Positions 1-64,000 of a stretch of DNA of 64,000 bases are shown piece after piece. The stretch is from the NCBI GenBank assembly GCA_029204225.1, contig CM055102.1, forward strand, positions 24,771,390-24,835,389, written 5' to 3'. The stretch is from Diphasiastrum complanatum. Taxonomy: Eukaryota; Streptophyta; Lycopodiopsida; Lycopodiales; Lycopodiaceae. The notes under the pieces were generated by a model. The model searched no databases. It was not told where the DNA came from and worked only from the letters and a program-made list of their open reading frames with translations. The translations under genes were made by a program, and so were the position numbers. Position 1 is the first letter of the stretch. The number at the start of each line of letters is the position of its first letter.

Positions 1-1096
1 CATTCTCTCCGCAATTTTTGCATCTTCCCCAGGTCCAACTGATCTCCAGATCCAAACGGTCCTCTATATCTAGGGGACAACTTATAATGCTTGCCGGTAC
101 GCATTACTCTTGAATCCTTCGGGATTCTCAAATATATCCAATCTCCCACTTGGAAGTCTCTCGGTAATCATTTCAGATTTGCATAATGTCTGTCCCTATC
201 CTGGGCACTCTGGACATTTTCACGTTTCCTGCATATCGTGTAGGAAATCCGCTACTTTCTGAAACTTGATCGTCCGAGTCTCAACCGCGATAGGAGACCC
301 ATGCTCAAAACCGTACATAAGCATAAACGGGCTATAACCGATAGCCGAATGCTTACTACTATTGTAGGCAAACTTGATCAATAGAAGGGACTTCTCCCAA
401 TTAGATTGCCGTCTAGAAACATATGCCCGAAGTATTTGTTCCATCGTCTGATTTGTTCATCCCGTCTGTCCATCCGTCTCAGGATGATCAGAAGAACCCA
501 AGCTCAGTGTCGTCTCTACTTTGGCAAACACGGCCGACCAAAAGTGACCTGTGAACTTTGGATCGCGATCGCTTACAATATCACTTGGTAATTCGTAAAG
601 CCTAAATAGATGCTCTACAAATATCTGAGCTAAATCAGAAGCCTTCGCGGTGGTCTTTACCGGAATAAATGTAGCCAATTTGGTAAGACGGTCGACCACA
701 ACCCAAATTGCATCATGCTATTTATTCGTCCACGGTAACCCAACCACGAAATCCAGGGAAATACTATCTCATCTCTTATCAGGGATATCCAATGGATGCA
801 ACAAACCGCCAGCCTTATGGCGTTCAGCTTTATTCAACTGGCATTGGTCACACTTGACCACATAAGATTCTACAAAGGGCTTAAGTTTTGGCAAAAAAAA
901 TCTCTTCGTACCAAATCCAATGTACAATGTATGCCGGAATGTCCTGTGCATGGTGAGTCATGACATTCATAAAGAATTTTATTCTTAACAACATCCACAT
1001 CAGGCACACAAACCTTTCCTTTCCTGAACAATAGTCCATTACAGATAGAGAAGTCATTAGTAAAGTTTTCAAAAGAAGGATGAAGGTTCTCATGCC
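1..1096 (-). pseudogene. Ty3/Gypsy integrase fragment (chromovirus type), broken
   Basis: Read on the minus strand, this is integrase in the order zinc finger (CHDSPCTGHSG near 930-960, then KCDQCQLNKAERHKAGG near 850), catalytic core (MVDRLTKLATFIPV, then VSDRDPKFTGHFW, then HPETDGQTG near 460-700) and the post-core region (FAYNSSKHSAIGYSPFMLMYGF near 300-380). The pieces lie in different frames and are separated by stops, so no product can be made. The window edge cuts its 3' side. It closely matches the integrase at 21.3-22.1 kb and the piece at 51.6-52.4 kb, so it belongs to the same chromovirus lineage. Protease, RT and LTRs are absent here. The boundary near 1096 is set by loss of similarity next to an A/T-rich run. 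Confidence 0.85.
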
Positions 1097-1138
1097 TTTT
1101 TTTTTAGAGTTAAAGCTTCGAGTGATGAACTAGCATGA

Positions 1139-1534
1139 ATTAGTGAAAGCATTAAGGTTGTGGAGCTTGTTCAAGTTGTTCTTAATGGCTTGTTGGATGA
1201 TCATGCTAATTTGGTGCAAAGCTTTGCTATTCAAAAGACATTGCCAAGTAGGGAATATTTGCAAGAGATTTTGGTGAATGAGGAGTTTAGGCTTATATCA
1301 AGAGGTGGATCTACAACTACATCTCAAGATGGAGAGGAGGCCATGTTCATCAACGTCAAATTCAAGGGCAAAGGTAAAAGCAAGTGGTCAAAGGGTCAAG
1401 ATCAAGGTGAGCCTTCTACTTTTGTTGGCAAGAAGAAAGATAGATCCAAGTTAAAATGCTTTTATTGTGGAGTCAAAGGGCATTTTGCAAGTGATTGCTT
1501 CAAAAAAAAGAGAGTTCATCATCAAAATTTGTGA
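1139..1534 (+). pseudogene. Ty1/Copia gag fragment with CCHC zinc knuckle
   Basis: An open frame from about 1139 to the TGA at 1532 encodes the C-terminal half of a Copia-type Gag. It has a helical segment, a Lys/Gly-rich linker, then the nucleocapsid knuckle CFYCGVKGHFASDC (C-x2-C-x4-H-x4-C). No ATG opens the frame, and an in-frame stop lies just upstream near 1136, so this is an internal slice of gag rather than a start. Protease and integrase do not follow; the sequence beyond 1534 shows no coding similarity I recognise. The function in the parent element would be RNA binding and particle assembly. Confidence 0.8.
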
Positions 1535-1985
1535 GAGAACCCTCATACACTTATGGTGGATGGAATAGCTCGAGGTAGAGCTAGCACTCATCTACTTTGT
1601 TCCACATCTAAAAGTGCAAACCATATCTATCTACCTACTTTTATCATGTGGCAATTTCTAAACTAGAATTGTCCAAATCACTATGCATGTGTCCATTACA
1701 CTTTGTGCATGCCTTGCATGTCACTTTGGAACACTTACAACCTTTGCATGTGAGATGACTCGTGTTTCTATAAGCCTATAATTAGCATTTCTATGCCAAA
1801 CTTCTATATGCATGTTGTACTTGACCAACTAGATTTCATATAACCATGTAGCTCGAGTTTCCTCTAGGCCAAATTTGGCATTTTCAATATGGAACATTAC
1901 ATACATGTAGAAAAAACTTTTTCATAGCCAAAAGTCAAGATAGACGATTTTCCATTTTCAACAAGTGTATCTTTGGGAATTTGAG
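1535..1985. other. AT-rich stretch without recognisable gene
   Basis: No long frame or domain is visible. The stretch lies between a Copia gag slice and a Gypsy tail and is probably decayed transposon sequence. I cannot assign it. Confidence 0.5.
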
Positions 1986-1989
1986 TTAG

Positions 1990-2163
1990 TAGTTCATGAG
2001 AAGAGGCAAGCAATTTAAAAACTGTTGCATCTTTGAGTACTTATTCAAATGGAAAGATCAGACTAAGAATAATGATTCATGGATAAGACTTGAAAGCTTA
2101 AGAGATAATTTCATATTTTCTTTTTCTTGTTTTGAGGACAGAACCTGTTTAAGGGAGGAAGCA
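1990..2163 (+). pseudogene. Gypsy chromodomain tail and polypurine tract
   Basis: The frame around 2030-2100 reads EYLFKWKDQTKNNDSWI, the chromodomain signature (hydrophobic-K-W-K ... S-W) found at the C-terminus of chromovirus integrases. A purine run (AAGGGAGGAAG, about 2152-2162) directly precedes a TGTTAC LTR start, as expected for a polypurine tract. Only the last part of the element's coding region is present. Confidence 0.6.
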
Positions 2164-2640
2164 TGTTACGGCCATATTCAGTTATGGACATGGAATAGTC
2201 CTAATATGGTAGACTGGCCCTCCAGTGTTTAAGATTATTGGTCACACCTAGATTTTATTCCACTTCAAGGCCTGTTGGTGACTAATGACCTTGAGAGGAC
2301 CCAGACACTCTAATTCAGACATATGGAGTAGTGCATGTACGTGTGACTGATATAGGCAGGAGGAATGCATGAAGAGCTGTGACCTGTTTATAGTTGACCT
2401 GCATGGGGATTGCAGGGGTTCATGCATAGGATCCTACTATCTATATATTGAGGTAGTGATTTTCCCATCGACGACTTGGTCTAGGTTACGTGTTGAGCTC
2501 TTCTCCTCTTGCTATCACATGACATGGCTTGGGGATTAATTCCAGGAGAATTCTCTAGGAGGGATCTAGGTTTGGTTGGGTGGTTTTGCTCCATTGTCTC
2601 TCTTGTGTTTTCCTATCCTCATCTTAGGGGTTTTTCTCTA
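2164..2640 (+). repeat. Putative Gypsy 3' LTR (TGTTACGG...)
   Basis: The stretch starts TGTTACGG directly after a chromodomain and polypurine tract. Its distal part (AGGTTTGGTTGGGTGG near 2569) matches the end of the LTR at 47.7-48.2 kb. The right boundary is approximate because a second, independent element tail starts near 2650. Confidence 0.45.
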
Positions 2641-2649
2641 GTGGCCTTT

Positions 2650-2789
2650 ACAAATCGTATAGTTTCCGCATCTGGTTCGATAGAAAGGTTGCACAGACGA
2701 TGATGATTCTTGGAAAAGGGAAGAAAGCCTAACAAAGAACTTTCCTACCTTTAAGTTCTGAGGTCATAACTTGAATAAGGGGAAAATAA
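2650..2789 (+). pseudogene. Second Gypsy chromodomain tail
   Basis: The DNA from AATCGTATAGTT near 2655 through GATTCTTGG near 2710 aligns, with small indels, to the chromodomain tail at 52559-52700 of the Gypsy element further right. It is followed by a shared segment ending CATAACTTGAATAAGGGG, the polypurine side of the LTR junction. Frames are broken. Confidence 0.65.
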
Positions 2790-3006
2790 TGTCATGCCCA
2801 TGACTAATCTCAGATTGATTATCCCATTAGCATACCTTGACTCGTAAGTTAATTATGATTATGAGGAGTTTGCATGTGGGGCCCTCAAGAGTATATAGTC
2901 ATAATTAATGGTTGGAGGCCTAAACTCATTATGGTGGATTATTATGGGTCTATTAGTGAATCATGGGAAAATTGGATGACGTGGCCCAGGTAGGCTGCAG
3001 AGGTGA
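2790..3006 (+). repeat. Truncated Gypsy LTR (TGTCATGCCCATG family)
   Basis: It begins TGTCATGCCCATGACT and contains GTAAGTTAATTATGA and GTCATAATTAATGGTT. These features are shared with the LTRs starting at about 47728 and 52703. Similarity stops near 3006, where a Copia RNase H segment begins, so the LTR is 3'-truncated. Confidence 0.75.
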
Positions 3007-3450
3007 ATTAAATTCTCTATTATTTTGGTAATTCTGCTACAACATTGTGTCTATTCGAATATTCCAATTTGGATTGGAAAAAAGACTTAGAAACCAGAAA
3101 GTATATTTCTGGTTACTATTTCAATTTAACTTCTGCACCAGTTTCTTGGAATAGTAGAAAACAAAAGTCAATCTCATTGTTTTCCACTGAAGCTGAATAT
3201 GTAGCAGCAACACAAGCAACTAAAAAGCCATCAGTTGAGACTTCTTCTACAGGATTTGAACTTCAAACAAAACAAACCAACTCTATTGCGATAATATCAA
3301 CAACATTCAACTTACTCTCAATCCTATATCTCATTCTAGGCCCTAAACATATTGAGATTTAATTTCATTTTGTTCAAGAGAAAGTATATTCAAAACATAT
3401 AGAGTGTGAAAAATCAAATACCAAAACACATTTAGTTCATCAATGATCTT
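3007..3450 (+). pseudogene. Ty1/Copia RNase H fragment
   Basis: The frame from 3045 reads DWKKDLETRKYISGYYF, then PVSWNSRKQKSISLFSTEAEYVAA, the Copia RNase H core with the conserved S-T-E-A-E-Y block. The usual follow-on (WLRxLL ... DNxSAI ... HIE) is shifted out of frame; the HIE and HFVQEK remnants occur at about 3350-3380. There is no intact C-terminus or LTR. It is a decayed slice of a Copia polyprotein. Confidence 0.85.
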
Positions 3451-4697
3451 TAGCCAAATTTGGATGCACATCTAGAAATAGCTAGAAGATAGAAATCACT
3501 ACTTTATGCATGCTAGAACTTGGACATGCACAAAGATCTGATCATAAACACTTAGATATGACTTAGTACTGTCCTTTTCTATACAACAACAGTAAGGTAC
3601 CGTCCTTTACACGTGTGAAACCTAGATCAACCATAAAATCAACGTTCTACACATGAAAACTCAAGATATCAAGAGAAACAAATGAGATAGACATAGAAAC
3701 ACAATAGATGAATTCTCCACAAAGAAAGAAACCATGATGATTATTTCTTACTAGAAGATTCTGGTGAAGATTCATATATCAGTAATATAACGTCAAACAC
3801 CCTTAGAAGGTGGATTGTACCCATAAGCCAAAGGCACGAGAAGTAGAGATAAATCTAAAATAGCACTGGGCCAAAATAAGAAAGGACCCAAGTAGTTCTA
3901 AAATGCATTTTGGCTCTTAACTTTTTATGATAGTCAAGTTGTTATGGCACATGGCTTTGGGTGAACCAAAAACCCTAACCCTAGCTTTGTCTATAAGTAG
4001 GGATGTGACATCATTTTGTAATCACTTTTCACTTGTATGATTAGAGATTGAGAGAGAGAGAGAAGAAAGCCTCCTCCTCCATTTTCCTATTTTTGTGAGA
4101 TCCTCCTATTTTGAAATTGTATGCTTTCTTGTGGAAGCGAGCCATCCACCATCCGTGGTTGAAATACACCACCTTGGTTAAAGCGTCGCACTAGTCACAC
4201 CCACCGTTGGTATTGTCTAGCAAAATACCTGGACCCGACGGTCGACGAAAATACCACCACTTATTATCAAACAAAGTGATGTGTATAATGTGCTCCAATA
4301 TTGTATCACTCTACACTGCTATGATGGACCGTGAGGATTTTTTGGAACATCACTGAAATGATTGTTTACACCTCCTTTTCCGACCATGAGTTGTGAAGGG
4401 CCTAGCCTTGGCCACTATAAATCATACCATCTCGTAAGGACATACTTGCATTATTGCAACATGATTCACATTGGATCAACTCTATGCTCATATTTAGAGT
4501 CTCCAAGGGCATGGTCCTAGAGTCAAGGACAGTACCCTAAAGGATGAGGGATAACTTCAATATGAAAATGGCAACGCATCAAGATCTATGTAAGCCCTAG
4601 ATCTTGCCTTCAAATATAATATGACTGTGACTTAGCGGCAAACATTGCTCGTACATACCGAGATTTCATAGGATAACCGAGGGTCCTCCTTGGAGGA
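3451..4697. other. Non-coding stretch, possible old LTR or leader
   Basis: No domain is visible. It holds AAACCCTAACCCTAGC at about 3970, a TATA-like TCTATAAGTAG just after it, and a GA run near 4049, an arrangement typical of an LTR U3/R region. I found no matching partner LTR in the window. The right edge (CTCCTTGGAGGA) is the insertion point of the next Copia element. Confidence 0.35.
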
Positions 4698-5148
4698 TGT
4701 TGGATTATTCTCTTTTCGACTAGTCGATTAATCGATTTTTAATTTTCATCCAACTGTTTATCCAGTTCTGCAGATTTTCACGTCTTTATACGGTCTGCAG
4801 ATTTACAAGTGTTTTTACACAGTCTGTAGAAATACACGGAATTTGTTGACAACAGTGTCGTATTTTCTCTCTCTACAGATCCGACAATGTCGTCTTTCAA
4901 GAATTTTGTGTAAAAATACAGTGTCGGCCTTTTCGCATTTTTCGCTTGTCAAAAATTGCGTGTAAAAATGTTGTGTTGTCTTTTTTGCCTTTTTCGCTTG
5001 TCAGGAATTACGTGTAAGAATGTAGTGTCATCTTTTTGCGTATTTTTTCCTGTCAGGAATTACGTGTAAAAATGCAGTGTCATCTTTTTCGTATTTTTTT
5101 GCTTGTAAAAAATAATGAGTAAAAATGCAGTGTCACATTTTTTGCCTG
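4698..5148 (+). repeat. 5' LTR of Copia deletion derivative, truncated
   Basis: It begins TGTTGGATTATTCTCTTTTC and matches the LTRs at 5564 and 13093. It keeps only the U3 front part and the minisatellite zone, and breaks off at GCCTGTGG where RNase H sequence follows. Confidence 0.8.
4870..5148 (+). repeat. Minisatellite within the Copia LTR, about 55-bp units
   Basis: About five diverged tandem units carry GTGTAAAAATGCAGTGTC, then a T-rich CTTTTTCGCATTTTT, then TTGTCAGGAATTAC. The same array, independently varied, occurs in the LTR at 5740-6008 and in shorter form at 13240-13360. Confidence 0.75.
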
Positions 5149-5563
5149 TGGCAATGGTCCAATTTCTTGGAACAGTCGCAAGCAATCTTTGATAGCTCTA
5201 TCTTCCACTGAATCAGAGCATATCGTAGCCTCACAAGCTACAAAAGATGCGGTATGATTGAGAAACTTACTTTCAGATATAAGGCTGAATCAATATGTTC
5301 CGACATTATTATTTTGTGATAATCAAAGTGCCATTGCCTTATTAGCCAACCCTAGATTTCATTCTAGGAGTAAGCACATTGAACTGAAATATCACTTTGT
5401 CAGAAGCAAAGTTCTCAATGAAGAGGTCAGATTGTAAACCTGTCGAACACAAGATATGACATCGAATATTTTTACCAGAGCATTAAGCTTGGATGCACAC
5501 AAAAGGTTTTATGCAAAACTAAGTAAAAAGGTTAAGGCATTCATGGATTTAGATTAAGGAGGG
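5149..5563 (+). pseudogene. Copia RNase H C-terminus and polypurine tract
   Basis: It encodes the ISWNSRKQSLIALSSTESE-type block, then the DNQSAIALLANPRFHSRSKHIE region and the C-terminal tail, with several stops. It closely parallels 25255-25660. It ends in the purine run ATTAAGGAGGGG next to the LTR start at 5564. Integrase and RT are gone. Confidence 0.8.
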
Positions 5564-6786
5564 GTGTTGGATTATTCTCTTTCCTACTGATCAACTAATC
5601 GGTTTTTAATCTTCATCCAACTGTTTATCCAGTTTTGCGGATTTTCCCGTGTCTTTATATAGTTTGCAAATTTACAAGTGTTTTTCCACAGTCTACAGAA
5701 AGAGTTTGACAATAGTGTCGCATTTTCTCTCTCTACAAACCCGACAGTGTCGCCTGTCAAAAATCTCGTGTAAAAATGCTATGTCAACTTTTTTGCATTT
5801 TTCGGCTGTCAAAAATTGCGTGTAAAAAAGTTTTGTCTTCTTTTTTGCACTTTTCGCCTGTCAGGATTATGTGTAAAAATGCAGTGTCATCTTTTTCGCA
5901 TTTTTTGCTTGTTAGGAATTACGTGTAAAAATGGAGTGTCGTCTTTTTCGCATTTTTTGCTTGTCAAAAATTACGAGTAAATATGCAGTGTCACATTTTT
6001 CGCCTGTGGTAGTTTACGTCCATTTATGCAGGATGACAATTTACGTTCATTTATGCAGACAACCTGTTTATGGCAAATTGTCACCACTTATCAGCAAGCA
6101 ACTTTTGAGAAGAACTGGATGAATGCCAACGGACTCCAGCCAACTGGCAATCACATTTGATGACCTAATTACTTAGTATAAATCAGCTGTGCATACATCT
6201 CATTATCAATGATCAAGTTGAAGGATCAATGTTATAGTGAAATGTGAAGGAGTTGATTGTTATTACATGATCTGCACTCTCATCAAGCAAATCGTTCACA
6301 ATCAGAAAGTATTGTTGTTAGCTCTCTGTCAGGCTTTCAAGCTTGAACTCTCTTGAGCATTCTAGCTCAGTCTTTTAGAGATTTATTTTAGAGTTGCTAT
6401 TGCGCTACTGCTTATTAGCAGAGTTGCTTATTTCAGACTTATTCTCAGTTACTCAGAGACAACTTTAGAGTGCGCGGTTTCTATCCGCTATTGTCTTGCA
6501 CTCATTAGCATTTGATCTTGTTTTTTTGAATCAATATTATTTCTTTATTGCGTTCAGTTTGTGTCAGAATGCATGCATCTTTGTATTGTTTTTGTAACTG
6601 ATAAAAATTGTCTGATAATTCAATACTTTATGTTTGGCTACGTAATCACTTAGTATCTAGCAAAAGTTAGTTGCTAAAGATTGAACGTGATTTTCATCAC
6701 TACTGCTTTGTTCAATTTTTGATATGCGTAGTCATGCATTGGAAGTAAGAAGTTTTCGCATTCTATTTACTCACCTATTTCTGACA
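5564..6786 (+). repeat. 3' LTR of Copia deletion derivative
   Basis: It begins TGTTGGATTATTC and ends CTGACA. It contains the minisatellite zone (5740-6008), a TATA-like TTAGTATAAATCAGC near 6173 that is conserved in the LTR at 13655, and a T-rich end. It is about 1.22 kb, against 1.34 kb for the 13093 copy, where a long CT tract accounts for part of the extra length. Confidence 0.8.
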
Positions 6787-7575
6787 AAGGACATGACCTC
6801 CAGGCCTTGTATGAGCACAATGCTGAAACCATGCATGAAGTGTCATTAGGATTTGAGTAGATTGTCAACACGCCTTCGAGTTTCTCTACTTAGTAGTCTA
6901 AAATCTAGCTGCAATTGTTAGACGCTGCAAGAACCACCATGGGCATATACGTCCAAAACATATACAACCACCATGCTTGATGTCTTACAACTAGGAGACC
7001 CATCCTTGTTAAGGACACTAATCATTGGATCTAGATGTATACCCTTGGGAAGTAGGGGGTCTACCATACTATGTCTTGGTGAAGGAGATGATCCCAACCG
7101 CTAGAGAACGTATCCAAGAATTGGAAGCGCTCCAAAATGATTAGGACCCCTCCTTACAGTCATACTTCAGAGAGCCTGAAAAACTCTCATTGGATCGGGA
7201 GCACAGCGTAACATAGGAAGCCCCCAAGATTGACCTTTATTACTCACATAGGGCATAACCACCATCAGTAGTGGTGTCCCTTGACTTTTTTAGGACTTTT
7301 TGGCTGGACCAATCCCTTGCCGAAAAATGCCCAAACATCCTAATCATGCTATCACAATTAGATTGATCATTAGCTCAAGCTGTCAACCTCTTAATCTACA
7401 AAATCACACAATAGTAAAATAGGTGCTAAAAATCACTTTGGAAGAGATCATTAAGATCCATAGGTAGATTCCATTTCTATTGCTTCCCTCCCTTGAGAAG
7501 ATAAGCCTCATGAGGAGAATATTTAGAGCGCAAAGAGCCTAAATGTCCCAAGAAAGCTAAGATCCAAGAAGAGGA
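6787..7575. other. No recognisable gene
   Basis: Sequence resumes after the Copia LTR with no clear domain. Short frames are interrupted. It is probably the older sequence into which the Copia copy inserted. Confidence 0.4.
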
Positions 7576-7579
7576 TCTT

Positions 7580-8045
7580 CACCATACCAAAACTCCAAAA
7601 AGAACCAAGGAGAATGTCAAGAATCTCACCCCTCTTCTAAGACCTCTAGTTCTTGATGATCTTCTCGGCAATAAAGGAAGTCGATTATTTTCATCATGCT
7701 GAAGTTGCTGAACTGCAACATCATCATCTTTGGATTTGTTGCTGATAGGTTGTTCGTCGTGAGTAGATGAGCTTGGACCTTCGATATGAATAGTCAACGG
7801 AGGAACTAGAAAGTTCAATATGTCGGAAGAGTCGGACAAGTCGGCTATATGGGCTTTGCCTTTTCCCTTGAGGTCGATAAACTGATATTCGATGAAGATG
7901 ACATCCCGCGACTAGTGAATATCTTCGACTCGACAGGATCAAACAACTTGTAAGCTTGAATTGAAGTAGTGTAGTTGATGAAAATACATTTGATACTCTG
8001 GAAAGTCGAGCTTCTTCCTGAGATCATGAGTGTCGATTCAACTAA
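7580..8045 (-). pseudogene. Copia integrase-RT linker fragment
   Basis: On the minus strand this aligns with 24200-24600 of the Copia element further right. Shared features are the segment around CTCAGGAAGAAG and the acidic, Gln-rich linker ending RRSSRTRG (matching the RRSSRTSRPP region). Three frames are needed to read through it. It holds neither the integrase catalytic triad nor RT motifs. Confidence 0.7.
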
Positions 8046-8238
8046 GGTTCTATTTTTTAATGATCTTTACCATGTTTTATGGTGGCACGCAGATCACCTG
8101 CAGAGTAATACTACAATCTACATACAGTTTTGAGGCTAGAGCGCAATCTAGAATGCTACATATTAAAGCTTCATTATTTTCTCACAAATAGGGAAAGTAA
8201 TGAATACCACCTTCACTTATTCTTTCTTTTCCATGAAA

Positions 8239-9201
8239 TTAGAACAACAAGGACTTGGCCTTATACAATGAAGATCTTCTTGGATATGCATGTTGAGGAT
8301 ACTCCTCCTCAAACCTTGACCCCATCATAAGCTGGATTTTCTCAATAGAATGAACTTTTGATGCAATAAGAGACATTGTGCTTTCGGCCCCTTCCAAGAT
8401 AGAAACTAGATCTTCATGAAAAACAATAACATCTCCATGCCCAAACACCTTTGAGATAGAGAGTGTAAAGGCTTTGTTGCCTTCCTTGGTGGATAAGCAT
8501 CCAACCACGATCGATAGGCTTGGATCTCCATCCTTCTTTTCTTCCAAGAAACCACATGCAAAGCAATAACCTTCAAGAACACTAAAGTACACAACCTTAG
8601 GCTTATAGTTGAACAAGACTCCATATAGTACAATCCTTCCAATAGCTCCATAACTCCAAAAAGCTTTGCATGATGGAAAATACACATGCACCATAAAACT
8701 TGAAGAGACAAGACATAGCCATAGGTTACTTGTGAAACCATCGATAAAAGTAGAAAAGCAAGAGGCAACTTCCTTGCTTGTTGATGAAGAAAGGTCAACA
8801 TCCGAGTGTTCCAACTCCATAGGATGTTTTGTCTTGGTAGAAGACATCAAATATGGATCCATATGTGATTTTTCCATAGAATAAGCCACTCTTGGCTTGA
8901 TCTCCTTGACTATAGAAGACATAGATCTGAAATTGGAAACATGCAACCTCCTATGCCATACTTTCTCCTTGGAAACACAAGTCATCAATGCAACATCACA
9001 AGTACTTGCATTCTCATGCACATCTAACTTGAAAATGCCTCCATATCTAGATCCACTTGTTAGGATCTCATCACCTTTCTTTATAAAACAATTATTGACA
9101 TTGAATTCCACTTCAAAACCATCATCAAATAACTTTCCAACACTAATCACATTCTTTGTGAGATTAGGAACATAAAGTACATTGGAAAGTGATAAACTCA
9201 T
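8239..9201 (-). pseudogene. Copia GAG-pre-integrase joined to integrase C-terminal remnant
   Basis: An ATG at 9201 opens a 320-residue frame. Residues 1-90 match the Copia pre-integrase segment (LSNVLYVPNLTKNVISVGKL, then KVWHRRLHVSNF, where H-R-R-L-H replaces the usual H-x-R-L-G-H). Residues 170-250 look like the region after the integrase core, ending near DVIVFHEDL. The catalytic D-D-E core that should lie between them is missing, so the long frame results from an internal deletion. It could be mistaken for a host gene. The last 50 residues match nothing I know. Confidence 0.65.
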
Positions 9202-9679
9202 AGAGGAATGATCTTAAGAAATTTTCAAGCCTACTTGGCTGAGTTGCATGAACTTATTTCTCTCAACATCTCATCAGAGATGTTTATTTTAATGATATGA
9301 AGATCAATTCTTGCTCTTTTCTTGAACCTTTGAGCCTCATCACAAGCTTCATGTTCAACTTCAATTCTGACACTATGTCCATTACACCATAAAGAACCAA
9401 CAAAGATTCTATCCTATCCTTCCAAACTGAATAGTTGGAGGTATCTATCTAGTCTCTCACTAGCTTCAAAAAGAAAATTTCCTATAGATGCCATGAATGT
9501 GAAGACTTCTTGTAAATGGAAAACAATATATTTGAGGCTTGTTCTTGATAAACTAAATGTTGCTACACTTCTCACTATAGGAATTTTCAGAGGGTGTCCT
9601 ATGTGAAATCTTTCAACTGTATTTGAGATAAGTCTCAAATATTCCACCAATACAATGCAAACTAGATCAACCTCTCAAA
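9202..9679. other. Unassigned stretch between Copia fragments
   Basis: A 78-codon minus-strand frame (9414-9650) shows no recognisable motif. It lies upstream of the minus-strand Copia piece and may be its decayed protease region. Confidence 0.35.
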
Positions 9680-10915
9680 GTGAATTGGAGTATAGACAAA
9701 TTTTGGTTCTTATTTTCTATTGGCACATGTAAAATGCTCAAAGACACAAGGACTTGCAAGATTTGTCTTCAAGAGTCCATCACAACACATGTCAAATCTT
9801 TTCAAATTTCTCATTTGGAAGTGTATTGTTTGGGTCAAGATTCAAAGATAGATGTCACTTTCATGAAAGTAACTTGGATTTATTTCATGTCCTTGGAAAG
9901 TATTTTGTTTGGAACTTTAGATAAGTTCAAACTTATTGCTATGATCCAAGAGAAATCAATCAAGAATAAGGAGGAGCAATCTGAAAATAGTTTCATTTAT
10001 GCTCTCATGTCAACTCATGAAGAACTATTTTGCTTTGTAAAGATGTTTGTATCTCAAAGGTGGATTAAGGCAATCCTAGTCGAGTGTGATTCCTTAAAGG
10101 ATAGCAAAGTATGTTTTCCTTGTAAGCTTACATTAGTTATGAAGTCAAGGAAATGGAAATGTCTTCATAATGTAGGATCTTTTGGTTTCAATAAGATCAT
10201 GAATGATGTGTTCATTCATAAAGATGAAAATTATAAGTTTTTAATCTTAAAGGCAAGTTGTAAACTTCATATGAGAATAAGTGAGGCATCCAAAGTGGAC
10301 ACTTATATCCATAAGCAAGTAGTTAGCCTTATTGAGATGGAAATACCTTTTGATTTCAATATTAGAAAAATCATGCCAAGTTGTGGTGATTTTTGGACTT
10401 ATGTTTCTAGCATAAGTAATCTTGATAATCATAGGAAGTGCATATTGTATGGTCATAGTTGTTGTGATCATTATGAGACATGGAGGTCTCGGATTTCCAT
10501 CAAGAAGGAGCATCATGAAGAGGATCTTAAAGAGTCATGTCAAGGTTCAAGTGTGCCTAGAGTCCTTCACAAGGTTCAAGTGTGCCAAGGACTGAGGAGG
10601 AGAGACCTTCTCAAGTTGTGATTCCAAGAAGAATCTCAAGAAACATGGTTGAGCCCATGTGGCTCACATTTCAAGGGAAAGAGGAGCATATCTCGTATGG
10701 TATACATCTCATACTTACTTCTCTTATGTCATTTGATGAATCAATTTGCTTTAGTGAGATCATTGCATCTTAAAATTGGAGTAAAGCCATACTAGTTGAG
10801 TATGAAGTCTCTCTTGAGAACATAGATGATGTTCTTAAAAGTTTGAAATTGATTTTAAATCAATTAGAAAGCAAATGGTTATTTCATCAAATGTCGAGTA
10901 CAATTGTAGATGACT
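9680..10915 (+). pseudogene. Decayed Copia reverse-transcriptase N-terminal region, two partial copies
   Basis: A 313-codon open frame starting at a GTG, not ATG (9680-10621), carries a weak Copia RT start: WIKAILVECDSLK, then KSRKWKCLHN, then NYKFLILKAS. The stretch at 10730-10880 repeats the same start (NWSKAILVEY). No YVDD box is present, and after that start no coherent domain order is seen. The orientation is opposite to 8239-9201. I read it as two overlapping remnants rather than a gene, with moderate certainty. Confidence 0.5.
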
Positions 10916-11052
10916 ACGTCTAAATGCTTGCAACAATAAGAGCCTCTCCAAATTTGAAGGTTACATTCTCCCAGGTGGAAGGTGTAGCAAAGCCTATGTC
11001 AGACAAACAATAATATTCGCTAACTGCAAAAAAAAAACATTTACATTTATTG

Positions 11053-11340
11053 GAATGTACATACATACATATATACACACCCATACATATGTACATACAT
11101 ACATATACACACCCATACATACACATACGTATACACATACACATACATATACACACCCATACATATATACAAATACACATACATATATAGATATACACAT
11201 ACATACAGATACATGTATAGAAGATACACATACATACATGTACACAAATATACACACACATACATATACACATAAAAACACATTTATACATACATACATA
11301 CACTTACATGCATACAAATACACACATACATACATAAAGG
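11053..11340. repeat. CATA/CACA microsatellite, about 290 bp
   Basis: Imperfect (ACAT)n and (ACAC)n with a recurring ACACACCCATACATA phrase about every 40 bp in the left half. The frames it opens on both strands (Tyr/Thr/His or Met/Cys/Val repeats) are artefacts of the repeat. Confidence 0.9.
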
Positions 11341-11379
11341 CATGCTCTAAAATTCCAAACATAATCTTAAAATCTATAG

Positions 11380-11560
11380 ACTAATCTAACCTTCACTCTT
11401 ATCCTACCATACTTAACCCTAACCCAAACCCCAATCCTAATCTTCTCTAACATCTAACCAAAAACCTATTGCATGTCCACAATCCATAAATCTAACTATG
11501 AAATCTTAACCCATAATCATAAAATCTAAAATCCTAACTCTAACCCTTACTTCACTCCAA
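11380..11560. repeat. Degenerate CCTAA-rich, telomere-like stretch
   Basis: This strand-asymmetric C/A/T run contains ACTTAACCCTAACCCAAACCCC and many CTAA, CCTAA and CTCTAACCC variants, with almost no G. It could be an eroded interstitial telomere-like repeat or simple low-complexity DNA. Confidence 0.45.
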
Positions 11561-11639
11561 ACAAACTACTAAAGCACTTCCGAATATACAATGTTTTGAG
11601 TGCACCTAGCGACTCCTGCCACATCGGTAAATTGGTCGT

Positions 11640-13085
11640 CACTGTCACTAATAAATACTCGTACACTTGTTACATTTCACAGTCATGATACTGCCACATG
11701 CAGTTGACAATGACTAAATACAGGGCGTGGCAACTACAATCCAATAGTGTCCATAGTTTGTCCTTGCGCCTTGTTCATTGTCATGGCGAAAGCCGCTCTA
11801 ATAGGGAATTGTACTCTCTGCAATTCAAATGACAAATCCGAATTGCTCGGCACTAAAGGGATCCGTGGAATGAGAACTCTACTCCCTATATTCTTCCCAG
11901 TCACTATCTCCGCCTCTATGACCTATATGCCCAATCTACGAATGATAAGTCTCGTACCATTGCACAATCCCTTGTGTGCGATGCTATCGACCGCAACAAC
12001 ATCACTATCATCCCAACCTTCAACACCAACTTATGTGGAGGGCATCCACTCGGTTGCAAGTTGTTCAAAAACTCTATTGGGTACACATCAGAGTCATCAT
12101 GCTCAACCACGCTATTAGCACTATAAGACGTGCAAGCATCACCAGGAAGTGGCTCAACAACTTTCAAATTGATCTCATCCACATTTTTGTTCAACGGGGT
12201 CAATATTGCACGGCTTCTTAAAAAATCATCATCCATGTCATGGTGTGCAATATCGAGAAAAGTGAATGAAATTAATTTACACATTGCGCATCCTTAGACA
12301 TATACACTCTACCAAAGAAATCAAATTCAACCCACATTGCATGACTGTTGGCTCACTACCATCTCCAATACTCAGCAAATACTCTGCGGACCGCAACTAC
12401 TCGTTCCTATTGGCTCCCTCCACACCCATAATGCTCATGTTCGTTGACAGATTGTGCACCTCCATATACTTTCACAAACGCAAACTCTTCAGTGAAGTGC
12501 TGACAATCTGTGCACGACTGCCTTGTCATACCACTGGGAGCACCTGACGGAAATCACCACAAAAAATGATCCAAATGGAGTATCAATACCTAATGTGTCA
12601 TGTAGAAACCGATCCACACACTCGATGGTATACTTATGTACCATGGGAGCCTCGTCCCAAATAATGAGTCGACATGCCATCAAAAGCTTACCTAACGGAG
12701 ACTATTTCAAGATGTTGCATGTTGAGATTTTGTTCAATTCTATCGAAGGAATCCTAAATCTAGAGTGTGCGGTCCTACTCCCAATGCAGCATTCCTCGAC
12801 GATGCAATTGCTAGTGCTATCCAACCTTGTGCACGCACATATGACAACATGACACTATAGAGAAACGTCTTACCCATACCACTCGGAACATCTACAAAGA
12901 ATGGTCAAAAATCACATGTTGAGCCACATTCAATCTCTCGATGTCAGCCTCTACCTTTGAAAGAGTCTCATCGAGAAATATCTCTTCACGAAATAGTGGA
13001 GAAAACTTAACATCGCTATCGGAAAGTGTGACTCCAAAATTTGTCAACGACTTTCTCGATGCCTGCATGTGCGTCTCCACGTTAG
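11640..13085 (-). pseudogene. Helitron-type PIF1 helicase C-terminal region, decayed
   Basis: Read right to left on the minus strand it shows ordered PIF1/Helitron helicase motifs. They are a Walker A-like PSGMGKTFLY (about 12860-12895; the usual G-x-x-G-x-GKT has one changed position), Walker B LIIWDEAPM (about 12650-12675), AILTPLNKNVDEIN with YPIEFLNNLQPSG (about 12000-12200), and the late motifs RAAFAMTMNKAQGQT and FSHCQLHVA (about 11690-11800). Several frameshifts and stops are present. The Rep (HUH) nuclease and Helitron termini were not found. The right side is cut by the Copia LTR at 13093. In a live element this would unwind DNA during rolling-circle transposition. Confidence 0.85.
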
Positions 13086-13092
13086 AAGAGCC

Positions 13093-14436
<1,344 letters not shown>

Positions 14437-14448
14437 TGGTATCAGAGC
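14437..14448 (+). other. Copia primer-binding site (TGGTATCAGAGC)
   Basis: This is the tRNA-Met-complementary sequence common in plant Copia and chromovirus elements, directly after the LTR end. Confidence 0.9.
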
Positions 14449-14725
14449 ATTCCATTCTTATATCAGAGATTCTATCATAGTATCAGTGCTAGATTACTAT
14501 TTTCTTTATCTGAACCGTCACAGTATCAGATCTGTGATCTCTATCAGGGCATAATACCATTTCGATATCACAACAAAATCTCTAATACTTGATATCTTTC
14601 GCGATATCAAATTGATATCATACTCTTCAGTTCTTTTTGACCTTTCAGTATCAGAGAATTGATTTCCTATTGTTGGCATTACTGCATCTTAGTGTCATCG
14701 ATACAATCGACACTCTAAGTTCCAG

Positions 14726-16233
14726 ATGGATTCTCAAAGTAAAGCTGGTCTTATCGCAGACTAGCTGAATGGATCCAATTATCATTTGTAGAAATTTAAG
14801 ATGAAGACCTTGCTAATCGCCAGCAAATTATTGGATGTTGTTACAGGTACAGAAGTAAATCCTAAAGATGATGACTCAAAGTGAAAATCGATGGACGGTA
14901 AAGCTTTCGCGTTTATTATCCTCAATATATCAGATACACAGATTGGACACATAGCTGAAGCTACAACTTCAAAAGATGTTTGGGACATCTTGAACTCACT
15001 ATATGAAATGAGGGATGTAACTACGAAGTTACATCTACGAAGAGAATTCTTCACATTCAAAATGTCTACTGGTGATTCTCTTCATAGTCACATTAACTAG
15101 TCTAAGAATCTCTTGCAACAGATGGCCGTGTTGGATCAGTCATAGACGATCAAGATGCAATTATGACATTGCTTTCAAGCTTGCCCTCTACATATGAGAA
15201 CTGGGTGATGATCATATCGACATACTCAGATTTACTCTTACTAGAGTTATCACTATGTTGATGCAAGAAGACAATAGAAGAAGTCAAGACACTTCGTCTA
15301 CTTCCTCCTCTCAGGCTCTATATGTCAACAAAGGCTCTAAGCGACAGAAGTAGAAAAGCTCCAAGAAGGCTGCAACGAATCAAAAATAGACTCAAAGTCA
15401 AGCACAATCATCAAATCCACAATCAAAGAAGAAGATGTTTTGTAGGTATTGCAAGCACAATAACCATGAGATCAAGGATTGTCGAATTCTCCAAGCAAAG
15501 AATGCAGCCAAGCAACCTGATCAACAAGCAAACACAGTTTCATCATCTCCCCAGGTCGAAGTGGACGAAGGCGCATTCATGGTCAAAGATCAAAGTGCAT
15601 TTTTCTATGATTCATGGTTTCTGGATTTTGGAGCAACTCAACACATGAGCAATCAACATGAGATCTTTTACTCCTACATGCCTTACAACACGAACAAATT
15701 TGTTCATCTTGCTGACAATAGTACTCACACGATTGAAGGTGAAGGTACTGTAAGATTGCGATTTGAGCATGATCAATTCAAATCACTATCAAAGGTCTTA
15801 TATGTTTCTAAACTCTCTACAAATCTGTTATCAGTAAGTAGAATTACATATTTAGGTCATAAGGTAGAATTTGAATATGATCAATGCAAAATTATTGATA
15901 GGAGTAATAAGATCCTTGCACTCGGCAAGAGGCAGGGTTACTTATATAGATTTGCACATTGCTATTCTGAGTCTAGTCAAGCTTTGAAAACCTTTGTTCT
16001 AGTCAATAAAGCATTACTATCGCATCATCGCTTAGGACACTTGAATTACGCATCTGTTTTAAACATGTCTAGACAATCCATGGTTCTTGATCTCGACTAT
16101 CCTTCTGGTAAGGTCGATCTCCCTGTGTGTCATAGCTGCATCTTTGGAAAGCAGACTAGGATTTCTTTTAGATCAAACCATAGGCATGCAGCAAAAGATC
16201 TGTCAGATGTTGTTCATACAGATATATGTGGAA
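14726..16233 (+). pseudogene. Copia gag-protease-pre-integrase, disrupted
   Basis: Gag starts at the ATG at 14726, but in-frame stops follow almost at once (14763 and later). A Gag core slice is open at 14891-15100 (TSKDVWDILNSLYEMRDVTTK). A second open stretch, 15435-16233, holds the knuckle CRYCKHNNHEIKDC, the protease site WFLDFGATQHM (the catalytic D-S-G has become D-F-G) and the pre-integrase block (SHHRLGHLNYASV, then CHSCIFGKQTRISF). It ends at HTDICG, where the Gypsy element cuts it. The changed protease site and the stops make it dead as written. Confidence 0.9.
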
Positions 16234-17324
16234 TGTTACATACCTATGTAATTAGCAGTACTTCAGACCCCTCATAGTCCATTTAGTGTTGGGGGCTATA
16301 TGGCAAGGTACCCTTAGGATTAAGGGTATGTGCCCTTGGATAAGGACAGACAAGTGACTATACCTTAGTTGGAGGTATGGGGTCACGTGACCCTTGGATA
16401 AGGGGTACCCTTACTATTAAGGGTAGGTGCCTTAGATTAAGGTACTAGTGTCCTTGATTAAGGGCAGGTAGGTGTCTATGCCTTGGATGGAGGTATGGAA
16501 CCTAGTGAGGTGTTAGAAAGTCATTGGATGACTATTTCTCTAAACCTTGGGCCTCAACCTTGAACCATATCACTTTATTGGTCTAGGACCAAAGTATACT
16601 TGCACAACTTGGGCAATGGGACCTAGTAGGAGGTGCCCTTTTAAAGTGTCCATTGAGTTCCCAACTCCCACAGGAAAGGCATTCAAAGAGTCATAGGTTA
16701 TGGAAGGAGTCTCTTGACATTCCATAAGCCTATGGAGGCTCTTGGAGGTTCTCTAACTCCCCTAGGCTTCTCTCTCTCTCTCATTGGATGAGCATGGAAC
16801 TCCATAGTGCATTGGAGGGGTCCATGGGCCATCTATATGAGGGTAGTAGGGCGCCCATTGTGGGGGGGGGGGGGGGGGGAGATCTCTCTTGTTTGCTTGG
16901 CTTATGCTCTAGTGTTGCTACTAGTGTGTAGAGTGCTTTCTTGTGGTAGTATGCTTGAGGTTTGGATCTTGCTTATGGTATGGGACATAAGTAGGGTTTG
17001 GATCTTGAGTATGCTATGGAGTGTTGTGGTATGCTTGTGATTTGTTTATGGTTAGCAAGGGGGTGCTAGATAGGTCTTGCTTGGAGCCTGGATCTAGCTA
17101 TGGTTGGGTGGTGATTACTTGAGGCCAGCTTGTTATCTATCTTTGTGTTTAAAGAGTAGGGACACAGGTGGAGGAGAGATCCTTGGAGGCTTGCAGATCC
17201 TTACTTGCAGGTGGAGGCATCCTAGTTTGGAGTTGGGAAGCATCTTGAGGCTTGCAGGTTGCTTGGAGGACATTTGGAGGCTCTACCTTGGATTTGGAAG
17301 ACTTCCTCACCTCTATTTGTAAAA
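16234..17324 (+). repeat. 5' LTR of Gypsy chromovirus
   Basis: It begins TGTTACATACC and ends TTTGTAAAA, so the terminal dinucleotides are TG...AA rather than TG...CA. The front half is rich in short hairpins of the form CCCTT...AAGGG. It contains an 18-base G run (16862-16879) against 12 bases in the 3' copy. Confidence 0.88.
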
Positions 17325-17325
17325 G

Positions 17326-17337
17326 TGGTATCAGAGC
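17326..17337 (+). other. Gypsy primer-binding site (TGGTATCAGAGC)
   Basis: It lies one base beyond the LTR end and has the tRNA-Met type also used by the Copia element here. Confidence 0.9.
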
Positions 17338-18175
17338 TAGACAAATGATGGTAACCTTTCTAACCTTCTTCAAGTTCTATTAAGATCACCAACTAATTTT
17401 TTTTTTTTGGGAAAGATTATAGGCTTTTCTAGTTGTAGGAAGCTTGTAGTTGAAGTACCCAATGAATCTAGTTCTCTTTGGAAGAGAATAGTGATGCTTA
17501 TAGAATTGTTTAGGGGCTGATTTTTGATAATGTTAGAGAAGTTTTAAAGTGGGCTTTGGGTTTTTAAAAGTTTTGAAAAAAGATTTGTGGGATAGGTAGA
17601 GGAAGTCTTCCTCTACATACACAAAATTTTTTTGGCAAAAAGATTGATGTGTAACTTTGTGCATAAAACAAGTTCTGAAATTTTGTTTTTTGTCATTTTG
17701 AAGTTCTGATTTTCAGACCTGTAAATCTGAAAATCAGATTTGAAAATTGAAGTTTTCATAAAGCTTCATTAGTTATCCATTTCTAGACACTAGTTTCTTG
17801 GTTTTGGAAATCTAGAATAGTGAGAAATGTGAGAATTTTGGTTGCTTTTGAAATGACAAATAGAATTGGAATGGGAATGGAATGGGAACTTTATGTAAAC
17901 ATTAGCTTGGAATAGTTGATTGAAGTTTACATAAAGATTTGGTTTTCATTTTTGCTTTTGATTAAGGTAAATGTAGCTTCTTGTTGTTTTTCTCTTAAGC
18001 TTGGATGAAGTTTGCAAATAGTAGGCTTGGATTGAGCTTACAAACAATAAGATTGAATGATTAGAAGTAAATACTTTTTATTTGCATTGGATGTAACAAT
18101 TGAAGCATTTCTATCATTCTAATTTGAGCACTTGTTGTTGTATTTGCATAATAGGAAAACACACAAGCAACCCCA
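17338..18175 (+). other. Gypsy untranslated leader
   Basis: About 840 bases separate the PBS and the gag ATG. No long frame is present. Confidence 0.7.
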
Positions 18176-21100
18176 ATGGATCAAACCAATGAAAACCCAA
18201 CATTTGATCTATCAAACCCATCCAATGTGGCACAAGCTCTTGAACTATTATACCAACAAATTCAAGCCACTAATAAACAACTTCTTGAAACTAATCAAAG
18301 AAACCAAGACTTAGAGTCTAGGTTAGCCAATCAGAAGAAACATGTAGTTCCACCTCCTGTAAAAGTGTTTAAGGGGGAGAAGAAGGATAGGAACTTACAA
18401 GTGGTAAGTTCTTGGCTGAATGTTTGGAGCAAATACTTTGCCATGAATAAGTTCCCTGAATCTGAGAAGTTATCCACTATCACTATGTTCCTTGAAGGAA
18501 GAGCCTTAGTTTGGTGGGATGACTTAGTTGCAAAGGGCAATCAACCTTGTACATGGGATGAATTTTGCAAGCTTTTTAGGGATTATTTTCTACCACTTTT
18601 AGATGACTATGAACACTTCCAAAAGTTTAGTCATCTAACCATGAATAAAGGTTTGGAATAGTTTATTCAAGATTTTCATGAGTACCTGAATCCACTTTAT
18701 AGTGATATTCCGCCTAAGGTACAAATATTAATGTTTATTGATGGGTTACCAAAAGATTATGAAGTGGATGTTCGTAGGAACCATCCAAAAACCATAGAAG
18801 ATGCTATTAGGGCTGCAAAATACTTTGATGGCACACCTAAGCCACCTAGGGGTCAACAGCCTAATGAGCAGAAAAAAGGTTTTCAAATTAAGAGGAAGGA
18901 TAGGGAAGTTGTTAATGAAACACATCCCAATTCCAACAATCCTAAGAAAATAAAAAAAAACTTTAAAAAACATCATGGTGGCAATGATAAAGCTGAAGCT
19001 CGTAAGAAGAACCTGTGCTTCAAGTGCAATGGCGAGGGTCACCTTGCACGTGATTGCGTCAAAAAACAAGCTTCAACCTCAGGTAATCTATCTCGAAGTA
19101 ATGAGATGGATGTTTGTTTCCTTAGTTCTTTAGTTTTTGGTCCTAATGACCTTATTTGCATTAAAGGTAAAGTTAATGATCAAGTTGTTAATGTTCTTTT
19201 TGACACGGGATCCACTCATAACTTTATTAATGTAAATTTGGTGCAGACGCTAAATCTTCCTACCAAAAAAAGTGAAAAAAAATACCGTGTGACAATGGCA
19301 TTGGGAAGTAATTCCGATTTGATGGATTTTATTGTTCCTGATGTAGAATTGCACATTCAGGATTACTCTGAAAAACTAGAATTCCATGTTGTTCAATTAG
19401 CTAATGTAGATATTGTTCTTGGGCAACAATGGCATTTTGATAAGAACAAATCATTGAGAATTGATTTTGTTGAAAAATCTTTATCTTTTATGCATGAGAA
19501 TTCTTTAATTAAGATCAAGGCTAGTTTAAGTGTTGACACTAAAAATGTTAACCCTTATTCTAAACATGAACTTAATTCTATTATGAAGAATTCTGATTTT
19601 AAAGTTTATTTATGTTTTCATAATAATATCATTTGCTCCAATGATGAAGAACTTAACATAAATGCCATGAATATACCCAGTGAGAACACTTCAGAATTTG
19701 AAGCCTATAATGAACTTAGGCAGGAATTCAATGATGTTTTTTTAGACCTTCCTATAGGTTTACCACCAGAAAGGACAGTTGATCATAAAATTGACCTAAT
19801 ACCTGGAGCAATTCCAATTGCACAGCGTCCTTATAGGATGAGTGCATCGGAAGAGGCTGAGGTAAATAGGCAATTACATGATTACCTGAAAAAGGGGAGG
19901 GTACAACCTAGTAAGTCTCCTTGGGCATGACCAGTGGTTCTGGTGGCCAAGAAGGATGGGACTATAAGGTTTTGCGTTGACTATAAGAAATTGAACAAGG
20001 TAACTGTTAAAAATAGATATCCACTGTCGCGGATGGATGATCTAATAGACTATCTTGGTGGTGCTGGGTACTTTACCAAGATAAATTTAAGATCGGGCTA
20101 CCATCAGATACGCATTAAGGCAGAAGATATACCAAAAACCGGGTTTCGAACTCGCTTCGGTCACTACGAATTTTTGGTGTTGCCTTTTGGTTTGACCAAT
20201 GCACCGGCAACTTTCCAACAAATGATGAACGATTTGTTCAGGCCATATTTGGGAAGATTCGTAGTGGTATTCTTAGATGATATCCTAGTGTTCAGTAAGA
20301 CTTTGGCGGAACATAAAGAGCATCTTAGGATTGTCTTGGACATTCTAAGAAGGGAAAAGCTCTTTGCCAAGGAGTCTAAGTGTGACTTTTTTGCTAAGGA
20401 ATTGTCCTACTTGGGACATAAGATTTCTGAACAGGGGGTGGAGATTGAGGCTGATCGTATCCAGAGGGTTATTGATTGGCCTATTCTCACCACAGTTCGG
20501 GAAATCAAGTCTTTTTTGGAGTTTGTGGGATTTTTTCGTCGGCATATTCCCCAATTTGCTCGATTGGCATTTCCCCTTACCCAGGCCTTGAAAGGCTATA
20601 AGAAGCTAAGCCGGAGGGCTAAGAGTCCACTAGTGGTGTGGACGGAGGATATGAATAATTGTTTTGAGTTGCTTAAGAAAACTGTCACTTCGGCACCAAT
20701 ACTAATCATTGGCGATCCTAATAAGACTTTTGTGGTTAGGACCGATGCCAGTGATTATGGTATTGGAGCTGTTTTGATGCAGGATGGACATCCTGTGGCT
20801 TATGAAAGCAAGAAACTCAATCCTGCTCAGTCTAGGTATTGTACCTATGAGAAGGAACTGTTTGCAATTGTTCATTCCTTGAAAATTTGGCGACATTATT
20901 TGTATGGAGCCAAATTTGAAGTTTTGATGGATCATCAGACTCTTCGATATATCTGTGATGCTACAGATTTAAAGGGGAGGCAAGCTAGATGGGCTGTGTT
21001 GATGCAAATCTTTGACTCTTCTATACGTTATTGTAAAGGAAGTCAAAATACTCTAGCGGATGCTTTGAGTCGGTTACCGGTTATTAATCAGTTGTGCTTT

Positions 21101-22348
21101 ACTGTTATAGAACCGGAGTTGTTTCAATCTTTTCAAGGACTATATGAGTCCGATCCTTTTTTTGAAAAGTATTGGCAACAAGTACTTTTGGGGGTCGATT
21201 CAGGGCTGCAAGATTTCTCAAATCAGGGAAAGACTGAAACGGATTGCCTAATTCGAAACGGGATTTTGTTTCGTAAAGGAAAGGTGTGTGTACCGGAGAA
21301 TGACACTGTAAGGGCCCAAATCTTGCATGAGTGTCATGATAGTCCATGCGCAGGACATCTGGGTATACAAAGAACACTTGACTTAGTTCGAAGGCAATTT
21401 TGGTGGCCTAAGATGAAAAGTCAGGTAGAGGTCTATGTACTTAAATGTACTAAGTGCCAGTTAAATAAAACAGAGAGGCTAAAAGCTAGTGGCCTATTAC
21501 ATCCTTTAGATATTCCTACCGGAAAGTGCGAAAGTATATCTATGGATTTTGTGGTCGGGCTTCCACATACAGGGAAGGGCCACGATTCGGTTTGGGTCAT
21601 TGTTGACAGACTTACGAAGTTTGCTCAATTTATCCCAACGAAAACTACTGTTAAAGCTTCAGAACTAGCTCAACTGTTTGTTGAGAAGCTTTTTCGACTA
21701 TACGGGCTGCCTCGCGATATTTTCAGTGACCGTGACCCAAAATTCATAGGGAATTTTTGGCAAGCAGTATTTGAAAAGTTGGAAACAACTTTAAGTTTAA
21801 GTTCTACATATCATCCGGAATCAGACGGTCAAACAAAAAGGGCCAATCAGACGATGGAGGATATGCTTCGAGCATATGTGGGCCATCGGCAGTCTGATTG
21901 GGAACATCACCTTCCACTGGTGGAATTTGCATATAACAGTGCAAAACATTCAGCAACCGGATTCAGCCCTTTCATGCTTATGTATGGTTTTCAACCTCGA
22001 TCACCAATTAGTGTTGGCATGAAAAACCTACGGGTGCAAGCTGCAGCTGATTTCCTTGTGGATATGCAAGAAATGTTACAGCTGGCTAAAGATAGCATAA
22101 GAAGTGCCCAGGACAGGGCAAGGCACTATGCTGATCTATCTCGGAAGCACAAGGTATTCATGGTCAACGATTGGGTGTTTTTGAGAGTCCCTAGTCACTC
22201 TAGGGGCTTGAAAACTATTAAGTGTGCAAAGTTGGCACCTAGGTATTGCGGTCCTTTTAAGGTTATCCAAGTGATAAACAAGGTCGCATACAAACTAGAA
22301 CTTTCAGCTAACGTTGGAATTCATCCTGTTTCCACGTTAGTGAGTTGA
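18176..22348 (+). pseudogene. Gypsy gag-pol polyprotein with two in-frame stops
   Basis: One frame runs from the ATG at 18176 to 22348 and is interrupted only by TAG at 18659 and TGA at 19928. In order: Gag core (FLEGRALVWWDDLVAKGN), CCHC knuckle [14 protein letters not shown] (19016-19057), aspartic protease [10 protein letters not shown] (DTGS at 19202), RT with the FLDD active site (20270-20281), RNase H (RTDASDYGIGAVL), integrase zinc finger (HECHDSPCAGH ... KCTKCQLNK), and the integrase core with its D...D...E residues (MDFVVGLP; FSDRDPKF; HPESDGQT). The TGA lies exactly where a Ser codon is usual between WA and P-V-V-L-V. A single-base loss near 22330 moves the tail into another frame. 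It therefore cannot make the full polyprotein. Confidence 0.93.
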
Positions 22349-22560
22349 AACCCTCGTTGGGGGTTGGGGAGACCCTGGTCCCTGTGGAAGATCTAGTGGA
22401 ACTTCTTCGTGATGAGTCCGTGAGTGGACCACCTGAACCCGAGGTAATTGTCAATAGCCGGCAGAGAACTCTACGGAGTAGAGTGCTTCGGGAATTTTTA
22501 GTCAGGTGGAGGGGCAAATCAGAAGAGGAGGATACCTGGGAAAAGGAGGCTGATCTCTAG
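22345..22560 (+). pseudogene. Chromodomain tail of the Gypsy integrase, out of frame
   Basis: The sequence reads SRVLREFLVRWRGKSEEEDT followed by a W, a chromodomain with the aromatic/hydrophobic cage pattern. The start at 22345 is only where the frame opens; in the parent element it continued from integrase. In the chromovirus clade such domains are thought to guide integration toward particular histone marks. Confidence 0.85.
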
Positions 22561-22603
22561 AAGAATTTTTCAAATTTTTTCTTACAAGGAAAAATTCAAG
22601 TTT

Positions 22604-22615
22604 AGGGGGAAGGAA
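22604..22615 (+). other. Gypsy polypurine tract
   Basis: AGGGGGAAGGAA directly precedes the 3' LTR; this is the expected primer for plus-strand DNA synthesis. Confidence 0.85.
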
Positions 22616-23698
22616 TGTTACATACCTATGTAACTAGCAGTACTTCAGACCCCTCATAGTCCATTTAGTGTTGGGGGCTATATGGCAAGGTACCCTTAGG
22701 ATTAAGGGTATGTGCCCTTGGATAAGGGCAGGCAAGTGACTATACCTTAGTTGGAGGTATGGGGTCACGTGACCCTTGGATAAGGGGTACCCTTACTATT
22801 AAGAGTAGGTGCCTTAGATTAAGGTACTAGTGTCCTTGATTAAGGGTAGGTAGGTGTCTATGCCTTGGATGGAGGTATGGAACCTAGTGAGGTGTTAGAA
22901 AGTCATTGGATGACTATTTCTCTAAACCTTGGGCCTCAACTTTGAACCATATCACTTTATTGGTCTAGGACCATAGTATACTTGCACAACTTGGGCAATG
23001 GGATCTAGTAGAAGGGCGCCCTTCTAAAGTGTCCATTGAGTTCCCAACTCCCACAAGAAAGGCATTCAAAAAGTCATAGGTTATGGAAGGAGTCTCTTGA
23101 CATTCCATAAGCCTATGGAGGCTCTTGGAGATTCTTTAACTCCCCTAGGCTTCTCTCTCTCTCATTGGATGAGCATGGAACTCCATAGTGCATTGGAGGG
23201 GTCCATGGGCCATCTATATGAGGGTAGTAGGGCGCCCATTGTGGGGGGGGGGGGAGATCTCTCTTGTTTGCTTGGCTTATGCTCTAGTTTGCTACTAGTG
23301 TGTAGAGTGCTTTCTTGTGGTAGTATGCTTGAGGTTTGGATCTTGCTTATGGTATGGGACATAAGTAGGGTTTGGATCTTGAGTATGCTATGGAGTGTTG
23401 TGGTATGCTTGTGATTTGTTTATGGTTAGCAAGGGGGTGCTAGATAGGTCTTGCTTGGAGCTTGGATCTAGCTATGGTTGGGTGGTGAATACTTGAGGCC
23501 AGCTTGTTATCTATCTTTGTGTTTAAAGAGTAGGGACACAGGTGGAGGAGAGATCCTTGGAGGCTTGCAGATCCTTACTTGCAGGTGGAGGCATCCTAGC
23601 TTGGAGTTGGGAAGCATCTTGAAGCTTGCAGGTTGCTTGGAGGACATTTGGAGGCTCTACCCTGGATTTGGAGGACTTTCTCACCTCTACTTGTAAAA
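22616..23698 (+). repeat. 3' LTR of Gypsy chromovirus
   Basis: It begins TGTTACATACC and ends CTTGTAAAA, followed by TGGACC of the host Copia integrase. It differs from the 5' LTR by few substitutions and by the length of the G run (23243-23254). Confidence 0.9.
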
Positions 23699-25661
23699 TG
23701 GACCTATGCAAACTCCTTCATTGCTAGATGCAAAGTATTTCATTATCTTTATTGATGCATTCTCCAGAAGAATAGATGTTTATTTCATTAAACAGAAATC
23801 AGAGGCTTTTATCAAATTCAGACAATTCAAAGAGCATGCTGAGAATCAAACTGGAAAACGAATCAAAGCACTTAGGTCAAATAACGGGGGAGAATACATC
23901 CCCAACAAATTCAAGGAGTATTGCCTTATCAACGACATTGAACAACAATATATTACCTTTTATTCGCCTCAGTCAAATGGTCTTGCTGAGAGAAAGAACA
24001 GAACCTTAGTTAAATCGGCGAAGTGCATGTTATCACATGCGACACTCTCGAATTGCTTTTAGGCTGAAGCTGTTTCAACAACAACCTATATCTAGAACAA
24101 ATGTCCTACTAAAGGCCTCTCAAACAAAACACCATTTAAAGTTTGGACAAATACCAAATCTCCTTTATCAAACCTACGAGTTTTTGGATGTATTTCTTTT
24201 GCACAGATTCCTCATGATCTCAGGAAGAAGTTCGACTTCTAGAGTATCAAATGTGTTTTCATCAGCTACACTACTTCAGATCAAGCCTACAAGTTGTTCG
24301 ATCCCATCGAGTCAAAGATATTCACTAGTCGGGATGTCATCTTCATCGAAGATCAGTTTCAAGACCTTAAAGGAAAAGTCAGTCCCCATGTAGCCGACCT
24401 ATCAGATTCTCCTGACTCATTGAACTTTCCACTTCCGCAGTTACTATTCCCATTGAATGTCCAAGCTCTTCTACTTTTGATGAACAACAAATCAACGATG
24501 AATTAGAAGATGATGATGTTGCAGATCAGCAACTACAGTATGATGGAAATAATCAGCTTCTTGTATTACGTAGAAGATCATCAAGGACTAGCAGACCACC
24601 TGAGAGGTATATTGATGAGTCTACAGCCTATCTTGTTTAGGAACCGACGTCTGTTGAAGAGGTACTCAGTCAGTCTGATTCAGATCTCTGGAAAGAAACT
24701 ATGGATAAAGAGTATTCATCTCTTATCAAGAACCAGACGATCGATCTAGGCAAAGCTCATTTTTGCCTTGGTATACAAATCCACAAAGACAAAAAGTAGA
24801 AGTTGGTCTACATTACACAACAAAGGTACATCTAGAACATTTTAGTTAGATATAATCTAATGAATTGCAAGTTAGCACTCTCACCAATGGAACCAGGTCT
24901 CAAATTTTCAAAGGACCAGTGTCCCCAAACAATTCATGAGAAGTAGCAGATGCATGAGTATTCTTACCATTCTATTATAGGATCTCTTATGTACGCCATG
25001 ATTTGTACCAGGCCAGACATAGCTTTTGCAGTTAGCTCTCTCAGCCAATTTATGACTAATCCTAGTGTAACACATTGGAAGGCTCTTATTAGAGTCATGA
25101 GATATCTTCGAGCTACTATGGACTTGTGCATTTGTTATGGAGCAGTCGGCAACGACAAACTCAATTTTCTCAGTGGTTACACATATGCAAGTTGGGCAAG
25201 AGATGTAGACACTCGTAAATCCACTTCTGGATTTACATTCTTCCTCAACAATGGTCCAGTTTCCTGGAACAATCGCGAGCAATCTTTAATAGCTCTATCT
25301 TCTACTGAATCAGAGTATATTGCAGCCTCTCAAGCTACAAATGAAGCGATTTGGTTGAGGAATTTACTCTCAGATATCGGTCTGAATCAATATGCTCAGA
25401 CGACATTATTTTGTGATAATTAAAGTGCCATTGCTTTATCAGCCAACCCCAGATTTCATTCTAGGAGTAAGCACATTGAACTGAAGTATCATTTCGTCAG
25501 AAGCAAAGTTCTCAATGAAGAGGTCAGATTGCAGTACTGCAGAACACAAGATATGACAGTAGATGCTTTTACCAAAGCATTAAGTTTGGAAGTACACAAA
25601 AGATTCTGTGTAGAACTAAGTTTGAAGGTCAAGGCATTCAAGGATTCAGATTAAGAGAGAG
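23699..25661 (+). pseudogene. Copia integrase-(RT deleted)-RNase H, second half of the split element
   Basis: The integrase core resumes (FIIFIDAFSRRIDVYFI; LRSNNGGEYI; YSPQSNGLAERKNRT) and is open to 24062. Then comes the integrase C-terminal/linker region in shifting frames (24063-24700). The RT start near 24690 (LWKETMDKEYSSLIKNQT) jumps to FCLGIQIHKDKK near 24760, so the RT palm with its Y-x-D-D box is missing. RNase H is open at 24950-25423 (SWARDVDTRKSTSGFTFFL; ALSSTESEYIAASQATNEAI), with a CAA-to-TAA-like stop after FCDN. The polypurine tract TTAAGAGAGAG precedes the LTR. Confidence 0.9.
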
Positions 25662-25792
25662 TTTTAGATTACTCTCCTTCTTACTAATCGACTAATCGAT
25701 TTTAATCTTCATCCATTGTTTACCCAGTTCTGCAGATTTTCCCGCGTTTTTATACAGTCTGCAGATTTGCAAGTGTTGTTACAAAGTCAGTA
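25662..25792 (+). repeat. 3' LTR of Copia element, truncated to about 130 bp
   Basis: TTTTAGATTACTCTCCTTC corresponds to TGTTGGATTATTCTCCTTC with changes. Similarity to the 5' LTR continues to about 25792 and then stops abruptly. Confidence 0.75.
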
Positions 25793-26380
25793 AAGGAGTT
25801 CTCAATATCAAAAAGACCCTTTAAGGAATGCCATGTAGGATATAAAAAAATATCAAAATAAAAAAAAACATCATTGTTTACTGCTTGCCCCCACCACTCC
25901 CGAGGCCTCCCCAACTCCCAATGATCTAACCACAGTGTCTATAGTCACAGTTAAGAACTGTAAACAGTTCGCAGTATAACTTGACTAAATTCAAAAATAT
26001 TCCCTCCATTGGTTACGAAAAGAGCAATATTTTTACTGGATGTAGAATATGACCGCCATTCCCAAATTAGAATCAGAAAAATTGCAAAATGTTTACATAT
26101 GCATTCCTTCCATGAGAATGGAAATATGGCTGCCATCTCCAATTATGAACGCCCTCGTCACCTTGGAATGGAAATATGAGCGCCAACTGCCTATTGGAAT
26201 GAAAAAATGAGCGGCATTTCCAAATTTGAATCAAGCATACAAGCATGGAGATTGGATTGATCGTACATAGTATATAACATAATCAAAGATGAGTATTTTG
26301 TTTTGCTTCATAGAATCTGGTCATAGTACTTTGATGCAACTGATTACTCTATTGTTTTTTTGATGATGACATTGTATCAT
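25793..26380. other. Unassigned stretch with a four-fold diverged motif
   Basis: No gene is visible. Between about 26045 and 26232 a motif of the form GAATATGACCGCCATTCCCAA recurs four times with changes, spaced roughly 40-60 bases. It sits just upstream of the coding remnants starting near 26400 and may be a promoter or sub-terminal repeat zone. Confidence 0.4.
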
Positions 26381-26399
26381 CTACATGGGGATATCCCTA

Positions 26400-28778
26400 T
26401 TGATTTGGCACCTTTGCAGAGAAGAGGAGGCAAAGGAATTTTGTTGAGGATCATTCTCGTTATAGGGCAGAAGGAAAAAAAAACTTGGATTTGTGGACAG
26501 ATGGAACATTATATCCAAAAGATCCAAGCACTTTGACACATCCCACATTCTCTTCAATAACTCATTTAGTTACATGAATATGTAATGGGCATAGTGGATT
26601 ACTAGGATATTGTGAAAGATTGCAGAACCATGGAAAACAACTTTATATGAATAAAGTTCACTATTTAGAAGGTGAGTTAATTCGGATATCCTCTTATTGT
26701 CAGAATAGAGATTGTCATCTCCAAAAGACGTTAGAAGAAAATGAACAACTTAAAAAAAATAATGAATCATTTCAGAAGATAACAATCAATACCAAATGAG
26801 AACTAGAGCAAATGCAATTAGTCTTACAGTCTATTCGTATTGAAAACTTACAATTATTGAAGGATGTGGATTTGGCAAAGAAGAAGAATGAAAGTAAGAA
26901 GCGAAAGCGACAAAGTTGCAAGGATATTCAAATGCTTTCAAAAGGAGGTTTTGGAAATAGAAGGATTCGTGCATTCAAGTAAGCATATTCTGATTTTTGT
27001 AAGTTTTTCAATGACATTTGGATTTAATTTCAGCTATGGTGATATTCTATTAACTATCTATTTTTTTTGCAGATCTGCATTAGTAGCTCCTCGGAATATT
27101 AAAGACAATGCTTCACTAGGAATGTCATTGGGCACAATATTGAATTGCAAATCGACTGAGCATATCATGATGAACAATAGGAGTTCAAATGTAAAGTGTA
27201 AAATAGCAGAGTCTTTGATGGTGAACATTCAAATTTTTTTAGATAAGACTATAGTTCAGGGTGCTTGTGATTTTGCAGGTATTAGCAGGGAAGCATATGC
27301 AACAATATTTAAACTGATTAGAGAAGCTTTTAAGCATGTTCAAATTAGAAAAGTCCCAATCTCTAGGACATATCACTTGAAAAAAGAGAGGGATACATTA
27401 AACATAGGTATGCATAAGATCATTGAAACTCCATTTCATATTAAGGAGCTGTATGAAACTGATGGAAGATCGATATTCTATAACTCATCAAACAACTTAT
27501 TTGTTGATCTAAATTACTTGCTGAGATACATCGTCACATTCTACAATATAACCTATGAAAAGGTGAATGGCAAAATAATCATAGTACTTAAGTTAAATGA
27601 GTCAGAAATTGTGAAAGGGCAGAAGATGGAGAGGGTTAGTATAACTCTCATGAATGGTGCCCTATCACAAACAGAGAACCAAGAAGATTTCAGATTCAGT
27701 GTCCAGTCAGAAAATGATATATGGTAGTTGGTAGCATTTCAGGTAACTAGCCTCATTACTACATTACATTCATTGAATAGTATTAATTCATTTTAAACTA
27801 AGTCTGATTAATTTCATGGCAAAAGATGTAACTAGGAGTACAAGAATTACTAGAGAATATGCAGATCCAAACAGGAAGCCTGTGCTGCCTATCCCCTTGA
27901 AAAATGTGCATGTTTGCACTCTTCATGCAGAAGTTAGATTAATAGAAAAGATCATTTATCTTCATATAGTTCGTGCTTGGAATACTAAGCCAGCATCATT
28001 AGCAAAGGAAGCTATCTCTCGATTAGAAGATGTTTTTATTAAAAGCAAGACTCCATAAGGGACATGTCAAAATTCAAAAAGATGAAAAGCTTTCAGGAAA
28101 GAATAGGAACATGCCAACTAAGCCAAGCATAGGAGGAGCAAAAGCACGACTTTTCCTATCAAATCATACTGGTAAGGCTTCTAATATTCAACACTCAATC
28201 TAGATAGATACTATTGCTGCCACTCAGGACTTCGAGAAAGACGGCAAAACTAGAGTACTAAAAGTTGATGTATGGAAGAAGCTTGATAGTATGATTGCTA
28301 TTTCAAGAAAAGAAAAATAATTTGATATTGATAAGAAAGCTGTCCAAAGGACTTGTGTCGAGTTTGTAAATGCAGTATCAAAAGCATGGGGAGAAGATCA
28401 TATCACTCATTACATGGTTAATATAAAATTTTCAAGATGCTTTCAATTTTTTATATATATTTAGATCCAAACATAAGACTAACATTATGATTTTGACATA
28501 TGCAGTACATACTAAGAGATTATACAACATTTTTTGCAAACACATATGGAAGCTTGAGTGTATGGTCATCACAAGGGATGGAGAAGTCACATTGGCAAGC
28601 ACGAGCAACATTTCATCGAAACACACAACATGGAGGAACCAATGAAAAACGAAACTACATTTGTCAATTGTTTCAGTGGTTCTGCCGCAGAGTTCATATT
28701 CGACATATAACAAAGTCCACACAATACAACAAGTTTAGAAAAGCATGCAAGTTTATACAGGAAGAGAAAATTAGATGA
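26400..28778 (+). pseudogene. Unrecognised multi-exon gene, decayed (plus strand)
   Basis: I do not recognise the family. The reconstructed order is: a segment with LDLWTDGTLYPKDPSTLTHP; a Cys-containing coiled-coil (NEQLKKNNESFQ ... IENLQLLKDVDLAKKK); an intron (GTAAGC at about 26979 to TTTGCAG at about 27071) after which SALVAPRNIKDNASLG follows in frame; a segment open to 27727; then LKNVHVCTLHAEVRLIEK (27816-28058); KPSIGGAKARLFLSNHTGK; AVSKAWGEDHITHYM; a second intron (about 28422-28504); and YGSLSVWSSQGMEKSHWQAR with RNTQHGG and a stop near 28778. Several in-frame stops (near 26572 and 26797, others at 27725 and 28318) and frame changes show decay. The motif blocks resemble uncharacterised eukaryotic proteins that may belong to mobile elements, but that is inference. 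Confidence 0.6.
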
Positions 28779-28913
28779 TTGTTGAGTAGAAGATCATCAT
28801 TGTCATCAAATCATGACATGTTTAGAATTGCTTTGCAAATTCATTGAACAAGAGAGGAGAAATACTCAATGTAAATGTATTGATTGTATTATAACAAAAT
28901 ACAAAGTGTCAAC

Positions 28914-30530
28914 TATTCATCATCAGATCGTGTGTCAGATTCTATGGCAGTATTGTCATGAAAAAATTCTCTGCTAGCGTATGCATCTAATAGATGTGCA
29001 TTATCCTTATTTCCACTAAGCTCAATATAAGTGGAATACAATGAATAATGGGAGCTCTTTAAAGGAACATTCCCATCAGTAAAACCTAAAATGTTCAAAA
29101 TATAAGATCTTTTGACAAAAATGATCTTATTTGTCTTAACAAATTTATGTCCTCTTATGTAAAATGATAAAGCTTTAACTGCCATTATAAGACTCTCCCC
29201 AACTGGACTCAGCTTGGAATGAGCAATATAGATCTCATTCTTCAAAAAATGCCTAAGATAGTGGCCAAGTCCACTATCCCTCTGGAACAAGGATGCGTGT
29301 TGTCTAAAACCATCTCGTCTCGCAGCAAAATCATCAATTATGAGAGCATCCTGCAATAGGAAATATGTTAGCAAAAACACATTCAGTGACTAAAAACATT
29401 CTAATGAAAGGAAGTTTAAACACTTACACATTCTTCATCATCAGGGGCAACCAGATCAGGATGACCAATATAATGACCATGTACTGAAGTGGAATTATCA
29501 GTGAAATGCATTAATGATGGACGAGGGAAGCCCATCTAGGATTGAAATGCCATGAATTCTTCATCGGATGGTCTGCCTCGCCCATCCTCATCAATATTTG
29601 ATGAAGTCTTAGTCAGGCATTCTTCACCGGTCATAAAGCCCTCCTCATCATCAAAATCAATACCAACAACAAGGTCATCTGTTTCAAAATCTACAAAGTC
29701 GGAGAATTCGGAAATTGTGCTGGATAATAAACATAGAACCTCATCTTCACGATAGTCAAAAAATTTACATAAATCATCAGTAGTAAAATATACATCGTCA
29801 TTAATATAATATACAGGCAAATTGAAAAGACATTTAGACTCCTCCATAGGGATTGATTCATCAGCAGATGAACTTTGGCCAATAAAAGAATCCCGGAGAA
29901 AATCATAAAGATGTATCCTCTTCCTGAACGGTAAATTGCAAAGCGAGGCCTCGCTTTACATTTTGCCAAAGACTTGCGACAAATCCTCCTCTTCCTCTCA
30001 CTTTGAATTCCACTTCGAGAGTCAAGTATGAAGGATTACCACGAACATGTTCGGGTGTAACCAAGTCTACCCCCTGAGTTGCTACCTCTATCTCAAATGA
30101 AATAAACTGGGTGGACAGACTCCTACAATATGATGGAAATGCACTACTTCTAACAAACTCTACAGCAAGATGTTGAGGCAATAGTACCATGACATGATGT
30201 GATGTCAACAGATGATAGCTATGCAAAGGCATGCCTACAACCTAACTGGTTTCCCTGCTCACGATGTGCTCTATCGCACCACTTCTAGGTGATTGTACAC
30301 TGGCATCTAAAGTCAATGTACCATTGCTACGTAGGGACACACATGTAGTGCTTAAACTACGTACTGGCAAAGCCCTATTCTTGGCTTGTCTCCTACGGGC
30401 CAATCTCTTCCTTCGGGCAGATGTGCTTTCATTTTCCGGAGTTCTGTATGAAACATTGTTTTGTACAAACTCCAGAGTCACTACTTGTTGGTTGGGGTTT
30501 TCAGACTTGATATTCACAACCTTCGTTCAT
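28914..30530 (-). pseudogene. Unrecognised gene, decayed, convergent with the previous one (minus strand)
   Basis: Family not recognised. From an ATG near 30517 it runs leftwards: an Arg-rich N-terminus (ARRKRLARRRQAKNRALP), an in-frame TAG at about 30242, a segment with TPEHVRGNPSYLTLEVEFKV (29903-30232), a frameshift, an acidic segment (DFETDDLVVGIDFDDEEGF), another TAG near 29536, then HYIGHPDLVAPDDEEC, a well-formed intron (GTAAGT near 29428 to TTGCAG near 29353), and a last exon with LIIDDFAARRDGFRQHASLF and NEIYIAHSKLSPVGESL ending at TGA near 28914. Its tail faces the tail of the plus-strand gene about 135 bp away. A two-gene mobile element is possible but unproved. Confidence 0.55.
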
Positions 30531-30583
30531 TTATCCTACAAGTTACACATGGATTTTGTCAAAATCAAACAAACAATAGTGGC

Positions 30584-30742
<159 letters not shown>

Positions 30743-31172
30743 CATGATTCTAATATTTTACCATGTAATTCATTATTTAAGAACACAAGTGATATCTCAT
30801 TATTTGCATTTAATTAAACCCTTATTTCTTAGAAAATTTTCAAACACAAGACATAAAATTGATTTCATATGATTCTTCCCAATGAGAAGTTTTTTTTTTC
30901 AGAAGGATGTTAATGTCATGTGAATTACTACTTGTATAAATGGAATTTAAGTGAATAACCAAGGTCAATGGATTTCAGTTTCATAAACTCAATTTGATTT
31001 CTTTTGCAGAATAAATTTTAGATAAATGATGATTACGGTCACTCGAGCTAAAAATATTAAAAAGAAAAGTCCTAGTTGTAATTGTGTAAATTCTTTATGG
31101 AAAACACATTACTTTTCATGGCTTAGATCTCTCCACCGAATTTTATTGAAACTATGCAATTACCTTAAAGGG

Positions 31173-31173
<1 letters not shown>

Positions 31174-31211
<38 letters not shown>
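31174..31211. repeat. Homopolymer G run of about 38
   Basis: An uninterrupted G tract. It is either a genuine G-rich run able to form quadruplexes or a length artefact of sequencing or assembly. Confidence 0.85.
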
Positions 31212-31212
<1 letters not shown>

Positions 31213-34200
31213 GTGATGGGATTAATGCTATCAAAGATCTATTAGTTGCATAATTTTTGGAAAAAGGCCAAAATTTGCAGTGAAATGTGATCATCTGAAA
31301 CTATTTGAACAAGTAAGCTACAAAAATGGAAGTATTTGAAAGTCATAGACAATTCTCTACGATTGTGAGGAACAATTCGGAACTAGAGGAGGTTTGAAAT
31401 CATTATTGATATGTATAAGTAGTACATAAAAAGATTAAAGCTACTATTCCTAGTTTTGTTCATGATTGGAGTAAGTTTGATCACACCCTACCTAATCTTA
31501 ATTTGACGTCTAGGATCAATTTAGGGTGGATTGAATAGAAGAAAATTTGTTATTAGTGATAAGTTGGATTGGAAAACTTACGAGAGTGGATAGATATGTG
31601 AGTAAAAAGTGTAGAGAGGATCTGCCACGTACAAAGTATATTTATGTACTAGATCATAATGGACTATTCTTCTACGTATGTTCTGATCTTACGGAATCTG
31701 CTATGTGTTCTTGGTTACTGGGTCTATACCGTATACTTAAATCAATCGGTGAACATAGACATATGAACAAGTAATGTTTGAAAAATTACTTGCAAGTTAA
31801 TAACTCCTTTTGTAAAAGAATAAAGATAGAAGAAGATCTAAATGTAGTGCTATACTTGTATAAGCAAATTCAGCACCTATACATTTGAGATTTTGAATCA
31901 TTGGAAGTTAACTTGAGTAGTTAGGTTAATCTTGTTTAAAAATAAAGCTAATTGATATAAACGAGCGACATGAAGAGAATTCACCAAGAACTGTTTGTTT
32001 TTATTTATATTGCATATAAGATGCATGATTTATGAGTCGTCAAGATTTGTCAATAAAAGTTATGTGCATAAAATGTAGGAAATTCTTGGTATAGAGTATT
32101 TCTCAACTGAGAAATAGACTCAGTTCATTAGTGATTGTGTCCAAGAGAGCTCAATTGGATAACATATCCTAATAATTCCAAGAATGACAACAAAGTTCAT
32201 AGGGAATTCAAGAGAACGTAGTATATCTGGATTCAATTCTAGATGGTAATCAAAAGTTTTTTGTAGTTGAAAATAGTTATCAATACAATTTTGGTATAAA
32301 CAGAAATAATATAACAACAACCTCACTTTCAGTTTACATTCTTACGTCAACACCCAAAAAATCCATCATAGCAAACGTACGTTGAATCTTACCAAACCAA
32401 AGCTTACCAGCTCAACACACACTCTCCATACTTGCAAAACTTACAATGTACCACTCCACAATCTATGTCGTACTCTTTATATTTTTTGTAGTTAGAATGC
32501 ATTCAAAGACACATAATTAGTTTCCTTCCTTATTAGACGGAAGATACTACTTTGCAAAGAAAACAATTATTACATGTATTCTTAGTATTAATTCAAAGAT
32601 TGAAAACAAATTTTACACATAAAATAGATTGACAAATTTCAGATCTATAGACTTAAATAAATGAACACCATGTTAATATATGCCACACATATGTGGCATC
32701 TCAAATGCAAAAAAGTAACATCTTAGAGACAAAGTATGTGCTTTGAATCTAGGTGAATTTTAAAAACAATATTAACTTTTGGAACAATTTCATGTCTTAT
32801 ATAGGGTTTTGTGTGACATTCTTCTATTTTCTATGGTCAATGATGCGCTGTTATTAGTACTTCTTTGGTTATGTCTTTTGGAGATACATATATTCTAGAC
32901 TAGAAAACTAGGAACATCTTAGATTTTGTAAAGATTATTTCAAGCATTCAACACAAAGGTTGAATTTAAAACCTCATTGACAATTGTTGCAAAGTTTGTG
33001 AAATGATTTAATTAGAGCATTAGCTTCCTAACTTGCAGGTTCATGTGGTACATGCATACTTTATGTGGACATGTCAAGTCAAGGTTTTTGTGAGGAATTC
33101 TTCATGACCATATGGAAGTGTGTTTGTTAAGTTTTTGAAACTACCAAGCAAAGCATTGTAGTCCAAGCTTGCAACTCAATGACATGCATGCATACTTATG
33201 TTAAAATGTCAAGTCAAGCAATTTGTTCACATGTGATATCATCATCATCTTTATTCAAATTTCAATCTCAAACATTATACATCTTTTTGTATTAGAGCAA
33301 TATGTGGATGGAAGGATAAAGTATTTTTACAACACAGACAAAGTCTACTAGCTAACTATTGAATATTATTTTATTCTAGTCCACCACACCAACTAATCAA
33401 ATAGTAGTAGTCCATGTAAAACCAGTTACACTATGCTTATAGAATTTAAGCCTCGAGGCATGATGGCCTAGTCGGAACTAGAATGCCTAGAACTAAATAA
33501 TTAGTACTATGGGCATGAGGCCTTGAAGGACCTAGAGGGCACACAAATAGCATATAAAAGGCCATATGGAGTGACATGTAGTAGAATAGGCCCTTGAGTA
33601 TAGGTGCCCACATCTAGATGGTGTATGTGAGAACATGTGGTAAGAGCAACAAGGACCCACAAGAGAAAAGCAAACAATCTATGACAAACTGCCTCCAAAT
33701 CATGTCCATTTGCACAAACGTGTGGGGACTTGAACCTAGATGAGCAAGCCCAATCCTAAGTTCATTGCCACCTTGTCAATGGCTCTAGCTGTCCCATTTG
33801 ACCAAAAATAATCATAGGTTCTAACACGGGTTTTGTTGGACCCAACAATTGCTCTTGTTCAATTTAGTAACCATATTCAAAAAATTCTTTGTTCATTGTA
33901 AGATTCCCCTGAAGAAGGCCTTGTCTCCAATTGTCCACAAGTTGAATAAGATCAATTGGGCCCAAGAACCCTATGACTATTGTTGGTCAAATAGGACACC
34001 TAGTCCCTCATGCTTCAAAGACTCCCAATATAAATATTGCATGTAATGAAGCTAGTACAAAAGCAATAGATTGTGAATTTTATATTGGCTTGCTAGTCAA
34101 TCCCTCCTTTTATCTCCTTGATGCAAGGTTGGCTCCAATTAGCCCCACAAAAGGGACATATACAATTAAAAAAACTATGATATGCATCAACCTTTTATGT

Positions 34201-34239
34201 TCAACCACTCTCTTTCTTTTCTCAACTTCTTTTACACGT
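31212..34239. other. Gene-poor AT-rich stretch
   Basis: I see no conserved domain, long frame or paired repeat over 3 kb. Short frames (up to 75 codons) lack codon structure. A block at about 33440-33830 has more even base composition and could be an old LTR, but no partner was found. Confidence 0.45.
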
Positions 34240-34249
34240 TGCGCATGCG

Positions 34250-34314
<65 letters not shown>

Positions 34315-34331
34315 ATGCATGCATGCGTGTA
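34240..34331. repeat. 92-bp alternating purine-pyrimidine tract (GC/AC/ATGC)
   Basis: TGCGCATGCGCGCGCGC is followed by (AC)n to 34310, then GTGCATGCATGCATGCGTGT. Pyrimidine and purine alternate without a break for 92 bases, the sequence type most prone to left-handed Z-DNA. Confidence 0.9.
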
Positions 34332-35821
34332 ATGATACAATGTCTACTTAATGTTGTATTAATAATATACTTTTAGTGATTTAAAGTCAATTTGACATTA
34401 TATTGATTTTATAATTACATACTTAGATAATCCAACAAGAGTGGTTGAACATTCAAGGTTCAATGGGCACCCATTTTTTTTTTCTTGAGATTATTTCTGA
34501 TTTGTGTGGTTGAGTGGAGACAAAATTTATGCATCAAGGAGAGAAAAGGAAGCCTTGACTTGCAAGCTAGTTATTAGAGGGGCATCCCAAGTTTAATTAG
34601 TAGTTTTGGTGAGTTGGGGGCGAAAGGTTGCAAGAAAGAGCTCTTCTAGTGCATAATATTAATTTTGAGATTTACTTGATGTCTTAGTGAGTTATTAGTT
34701 TTGCCCAATTTGGGCAAAGCTTTTAAAGTTTCACTTATTTATTGAGCAAGTTGAATCTCTTTGAGAATAAAGCTTTCAAATGACTCTAAGAGTGGTTTCA
34801 GGCTTGAGTACTTGGCAGTGGCACATGAGGTGGCTGCGCCCTTGCCAGCATGTAAAGGCATATCAAGCCCATTTTGGACATGGGAACATTTATGGGCATG
34901 TTGAGTTGTCGAGACAACTTAAGAAAAATGAATCAATAGCGTGCATGGCGTGGATTTGAACTAGCCAATCAACTCAGAGCACCCTAAGCCCGTTCAATTG
35001 TGTTAACTTGGTTGGGAAGGATCGAAAGATGGGCGGGGCCGCATGAGAAATGGGAGTCTATGGTAGTGAGGTATCACCCTTTGATGGAATTTTGAGGTGA
35101 AGGGCCAGTTTGACAAGGCTTTGTCGTGAGGATGAGGGAAATTGTGAAACCTCACGGGCACGGCACTTTGAAGTTGAATAAGGAATTTTGACGTAGTCAA
35201 AACTAACGTGGTCTCACTTAGACCCAGCAATTGCAAGCTGCCATGCCCTTCACGTGCCCATCCACCTCTCACAGAGAAAGGCAACAGTTTGATTACATCT
35301 CACTTGAAGGGCATATCTGAAAGCTACTCTTCAAGTTGAGAAGACAAATGCATGAGTCAAACTTCAACAGAAAATCATAAACAACCCATTGTGAGTGAGT
35401 ATTGCATGAAAAATGCTTTTAAGGGTTTCACATATCAGTTCAAGGGCAATGTATGAGCTAGCATATCAAGTTGAATGGTATTGAAATATCATGCCCTTCA
35501 TTTTAAAAGGAAGCCCCTCAAATTCCAAGCCTATCTTGAAGGGTGATCTTTTTCTTTCTCTATGCTAGAAGCATTTGGGAAGGTCTGTGAGGCTATGGCA
35601 CTGATGTGCTGTCTTTGACAAAGGAAACACAAGTATTGTCAATTTCTCCAGATGTCCATCCCAGTCAGTCAAAGATCAGCACAAACCCATTTTCTTTCTT
35701 CAAAGTTCAGAGCTGCAGCTTGCATGAAGCTTCAAGATCCAAATGGGTGACTGAGGAATAGTAGTATTTGGTGTTCTTCTGCTGCCAAAGTCAACAATTG
35801 CTAAGTCTTTCCCACAAGATT
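34332..35821. other. Intergenic stretch upstream of the peptide-precursor gene
   Basis: No gene domain is visible. It holds T runs near 34476 and GC-richer DNA at 34990-35290. The last few hundred bases are the likely distal promoter of the gene at 36149. Confidence 0.5.
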
Positions 35822-36067
35822 TTTCTTTCAATCAAAAGGCTTATATACAGCAGCAGTTGTAACTTGTCTCCCATCACCACTTCAGCTGTATAATCCACTC
35901 TTCCATCACTGTCTCTCATCCTCCCTCTATCTGTATCTTCATTCAAGCTTTTCCTTCCAAGCAAAAAGGTTAACTACAGCACTAGTTGCAAAGTTGTCAC
36001 CCATCGCTACTTCAATTGTAGCCTCACTTTCATCATATCTTCTGCTCTGTCTGTATCTTTATTCTTG
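35822..36067 (+). promoter_or_regulatory. Tandemly duplicated core promoter/5' leader, about 125 bp x 2
   Basis: Copy 1 (35822-35947) and copy 2 (about 35948-36067) align throughout. Both have TTTCTTTCAA/TTTCCTTCCA, CAGCAGCAGTTG/CAGCACTAGTTG, TCTCCCATCACCACTTCA/TCACCCATCGCTACTTCA and CTGTATCTTCATTC/CTGTATCTTTATTC. Copy 1 contains TTATATACAG at 35841, a good TATA box; copy 2 has TTAACTACAG at that place. Copy 2 therefore probably acts as transcribed leader of the gene at 36149, with transcription starting after 35870. Confidence 0.65.
35842..35847 (+). promoter_or_regulatory. Candidate TATA box (TATATA)
   Basis: It lies about 300 bases upstream of the ATG at 36149, in the first copy of the duplicated leader. 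It is the only TATA-like site I found in that leader. Confidence 0.5.
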
Positions 36068-36148
36068 ATCCATCGTAGCTTTCAGCTACTGCATTCTTTC
36101 AGGTGTTTCTGTTTTTGGTGAGTTTTGTGTGGGATATTGAGAGGCGTG

Positions 36149-38653
36149 ATGGTATACATCAGTCGAAGTTTCTTATGTGGGCTTCTGTTCTGCTGCCTGC
36201 TCTCCTTCCCCAATGTGCAGAACGCCAGCGGTCGAGTTCTTGAGATAGGAAATCACTTGCAATTCCGTGAAGTCACCACACCTGGGGAGCAGAAGATTGA
36301 AGCTCTGAAGGGAGTTGTTTCTGTTGCTAGCTGGCTCAAGGTTCACACAGGAAGCCCTCTCATAAGGGGAGGTACCTTTCTCAAGAACAATCTCTGGAAG
36401 AAAAGCAAATCTCATGAACCCAGTTTTGGTGTTGGCTCTTTGATTTTGTCTGGCGATCATGCTGGTTTTGATAAGCTTGATAAAGGCACGCCAACTCCTG
36501 GTTCAGGTCCCAGTCCAGGAGGCAACCAATCGCCACTTGTTAGCCAACACAAAGAAAGGGTTGTGGTGCATGGAGATGAAAATCTTGCAACCAACTCTTT
36601 ACCAAAAGGCTGGAATGTACCATCCGGGCCAAGTAGGTTGCACCAAGAGAAAGCTGACAAGATTACAAGAAGCGTGGACAACATTTTGAAAGAAGAGGCC
36701 TCAGAATCAGAAAAACAAGCTCTTCAATCCGCGTCAGAGTCTGGGAAGGATGAGGGTGATGCAGAGAAGCTGGTTTTCAATGCTCGGCTTCTGCCCGAAG
36801 GTATCACCCCTCCTTCAGGACCAAACCCAGGCCACAATGATGCAATCCTGGCAGCTCTGGACCGAAAAAATAAGCTGACTGTCAACTCTCTTCCCAAAGG
36901 CCCGACAACGCCTCCAGGGCCAAATCCTGGGCACAACGCTGTGATTGCAAGTGAGGAACCTGAGAAATTGCACTTGGAGCTTCTGCCCCAAGGACCCAAC
37001 CCTCCTTCAGGACCAAACCCAGGCCACAATGGTGCAATCCTGGCAGCTCTGGAGGGAAATAAGCTGGCTGTCAACTCTCTTCCCAAAAGCCCAACAACGC
37101 CTTCAGGGCCAAATCCTGTGCACAACGCTGTGATTAGAAGTGAGAAAACTGAGAAATTGCAATTGGAGCTTCTGCCCGCAGGCGTAAACCCTCCTTCAGG
37201 ACCAAACCCAGGCCACAATGGTGCAATCCTGGCAGCTCTGGAGGGAAATAAGCTGGCTGTCAACTCTCTTCCCAAAGGCCCAACAACGCCTCCAGGGCCA
37301 AATCCTGTGCACAACGCTGTGATTAAAAGTGAGAAAACTGAGAAATTGCAATTGGAGCTTCTGCCCACAGGCGTAAACCCTCCTTCAGGACCAAACCCAG
37401 GCCACAATGGTGCAATCCTGGCAGCTCTGGAGGGAAATAAGCTGGCTGCCAACTCTCTTCCCGAAGGCCCAACAACGCCTCCAGGGCCAAATCCTGTGCA
37501 CAACGCTGTGATTAAAAGACACAAAACTGAGAAATTGCAATTGGAGCTTCTGCCCACAGGCGTAAACCCTTCTCCAGGACCAAACCCAGGCCACAATGGT
37601 GCAATCCTGGCAGATCTGGAGGGAAATAAGCTGGCTGTCAACTCTCTTCCCAAAGGACCAATAACGTCTTCAGGGCCAAATCCTGTGCACAAAGCTGTGA
37701 TTAAAAGTGAGAAAACTGAGAAATTGCAATTGGAGATTCTGCCCAAAGGCGTAAACCCTCCTTCAGGACCAAACCCAGGCCACAATGGTGCAATCCTGGC
37801 AGCTCTGGAGGGCAATAAGCTGGCTGTCAACTTTCTTCCCAAAGGCCCAACAACGCCTTTAGGGCCAAATCCTGTGCACAACGCTGTGGCCAAAACTGAG
37901 AAAACTGAGAAATTGCAATTGGAGCTTCTGCCCACAGGCGTAAACCCTCCTTCAGGACCAAACCCAGTCCACAATGCTGCAAACCTGGCAGCTCTGGAGG
38001 GAAAAGATAATTTGGCTGTGCCTTCAGGGCCAAATCATAGGCACGATGTTGTGATCGAAAGTGAGAACTCTAAGAAACTGCGTTTGGAGCGCCTGCAAAA
38101 AGGACCCGTCCCCCCATCCTCCCCAAACCCCATTCACGATCTGATCCTCAACAGCAAGCTGGTAGAGAAAGAATTGCCTGCTGCCAATCAAGTTGAGGAT
38201 GTTGAAATAGTCCACGATAGCTCCTCAACCCTAAAGACGTTGCCAGGATCCAATCCTAGTGTTGCTCCTGAAGGCTTTGCTGTCAAGCATTCGCTTGAGA
38301 TCTCGGAAGCCCACTTTGCTGCAGAATCTGCTAAGCCCAACTCTCTAGAAGATAAGGCCCTTGTTTTGAATAAGCTCCCAAAAAGTCCAGGACAAACTTA
38401 CAAGTCTTCACCAAATCTGATCCACTACTCTATCCACACCACTGCCTCACAGAAGAAGCCTGTAAGTGACGATCACAAAGAGATCTGCGAGCTCCATTTT
38501 GACTCTCGACAAAACTTCAGTGAGCTTGTTGGTTGTCAGCAAGACATCATGCCAATGGCTCCCGCCACTCTCTTCAGACCGGCAGTCATGCAGCAGGGTA
38601 TGCACAATTTTTTTGCTGCTGGTATTGCAAGGGATACTCTTCCCAGATCATAA
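36149..38653 (+). CDS. Secreted multi-peptide precursor with tandem CLE/IDA-like motifs
   Basis: The 834-residue product starts at the ATG at 36149. The frame is open further up, but only via TTG/GTG codons, and this ATG gives a proper signal peptide: residues 1 to about 27, hydrophobic core FLCGLLFCCLLSF, then NASG. Residues 108-127 hold GSGPSPGGN. Residues 149-166 hold LPKGWNVPSGPSRLHQ. Residues 213-609 are 14 alternating motifs of two types: A, LLPxGVNPPSGPNPGHN, and B, NSLPKGPTTPPGPNPVHN. Weaker copies follow near residues 647-664 (VPPSSPNPIHD) and 741-760. The core resembles CLE peptides (CLV3 RTVPSGPDPLHH) and IDA peptides (PIPPSAPSKRHN), including the LPKG lead-in of IDA. In those families the peptide is cut from a secreted precursor, Pro-hydroxylated, and sensed by LRR receptor kinases. 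Release of many peptides from this one is inference. No transmembrane segment follows the signal peptide. Stop is TAA at 38651. Confidence 0.9.
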   Translation: MVYISRSFLCGLLFCCLLSFPNVQNASGRVLEIGNHLQFREVTTPGEQKIEALKGVVSVASWLKVHTGSPLIRGGTFLKNNLWKKSKSHEPSFGVGSLILSGDHAGFDKLDKGTPTPGSGPSPGGNQSPLVSQHKERVVVHGDENLATNSLPKGWNVPSGPSRLHQEKADKITRSVDNILKEEASESEKQALQSASESGKDEGDAEKLVFNARLLPEGITPPSGPNPGHNDAILAALDRKNKLTVNSLPKGPTTPPGPNPGHNAVIASEEPEKLHLELLPQGPNPPSGPNPGHNGAILAALEGNKLAVNSLPKSPTTPSGPNPVHNAVIRSEKTEKLQLELLPAGVNPPSGPNPGHNGAILAALEGNKLAVNSLPKGPTTPPGPNPVHNAVIKSEKTEKLQLELLPTGVNPPSGPNPGHNGAILAALEGNKLAANSLPEGPTTPPGPNPVHNAVIKRHKTEKLQLELLPTGVNPSPGPNPGHNGAILADLEGNKLAVNSLPKGPITSSGPNPVHKAVIKSEKTEKLQLEILPKGVNPPSGPNPGHNGAILAALEGNKLAVNFLPKGPTTPLGPNPVHNAVAKTEKTEKLQLELLPTGVNPPSGPNPVHNAANLAALEGKDNLAVPSGPNHRHDVVIESENSKKLRLERLQKGPVPPSSPNPIHDLILNSKLVEKELPAANQVEDVEIVHDSSSTLKTLPGSNPSVAPEGFAVKHSLEISEAHFAAESAKPNSLEDKALVLNKLPKSPGQTYKSSPNLIHYSIHTTASQKKPVSDDHKEICELHFDSRQNFSELVGCQQDIMPMAPATLFRPAVMQQGMHNFFAAGIARDTLPRS
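36470..36529 (+). other. SGPSPGGN motif in the precursor (PIP/IDA-like)
   Basis: It encodes DKLDKGTPTPGSGPSPGGNQ. The SGPSP-G pattern resembles the PIP/PIPL core (SGPSPxGxGH) more than CLE, and it stands apart from the array. Confidence 0.5.
36593..36646 (+). other. Most CLE-like motif in the precursor
   Basis: It encodes NSLPKGWNVPSGPSRLHQ. VPSGPSRLHQ matches the CLE pattern VPSGPxxLHx at the fixed positions (P4, G6, P7, L10 and H11 of a 12-residue peptide), and LPKG precedes it as in the array units. Confidence 0.65.
36785..38047 (+). repeat. Coding tandem array, exact 189-bp dimer units
   Basis: A-type motifs lie at 36785, 36977, 37166, 37355, 37544, 37733 and 37922 (each 54 bp). B-type motifs lie at 36884, 37073, 37262, 37451, 37640 and 37829, with a shortened one at 38009-38047. 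After the first step of 192 bp every A-to-A step is exactly 189 bp (63 codons: A motif 18, spacer 14, B motif 18, spacer 13). Spacers are GAILAALEGNKLAV and AVIKSEKTEKLQL. Near-identical DNA between units indicates recent unequal exchange or conversion. Confidence 0.95.
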
Positions 38654-39037
38654 AACAGCATCACCTTCCTCCATTCTTTCAACACCATAGATCATATACG
38701 GGGTTCCTTGGAACCCATCACAACAATCATTCATCATCTCAATTTGAGGCCAAAGGCATCAATTTACCCTCAATGGTGGGTTCAGCTGGAAAGCCAAAAA
38801 TTTTGTTTCCATGGTAATACAATGAGAAGCCTGCTTGCTTAAATAAGAGATCACTTTGAAGCTCTTGCCCTTGAATTTGGCATCATGCTGATGATCTTAA
38901 TCTTCATGATTGTGGCAGCAGCTGATCTTCTCACTTTTTTGTCACCTCGCTCGCCACCAATCATCCTAAATGGAGAGCCACAACACAACTGAGTATAGCT
39001 TAGATTGGAGACATGTTTATAGTTTGGAATCTGGATA

Positions 39038-39043
39038 AATAAA
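39038..39043 (+). terminator. Candidate poly(A) signal AATAAA
   Basis: It is the first perfect AATAAA noted downstream of the peptide-precursor stop, about 385 bases after it. An earlier variant site is possible. Confidence 0.4.
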
Positions 39044-39425
39044 ACTTTTTTCTTTATTCTTTGTTCAATGTAAGTTGCGAGGATGATCTCGACAACACAA
39101 TTTAGACGAAATTTGAGCCACTTCAAGGACAACACATTGCAAATTAACACTACTTCTCATGAGTCATGAAGCTAGGACTGGATTTTTCTTGTTTGCATGG
39201 ATTATGCTGATTGTTTGAATGTTTTCGTTTATTCTGACTTGTGCTATTTGCTGAAATTTGAGCTTATGTCAACAGAATAGGACATAGTTATCAACTAATG
39301 TAGACAAACAAACTTTAACTCTTTACTATTTACTATCTACTATCTTATATTTTAATTTAGTCCTCATATGAAGTTGTGCGGTTTTGCATAACACACTTGT
39401 GAATTAAGTTGAGACCTTTTTACAA

Positions 39426-39427
<2 letters not shown>

Positions 39428-39458
<31 letters not shown>
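39428..39458. repeat. (CA)n microsatellite, 31 bp
   Basis: A short perfect CA tract downstream of the peptide-precursor gene. Confidence 0.9.
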
Positions 39459-39460
<2 letters not shown>

Positions 39461-40475
39461 AAGGAGAAATGACACAAAATGTACTCTTTTACCAATCAAG
39501 AGCACAGACTACAAAATTTGACATAAACACTTCTTTGATCTAGAGCAAGAAATATGAGAGGTGCAACTCCCTTCTGGATGGGTGTGTCGCTTGAGTACGA
39601 ACTTCCCCTTTGTCTATATGTGTACGCTTTTGAACTATTAGTATGTAAATGACTTTGAGCATGAGTTCAATTACTGAGATATCTTGTGCTTACGTTTCCT
39701 CTTGTCGTATGTTTGCCTTAGGGTTGAATGATTGTGTTGATGTTATAAACTCTATAGCACCAAACAAGTTCTTAGGTTTATGTTGCGATCTTTTCTAGTG
39801 AATTTGATCAAACATTTTAATTTGTGCTTTAAAGTCTAAGAATGGTTGAAATATGTATTTGTTTTAGAAATTGTGATTCGAAGAAAACTAGTTATTCTAA
39901 CTAAAGTATGTAGAACAGAGAAATCTTTGAATCGATAGTGAACCAAATTTTTTCCTTATAGTTGATTTTTGAGAATTAGCTATATGATTAGCAATTGCTG
40001 AGATCCTAACATTCAATTTCGTTTCTACTTCATGCCAAGATAATGTTATTATATGTACAACATACTTCAAAGATTCTATAGTGCTAAAACAATAAGATAC
40101 AATCGTATGGGTAATCAAATTAACTTTTCATGAACTGCTTTGGAATTATTTGAAGATAAATTTTTTATCAAATAGTGTTACTGGACATCAATTTGAAATT
40201 CCAGCATCCTTTTATGACTAGTCAAATCTATTCAACCACTATATAAACTCCTTAAACTTGGAACTTTCTCTTATTGGGAAACAATAACTCTTTATACTAC
40301 ACTTTTCATCAAATCTAAGTTAAAGCATGCCATGACATATGCTAAATCTTTGGCGTCATTTCTAGAGAGATCAGCAGCGGTAAGGAGAATTTAGGAGATT
40401 CAATTAAATCTTCCACCCTATGTCTGGTGATGCATGCCCAAGATGGATACTTCAGAATGTCAGGTTTTGTCCATT
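39459..40475. other. AT-rich stretch without recognisable gene
   Basis: Only short random frames are present, and no repeat partner was seen. Confidence 0.5.
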
Positions 40476-40690
40476 AGAGACCAAGGTATAATCTTGAGCT
40501 TCAAAAATTTCTAGGATCTATGAGCTATTATAGGCGATATATCAAGAACTTCTGAATAACCATTTTTCCACTCAAAAATTACTTGACAAACACGTACCAC
40601 TGGTATGGACAGAAGTTCATCAAAATGCATATGATATCTTGAAAATGAATCCTACTTTTTGTTTTGCAAATAAACTTCCAATTCTACTTG
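40476..40690 (+). pseudogene. Gypsy RT/RNase H junction fragment
   Basis: The sequence LQKFLGSMSYYRRYIKNF corresponds to the conserved (I)RSFLGLxxYYRRFI block after the RT palm in Gypsy elements. An eroded PLKNYL...WYGQ segment follows. Stops intervene. It is an isolated slice. Confidence 0.65.
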
Positions 40691-41555
40691 CACAGTGATG
40701 ACTAAAAGATTCTAAAACATCAAAGTCTTAATGTTTATTGAAAGAACGACCTTTGTATTACTACATCAAAGAACAAGATAGATTCATTTCGAGAGGAACG
40801 AAGACAAGGATTTAACGAATGAAGAGATTTTTATCTCAGGAATAAAGGTGCATTATGATCCATATGGTTGTTGGTCCTACCAATTCCAAGCTTTGCTATG
40901 ATTTTGGAAAGGTTCACCATATATGAAAATGTGAACCAACTGCGTAAGTCTTAAACTAGTAATACTTTGGGTCACTTGGAAAAGCATTTCTAGAGTATTT
41001 TAGAGAAATTGGGAATTTTAGAACAATGCTTGCATGGTTGAATTTAATAAAAAAGACTTCCAAGGAGTCTTTAAGAAAATGCACTCAAATTGTGAAAACG
41101 ATAGGAAAATTAGATACTGATTATCCCATTCCAATACAAATTGAATGATATTTAGGAGCTTTCCTTTGAAAATCCACAAATATTGTCGACATGGCCTAAT
41201 GGCAAGTCTAGAAGGTGTCATTGCTATGATAGAATCACAAGAAGATATACTAGGGTCAACCACTATGGGAATTCAATTATTCTCCTTCCAAAGCACAACA
41301 TCATCCAAGGTGGATTTAAGGAGATAACTCATTCAAGTAGTTGACAATATGTAAAAGTGGGTTACAAACTTGGAGATTGTACTTGTATGGATAGGCTAAT
41401 AAGTTGGTACACCATTCATATGACTACAATCATTCTCACCTATTTATGTTTAATGTATTGATTTGATATATTTCTTTCTACAAGTTGGATATAGAATTAA
41501 TCTTAGGCACAATGGTTGGATAATGCAAGTATATGCAAGGATAATTCAAGTACAT
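40691..41555. other. No recognisable gene
   Basis: Decayed sequence lies between a Gypsy slice and a Copia slice. No conserved motif was seen. Confidence 0.4.
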
Positions 41556-42091
41556 GGCATACTATAACAATTCACTACTAGCTACTCACCTCAATCCAAT
41601 GGTGTAGCTAAGAGGAAGAATAGAACTCTCATAGAGAGTACTAAGTGCATGTTAGCCCATGCCTCACTTCCTAAGTACTTTTGGATGAGGTAGTATCTAC
41701 TGCAGACTATATACAAAATTAATGTATCACTAAAGTCCTCGGCAACAAAATCTGCATTAGGTTTGGATAGGATCGGAACCCTCTCTCAAGCATTTACTAG
41801 TTTTTGGATGCATCACCTTTTCTCAAGTACCTACTGAATTAAGAAAGAAACTACAATCGATTCCAAATCAAATTAAAAGTCAATTTTAGAGAAAAATCAA
41901 CAACATGTCAAAATAATTACAATAAGGTCAATCGACCTAGGTATCCACCTTCAAGATTCATAGATGATCCTTCTTGTTATTTTGTACAAGGACCTAATAC
42001 AATGAAAGAAGCCATGTCTAACAGTAATGTTGATCAATGGAAGGCTGTCATGGACAAGAAATATGACTCCCTCATATTAAATGACACATGG
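41556..42091 (+). pseudogene. Copia integrase end and RT start, plus strand
   Basis: It includes TTSYSPQSNGVAKRKNRTLI and KCMLAHASLPKYFWM (late integrase core and after), an interrupted C-terminal region, then NTMKEAMSNSNVDQWKAVMD with KKYDSLILNDTW (RT N-terminus). It ends at about 42091, where minus-strand Copia DNA begins, so two Copia copies meet head-on here. Confidence 0.75.
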
Positions 42092-42733
42092 ATAGTCAGA
42101 CTGGCTGCCTCCATAATAGATGCATAGATGTTTTGTTGCTTGGACATATTTCATGACCTTCATGAGTGCTTTCCAATGGATTGGCCTTGGATTCGATAGG
42201 AACTGGCTAAGTGAATTGATCAAGTATGCAAGGTTAGGTCAAGTGCAGAGCAATGCATACATTAAATGAGCCGATAATGGAGTGAAATGGATACGATTTT
42301 ATTTCCTCCTTTTTTGTCTCGGTTTGAGGGCATTGTTCCTTTGATAATTTCAGACCAGAGTCGAGTGAAAAGAAGCTCAATTTACAGCTGGTCATTCCAT
42401 ATTTTTCCAACATGTTAGAGAAATATCGTTGTTGACTGATGTAGATCTGTCTGGTGAGTCGATTTCGATGAATCTAAATTCCGAGACAAGGACCCATATC
42501 AGTCATCTTGTATTCCTAAGCTAGCATGCATTTTGTATTCTTTAAGAGATTCAGATTATTACTAAACAGGAATGTATCATCTACATATAAGGTGATGATT
42601 ATGAAGGAAGTCGAAACAGACTTGAAGTAGACATTGGAGTCTGCCGAGTTTGGAATAAAAGCATTCTCGATTAGAAATACATTTATCTTATGAAATCAGG
42701 CTCTTGGTGACTGTTTCAGACCATACAGAGCCA
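42092..42733 (-). pseudogene. Copia RT (YVDD) to RNase H, downstream half of a CACTA-split element
   Basis: Read leftwards from 42733: LYGLKQ, a region ending IIITLYVDDTFLF (the RT catalytic box, about 42590), the RT connection region, then LSQFLSNPRPIHWKALMKVM and HLCIYYGG at the RNase H start. Stops and frame shifts occur. The upstream half lies at 61580-63060: the residues before the CACTA insertion (VHKFHKA) join those after it (LYGLKQ) as in intact Copia RT. Confidence 0.85.
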
Positions 42734-42850
42734 CACTACAAGAAAATGTGACAAAAATTGTGGGGAAAAAAATTTCCGCAATTTTTTTTCGTCGAAATTT
42801 TGGAAAGCCAAAAAATTGCGAAATTTTTTTCGCAATTTAAGATTGGTGCA
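42734..42850. repeat. Left TIR and sub-terminal repeats of the CACTA element
   Basis: CACTACAAGAAAA, then repeated TTTCCGCAATTT, AAAAAATTGCG and TTCGCAATTT in both orientations. Such clustered short repeats are binding sites for the TnpA-type protein in studied CACTA elements; here that role is inferred. Confidence 0.85.
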
Positions 42851-43144
42851 CGATATATAAGCGCATATGCATAATGCAAATGATCAGTTGCATGTATAGT
42901 ACACAAACACATGCCATATGGATTAAACTTTACACAGCTACATACATTAATGTTTGAAAATATGCATGTACTAGATCTATACGAGTTTTGACAACATGTG
43001 GGTTGTTAAAAAAAACCTTATGATAGCACAATGTGCTAACATTACTAGAATTAATAGAGAAAATAGTTTCGAATTTCTTAGATAAAATAGTTACACAGAT
43101 ATCTGCAAAGTACATTTCGAGACTACTCTGTCTCTAAATCATCA

Positions 43145-44347
43145 TTACTTTGGGGATCTTGTGAGGAAATCGATAAAATGTCCTTCAACAATATCCACAT
43201 GAGATGTACATTCCTCTTCATCCACGATAAGATCTACTGATGTCATGCAAAAGTCCTCAACCAATGAAAAATCCATGACATTATTCCCATCCTTATCCTG
43301 CCTTCTCCTTCTGGGCCACAAATTGGACAAGCAAGATATCCCTTCACTCTACATCCGGCAAGCAAGCCATATGCAGGAAAATCATGGACTGTCCACAGCA
43401 AAATACCTCTTAGAGAAAAATGTCTCCCTTCATGCATCGGTCGTGTAACATCGTAAGTAGGTATTCCATTCCACAATTCTAGCAACTCTTCCACAAGGAC
43501 TTTTAGATAAACATCTATCTTATCTTCTTTTACTTGGTTCGGACCAGGAATAAGGAATGACATCATAACAAAGAGTTTTTTTGTAGCTAGCCAAGGTGGC
43601 AAATTATAATTCACTAAAAGAACAGGCCAAGTACTCCATCTGCTACTCAAATCTTGAAAGGGATTCACACCATCTATAGCAAGTCCAAGTCGAACATTTC
43701 GAGGTTCTTTAGCAAACGGCTGCCAAGTTGAATCCACATGCTTCCAAGCAAGCGAGTCTGTCTTAGCATGTTGTCATGGCTTCTACCTTGTGTATGCCAT
43801 AACATTAGATTTGCAATAGTTGGACAGCTACAAAATAACAAATAAAAAAGACATCAATATTAATATATGTGTGTGTGCATATATATATAATATGCACATA
43901 TACGTGTGTGTTTGCTATAAATATATATTTAAAAATGGAACATAAATTTGATGTTCAGATGTAATGATGAAACTCAAAAATTTTATCTTGCATTGATTAA
44001 AGAAAACTAGAGCACCTGTACATTCGAAGAAGACGTGGTATCAATGGATAATGTCTTAATACTTTTTGTGATATTTTTCTCTTTTCTTCCTTCCATCGAC
44101 TAGCCGCGCAAATAGGACATGAATCCAATATAGAATGCTCCCCACGATATAATATGCAGTCATTAACACATGCATGAATGCTATTATAGTGCAACCCAAG
44201 ATCTTTGATCATTTTCTTTGCTTGGTATGTTAATGGTGGAAGCTCGTTTTCTAATGACAAAATGTCTTTCTTCAAAAGATGTAGCAACTCATCCATGCTT
44301 GCTTGTGACCAACCATGTACCACTTTAAGATTGTAAAATAACAGCAT
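43145..44347 (-). pseudogene. CACTA TNP2-type transposase, truncated
   Basis: The N-terminal block at 44347-43997 reads VVHGWSQASMDELLHLL, KKMIKDLGLHYNSIHACVND, CPICAASRW and YPLIPRL. A gap of about 170 bp with TTTTGTAG on its right follows (a possible intron, though the donor GTGCTC is poor). Then 43803-43245 reads DSLAWKHVDSTWQPF, AIDGVNPFQDLSSRWSTWPV, LVNYNLPPWL, LLWTVHDFPAYGLLAG and LACPICG. These are the ordered blocks of the Transposase_21 (TNP2) family, which cuts and joins the element ends. The C-terminal part beyond CPICG is missing, and a frameshift lies between the two blocks. Confidence 0.88.
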
Positions 44348-44442
44348 TGCTGAAAGCTTGCTAACTTTACATCATGTATATAAGGGTTCACGTCAGAGCG
44401 CCTGTCGGCCATCACCACCAGTGGAATGTGTCGGTGGGACAG

Positions 44443-44730
44443 TCATCTGGCAGAGAGCATGACGGCACAAGGGCCATCGCTAAGGTATTCAAATTCCAAG
44501 TTATAATTATCTGTTGGTTGGCCATCTTCCATATGTTGGTCTTGCATAGATGGTTTGATGTCCTCAAAATCCACACTAAATGTTGTGTGTCTAGGTGCTT
44601 CTTCTTGATCTAGTGAATCATCCAGCTTGCTATTACAACCAACATTATCAAATGCATTTTGTATCATCCTTTGTGACTGCATATCAAGAGAATTTACGGA
44701 CATGTCATTTTCAGATTTCCCCTTCAAAGT
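44443..44730 (-). pseudogene. Possible TNP2 upstream exon or acidic N-terminus
   Basis: A 94-codon minus-strand frame (LDMQSQRMIQNAFDNVGCNS ... TFSVDFEDIKPSMQDQ) lies about 100 bp upstream of the conserved TNP2 block. TNP2 proteins usually have a poorly conserved N-terminal region of this kind. Assignment rests on position only. Confidence 0.4.
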
Positions 44731-45189
44731 ATATTTCCCCTTCGATTCTTAATAGTTGGAGTCCTGTGTTGCTGGCAAAAAGTATGAGATTTAAGAGACA
44801 AAAACAAACCACAGGTTATGACATTCCTACCAATTCACATATACACGAAGAACAGTCAAGCAATCTTTTAGTATTATGACATGTACATCCAAGTAATTTG
44901 TACATGACTTTCATATTCACCCACTTCACCAATAATTGCTCATACACTAAACATAAAAAGTTTGCAAGTTATTAAGAATATGCATGCACGTAATCTAAAA
45001 TCACATCATAGAGGTATATCAACTCAATTCTTGCCATCATGTGCGTAAGTATAGCATTAAAATATACTATCAGGAGACATATAAACACATTTGATACTAA
45101 TAAAACCATTGCTCACAAGTGTTACAAGATAACTCATCTAGAACTATTTTCTTCCATATCAAATTTTGCATGACATGACATGTTCATAA

Positions 45190-45810
45190 TTAAGCCTCCC
45201 AATCATAATCAACAAATAGCTCATCTCCATCATGCAAATCTCCAAGAGAAACTGTCATCATATATCCATGCGATCAAAGTGGTGCTCCATCTTCCATCCA
45301 TGGACCATTCCTAGGTTCTAATCTCCATGCCACATTTGTTAGCTCTTTAGACTTGCACGAATTGTTAATGTAACCAGCTACATTTCCATCAATAACATCC
45401 CCTACTACAACACACATATGTTTGACTGGAACACGTGGATCCTCGTAAAGTGCATACGCCTTCATCCTAGGATAATCTGGCCAAAGGTCTTTCCATTTTG
45501 AGTACTTGTAACGTTTTCCTCCATATGGAAAGAGAGCTTCTCCCTTTTTCATGTTGCACCGAACAAAAAGTACATGCCCACTGTCTTTCATGTTGGATAT
45601 TTAAACCTCATAATCTCTTCCATGATATGAAAAAACAACATTAATAGGAATAGAACCATCAAGTCACAATCCATGCAACTTAGGATTTAGCTCAAATATC
45701 ATCAACGCCCTACGTTTAATAATGTCTTGACCTATCTCATCATGCCGTAATAGTGGCAGACCATTTGCCACATGTGATGAAAGACATCTTTCTAGCCAGC
45801 TCCACATGGA
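45190..45810 (-). pseudogene. SET-domain gene fragment carried inside the CACTA element
   Basis: Minus-strand blocks in order: GLPLLRHDEIGQDIIKRRAL, then KKGEALFPYGGKRYKYSKW, KHMCVVVGDVIDGNVAGYIN, NNSCKSKELTNVAW, and, after an in-frame TGA at 45274, TVSLGDLHDGDELFVDYDW and a TAA at 45190. The N-x-S-C-like GYINNSC and the ELxxDYxW end are the two SET hallmarks around the S-adenosylmethionine/lysine site (the usual N-H-S is N-N-S here). Three in-frame stops in all make it a pseudogene. It is not a normal CACTA component, so it is probably a captured host gene fragment. Confidence 0.7.
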
Positions 45811-46355
45811 CTAGGATAAAGGCATGTACAAGACGATTTAGAAAAGTTAGTAAAAGGTATTGCACAAAAGGCCATCAAAATCATATGCTTAATTTCTAAA
45901 ATCAACAACATACCATGTTTCTAGTACATTAATAATGCATAGTTTAGTATAATACCCTTGCATTATACTCTGTTTTTTTTTTTATGTTGACCAGCCTCTT
46001 CTCAACAAATGCTTTTCAATTACATCAAGGGACATAAATCCTAGGCCTCTACAATTGGCACATGGGCAAGGAACCATGGTCACACAACATCCTCTCTAAT
46101 TTTTTCAAATGACCAATCATGCGCAACATTTGCTCCATGATCTACTCCATAAAAAAAATCAACACTTTTATAAAACGTGTAAAAAACCTAAACAAAAAAC
46201 ATGCCTACCAACATAAACACCTCAAGGTCAAGATTAACTACGTAAGTACAAAACGAGAAACTTTTGATTGTCTTAACTACACATCTAGTTAAAAAATTGT
46301 TAGAAATAAATGCTCCACCTTCTGGTACTGCATGGTTCCGACTAGCTCACACTAT
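45811..46355. other. CACTA interior without recognisable gene
   Basis: AT-rich, with no domain visible. It may include more of the captured gene's introns. Confidence 0.4.
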
Positions 46356-46359
46356 AAGC

Positions 46360-46530
46360 CCCCCATTATGAGGAGAAGGCATAACAGTAGTTGGGTACCT
46401 AGTCCCGAGGGGATTGCCCCCCCCGATGGGGTCCAGGGGCATCGTGCCCTGTTGGGGGTTCGGGGGGAGAACCCCCGTACCTACGATATGGCTTATATGC
46501 GTAAGGAAAATCCGATGTCTGTAAGGAAAC
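46360..46530. repeat. GC-rich palindromic block in AT-rich DNA
   Basis: CCCCCCCCGATGGGGTCC and GTTGGGGGTTCGGGGGGAGA with ACCCCC form G/C hairpins. The composition is sharply different from the surrounding AT-rich DNA, so this is likely a small foreign repeat. Confidence 0.6.
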
Positions 46531-46766
46531 CCCTATTTCATAAAATTTTGTATGAAATTGCTAGATGTGCGACAATGATTATAGATATATGTAAGTACCT
46601 GGTGTATCTTCAACTTTTTTCTTTCCTGATAGGTGCGTTCTGTTAAAATGTAGAATCTCCGCCCAAATTGTGATAACAAATAACAATTCAAGAAAAGTCA
46701 ATTTGCTACAACATTCTGAGAATACCTACGCTGTGCGACCCAGTTATTTTTTAAACAGCGTCTAGT

Positions 46767-46948
46767 AAGTTCTGGTAATTGACTCTATGGTCGACGCTAG
46801 CAGTGTCTACTATAGCATCGATTTCCAGAATTAATAGATGCTATGGTCGATGTTGCTAGCGTCGACCATAAAGTCGATTAAGTTCTAAAAATCGATGCTA
46901 TAGTAGACGCTGCTAGCGTCAACCATAGAGTCGATTACCAAAACTTAA
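46767..46948. repeat. Nested inverted repeat, about 70-bp arms
   Basis: The left arm (about 46767-46837, with CTATGGTCGACGCTAGCAG and CTACTATAGCATCGAT) pairs with the right arm (about 46878-46948) at roughly 85-90 percent. The spacer contains a further palindrome, ATGGTCGATGTTGCTAGCG followed by TCGACCAT. It resembles a MITE or a foldback from a second element. Confidence 0.8.
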
Positions 46949-47084
46949 TAGAGTGGCACGTCACGGTTTTCTCCCATTTCTATTTTCAGTTTTTGAGCGC
47001 GAGGAGGATATTTTTGCGCCTAGCGGTGGTGCTGCTCTCTATGGCTCTTCTAATGATGCTTGATCCTTTTTATGCTTTTTTGGC

Positions 47085-47345
47085 ACAGCCAAAGCTCTCT
47101 ACCTTTTCACCATAGCCAGGGCTTGGAGAAAAAGTTGAGCATTGGACAAAAAGGTGAGTACCATAGCCAACATTCAAAGGTTTACTAGTTTTTCTTTGAT
47201 ACATTTGTGTTTATTGTTGTTTATGTTCTTTTCTCACAACCAAAGCTCTTTACCTTCTCACCATAGCCACGGCTTGAGCAAAAGGTTGAGCATTGGACAC
47301 AAAGGTAAGCACCATAGCCAGCATTCAAAAGTTTACTCTTTTGTT
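47085..47345. repeat. Imperfect tandem duplication, about 150 bp
   Basis: Both copies contain CCAAAGCTCT, TCACCATAGCCA, GGCTTG, TTGAGCATTGGACA, AAAGGT, ACCATAGCCA and CATTCAAA then TTTACT. Each has a GTGAGT- or GTAAGC-like site after AAAG, as at an exon end. It could be the duplicated first exon/leader of a CACTA gene. Confidence 0.65.
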
Positions 47346-47605
47346 TTTGTTTTTTCATCAGAGTTAAAGCTTTTCAAAAGCTTTCAAAAGCTTGAGGTAA
47401 AGCTATTTAAAAGCTTGTAAACCTTTTCAAAGAGAGCATAAGAAAGCTTCTCAAAGGGAGTAAAGCTATTTAAAAGGGTGTAAAGCTTGGAGTAGGGCTT
47501 GGAGTAAAGTAAGTTTTTTGAAAACCTTGATGACTCTCTATCCTTTTATCTCTCTCATTGACACTCTTTTGTTTCCCTTTCATTAGAGTTAAAGCAGTTT
47601 GAATA

Positions 47606-48214
<609 letters not shown>

Positions 48215-48215
48215 T

Positions 48216-48224
48216 TGGTATCAG
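48216..48224 (+). other. Gypsy primer-binding site, shortened match (TGGTATCAG)
   Basis: The first nine bases of the tRNA-Met-type PBS are kept; the next bases (TTCATT) no longer match. Confidence 0.7.
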
Positions 48225-50195
48225 TTCATTCTTTTCCATTTCTAAATCTGTCACTCAAGCCATAAATACTTTGATCCTTTCAGTGACCATAAAGATTTTG
48301 AAAAGGGACGAAAGAATGTCTCAAGTGGAAATTGTTTTATTGAAGTTGGAATTTGTAAATAAATCTCAAAAATTTCATATAATTGTACTTTTTTTTTTGG
48401 ACACTTTGATCAGGAAGTGGAGGGCCTTCATGGAGGAAGAACCTGTGGTATGGGACGCAGGCGATTCCAAAATGAAGATCTGAAACTAAGTGGATCAGTT
48501 GACCGTAGTAAGGCCGTAAATCTTAGTGATGCCAAAAACTATCGGTCATAAAAAGGGTGTTTTGTCAGAAATTTGAGATATTGGTCATGACCCCCTTTTT
48601 GGATATCTCAAAATTACCAAACCGGAAACCCGCAGGCTATTTTTTTTATAAAAGATATATTGGTGAATTTCTTAACACATGAATTAACCCGTTTTTTTGT
48701 CATTCCTTGAAAGGTAATTCTGATTACCCGTTGACCTAACGATGTCACAGAAATAGTTAATGAAACTGTTTTCTAAAATTGTTTTCTCTACTTGAATCTT
48801 CAAGAAATCCTTTTCTGATTTACAGGTTAATTCTCATGCTTGGTAACCAAGAAGTTCTTTGGTTTAGTCACTATGTTGGGACATCATTGGTATTTGCTTA
48901 AAATGATGCAACACTTCTTTTGGCTTTCAAGATTTTCTCAGATCTCTTCTTAGACTCTTCTCCTGGGCAAATCTCAAATGATCTGCACCTCTTGAAAACT
49001 CGTGGCGTTTCCTGTTAAAAAGGGGGAGAAGTAGGAAGAAAAGAGAATTATCAAGGAGAAACATTGGTCAAAGATTCAAGGAGGAATCTGTTATATCGAT
49101 GATGGACCTGTTTCAGAAACAATAGGATATTTAGATATTACGAAAATCCTTTATGGATTATAGAAGATAGCTGGTTTGAAGATTTAAAGGGGAGAAATTT
49201 AGAAAGTATTCTTGCGGTAGAAAAGTGGCTTATTACAAGTCTGATTGATTTGTGTCAGAACTTGGAATTCTATTACAAGATGGGAGTTTGTTGAAAACTG
49301 TTTCTTGCTAGACATAGTCAACTTGATCTTGGTTTGGATTGAGATCCGTGGGTTGATGGAAAGACGAAAGTTCATGCTAACAATAAATTCTTTTGAGTTA
49401 ATCTCCGGTTGAGATTTTTTGGATCTGTACACAACACTCTCTGAGAAATATTCTCTCTTAGAGGATAACCAAGTTATAGGATTCTCGGTTAGAAAGTGTT
49501 GTGTACAGATCAGGAGTTCTCTGTAGAGATATGCTATGTAGAGAATCTTTGTGGGATTATTAAAACCTTTTGTAAAAACTTCTAATCATGTGTTTCTACA
49601 AAGTATTCCATGAACTAAGTTTATTTGCATGCATAAGCTAGTTGTTGGTACATAGGCATATTGATGAGAATTGTGTTGAGACTATTTCTCGCTGGGCTAT
49701 AGTAATTTCTCATTGAGAATCGCTTATTGACCTAGAATTGATTTAGAATCAAATTAAATGTGGTGTTTTGGTACCACACCTAGACATTTAAATATTTTCT
49801 AAATCCGATACAACTAATCGAGTTAGGAGCGTTACCTCTAAGTTAGTTTTGGAAAATCAACAATAATGCTGAAATGTATTGCTTATAAGTCACAACATTT
49901 ATGAGTAATTTTGGATTCATTTACAGATGGGTGTGCATAAAATACACGAAAACTTTTGGGACTTATCTTTTTTCGTTCGGAAAGGATGGAATGCTATCCC
50001 AAAAGACTCAGAAGAGTTGGATAGTTGTTTGCCAAAAGTTAGAACTTCACATAATGAGGTTCTGGTAAATCTTAAGTTATTCTAGATTAGAACTTAAGAG
50101 GAAAATCTAGATGTATTCTAGATTAGGACCCTAACTTTGGAATGACAATTTGTGCCATGTCTAAAGTAGGGTGTTTTTTAGATTACAATCCTTAT
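48225..50195. other. Gypsy interior without recognisable domains
   Basis: No gag or RT motif is readable. It includes a 17-bp perfect inverted repeat (49422-49438 with 49495-49511). The coding region has been replaced or has decayed beyond recognition. Confidence 0.5.
49422..49511. repeat. Hairpin with 17-bp perfect arms
   Basis: GATCTGTACACAACACT (49422-49438) is the exact reverse complement of AGTGTTGTGTACAGATC (49495-49511), with a 56-base loop. Confidence 0.9.
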
Positions 50196-50199
50196 ATTG

Positions 50200-51485
50200 G
50201 CACCGTGTGTGTTGTAAAGCTACCTTTACAAGCTTTACTTCCGGCGCCACTGGCGCCAGCAGCGCCCTTGCTGCTCCCGGCGCCACAGGCGCTGGCGCAG
50301 CTCTCGGTGCCACTGTGACCAGAATCCAGCTGGCGCCAAGTTCCTATGGCTGAAAATTTTTGATCGGTACTAGCGAAGTCCAGAGAGATCAGATCGATGT
50401 GCAATCACCTCACACGATCTAGGCATAGTTAAAGGAAGCTTGGGGATCAATAAATCCTAAAGAGAGAAAACGTGCTTTACCAGCCTGGGTAGAGTATTTG
50501 GTATGAGGGGAGGTGGCGAATCTCACCAATAATGTAGGGGAGTGCGGGTTGTGACTCAGGGCGAGCTCCAACCAAGTCTCAGCCTCCCTTGCTGGAATGT
50601 TGTCCTGGCACTCGCCTTGGCATGCCAGCGCCCCGGAGACTAGGGTCGGTCACACACTTGAAATGTAACCTTCTCAGATTTATCAATAAAGTGGAATTTT
50701 TCTCAAACTGACTCTGATTACCTTCTAGGTTTCAACGTTCGGTAAAAGCGCCAGTTGTAAGGCCGCTTCAAACTTTTTAATTTGGCACATAGCAGAGGGT
50801 CGTATCCCGGGATGCCAGCGGTATGCCGTCGGGACCATTAGGTCCATGGCGCCAGCGGTATGCTGTCAGGACCATTTGGTCGAGGAACTAGTTGTCTCCA
50901 TATCTGTCGCGGCTTGTGGTTCTGAGTGTTCCTTGCATGAACGTGAATGGGTTAAGCTCTTGGGGAACGGGCTCTAACCTGTCGGCTGAGTTGGATGGCT
51001 TGCTTGGGTGGAAGTTACCTGTTTATGGCTGTCCAGTCTGGCGTGGCGTTAGGTTGGCTTCAAGCACTCGTGACGAAGCTTTCAGTTGGTTAAGTCTGAT
51101 GTAAGTCAGACCACTTGCTTGGAATGGATGTTACTCGTTTGTAATGAAGCTTCGAGTTGGTTAAGTTTGATGTATGTCGGGCGGCTTGCTTGGAGGGAAG
51201 TCACCCACATCGAGACCCCTGATCTGGCATGGCGCCAGGTTCATCTCAATGTTGGTTTCTGAACTTCCAGTTGGTTAAGTCTGATCGTTGTTGGCGAGTT
51301 GGCTGCTTGTATGTCAAGTGGGTTTGGACGGCAAGAGTTGAAGGCTGGGAAGCTAAGTCATGGTTCCCGGCTCCCTTTGGGATGCCTGCGCTACAGTGTG
51401 TGAGTTGGGAAAGTCTGAAACTTTCCAAATGGAAAGGACTTTCAGGAACAACTCATGTGTCTTTTAAGAATTGTAATGCACTCTT
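50200..51485. repeat. GC-rich block with GGCGCC repeats and diverged tandem units
   Basis: GGCGCC occurs several times at 50240-50335 and again near 50858 and 51230. A unit with CCAGCGGTATGC and GGACCAT is doubled at 50815-50880. A unit with GTTGGTTAAGTCTGAT and TTGCTTGG recurs three times at 50990-51300. The block is much richer in G+C than the flanking Gypsy sequence. No protein motif is visible. Confidence 0.65.
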
Positions 51486-51599
51486 ATGATTGATATGGTC
51501 TTGGGAATATGGAGAGTTGAGATTGGTAAATCATAACTCGGATTCTAAAAAAATCCTAATTCATAAGAGAGGATAGTATTCATACCCCAGATGAATAAA

Positions 51600-52700
51600 C
51601 AAGTTAGTGGAATTTTGGTACGACTGATCACCTTACCAAATTGACTATGTTTATTCGAGTATAGACCAAGAAGTTATAGAGTGTCTGTTTAGGCTTTGCG
51701 GATTACCAAAGTGACATTATGAACATTCGCGATTCAAAGTTCACTGGTCGCTTTTGGTTGGCCGTATTTGCTAAACTAGAGTTGACTCTAAGTTTAAAAG
51801 TTCTTCTGATCATTGTTGTTGCCTATGTGAGGATATCACGTTCTTTTATTGAGTATAGGACAAGAATTCGATAAATTATGATTAACGAATTATAGTTCAG
51901 ATTCTAGTTATACTTGAGCGGTTAAAAGAATGATTACCTGCATAATCAGAAGATCAGTTAAGATATCTATTCATATTTTCATAGCAATCTCCTCAGAGAG
52001 GCAGTCACCTTGATGGAGATTGGGTTATAGTAAGCATTTGGCTACCGGTTATAGCTCGTGCATGCTTACGTATAGTTTTAAACCTATATCACCCATTGCG
52101 GTAGAGACTCGGACGTTCAAGTTTCAGAAAGTAGCAGATTTCCTACATGATATGCAGAAAATGCTACGGATTGCACGTGAAAATGTCTAGTGTACCCATT
52201 ATGGGGACTGACATTATGCAAGTCTGAAAAGATCACCGAGAAACTTTCAAGTGGGGGATTCGGTATTTTTTGAGAATCCAAAAGGATTCGAGTGTAATGC
52301 ATACTGACAAGCATTATAAGTTGTCCCCTAGATATAGAGGACCGTTTAAGATCTTGAAAAAGATCGGATCCTTAGCTTACCAATCGGAACTTCCAGATGG
52401 ATCTCAAGTGCATCCCGTATTTCACGTAAGACGTCTCTGAAAGAGTCTACGTGAAGGAGAGCATCTTGGATCTGGAGATCGATTGGACCTATTGAATGAA
52501 TCATCGGGTGTGTCTCCGCTTGAACCCGGAAAGATCTTGGATATAAGAACTAAACAATTGAGAAATCGTATAGTTACCGAGCATTTGGTTCAATGGAAGG
52601 GATGTACTGACGATGATAATTCTTGGGAACAGGAAGGAAGCTTAAGGAGGAACTTTTCCAGTTTTAAGTTCCCAGGACATAACTTGAATAAGGGGGGAAG
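51600..52700 (+). pseudogene. Gypsy integrase core to chromodomain, broken
   Basis: Blocks are SKFTGRFWLAVFAKLELTLS-like (51750), AVETRTFKFQKVADFLHDMQ (52100-52160), GDSVFF (near 52255), and a chromodomain HLVQWKGCTDDDNSWEQEGS (52580-52640, in the frame opening at 52483). Many frame changes are needed. DNA identity to the window-start fragment is obvious (GTTGTCCCCTAGATATAGAG near 52320 matches the reverse complement near 70). Confidence 0.85.
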
Positions 52701-52702
52701 AA

Positions 52703-52842
52703 TGTCGTGCCCATGACTGGTCTTGGATAGTGTGTCCACGCTAGGGATCGGTAGACCGACAACCCGTAAGTTAATTGTGACTATAAGGGATTTGGGGCCC
52801 TTATGTGTACTTGGTCATAATTAATGGTTGTAGGTCTAAAAC
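52703..52842 (+). repeat. 3' LTR of degenerate Gypsy element, truncated
   Basis: It begins TGTCGTGCCCATGACTGG after AAGGGGGGAAGAA. It matches the 5' LTR up to GGTCTAAAAC and then changes to unrelated sequence. Confidence 0.8.
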
Positions 52843-53827
52843 AGAGGAGGATCCAATGCTACAACAGTTGGGTTCAACTCGCCCGTTATCTACAGTTCAA
52901 GAGATTTAACCTCACTTATTTCTAAGAGTCTAATTGTTACACATGTACTTTGAGACACAAGACAATGCATGGGATATCATACTCTAAATTGTGAAAATCT
53001 TATAAAAAGTATGGACCTCATTAGAGAAATAGAGATAAGTTATCTAACAATTTCATAGTCTTTTTCATATGTCATGTAGCATGCTGTTATAGAGAAGGAT
53101 CCAACGCCATGACAGTCATGTTTAGCTCACCCGTTATCTGAGGTAAAGAACTTGATATCGAGGAATTTCTCATCATTTTCTTATGTTACTTGAATGTGAC
53201 GCAGCAAGCTCAAGCAGAGGTGGATGTTAGGATGCAAGATCCTTTGTCCTCAGTGCAACCGAAATCTATGGTTGATGAGACTTGACCCCATTGCTTCTAG
53301 AAGTGTACTTGTTTTTTATACTTCACATGTACATTTATATGATTCGTACGTGTATGTTTAAAGAGAATTGTATGTGTATTTTTTCAATGTTTCAGATGAA
53401 AGACCGTGTAGATGAAAATCAATGTGCTTCAAGCATCATGGTCGAAGAGAAGAAAAAAAATGTGACCACATCACATAGAAATCTCGAAAAGGTATCTAAA
53501 GTTTCGAATCTAGTTATCATTGTTTTTTGTTAGTTCTTAAGTTTGTCGTTCATTCGAAATGAAAAGAGGTTTGTTGGAAATAATCATTGTTCTATTTGGA
53601 GAGTAGGTGGAACTTGCTTCAACGTCCAAAAATAACAAATATTCTTTATCCTCCAAGATTGTAGCTTTGCAATTCTCTTTTCAAGAGGATGCTACCATAT
53701 TGAGGTAAAGAGGATGTTACTATATTCCAAATTTTTACGTTCCTGTACATCATGAAATATCGTTCAAAAAGTGCATGTTTATTAACAAAGTTTTTGTAAC
53801 ATTATTGACCAATTGTAGTTTTTGTTC
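52843..53827. other. CACTA interior with a diverged duplication; possible upstream exons of the Ulp1 gene
   Basis: The phrase GGATCCAATGCTACAACAG ... CTCGCCCGTTATCT near 52848 recurs as GGATCCAACGCCATGACAG ... CTCACCCGTTATCT near 53098. The short segments 53205-53285 and 53395-53490 have coding-like composition and splice-like edges (CAG before, GTA after), and may be upstream exons. No domain is recognised. Confidence 0.4.
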
Positions 53828-54671
53828 TGTAGTTTATTGAATTTGGAGGAAAAGGAAAAAATAAGTTGCCAGTATGATACCTATGAGTTTCATAGGTTCA
53901 TGTTGCCGCAACTTCTTGGGAGCGATTGGGCAATAGATGGTCTTGTGCAAATATGCATGGAGAGAACTACATATACACTGGTTGTTTATATTTGGTTATA
54001 GTCATGTATGTAAATCTTAAATTTCATTATATACTTATATAAGAGAATTACATTTTTGTAGATTATGTTTAGAGTAGATCAATGAAAAAGATCAAATATG
54101 CATCGACAATCCACTATTTCACCAAAGAGCTACGGAAAAAAAAAGATGATTTGACAAATCGGAAATCAATGGAGAAACTTTTTATTCATAAGAGCTGGAC
54201 AAATATCAGTCACATTTTCATTCCCGTTGTTTGCCCAGTATGTATCAAATTAACTATTTTAGAGCCATGTTTGTCTTCTTGATTCATGCTCTTACTACAA
54301 TCAACCTTTACTTACACATGCTTTTGATACAGTAATCATTGGAGCTTGGTAATTATTGAGACGATTTCTTTCATAGTGGTCCACATGGATTCAAAACGTG
54401 GACTGCATTTCACAATCAAAAGGTTTTGTTCTCGTATTTGTTTTTTTTTTTTCATTTTTAATATTCTAAAATAAACAAATATACGTTCCCAATGGACATG
54501 TTGGTACATTATGTAAATGTAATTTCGTTTACTTGAATTGCAGGCCAATAGAAAATACACTATGGCACAGTGCTCATCCAAAGAAAGAAAAACTGACCAA
54601 GCTGACTTGGAAGCAACCTCAAGTAATTTTATTTTTTGTACTTTACAGAATGATCCTTTCATTTGCATATA

Positions 54672-55477
54672 TGTTAGCAACTGTGCTAACACAGAAAATA
54701 AAAAAATAATAAAACTCCATGGCATGTGTTTTGTAAGACCACGTATGAATATCTGTCAATAAACTTCAAGCCATGGCATGTGTTTTGTAAGTCCATGAGT
54801 AGAAGCTTAAATAATAATAAAATAGCTTAAACTTAGATTTAGAACTTAGACTTAGGAAACTAAAGATTAGAAGTATTTTATCTTAAGTTGTCCTAAGTTA
54901 AGAAAATTGAATTTCTAAATTCTAAGTTAGAAGTTCTAGAAAGGCTAAGAACATATTAGTCCCATAAGTTAGTAGACACTTATGGAAGACCCTCCTTACC
55001 ATAAAAGGAGAGGTATTTGCATTGTAAATAACACTTTTGAGATTAAGCTATCTTGCTCTCTACTTTGGAGAATTATCATTCTATTTCATTTGTGTTCCCC
55101 TTGGAAAGGTGCATAGCTTGAGGGAAGATGCTCGAGCCTCCTCTTCTCCTTTTCATCGGTTTTATTGTGGCATGTTCATTATTGCTTATTTGTTTAGTAT
55201 TAGCCGCAATCTCATTTTATTACCCTTCGGGTGTTAATCTAGGATTAGTCTAGTCACCTTGCTAGTTGGGTAACCCTTAGCAAGGATTTTTATTGTTGTT
55301 ACTAATTAGTTTATTTTTGTTTCGGGCACTAGTTGGGTAAGCCTTAGTGCTCTCATTCCTGTCCATATTCCCGTTGAAGCTTATTGTAGAAACTTAAAAA
55401 GTGGACGAATCTCTACATCCATATACTACACCCATAAGTAGATCTAGCCACCGCACTCACTAGAAATACTTCCAACA
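54672..55477 (+). repeat. 5' LTR of gag-protease element
   Basis: 806 bp, TGTTAGC...CCAACA. It contains an internal direct repeat: CCATGGCATGTGTTTTGTAA occurs twice, about 60 bases apart (near 54718 and 54771). Confidence 0.93.
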
Positions 55478-55491
55478 TTGGCGCCGTTGCC
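55478..55491 (+). other. Primer-binding site TTGGCGCCGTTGCC
   Basis: It follows the LTR end directly. TGGCGCCGTTGCC is the PBS form known from non-chromovirus Gypsy groups (Athila/Tat type), unlike the tRNA-Met-type sites elsewhere in this window. Confidence 0.85.
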
Positions 55492-56336
55492 ATTTTTTTT
55501 AAGTATTTTTCTACCTAGCTTCTTCTCCTTTTTTTTTTTTTATTTCTTGCTTCTGTGTTGTATGTTTGCTTGTGTGCTTATCTCTATCTACCAACAAACA
55601 TCATGCGTCGTCTCTCCAGGTTCTACACGAGCTGCGGAACAACTTCTCAAACCGGGGGGAAGCAACAAGAGAGTCAACTTGGGCATTTTTTTCAAAAGAA
55701 GTGACCCAAGTGACATTTTTCACAACCAAATAGGTATATCAAAATTCGCCAGTCTGTTTGCAGCCCTAAGAGACCCTGACCTTTCATTTTATCACCTCCA
55801 CGAATTCTGACCACAGTCAGATTTTGAGAAAACAGCCTGTTATACTATCAAAATCCCTTGTTTCTCATCAAAATCTTTGTCTTAGAATTCGCCGACTTCA
55901 CTGAGGCTAGATCTCACTAAGATCAGTCCTTTAGCAGCTCCGCAAATTCTATCTCACAGATTTTGCCCGTTTACTGACAGAATATCACATCTTTCTCTAT
56001 ATTCCCTATCTGTCAGTCAAACATCTCTATTAGAATTCACCATCAAACCTAAGAATTCGCCCTCACAGAACACGATTTCCCTGTACTATCCGCAAATTTT
56101 AAAACGCCAAATTTTTTCAGAAAATCTAAAAAAATCACTATTCTGACATTCAGAAGACTTGTTCAGAATTCGCAAGTATTACAGTTAGATTTATCTGCCT
56201 CTCCACGATTTCTCAGCCTGTCCGCGAATTCTATAACATTCAAAAAGACCAGTTTTTGTCCTACACTATCCATTCTGCAAGCAAACTGCTCTTTTTGCCA
56301 AGTACAGTCCTGTCCTGCTCATCTGTATTTTGCATC
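55492..56336 (+). other. Leader of gag-protease element
   Basis: About 850 bases of T/C-rich leader. It contains recurrent AATTCGC words (GAATTCGC, GAATTCGCC) but no gene. Confidence 0.6.
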
Positions 56337-57209
56337 ATGTCTCGTGACTGTGCTGAATCTTCTAATCCGACTCCTCCACGAATGAAACGAAGAATTCCAC
56401 GTATCGATGCACCAAAGTACGATGGCAAATCTGACCCAGTCCGATTTCTCCAAGACTTTGATAATGCATGCTGTTTTTATGGAGATACCTCTGGAACTGA
56501 AAAGCTTCGCCTATTTCCCTTGGTACTCTATGGCACCGCCAAGGAGTGGTACTTGAATCTCGAAACTCCTGATCTTGCTTCTTGGCCCACCCTCAAGGAT
56601 GCTCTCATCAAGCGTTTCAAACCATCCAAACTGACTCAGAGCCCGTTCATTCAAATTACTCATATCAAGATGCGTCGCGAAGAGTCTGTTCGAAACTACA
56701 TTGAGCATTTTAAACATCTCAAAGTAGAATGTGTTGATGAAAATATCACTGAATGCATGGCCATAAAAAACTATTTTTAGTTGGATTGCCTAAAAACATC
56801 CGCTGCGAACTCAAACCAGTTGACCTTTATGATCAATTTAAAGATGTGATGACCGATGCTATCTGTGAAGAAGACGAAGGTTTCGATGATGACTTTGACC
56901 ATCGTGAAAAGAAATCTAAGAATTCGGATCGTCCTAAGTCTGATAATATTGCTCAGTCTTCTGAATTTTTACATCAAATGGAAACCTGGCAAAAAGCTCA
57001 ACAATCACATATGGATAAACTCACTGCCGATTTTCAAACCGCCATGAAACAAATTGCTGAGAAATCCTTTCCAGCAAGAGAAAAAGCTTGGTGTCCAATC
57101 TGCTCACAGCATTACATTGGTAATGAATGCCCTCAACTGCGAAATCATTTCCCACCAGCCACCAGACCCACCGTTTATCGAGCTTACTGCCCCTACCCAC
57201 CACAACAAC
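56337..57209 (+). pseudogene. Gag of the non-autonomous LTR element, -1 frame change and insertion
   Basis: The ATG at 56337 opens Gag: RRIPRIDAPKYDGKSDPVRF, then YGTAKEWYLNLE, then LIKRFKPSKL and NYIEHFKHLK, the Retrotrans_gag capsid domain. The zero frame ends at TAG 56778. The -1 frame continues directly with LFLVGLPKNIRCELKPVDLY, an acidic stretch and a degenerate knuckle CPICSQHYIGNEC. The sequence A-AAA-AAC at 56765-56771 sits in the zero frame exactly at the change. Coding is then cut at 57209 by the palindromic insertion, and the Pro/Gln-rich linker resumes at 58370. Capsid function is inferred from the domain. Confidence 0.85.
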
Positions 57210-58369
57210 TGTGAAAAATTGCCTACATTGGCAAATCTAGCCATGTAGAATATTGTACATTTTGTCAATATTGTTTGTTGGTTACTTGAATGGCCAAAGT
57301 GCCACTTGTACATACACACCTAAAGTAGGTTACCACGAGTCAATAGGAGTGGTTGTGTCTATTTGGTAGTGATTCCTACTTTGTAGGATCTAGACCATGA
57401 TTTATGATTAAATTTGTACCTACCATGCACCTACCAGGCATGACTCTTGGATCTAGGCTAGGTTTTTCACATTAGGGCAAGAAAGTGGAGTCTACTTCCT
57501 TATTACATGCCGGATTTTCACCTAACTTTGCAAAGGAAGTGTGTTTTACTATGTATTCCCATTCTCCATAGTGAGAAGATAGAAACTTTTTGGAGCCTCA
57601 AGGAGAAACTCGAGTTTCCTCTCATTGTAAGGTGATTACTCTTGATTTCCAATGAAACCCAACTTTGGAACTTTGTAAACATTGTCTACAGGCCTTACAA
57701 TAGCCTTATTTCCACACGTGTGGAGTTGGATTATACTATTTGATCAATGCTTTGATTGTCTCTACTTGTTTCCTATCAAGCTGCTAAACTAGATCTTGTT
57801 TTCTGATGACTAGTTTCTGATAGATTGTTTAACAAGCATACAATCACCTTGTGGATCATTCAAAGATTCATTTATGGTCCTTACTACTGTACTTTTCACA
57901 TGGTATCAGAGCGATAGAGTCGGTTTTTGTCCAAGGATAGCCAAGATTGGCAAGACTTCTCCTTGAGGCTCCAAAAAGTTTCTATCTTCTCACTATGGGA
58001 GCTTGGAATACATAGCAAATTCGACTTCCTTCTTGAAGTTAGGTGGATTTCTAGCATGTAATAAGGAAGTTAATTCACCCTTCTTGCCCTAAAATGAAAC
58101 CCTAGCCTAGATCCTAGAGTTATGCTTGGTAGGTAGCTAGTTGGTCAAATTTTCACCTTAAACTTAGGTGTAGGTCCTATAAACTAGGGATGACCACCAA
58201 ATAGACATGACCAACTCTCTTGACTTGAACTAACCTACATTAGGATGGGTTTCCCATGTGGCATCATGTCCTCACATGTGTGGGACCCACTTGTGTACAC
58301 AATTTACACTATTCTACATGGTTTTTGATCAAGCTAGATTTGCCAATTTTTGGCAATTCTTCACACAAT
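57210..58369. mobile_element. Palindromic retro-element: LTR, PBS, then inverted partial LTR
   Basis: 57210-57900 has the form of a full LTR: TGTGAAAAATTGCC ... ACTTTTCACA, followed by TGGTATCAGAGC at 57901. After about 50 bases of leader, 57961-58369 is a reverse-complement copy of the first roughly 400 bases of that LTR (for example GGCTCCAAAAAGTTTCTATC against GATAGAAACTTTTTGGAGCC), ending GGCAATTCTTCACA. Both outer ends are therefore the same LTR terminus in opposite orientation. It interrupts the Gag Pro/Gln-rich linker. There are no coding domains. Confidence 0.85.
57901..57912 (+). other. Primer-binding site inside the palindromic element
   Basis: TGGTATCAGAGC lies immediately after the TTTTCACA end, which identifies the preceding 691 bp as an LTR. 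Confidence 0.85.
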
Positions 58370-59167
58370 CTGTGCCACGACCAGGGGTTTACCCACCACA
58401 ACCACCTGCACTAAATCAATACCCACTCACCTGAAGAAATTCGGCTACATCATGAGTATCGCCAGCAAATCCGTAATGCCGACCAACAATCTTCCTCTTC
58501 CCATAAAGTACCTCACAAGCCCTTTGAAAGCAAAACCCTTGAAGGTACCGAAGTTTGGGGAGATTTACTACAAGCCAATGTCACTCTTCCCTTCCATGTC
58601 CTCTGGAAGCATGCTGGCCAGTGGAAACAACAGATCCAATCCAATACCACCACTGCTATTTATGAGTTGCCTGAAATGCCCTTACATCTAACCAATCCAC
58701 TCAGTGAACGAGGCAACATTAAAATCCCAGCTACCCATCATCAATCCCGTGAAGTTTTAGCAGTACTCGATGGAGGTTACTGGGTTAATATCATTTCCAC
58801 GTCCCTCATGATGGAATGAAATCTGAGAGACAAGCTATCCAAACCTACTTGTCAGCTTCAAATGGCTGATCAAAGTGTGATCCGACCTACCGATTTCTTT
58901 CCGTACGTGCTGATCAAACTAGGAGGTCTCAAATTTTATGTTGACCTTGTAGTACTTGATATTCCCAATAATGCCTATTCTTATGAATTACTACTTGGTC
59001 GTCCGTGGCTCACCAATGCACGAGTCGTTCATGACTGGAGCAAAGGCCGAGTCACTTTTGGTAATCGTGACAATTCTGTCACAATTGACTCAACGGGTAA
59101 ACTCAAACCTACACGCATACATGACGAGGGATCCTCAACCACCAACTCAGTATTTGAGCCATACTAG
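58370..59167 (+). pseudogene. Gag tail and aspartic-protease-like domain of the non-autonomous element
   Basis: The Pro-rich linker continues (GVYPPQPP), followed by interrupted frames, then VLAVLDGGYWVNIISTSLM (58750-58810). This is the protease site, but the usual D-T/S-G is D-G-G. After a TGA comes an open stretch, 58862-59167: PYVLIKLGGLKFYVDLVVLD, then YELLLGRPWLTNARVVHDWS, the second half of a retropepsin fold (the LLGRPWL motif). The changed active site argues against protease activity. Confidence 0.75.
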
Positions 59168-59245
59168 TCCAGCCACGAAAAAGGTCATTATGTTAAATCT
59201 ACTGATATCATAAACTGGATTCACAGTCTAGCTACCATTGACTGT

Positions 59246-59850
59246 GTGAATGCCGATTACTGTGCTCAACATCAGGATAATTGTACCTCTCCACACCCGA
59301 TTGATCATGACCAATTACCTGATCTGGATACACCCATCATCAATATCAATTTTTTTGATATTCTTCCACACCATGATGAGCTGCTAAATGTTGCATGGCT
59401 ACCTACTAATGAATCAGACGATTTATTTATTGATGATGAGAACATCTTACGAATTCAGAATTGCCCAGATGATATGGACATTTTTGATATTCAGATCCTC
59501 AACTATATGGAAGCACTTCCCCCGAAGACCTACCCCCAATTGCCCTTGACATCAATAAACCCTTGCGCACGCAAGACAACCATATCAACGTTGCAAGGCT
59601 CTATTATCGTGCTACACTTACTTCCGCTCTGCACGTTGATGTGGTGGAGCTATGGAAAACCCATAACTTTCTCCAAGGTATGCTCCACTATTACAAACCC
59701 ATGCCTTTCCTGAACAAATTACAGTGGCAAATGATGGAGGGCATCGGGACGACCATCTACCACTCCCAACAGCAACAGTCTCGCCTCCAAGAAGCACAAA
59801 AAATCCAGGATGAAAAGGCGTCAATTGGTGTGGGACCACCAATCCAATAA
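59246..59850 (+). pseudogene. C-terminal frame of the non-autonomous element, unknown
   Basis: The open frame 59246-59713 is Asp/Ile/Pro-rich (PDLDTPIININFFDILPHHD; DDENILRIQNCPDDMDIFDI) and continues, after a frame change near 59560, as KLQWQMMEGIGTTIYHSQQQ to about 59850. No RT or integrase motif is present. I do not recognise it. It lies just before the polypurine tract, where pol would normally end. Confidence 0.5.
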
Positions 59851-59862
59851 GGAGGGGGATAA

Positions 59863-60670
59863 TGTTAGCAACTGTGCTAACACAGAGAAAATAAAAAAAT
59901 ATAAAACTCCGTGGCATGTGTTTTGTAAGACCACGTATGAGTATCTGTCAATAAACTTCAAGCCATGGCATGTGTTTCATAAGTCCATGAGTAGAAGCTT
60001 AAATAATAATAAAATAACTTAAACTTAGATTTAGAACTTAGACTTAGGAAATTTAAGATTAGAAATATTTTATCTTAAGTTGTCCTAAGTTAAGAAAATT
60101 GAAGTTCTAAATCCTAAGTTAGAAGTTCTAGAAAGGCTAGGAACAGATTAGTCCCATAAGTTAGTAGACACTTATCGAAGACCCTCCTTACCATAAAAGG
60201 AGAGGTATTTGCATTGTAAATAACACTTTTGAGATTAAGCTATCTTGCTCTCTATTTTGGGGAATTATCATTCTATTTCATTTGTGTTCCCCTTGGAAAG
60301 ATGCATAGCTTGAGGGAAGGTGCTCGGGCCTCCTTTGCCTCCTTTTCATCGGTTTTATTGTGGCATGTTCATTATTGCTTATTTGTTTAGTATTAGCCGC
60401 AATCTCATTTTATTACCCTTCGGGTGTTAATCTAGGATTAGTCTAGTCACCTTGCTAATTGGGTAAGCCTTAGCAAAGATTTTTATTGTTGTTACTAATT
60501 AGTTTATTTCTGTTTCGGGCGCTAGTTGGGTAAGCCTTAGTGCTCTCATTCCTGTCCATATTCTCGTTGAAGCTTATTGTAGAAACTTAAAAAGTGGATG
60601 AATCTCTACATCCCTATACTACACCCGTAAGTAGATCTAGCCACCGCACTCACTAGAAATACTTCCAACA
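59863..60670 (+). repeat. 3' LTR of gag-protease element
   Basis: 808 bp, TGTTAGC...CCAACA, followed by the ATATA duplication. It is preceded by GGAGGGGGATAA. Confidence 0.93.
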
Positions 60671-61189
60671 ATATAACTAAAAAGTTGTTTTTGCGCATTC
60701 TGTAGGTGCCGCAACAGAGAGACTATAATAGTTGCACTTGGTTCATGTTATATTTGTTCAACCTGATGGTCCAAAATATCAAAAGTTTTGATTCACAAGT
60801 GGCCCATGTAAGTTTATGCATTCAATAAGTTAACTTTTGATTTATTGTTTTTTTGTTACGATTTGGGCTAGTGTGTCACTTATCCAACTAATGAATTTGA
60901 GGTTTGCTTTGTTTTTAGCTTAATCCGCAAATTTTCAATTACGATGATATTCAAAACTTTCGCATACTACTTGCGAAATGGATTAGCAAAAAGTTGCCAA
61001 CCAGAAAGAGCCTCTCTTCTAAGAGAAGTAGAGAGTGAACTTTATGCTCGAAGGTGGGCTCTTCTAAACAAATTTCTCAGGTAAATGCAAATTTGTATAG
61101 TTGGCCATCTGTTGTTAAGTGTTATTGAATTTTAGGACTATGATATGGATTGAGAGAGAGAGAGAGAGTGAGTGAGAATTTTTTTTTAA

Positions 61190-61579
61190 GCAATTTATAT
61201 AAAAGAAATTACGAAAAAATATTCGCAATTTTTGCCACAACAATTGCGGAAATGAATTTTCGCAATTTTTTTTGACAATTTTTGCCCAAAAATTTGGCAA
61301 AAAATATCAGCCAAACAAATTGCGGAAACAAATTGTGGAAATAAATCCGTAATTATCATGCCAAAAAATTGCGGGTGGGTTTCCGCAAATTTTTTTATTG
61401 TTACTTTAGCCATAAAAATTGCAAAAAATAAACCAAAAAAAATTGCGAGACTGAAAGTGCAGATTTTCCAAAAAACTTGCGGAAACCATAACCGTAGTTT
61501 TATTGGCAAAAAAAAGACAAAAATTTCCACAATTTTTGCCATTTTTTTTTTGCAATTTTTGCCACCTTTTTTTATAGTG
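61190..61579. repeat. Right sub-terminal repeats and TIR of the CACTA element
   Basis: A dense array of AATTGCGGAAA, TTTCCGCAA, AATTTTTGCC and GGCAAAAA words in both orientations, ending TTTTTTTATAGTG. It mirrors the left end and is about four times longer. Confidence 0.85.
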
Positions 61580-63060
61580 AAGCTAGCCTTGTGGAATTTG
61601 TGGACGAGGTGCCCCTTACCCTTGAGCTCGTATCCCCCTGATTGCGACATGTAAATCTCCTCTTAGATAGTCTCGTTCAAAAAGGCTGTTTGGACGTCCA
61701 TTTGATGGACTTCGAGATCGGCTGCAGCTACATAGGAGAGTAATAGTCGTATTGAAGTATGTTTAACAGCAGAGCTGAAGCTCTCTAAGTAATCTAGATC
61801 TAGAATATATGAAAATCCTTTGACAACCAGTTAGTTTTCCTTCAACATCATACTTCGCTTTGAAAATCCACTTGCATGAAATATGTTTTCGATCTTTTGG
61901 TAGCTCCATTACATTCCATGTCTGATTCTCAATTAGAGAATCGAATTATGTGTCCATAGCGGCGTTCCATTGATCAGCATCTCGGGTTGACATTGTCTCT
62001 TATACAGAGCATGGTTCTTTTACAAAATAACTGGCTGGATCATCCATGAATCAAGATGGAGGCTGACTAGATCGGTTCAATCTTCTGGATTGAATTTCGA
62101 CTCTCTGTGATTCGACTTGTTGAAGATCTGACTCATTGTCTGAGTCTGTATCGATTTTTTGATGTTCAATCCTGGAGCTGGTTTCGACTCTAGGATCAAA
62201 GTCTGATGGAGCCTTTTCCTTGTGGTCGATGAACTGATCTTCCACAAAAATGAAATTTCTACTTGTGAACGACTTTTGTGTGTTCGGATTGTAGAGTTTG
62301 TATGCCTTGTGGTCTGGAAAATAGCCAATGAAAATCGATTTTCTGTTGGTATCGTCTAGCTTCTTCCTTAAATCATTAGGGATCTGAGAGTAAACAATTC
62401 ATCCAAAAACTTGAATGTGCTTAAGTGAGGATTTCGATCATGTCCATACCTCATAAGGTGTTTTGTCATTTAGAGCTTTTGTAATGAATCAATTCTGTAG
62501 ATAGGCAATAGTCATGTTAGCTTTTGTCCAAATTTCTTTGGAAGAGAGGCATGGGCCAACATGCTCTTGGCACTCTCGATCAGTGTTCGATTCTTCATTT
62601 CAGCTATACCATTGGACTGAGGTGAATAGTTGGTTGTAAATTGTTAGTGTATTCCATTCGCCTTGTAGAACTCCTTGAATTTGGTGGAGATAAATTCTCT
62701 CCCTCCATCAGTAGGTACAGCCTTGATTTTTCTTTGTGTCTGATTTTCAGCAGATGCCTCGAACTGTTTGAAGAATTTGAATTCTTCAGATTTGTTCTTC
62801 AAAAAGTAGGTAACAGTTCTTCAAGAAAAATCATCAATAAAAGCTAGAAAGTAAATGGCTCTCCCTCCTGTGAAAGCAGTCTGCATCGGGACACAAATGC
62901 CACTATGTACTAGATCTAGCATACCTTTAGATGAATGGACTGAATCAGAATTGAATGGACTCCTAGCATATTTGCTGATAATATAGCTTTCACAAAGAGA
63001 AGTCCATTTGCTAATAGATGGTAGATCTTGCACTAAATTCATGGACACATGAGCGTGAAG
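61580..63060 (-). pseudogene. Copia pre-integrase, integrase and RT start; upstream half of the CACTA-split element
   Basis: Read leftwards from 63048: SISKWTSLCESYIISKYARS, then MLDLVHSGICVPMQT and FLAFIDDFS (integrase start), GGREFI and YSPQSNGIAEMKNRTLIESA (core, about 62550-62750), AIFQTTRHTNSTIRTHKSRS (after the core), the charged linker, NQTWNVMELPKDRKHISCKW (RT start, about 61880-61940), and GGYELKGKGHLVHKFHKA at 61590-61640 next to the CACTA end. Several stops and frame changes are present. The rest of the element continues at 42733. Confidence 0.85.
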
Positions 63061-63290
63061 CTATGCACTAGTCTGGGAGGCGCAAAAATACAGAGCTTCA
63101 GACGCTTGATCATTGCTAACTGAATTCTTACTTTTTTCTGGAAAAAACAATCAGACCAGAAGAAATCGAATAAATCGAGGTTGATCACTAACTGCTAAAG
63201 GTGCAAATTTATTCTAATTTTACTTTACTTGTTGATGATTATAGTTCAGTGATCAGTATTTGAGGTATAAATTTGAATCTACTTAATTAA
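63061..63290. other. Junction between two Copia fragments
   Basis: No readable domain; probably decayed Copia sequence. Confidence 0.4.
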
Positions 63291-63820
63291 CTAGAGCCAT
63301 CCTATAGTAGATAGCCAGAGAATCCTATGGCCACTAATCTTGCCTTCCATTGATCAACTGATCCATTGGATTTGTATTTGATCCGATAAGCCCATTTTCA
63401 AAAAATGATTTTCTTACCAACTGGCAGATCCATAACAGTCCATGTCTGATTTTTTTAAAGGAAATGGATATTCTTTGTCCATCACTAATCTCCATTGATT
63501 TGCATCTGGACTAGAAATTGTCTTAGACTAATTGATGGCTCAACAAAGTAACATGTGGCTGTGGTGTTGTCGATAAATCTGTCTGGAGCAAATCTATTTT
63601 GATTTGATCTTTGAAGAATTGGCTTTTCTGGCTACTGTTGTTGCGGCTGTGTTGATTTGTCTTCCGAGTCATTGATTGGAGTAGAGTCAAGATTCAAACT
63701 TGATTCGATATCGGGTATTGATTTTGATGGGGCAAGGGAGATAGAGGAACGCAAATGGAGAAGAGAGCAGGAAAATTGCGGAATAGCTCTCCCATTACAA
63801 TCAGCTGCTAGATGCAAAAA
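63291..63820 (-). pseudogene. Second minus-strand Copia RT N-terminal fragment
   Basis: Leftward reading gives LDSTPINDSEDKSTQPQQQ (linker), then FAPDRFIDNTTATCYFVEPS, NQTWTVMDLPVGKKIIF and WAYRIKYKSNGSVDQWKARL (start of RT), with stops. It repeats the linker/RT start already found in the neighbouring copy, so it is from a separate Copia insertion. Confidence 0.75.
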
Positions 63821-64000
63821 CAGTCTAATAGAAATCTTATGTTAAATATAACACAGCTTTAAGTGTTCTAATTGCCCAACAGGATCTTAAAAATTAATTC
63901 ATACTCACAAAAACAAGAGTACAGTCCATCGAAGAGATTAGAAATGGCTTGTGTGTGGTATTACTGAAAAATGGATTCAATGTGAAGTTTGGTTCTGAAA
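63821..64000. other. Window edge, no recognisable feature
   Basis: AT-rich DNA up to the window end; nothing assignable. Confidence 0.5.

Follow-up and report, generated by a model that had tools for sequence, protein, structure and literature searches.

An intact reading frame in a transposon-rich region

The 64,000-nucleotide stretch of Diphasiastrum complanatum DNA analysed here (contig CM055102.1; hereafter the window) raises the question of whether one long, repetitive reading frame encodes a secreted precursor of many peptide hormones, and how such a precursor would relate to the IDA/IDL and CLE families. The intact 834-residue frame of the original prediction was recovered at exactly its coordinates, with no frameshift or internal stop in its 834 codons. 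The features of the locus are as follows.

36149..38653, forward strand: candidate multi-peptide precursor, a single open reading frame of 834 residues with one terminal stop
35842..35847, forward strand: TATA-box-like TATATA, the sole TATA[AT]A match within 35500-36150
35871..36148, forward strand: probable 5′ leader of 278 nt, without ATG
36149..36232, forward strand: signal-peptide-like N-terminus (residues 1-28) by hydropathy, with a possible cleavage between ...ASG and R, placed by eye
36233..36235, forward strand: Arg29, read from the translation, adjoining the signal-like stretch
39038..39043, forward strand: AATAAA polyadenylation-like signal, 385 nt past the stop and the single one within 650 nt

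The stop-to-stop frame around the open reading frame, 843 codons, is the longest in the window, the second being a Gypsy frame of 805 codons. The repeat array stays open partly because its 189-bp period is a multiple of 3; the unique flanks are open as well, over 210 codons (chance probability 7.7e-6) and 214 codons (4e-5). The GC content is 0.50 in the frame and 0.38 in the window, and GC1 exceeded GC2 in all three segments of the frame. We interpret an antisense frame of 436 codons (36724-38034) as a by-product of the in-frame repeat. No further copies of the gene were found within the window.

The inferred transcript would have its first ATG at 36149; the ATG-less leader had a shuffle P of 0.03, and ATG was also missing from 20 of 1195 other stretches of the window. 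The leader overlaps a duplicated stretch of about 72% identity (35815-35944 versus 35944-36064). The hydropathy of the protein peaks at residues 8-18 (FLCGLLFCCLL; 2.88), with 1.45 as the next-highest peak. IDL and PIP precursors have an Arg after the signal peptide (PMC4526919), and this IDA/IDL trait was found here in the hydropathy profile and Arg29. Together with the unit comparisons below, the profile bears out the predicted secreted-looking precursor with many CLE/IDA-like units.

The proposed presence of transposon fragments around the gene was confirmed: of the seven neighbouring frames scanned, four score above the curated cut-off with transposon-type Pfam models, one more, an integrase, lies just under it, and the other two match nothing. 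Ty3-type, CACTA tnp2 and Pif1/Helitron-like sequences occur in the window and, with the peptide types, point to a plant origin. For the precursor itself, Pfam returned no family at E<=10, and short published pieces of IDA, IDL6 and CLE68 likewise returned none at E<=1. Nothing reached gathering scores in Rfam. Pattern searches of viral and prokaryote contigs gave 7 and 130 matches, respectively, and no confirmed relatives, in keeping with a plant gene. Three PDB matches (E 1.2-1.4) are weak and look like chance.

Eighteen units, thirteen of them in a regular array

We recognized 18 peptide-like units, comprising 13 regular ones (u03-u15) and five divergent ones (u01, u02, u16, u17 and u18). 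The "14-18" motifs first proposed hold only if the divergent units are counted, but the regular array alone contains 13.

36791..37975, forward strand: regular array u03-u15, 13 units with A and B types alternating
36476..36526, forward strand: u01, LDKGTPTPGSGPSPGGN, IDL-type SGPS core, out of register
36599..36646, forward strand: u02, LPKGWNVPSGPSRLHQ, IDL-type lead-in and SGPS
38012..38047, forward strand: u16, LAVPSGPNHRHD, lead-in lost
38093..38140, forward strand: u17, LQKGPVPPSSPNPIHD, divergent unit
38360..38428, forward strand: u18, LVLNKLPKSPGQTYKSSPNLIHY, degenerate core; lead-in IDL6/7-like, out of the common register

Tandem Repeats Finder placed the repeat at 36787-38004, with a period of 189 bp, about 6.4 copies and 93% matches; the repeat is an A+B dimer. 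Type A has the form LPxG-VNPPSGPNPGHN (7 units; u03, u05 ... u15) and type B the form LPKG-PTTPPGPNPVHN (6 units; u04 ... u14). The spacing from A to B is 32 residues and that from B to A is 31, the first A-B pair being 33 residues apart. The HN end is present in 12 of the 18 units, all of them within the 13-unit array, and GPNP is kept in every array unit. Unit u12 is without Asn12 and ends in HK, and the cores of u11 and u14 are altered.

Past constraint on the core and probable recent amplification of the dimer

We compared the A and B consensus sequences with each other and the recent copies among themselves. Between the A and B cores, 7 of 27 nucleotides and 2 of 9 residues are changed, where neutral simulation gave a mean of 4.33 residues (P 0.027), and the 16-residue motif showed an excess of silent differences (P 0.046). 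The 7-residue lead-in alone gave no signal of constraint between A and B (P 0.54). The spacers, aligned by dropping one codon, differ at 31 of 45 nucleotides and 12 of 15 residues, which is near saturation (P 0.13); the core was kept better than the spacer (7/27 versus 31/45 nucleotides changed, Fisher p 0.0006). Pairwise dN/dS between A and B was 0.05 in the core and 0.18 in the motif; the ratios are rough because silent differences approach saturation (0.70 per site in the core, 0.62 in the motif). When the divergent units were compared with A or B, 4 of 10 comparisons fell below 0.05 (u01-A, u02-A, u17-A and u17-B), although these tests are biased because the units were chosen by amino-acid likeness. 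These results indicate past constraint on the core.

Recent copies, counted after setting aside the opening unit of both types and the last A unit's spacer, showed 25 codon changes: 22 replacements and 3 silent changes, the latter fewer than the neutral expectation (one-sided P 0.037). Within-type dN/dS over all units was 1.26-3.05, with 1.26 for the A motifs and 1.50 for the B motifs. Neither the silent/replacement counts nor dN/dS gave any sign of purifying selection among recent same-type copies, a pattern that fits relaxation or diversification. A dN/dS near 1 in the motif, which the original prediction had named as counting against it, was therefore absent from the old A/B split and present among same-type copies.

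Such recent changes are what would be seen if the 189-bp dimer of a once-functional IDL/CLE-type precursor had multiplied neutrally, in the manner of a coding minisatellite, with one or a few active units and the rest drifting towards a pseudogene. The excess of replacements, the lost lead-in of u16, the HK end of u12 and the altered cores of u11 and u14 agree with this explanation. Against it stand the 834 codons free of frameshifts and stops, the open unique flanks, and the retention of HN in 12 and of GPNP in all of the 13 array units. We regard neutral expansion as unlikely, but as deserving serious weight.

An IDL-like lead-in joined to a CLE-like tail

To place the units relative to known families, we used two comparisons. 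The shuffle comparison (500 shuffles) drew on three references from IDA/IDL and on nine of the 18 CLE sequences of multi-motif proteins; the background comparison scored five lead-ins and eight 12-mers against 97,456 translated window residues outside the gene, at a threshold of 1e-4. The CLE lead-ins compared all came from multi-motif CLE proteins.

In the shuffle comparison, 17 of 18 units matched the IDA/IDL6/IDL7 lead-in at p<0.05 (uncorrected, the array copies not being independent; u05 was borderline at p 0.0499), which is the EPIP lead-in, with its LPKG correctly spaced, that marks IDA/IDL. None of the 18 matched a CLE lead-in at p<0.05. Against background, the IDL6 lead-in (FGSLVLNALPKG...) was matched by 10 of 18 units at 1e-4, 9 of them scoring above every background stretch; four of the seven A units lay one point under the threshold (21 versus 22), and u03 was further off (11). 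The IDA lead-in was matched by 5 of 18 units at the same threshold, with one unit above all background, and three CLE lead-ins by none of the 18. The IDL6 and IDL7 peptides are tabulated in PMC5853212 (Table 1). LPxG and the SGP-type triplet are four residues apart in the array, the same distance as in IDL6 and IDL7, and the L-x-x-N-x-LPKG-like lead-in of IDL6, IDL7 and IDA is seen in the B units, u02 and u18.

The last nine residues scored higher with CLE than with IDA/IDL6/IDL7 sequences in 17 of 18 units, u01 alone departing from this; for all 24 residues of the unit, CLE led in 11 units and IDL in 6, with one tied. The published 12-mers were matched as follows (units of 18 at 1e-4, then units above all background).

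IDA-like PVPPSGPSPCHN (PVPP type): 17 and 15
Rice CLE75 RLTPTGPNPVHN: 16 and 13
CLE68: 16 and 15
CLV3: 17 and 12
TDIF: 15 and 10
IDA: 15 and 11
IDL1: 16 and 10
IDL6: 2 and 0, a poor fit

Of these eight, PVPPSGPSPCHN was the top scorer for the seven A units and u17. It outscored CLE75 in all seven A units, and CLE75 outscored it in all six B units, where scores against RLTPTGPNPVHN were 43-54. Four of the six B units, and u15, end in GPNPVHN, the exact tail of motif 1 in rice CLE75. The unit is thus a hybrid: its lead-in is IDL6/7-like, while its core differs from that of IDL6. The predicted joining of an IDA lead-in to a CLE-like tail was in this way supported.

Position by position, the CLE trait residues were found as Pro4 in 14, Gly6 in 16, Pro7 in 18, Pro9 in 15 and His11 in 17 of the 18 units, and the Arg or His that CLE peptides have as their first residue in none. 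At position 3, nine units carry Pro, six Thr, two Val and one Tyr; 13 units have Ser at position 5; and Asn occupies position 8 in all but two units (16 of 18), which have Ser. By these residues, the A units pair the front of IDA with the back of CLE. The SGPS form of the S[GAV]PS core, an IDA/IDL trait, is confined to u01 and u02, and Lys/Arg at positions 9-10, another such trait, is mostly absent (Arg9 in u02 only, Arg10 in u16 only, Lys in none). The GxGH end of PIP/PIPL and CEP peptides was seen in no unit when the unit list was read by eye. Since defining features of both IDL and CLE were lacking, we filed the precursor in neither family. A short single-motif IDA/IDL precursor was ruled out by the length of 834 residues and the 18 units.

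That the protein is a structural component of the cell wall, hydroxyproline-rich or otherwise repetitive, with a superficial likeness to hormones, is improbable: it does have 12.1% Pro, tandem Pro-containing repeats and a signal-like N-terminus, but its PAST content of 32.9% and PVKCYT content of 31.4% lie below the usual wall-protein cut-offs of 50% and 45%, SPPP and YxY are both absent (0), and 15 (PVPP type) and 13 (CLE75) of its 18 units beat every background stretch. The structural Pro-rich family that the prediction had set up as its refuter was thus not indicated by composition.

A true multi-domain CLE precursor like rice CLE75, with the IDL-like lead-in arising by convergence, is improbable: the GPNPVHN tails, the B-unit scores, the CLE-like last nine residues and the 32-36 residue spacing of the CLE75 motifs (PMC2254619) speak for it, but Arg/His at position 1 (0/18), Val3 (2/18) and the CLE lead-in (0/18) are lacking, and BAM1 requires the CLE front, a Val3 to Pro change having weakened CLE9-BAM1 binding from 100 to 3000 nM (PMC8847575).

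Predicted processing and receptor recognition

We therefore return to the reading that we favour and consider probable, though far from secure: a plant gene whose protein product is a secreted poly-peptide precursor within the IDA/CLE superfamily. It is suggested by the IDL lead-in, the core matches, the Pro at P2 of the cleavage site, the constraint on the A/B core, and the ATG-less leader with its TATA and AATAAA signals; the CLE-like tail, the poor fit to the IDL6 12-mer, the absence of P4-Tyr, Asn8-Pro9 and the recent-copy replacements weigh against it.

Under this reading, the precursor would enter the secretory pathway and its prolines would be hydroxylated, Pro7 being present in all 18 units. 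IDA-type subtilases would then cut every unit between LPx and G. IDA is listed as being cut between YLPK and GVPI by SBT4.12, SBT4.13 and SBT5.2, with P2-Pro and P4-Tyr as the most important residues (PMC13157962). Here P2-Pro was found in 14 and P1′-Gly in 15 of 18 units (u01 and u18 being out of register), and P4-Tyr in none. IDA extended past Asn does not bind HAESA (PMC4848090), so trimming after HN would be required, and would free the C-terminal Asn. One precursor could yield at most seven A peptides ([G]VNPPSGPNPGHN) and at most six B peptides ([G]PTTPPGPNPVHN).

Subfamily XI LRR receptor kinases are the predicted sensors of the peptides, with the HAESA/HSL side more likely for A and neither side favoured for B. 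Receptors separate IDA from CLE by few positions, e.g. 3, 5, 8 and 9-10, and HSL1 reads Ser5, Hyp7, Ser8 and the HN end (PMC8847575, PMC4848090). Most cores have Asn8-Pro9, where HAESA and HSL1 prefer Ser8 and Lys/Arg; as Lys/Arg is mostly missing at 9-10, HAESA-side binding would be expected to be weak. In evolutionary terms, one monomer may have given rise to A and B by an ancient duplication with the core under selection, and the A/B dimer, amplified recently, may now serve dosage.

A more specific version is unlikely, though it deserves some weight: that the gene delivers two hormones in a fixed alternating ratio, A with an IDA-like front and B with a core like that of CLE75. Cleavage by IDA-type subtilases would free both from what would be the largest plant poly-hormone precursor in the literature searched, and their recognition would be a hybrid between HAESA/HSL and CLE receptors.

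Precedents and significance

The locus resembles several known systems in part. Like IDA, IDL6 and IDL7 of Arabidopsis, it has a signal-like N-terminus followed by Arg, Pro7, and the HN end as in IDA; it differs in having 18 units rather than one, Asn8 in 16 of 18, and no Lys at positions 9-10. The IDA searches of PMC4627355 were restricted to proteins of <120 residues; the present precursor has 834. The PVPP-type IDA-like candidates of PMC7552357 share PPSGP-x-P-x-HN with Pro9, whereas Asn8 and Gly/Val10 are found here, and the section on them in that report presents single motifs and no arrays. The same report proposes a common ancestor for the IDA and CLE families.

Rice CLE75 (PMC2254619, Table 2) is alike in its regular motifs, single exon and GPNPVHN in motif 1, but it has 250 residues, 6 motifs and a KRLTP lead-in without LPKG. 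The wheat pair TraesCS1D02G046900 and 047000 are multi-unit precursors on the IDA/CLE border with seven and eight domains, which a single predictor assigned to IDA as well as CLE (PMC9532867); they have fewer units, and their domains are said to depart from CLE at the last two residues (HN/H), an HN end being found in 12 of the 18 units here. PIP/PIPL and CEP precursors also carry several motifs per secreted protein (five in CEP9; two in PIP2, PIP3 and PIPL1; PMC4526919), but with the GxGH end that is absent here. Multi-motif CLE precursors have two to six motifs (PMC2254619), four CLE domains in one precursor are described in wheat (PMC9532867), and Goad et al. 2017, as cited in PMC9532867, counted 59 multi-CLE genes in 27 species.

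As precursors with 6 and with 7-8 units are in print (PMC2254619, PMC9532867), the "unusual poly-hormone gene" first proposed is not new in kind; what appears unusual is its copy number and its mix of IDA and CLE features. A limited search of the open-access PMC literature, not amounting to proof of absence, found no precursor with at least 13 units and none with the same motif. The unit sequences had no match there, and PSGPSPCHN variants appeared in PMC7552357 only.

The precursor holds natural combinations of receptor-discriminating positions, repeated side by side, and its array is an internal record of the residues kept. If released, the peptides would probe how HAESA/HSL and BAM-type receptors discriminate their ligands, and would test the shared ancestry of IDA and CLE and repeat number as a means of raising hormone dose.

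Transposable-element sequences and the surroundings of the putative precursor gene

The following elements were found in the window.

11916-12293 (-), Pif1 2B-domain fragment (E 7.5e-9)
16230-23701, Ty3-type LTR retrotransposon with LTR-like direct repeats and gag/pol frames
43243-43770 (-), fragment of a CACTA-type transposase (Transposase_21 in Pfam, E 7e-57)
54667-55477 and 59859-60670, second long direct-repeat pair (95.8% identity)

The LTR-like repeats of the Ty3-type element (16230-17328 vs 22612-23701) are 96.9% identical and enclose gag and pol frames with Pfam matches to Retrotrans_gag, RVT_1, RNase H and integrase. The frames between the two repeats of the second pair were judged by eye to be gag-like, and 54667-60670 is probably another retroelement. 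The Pif1 2B-domain fragment probably derives from a Helitron.

Around the probable 5′ leader of the precursor gene, a stretch of ~120-130 nt is duplicated within 35815-36064 (72% identity, E 2e-13). Antisense to the peptide array lies a frame of 436 codons (36724-38034, -) that probably just mirrors the in-frame repeat.

A possible IDA/CLE-transitional gene in a conifer

The MA_ prefix of the IDA-like candidate MA_9094901g0010 is the one used for Norway spruce gene models, so that an IDA/CLE-transitional gene may be present in a conifer. In PMC7552357 this candidate is assigned to Marchantia polymorpha, and PMC9532867 lists P. abies among the species with similar domains.
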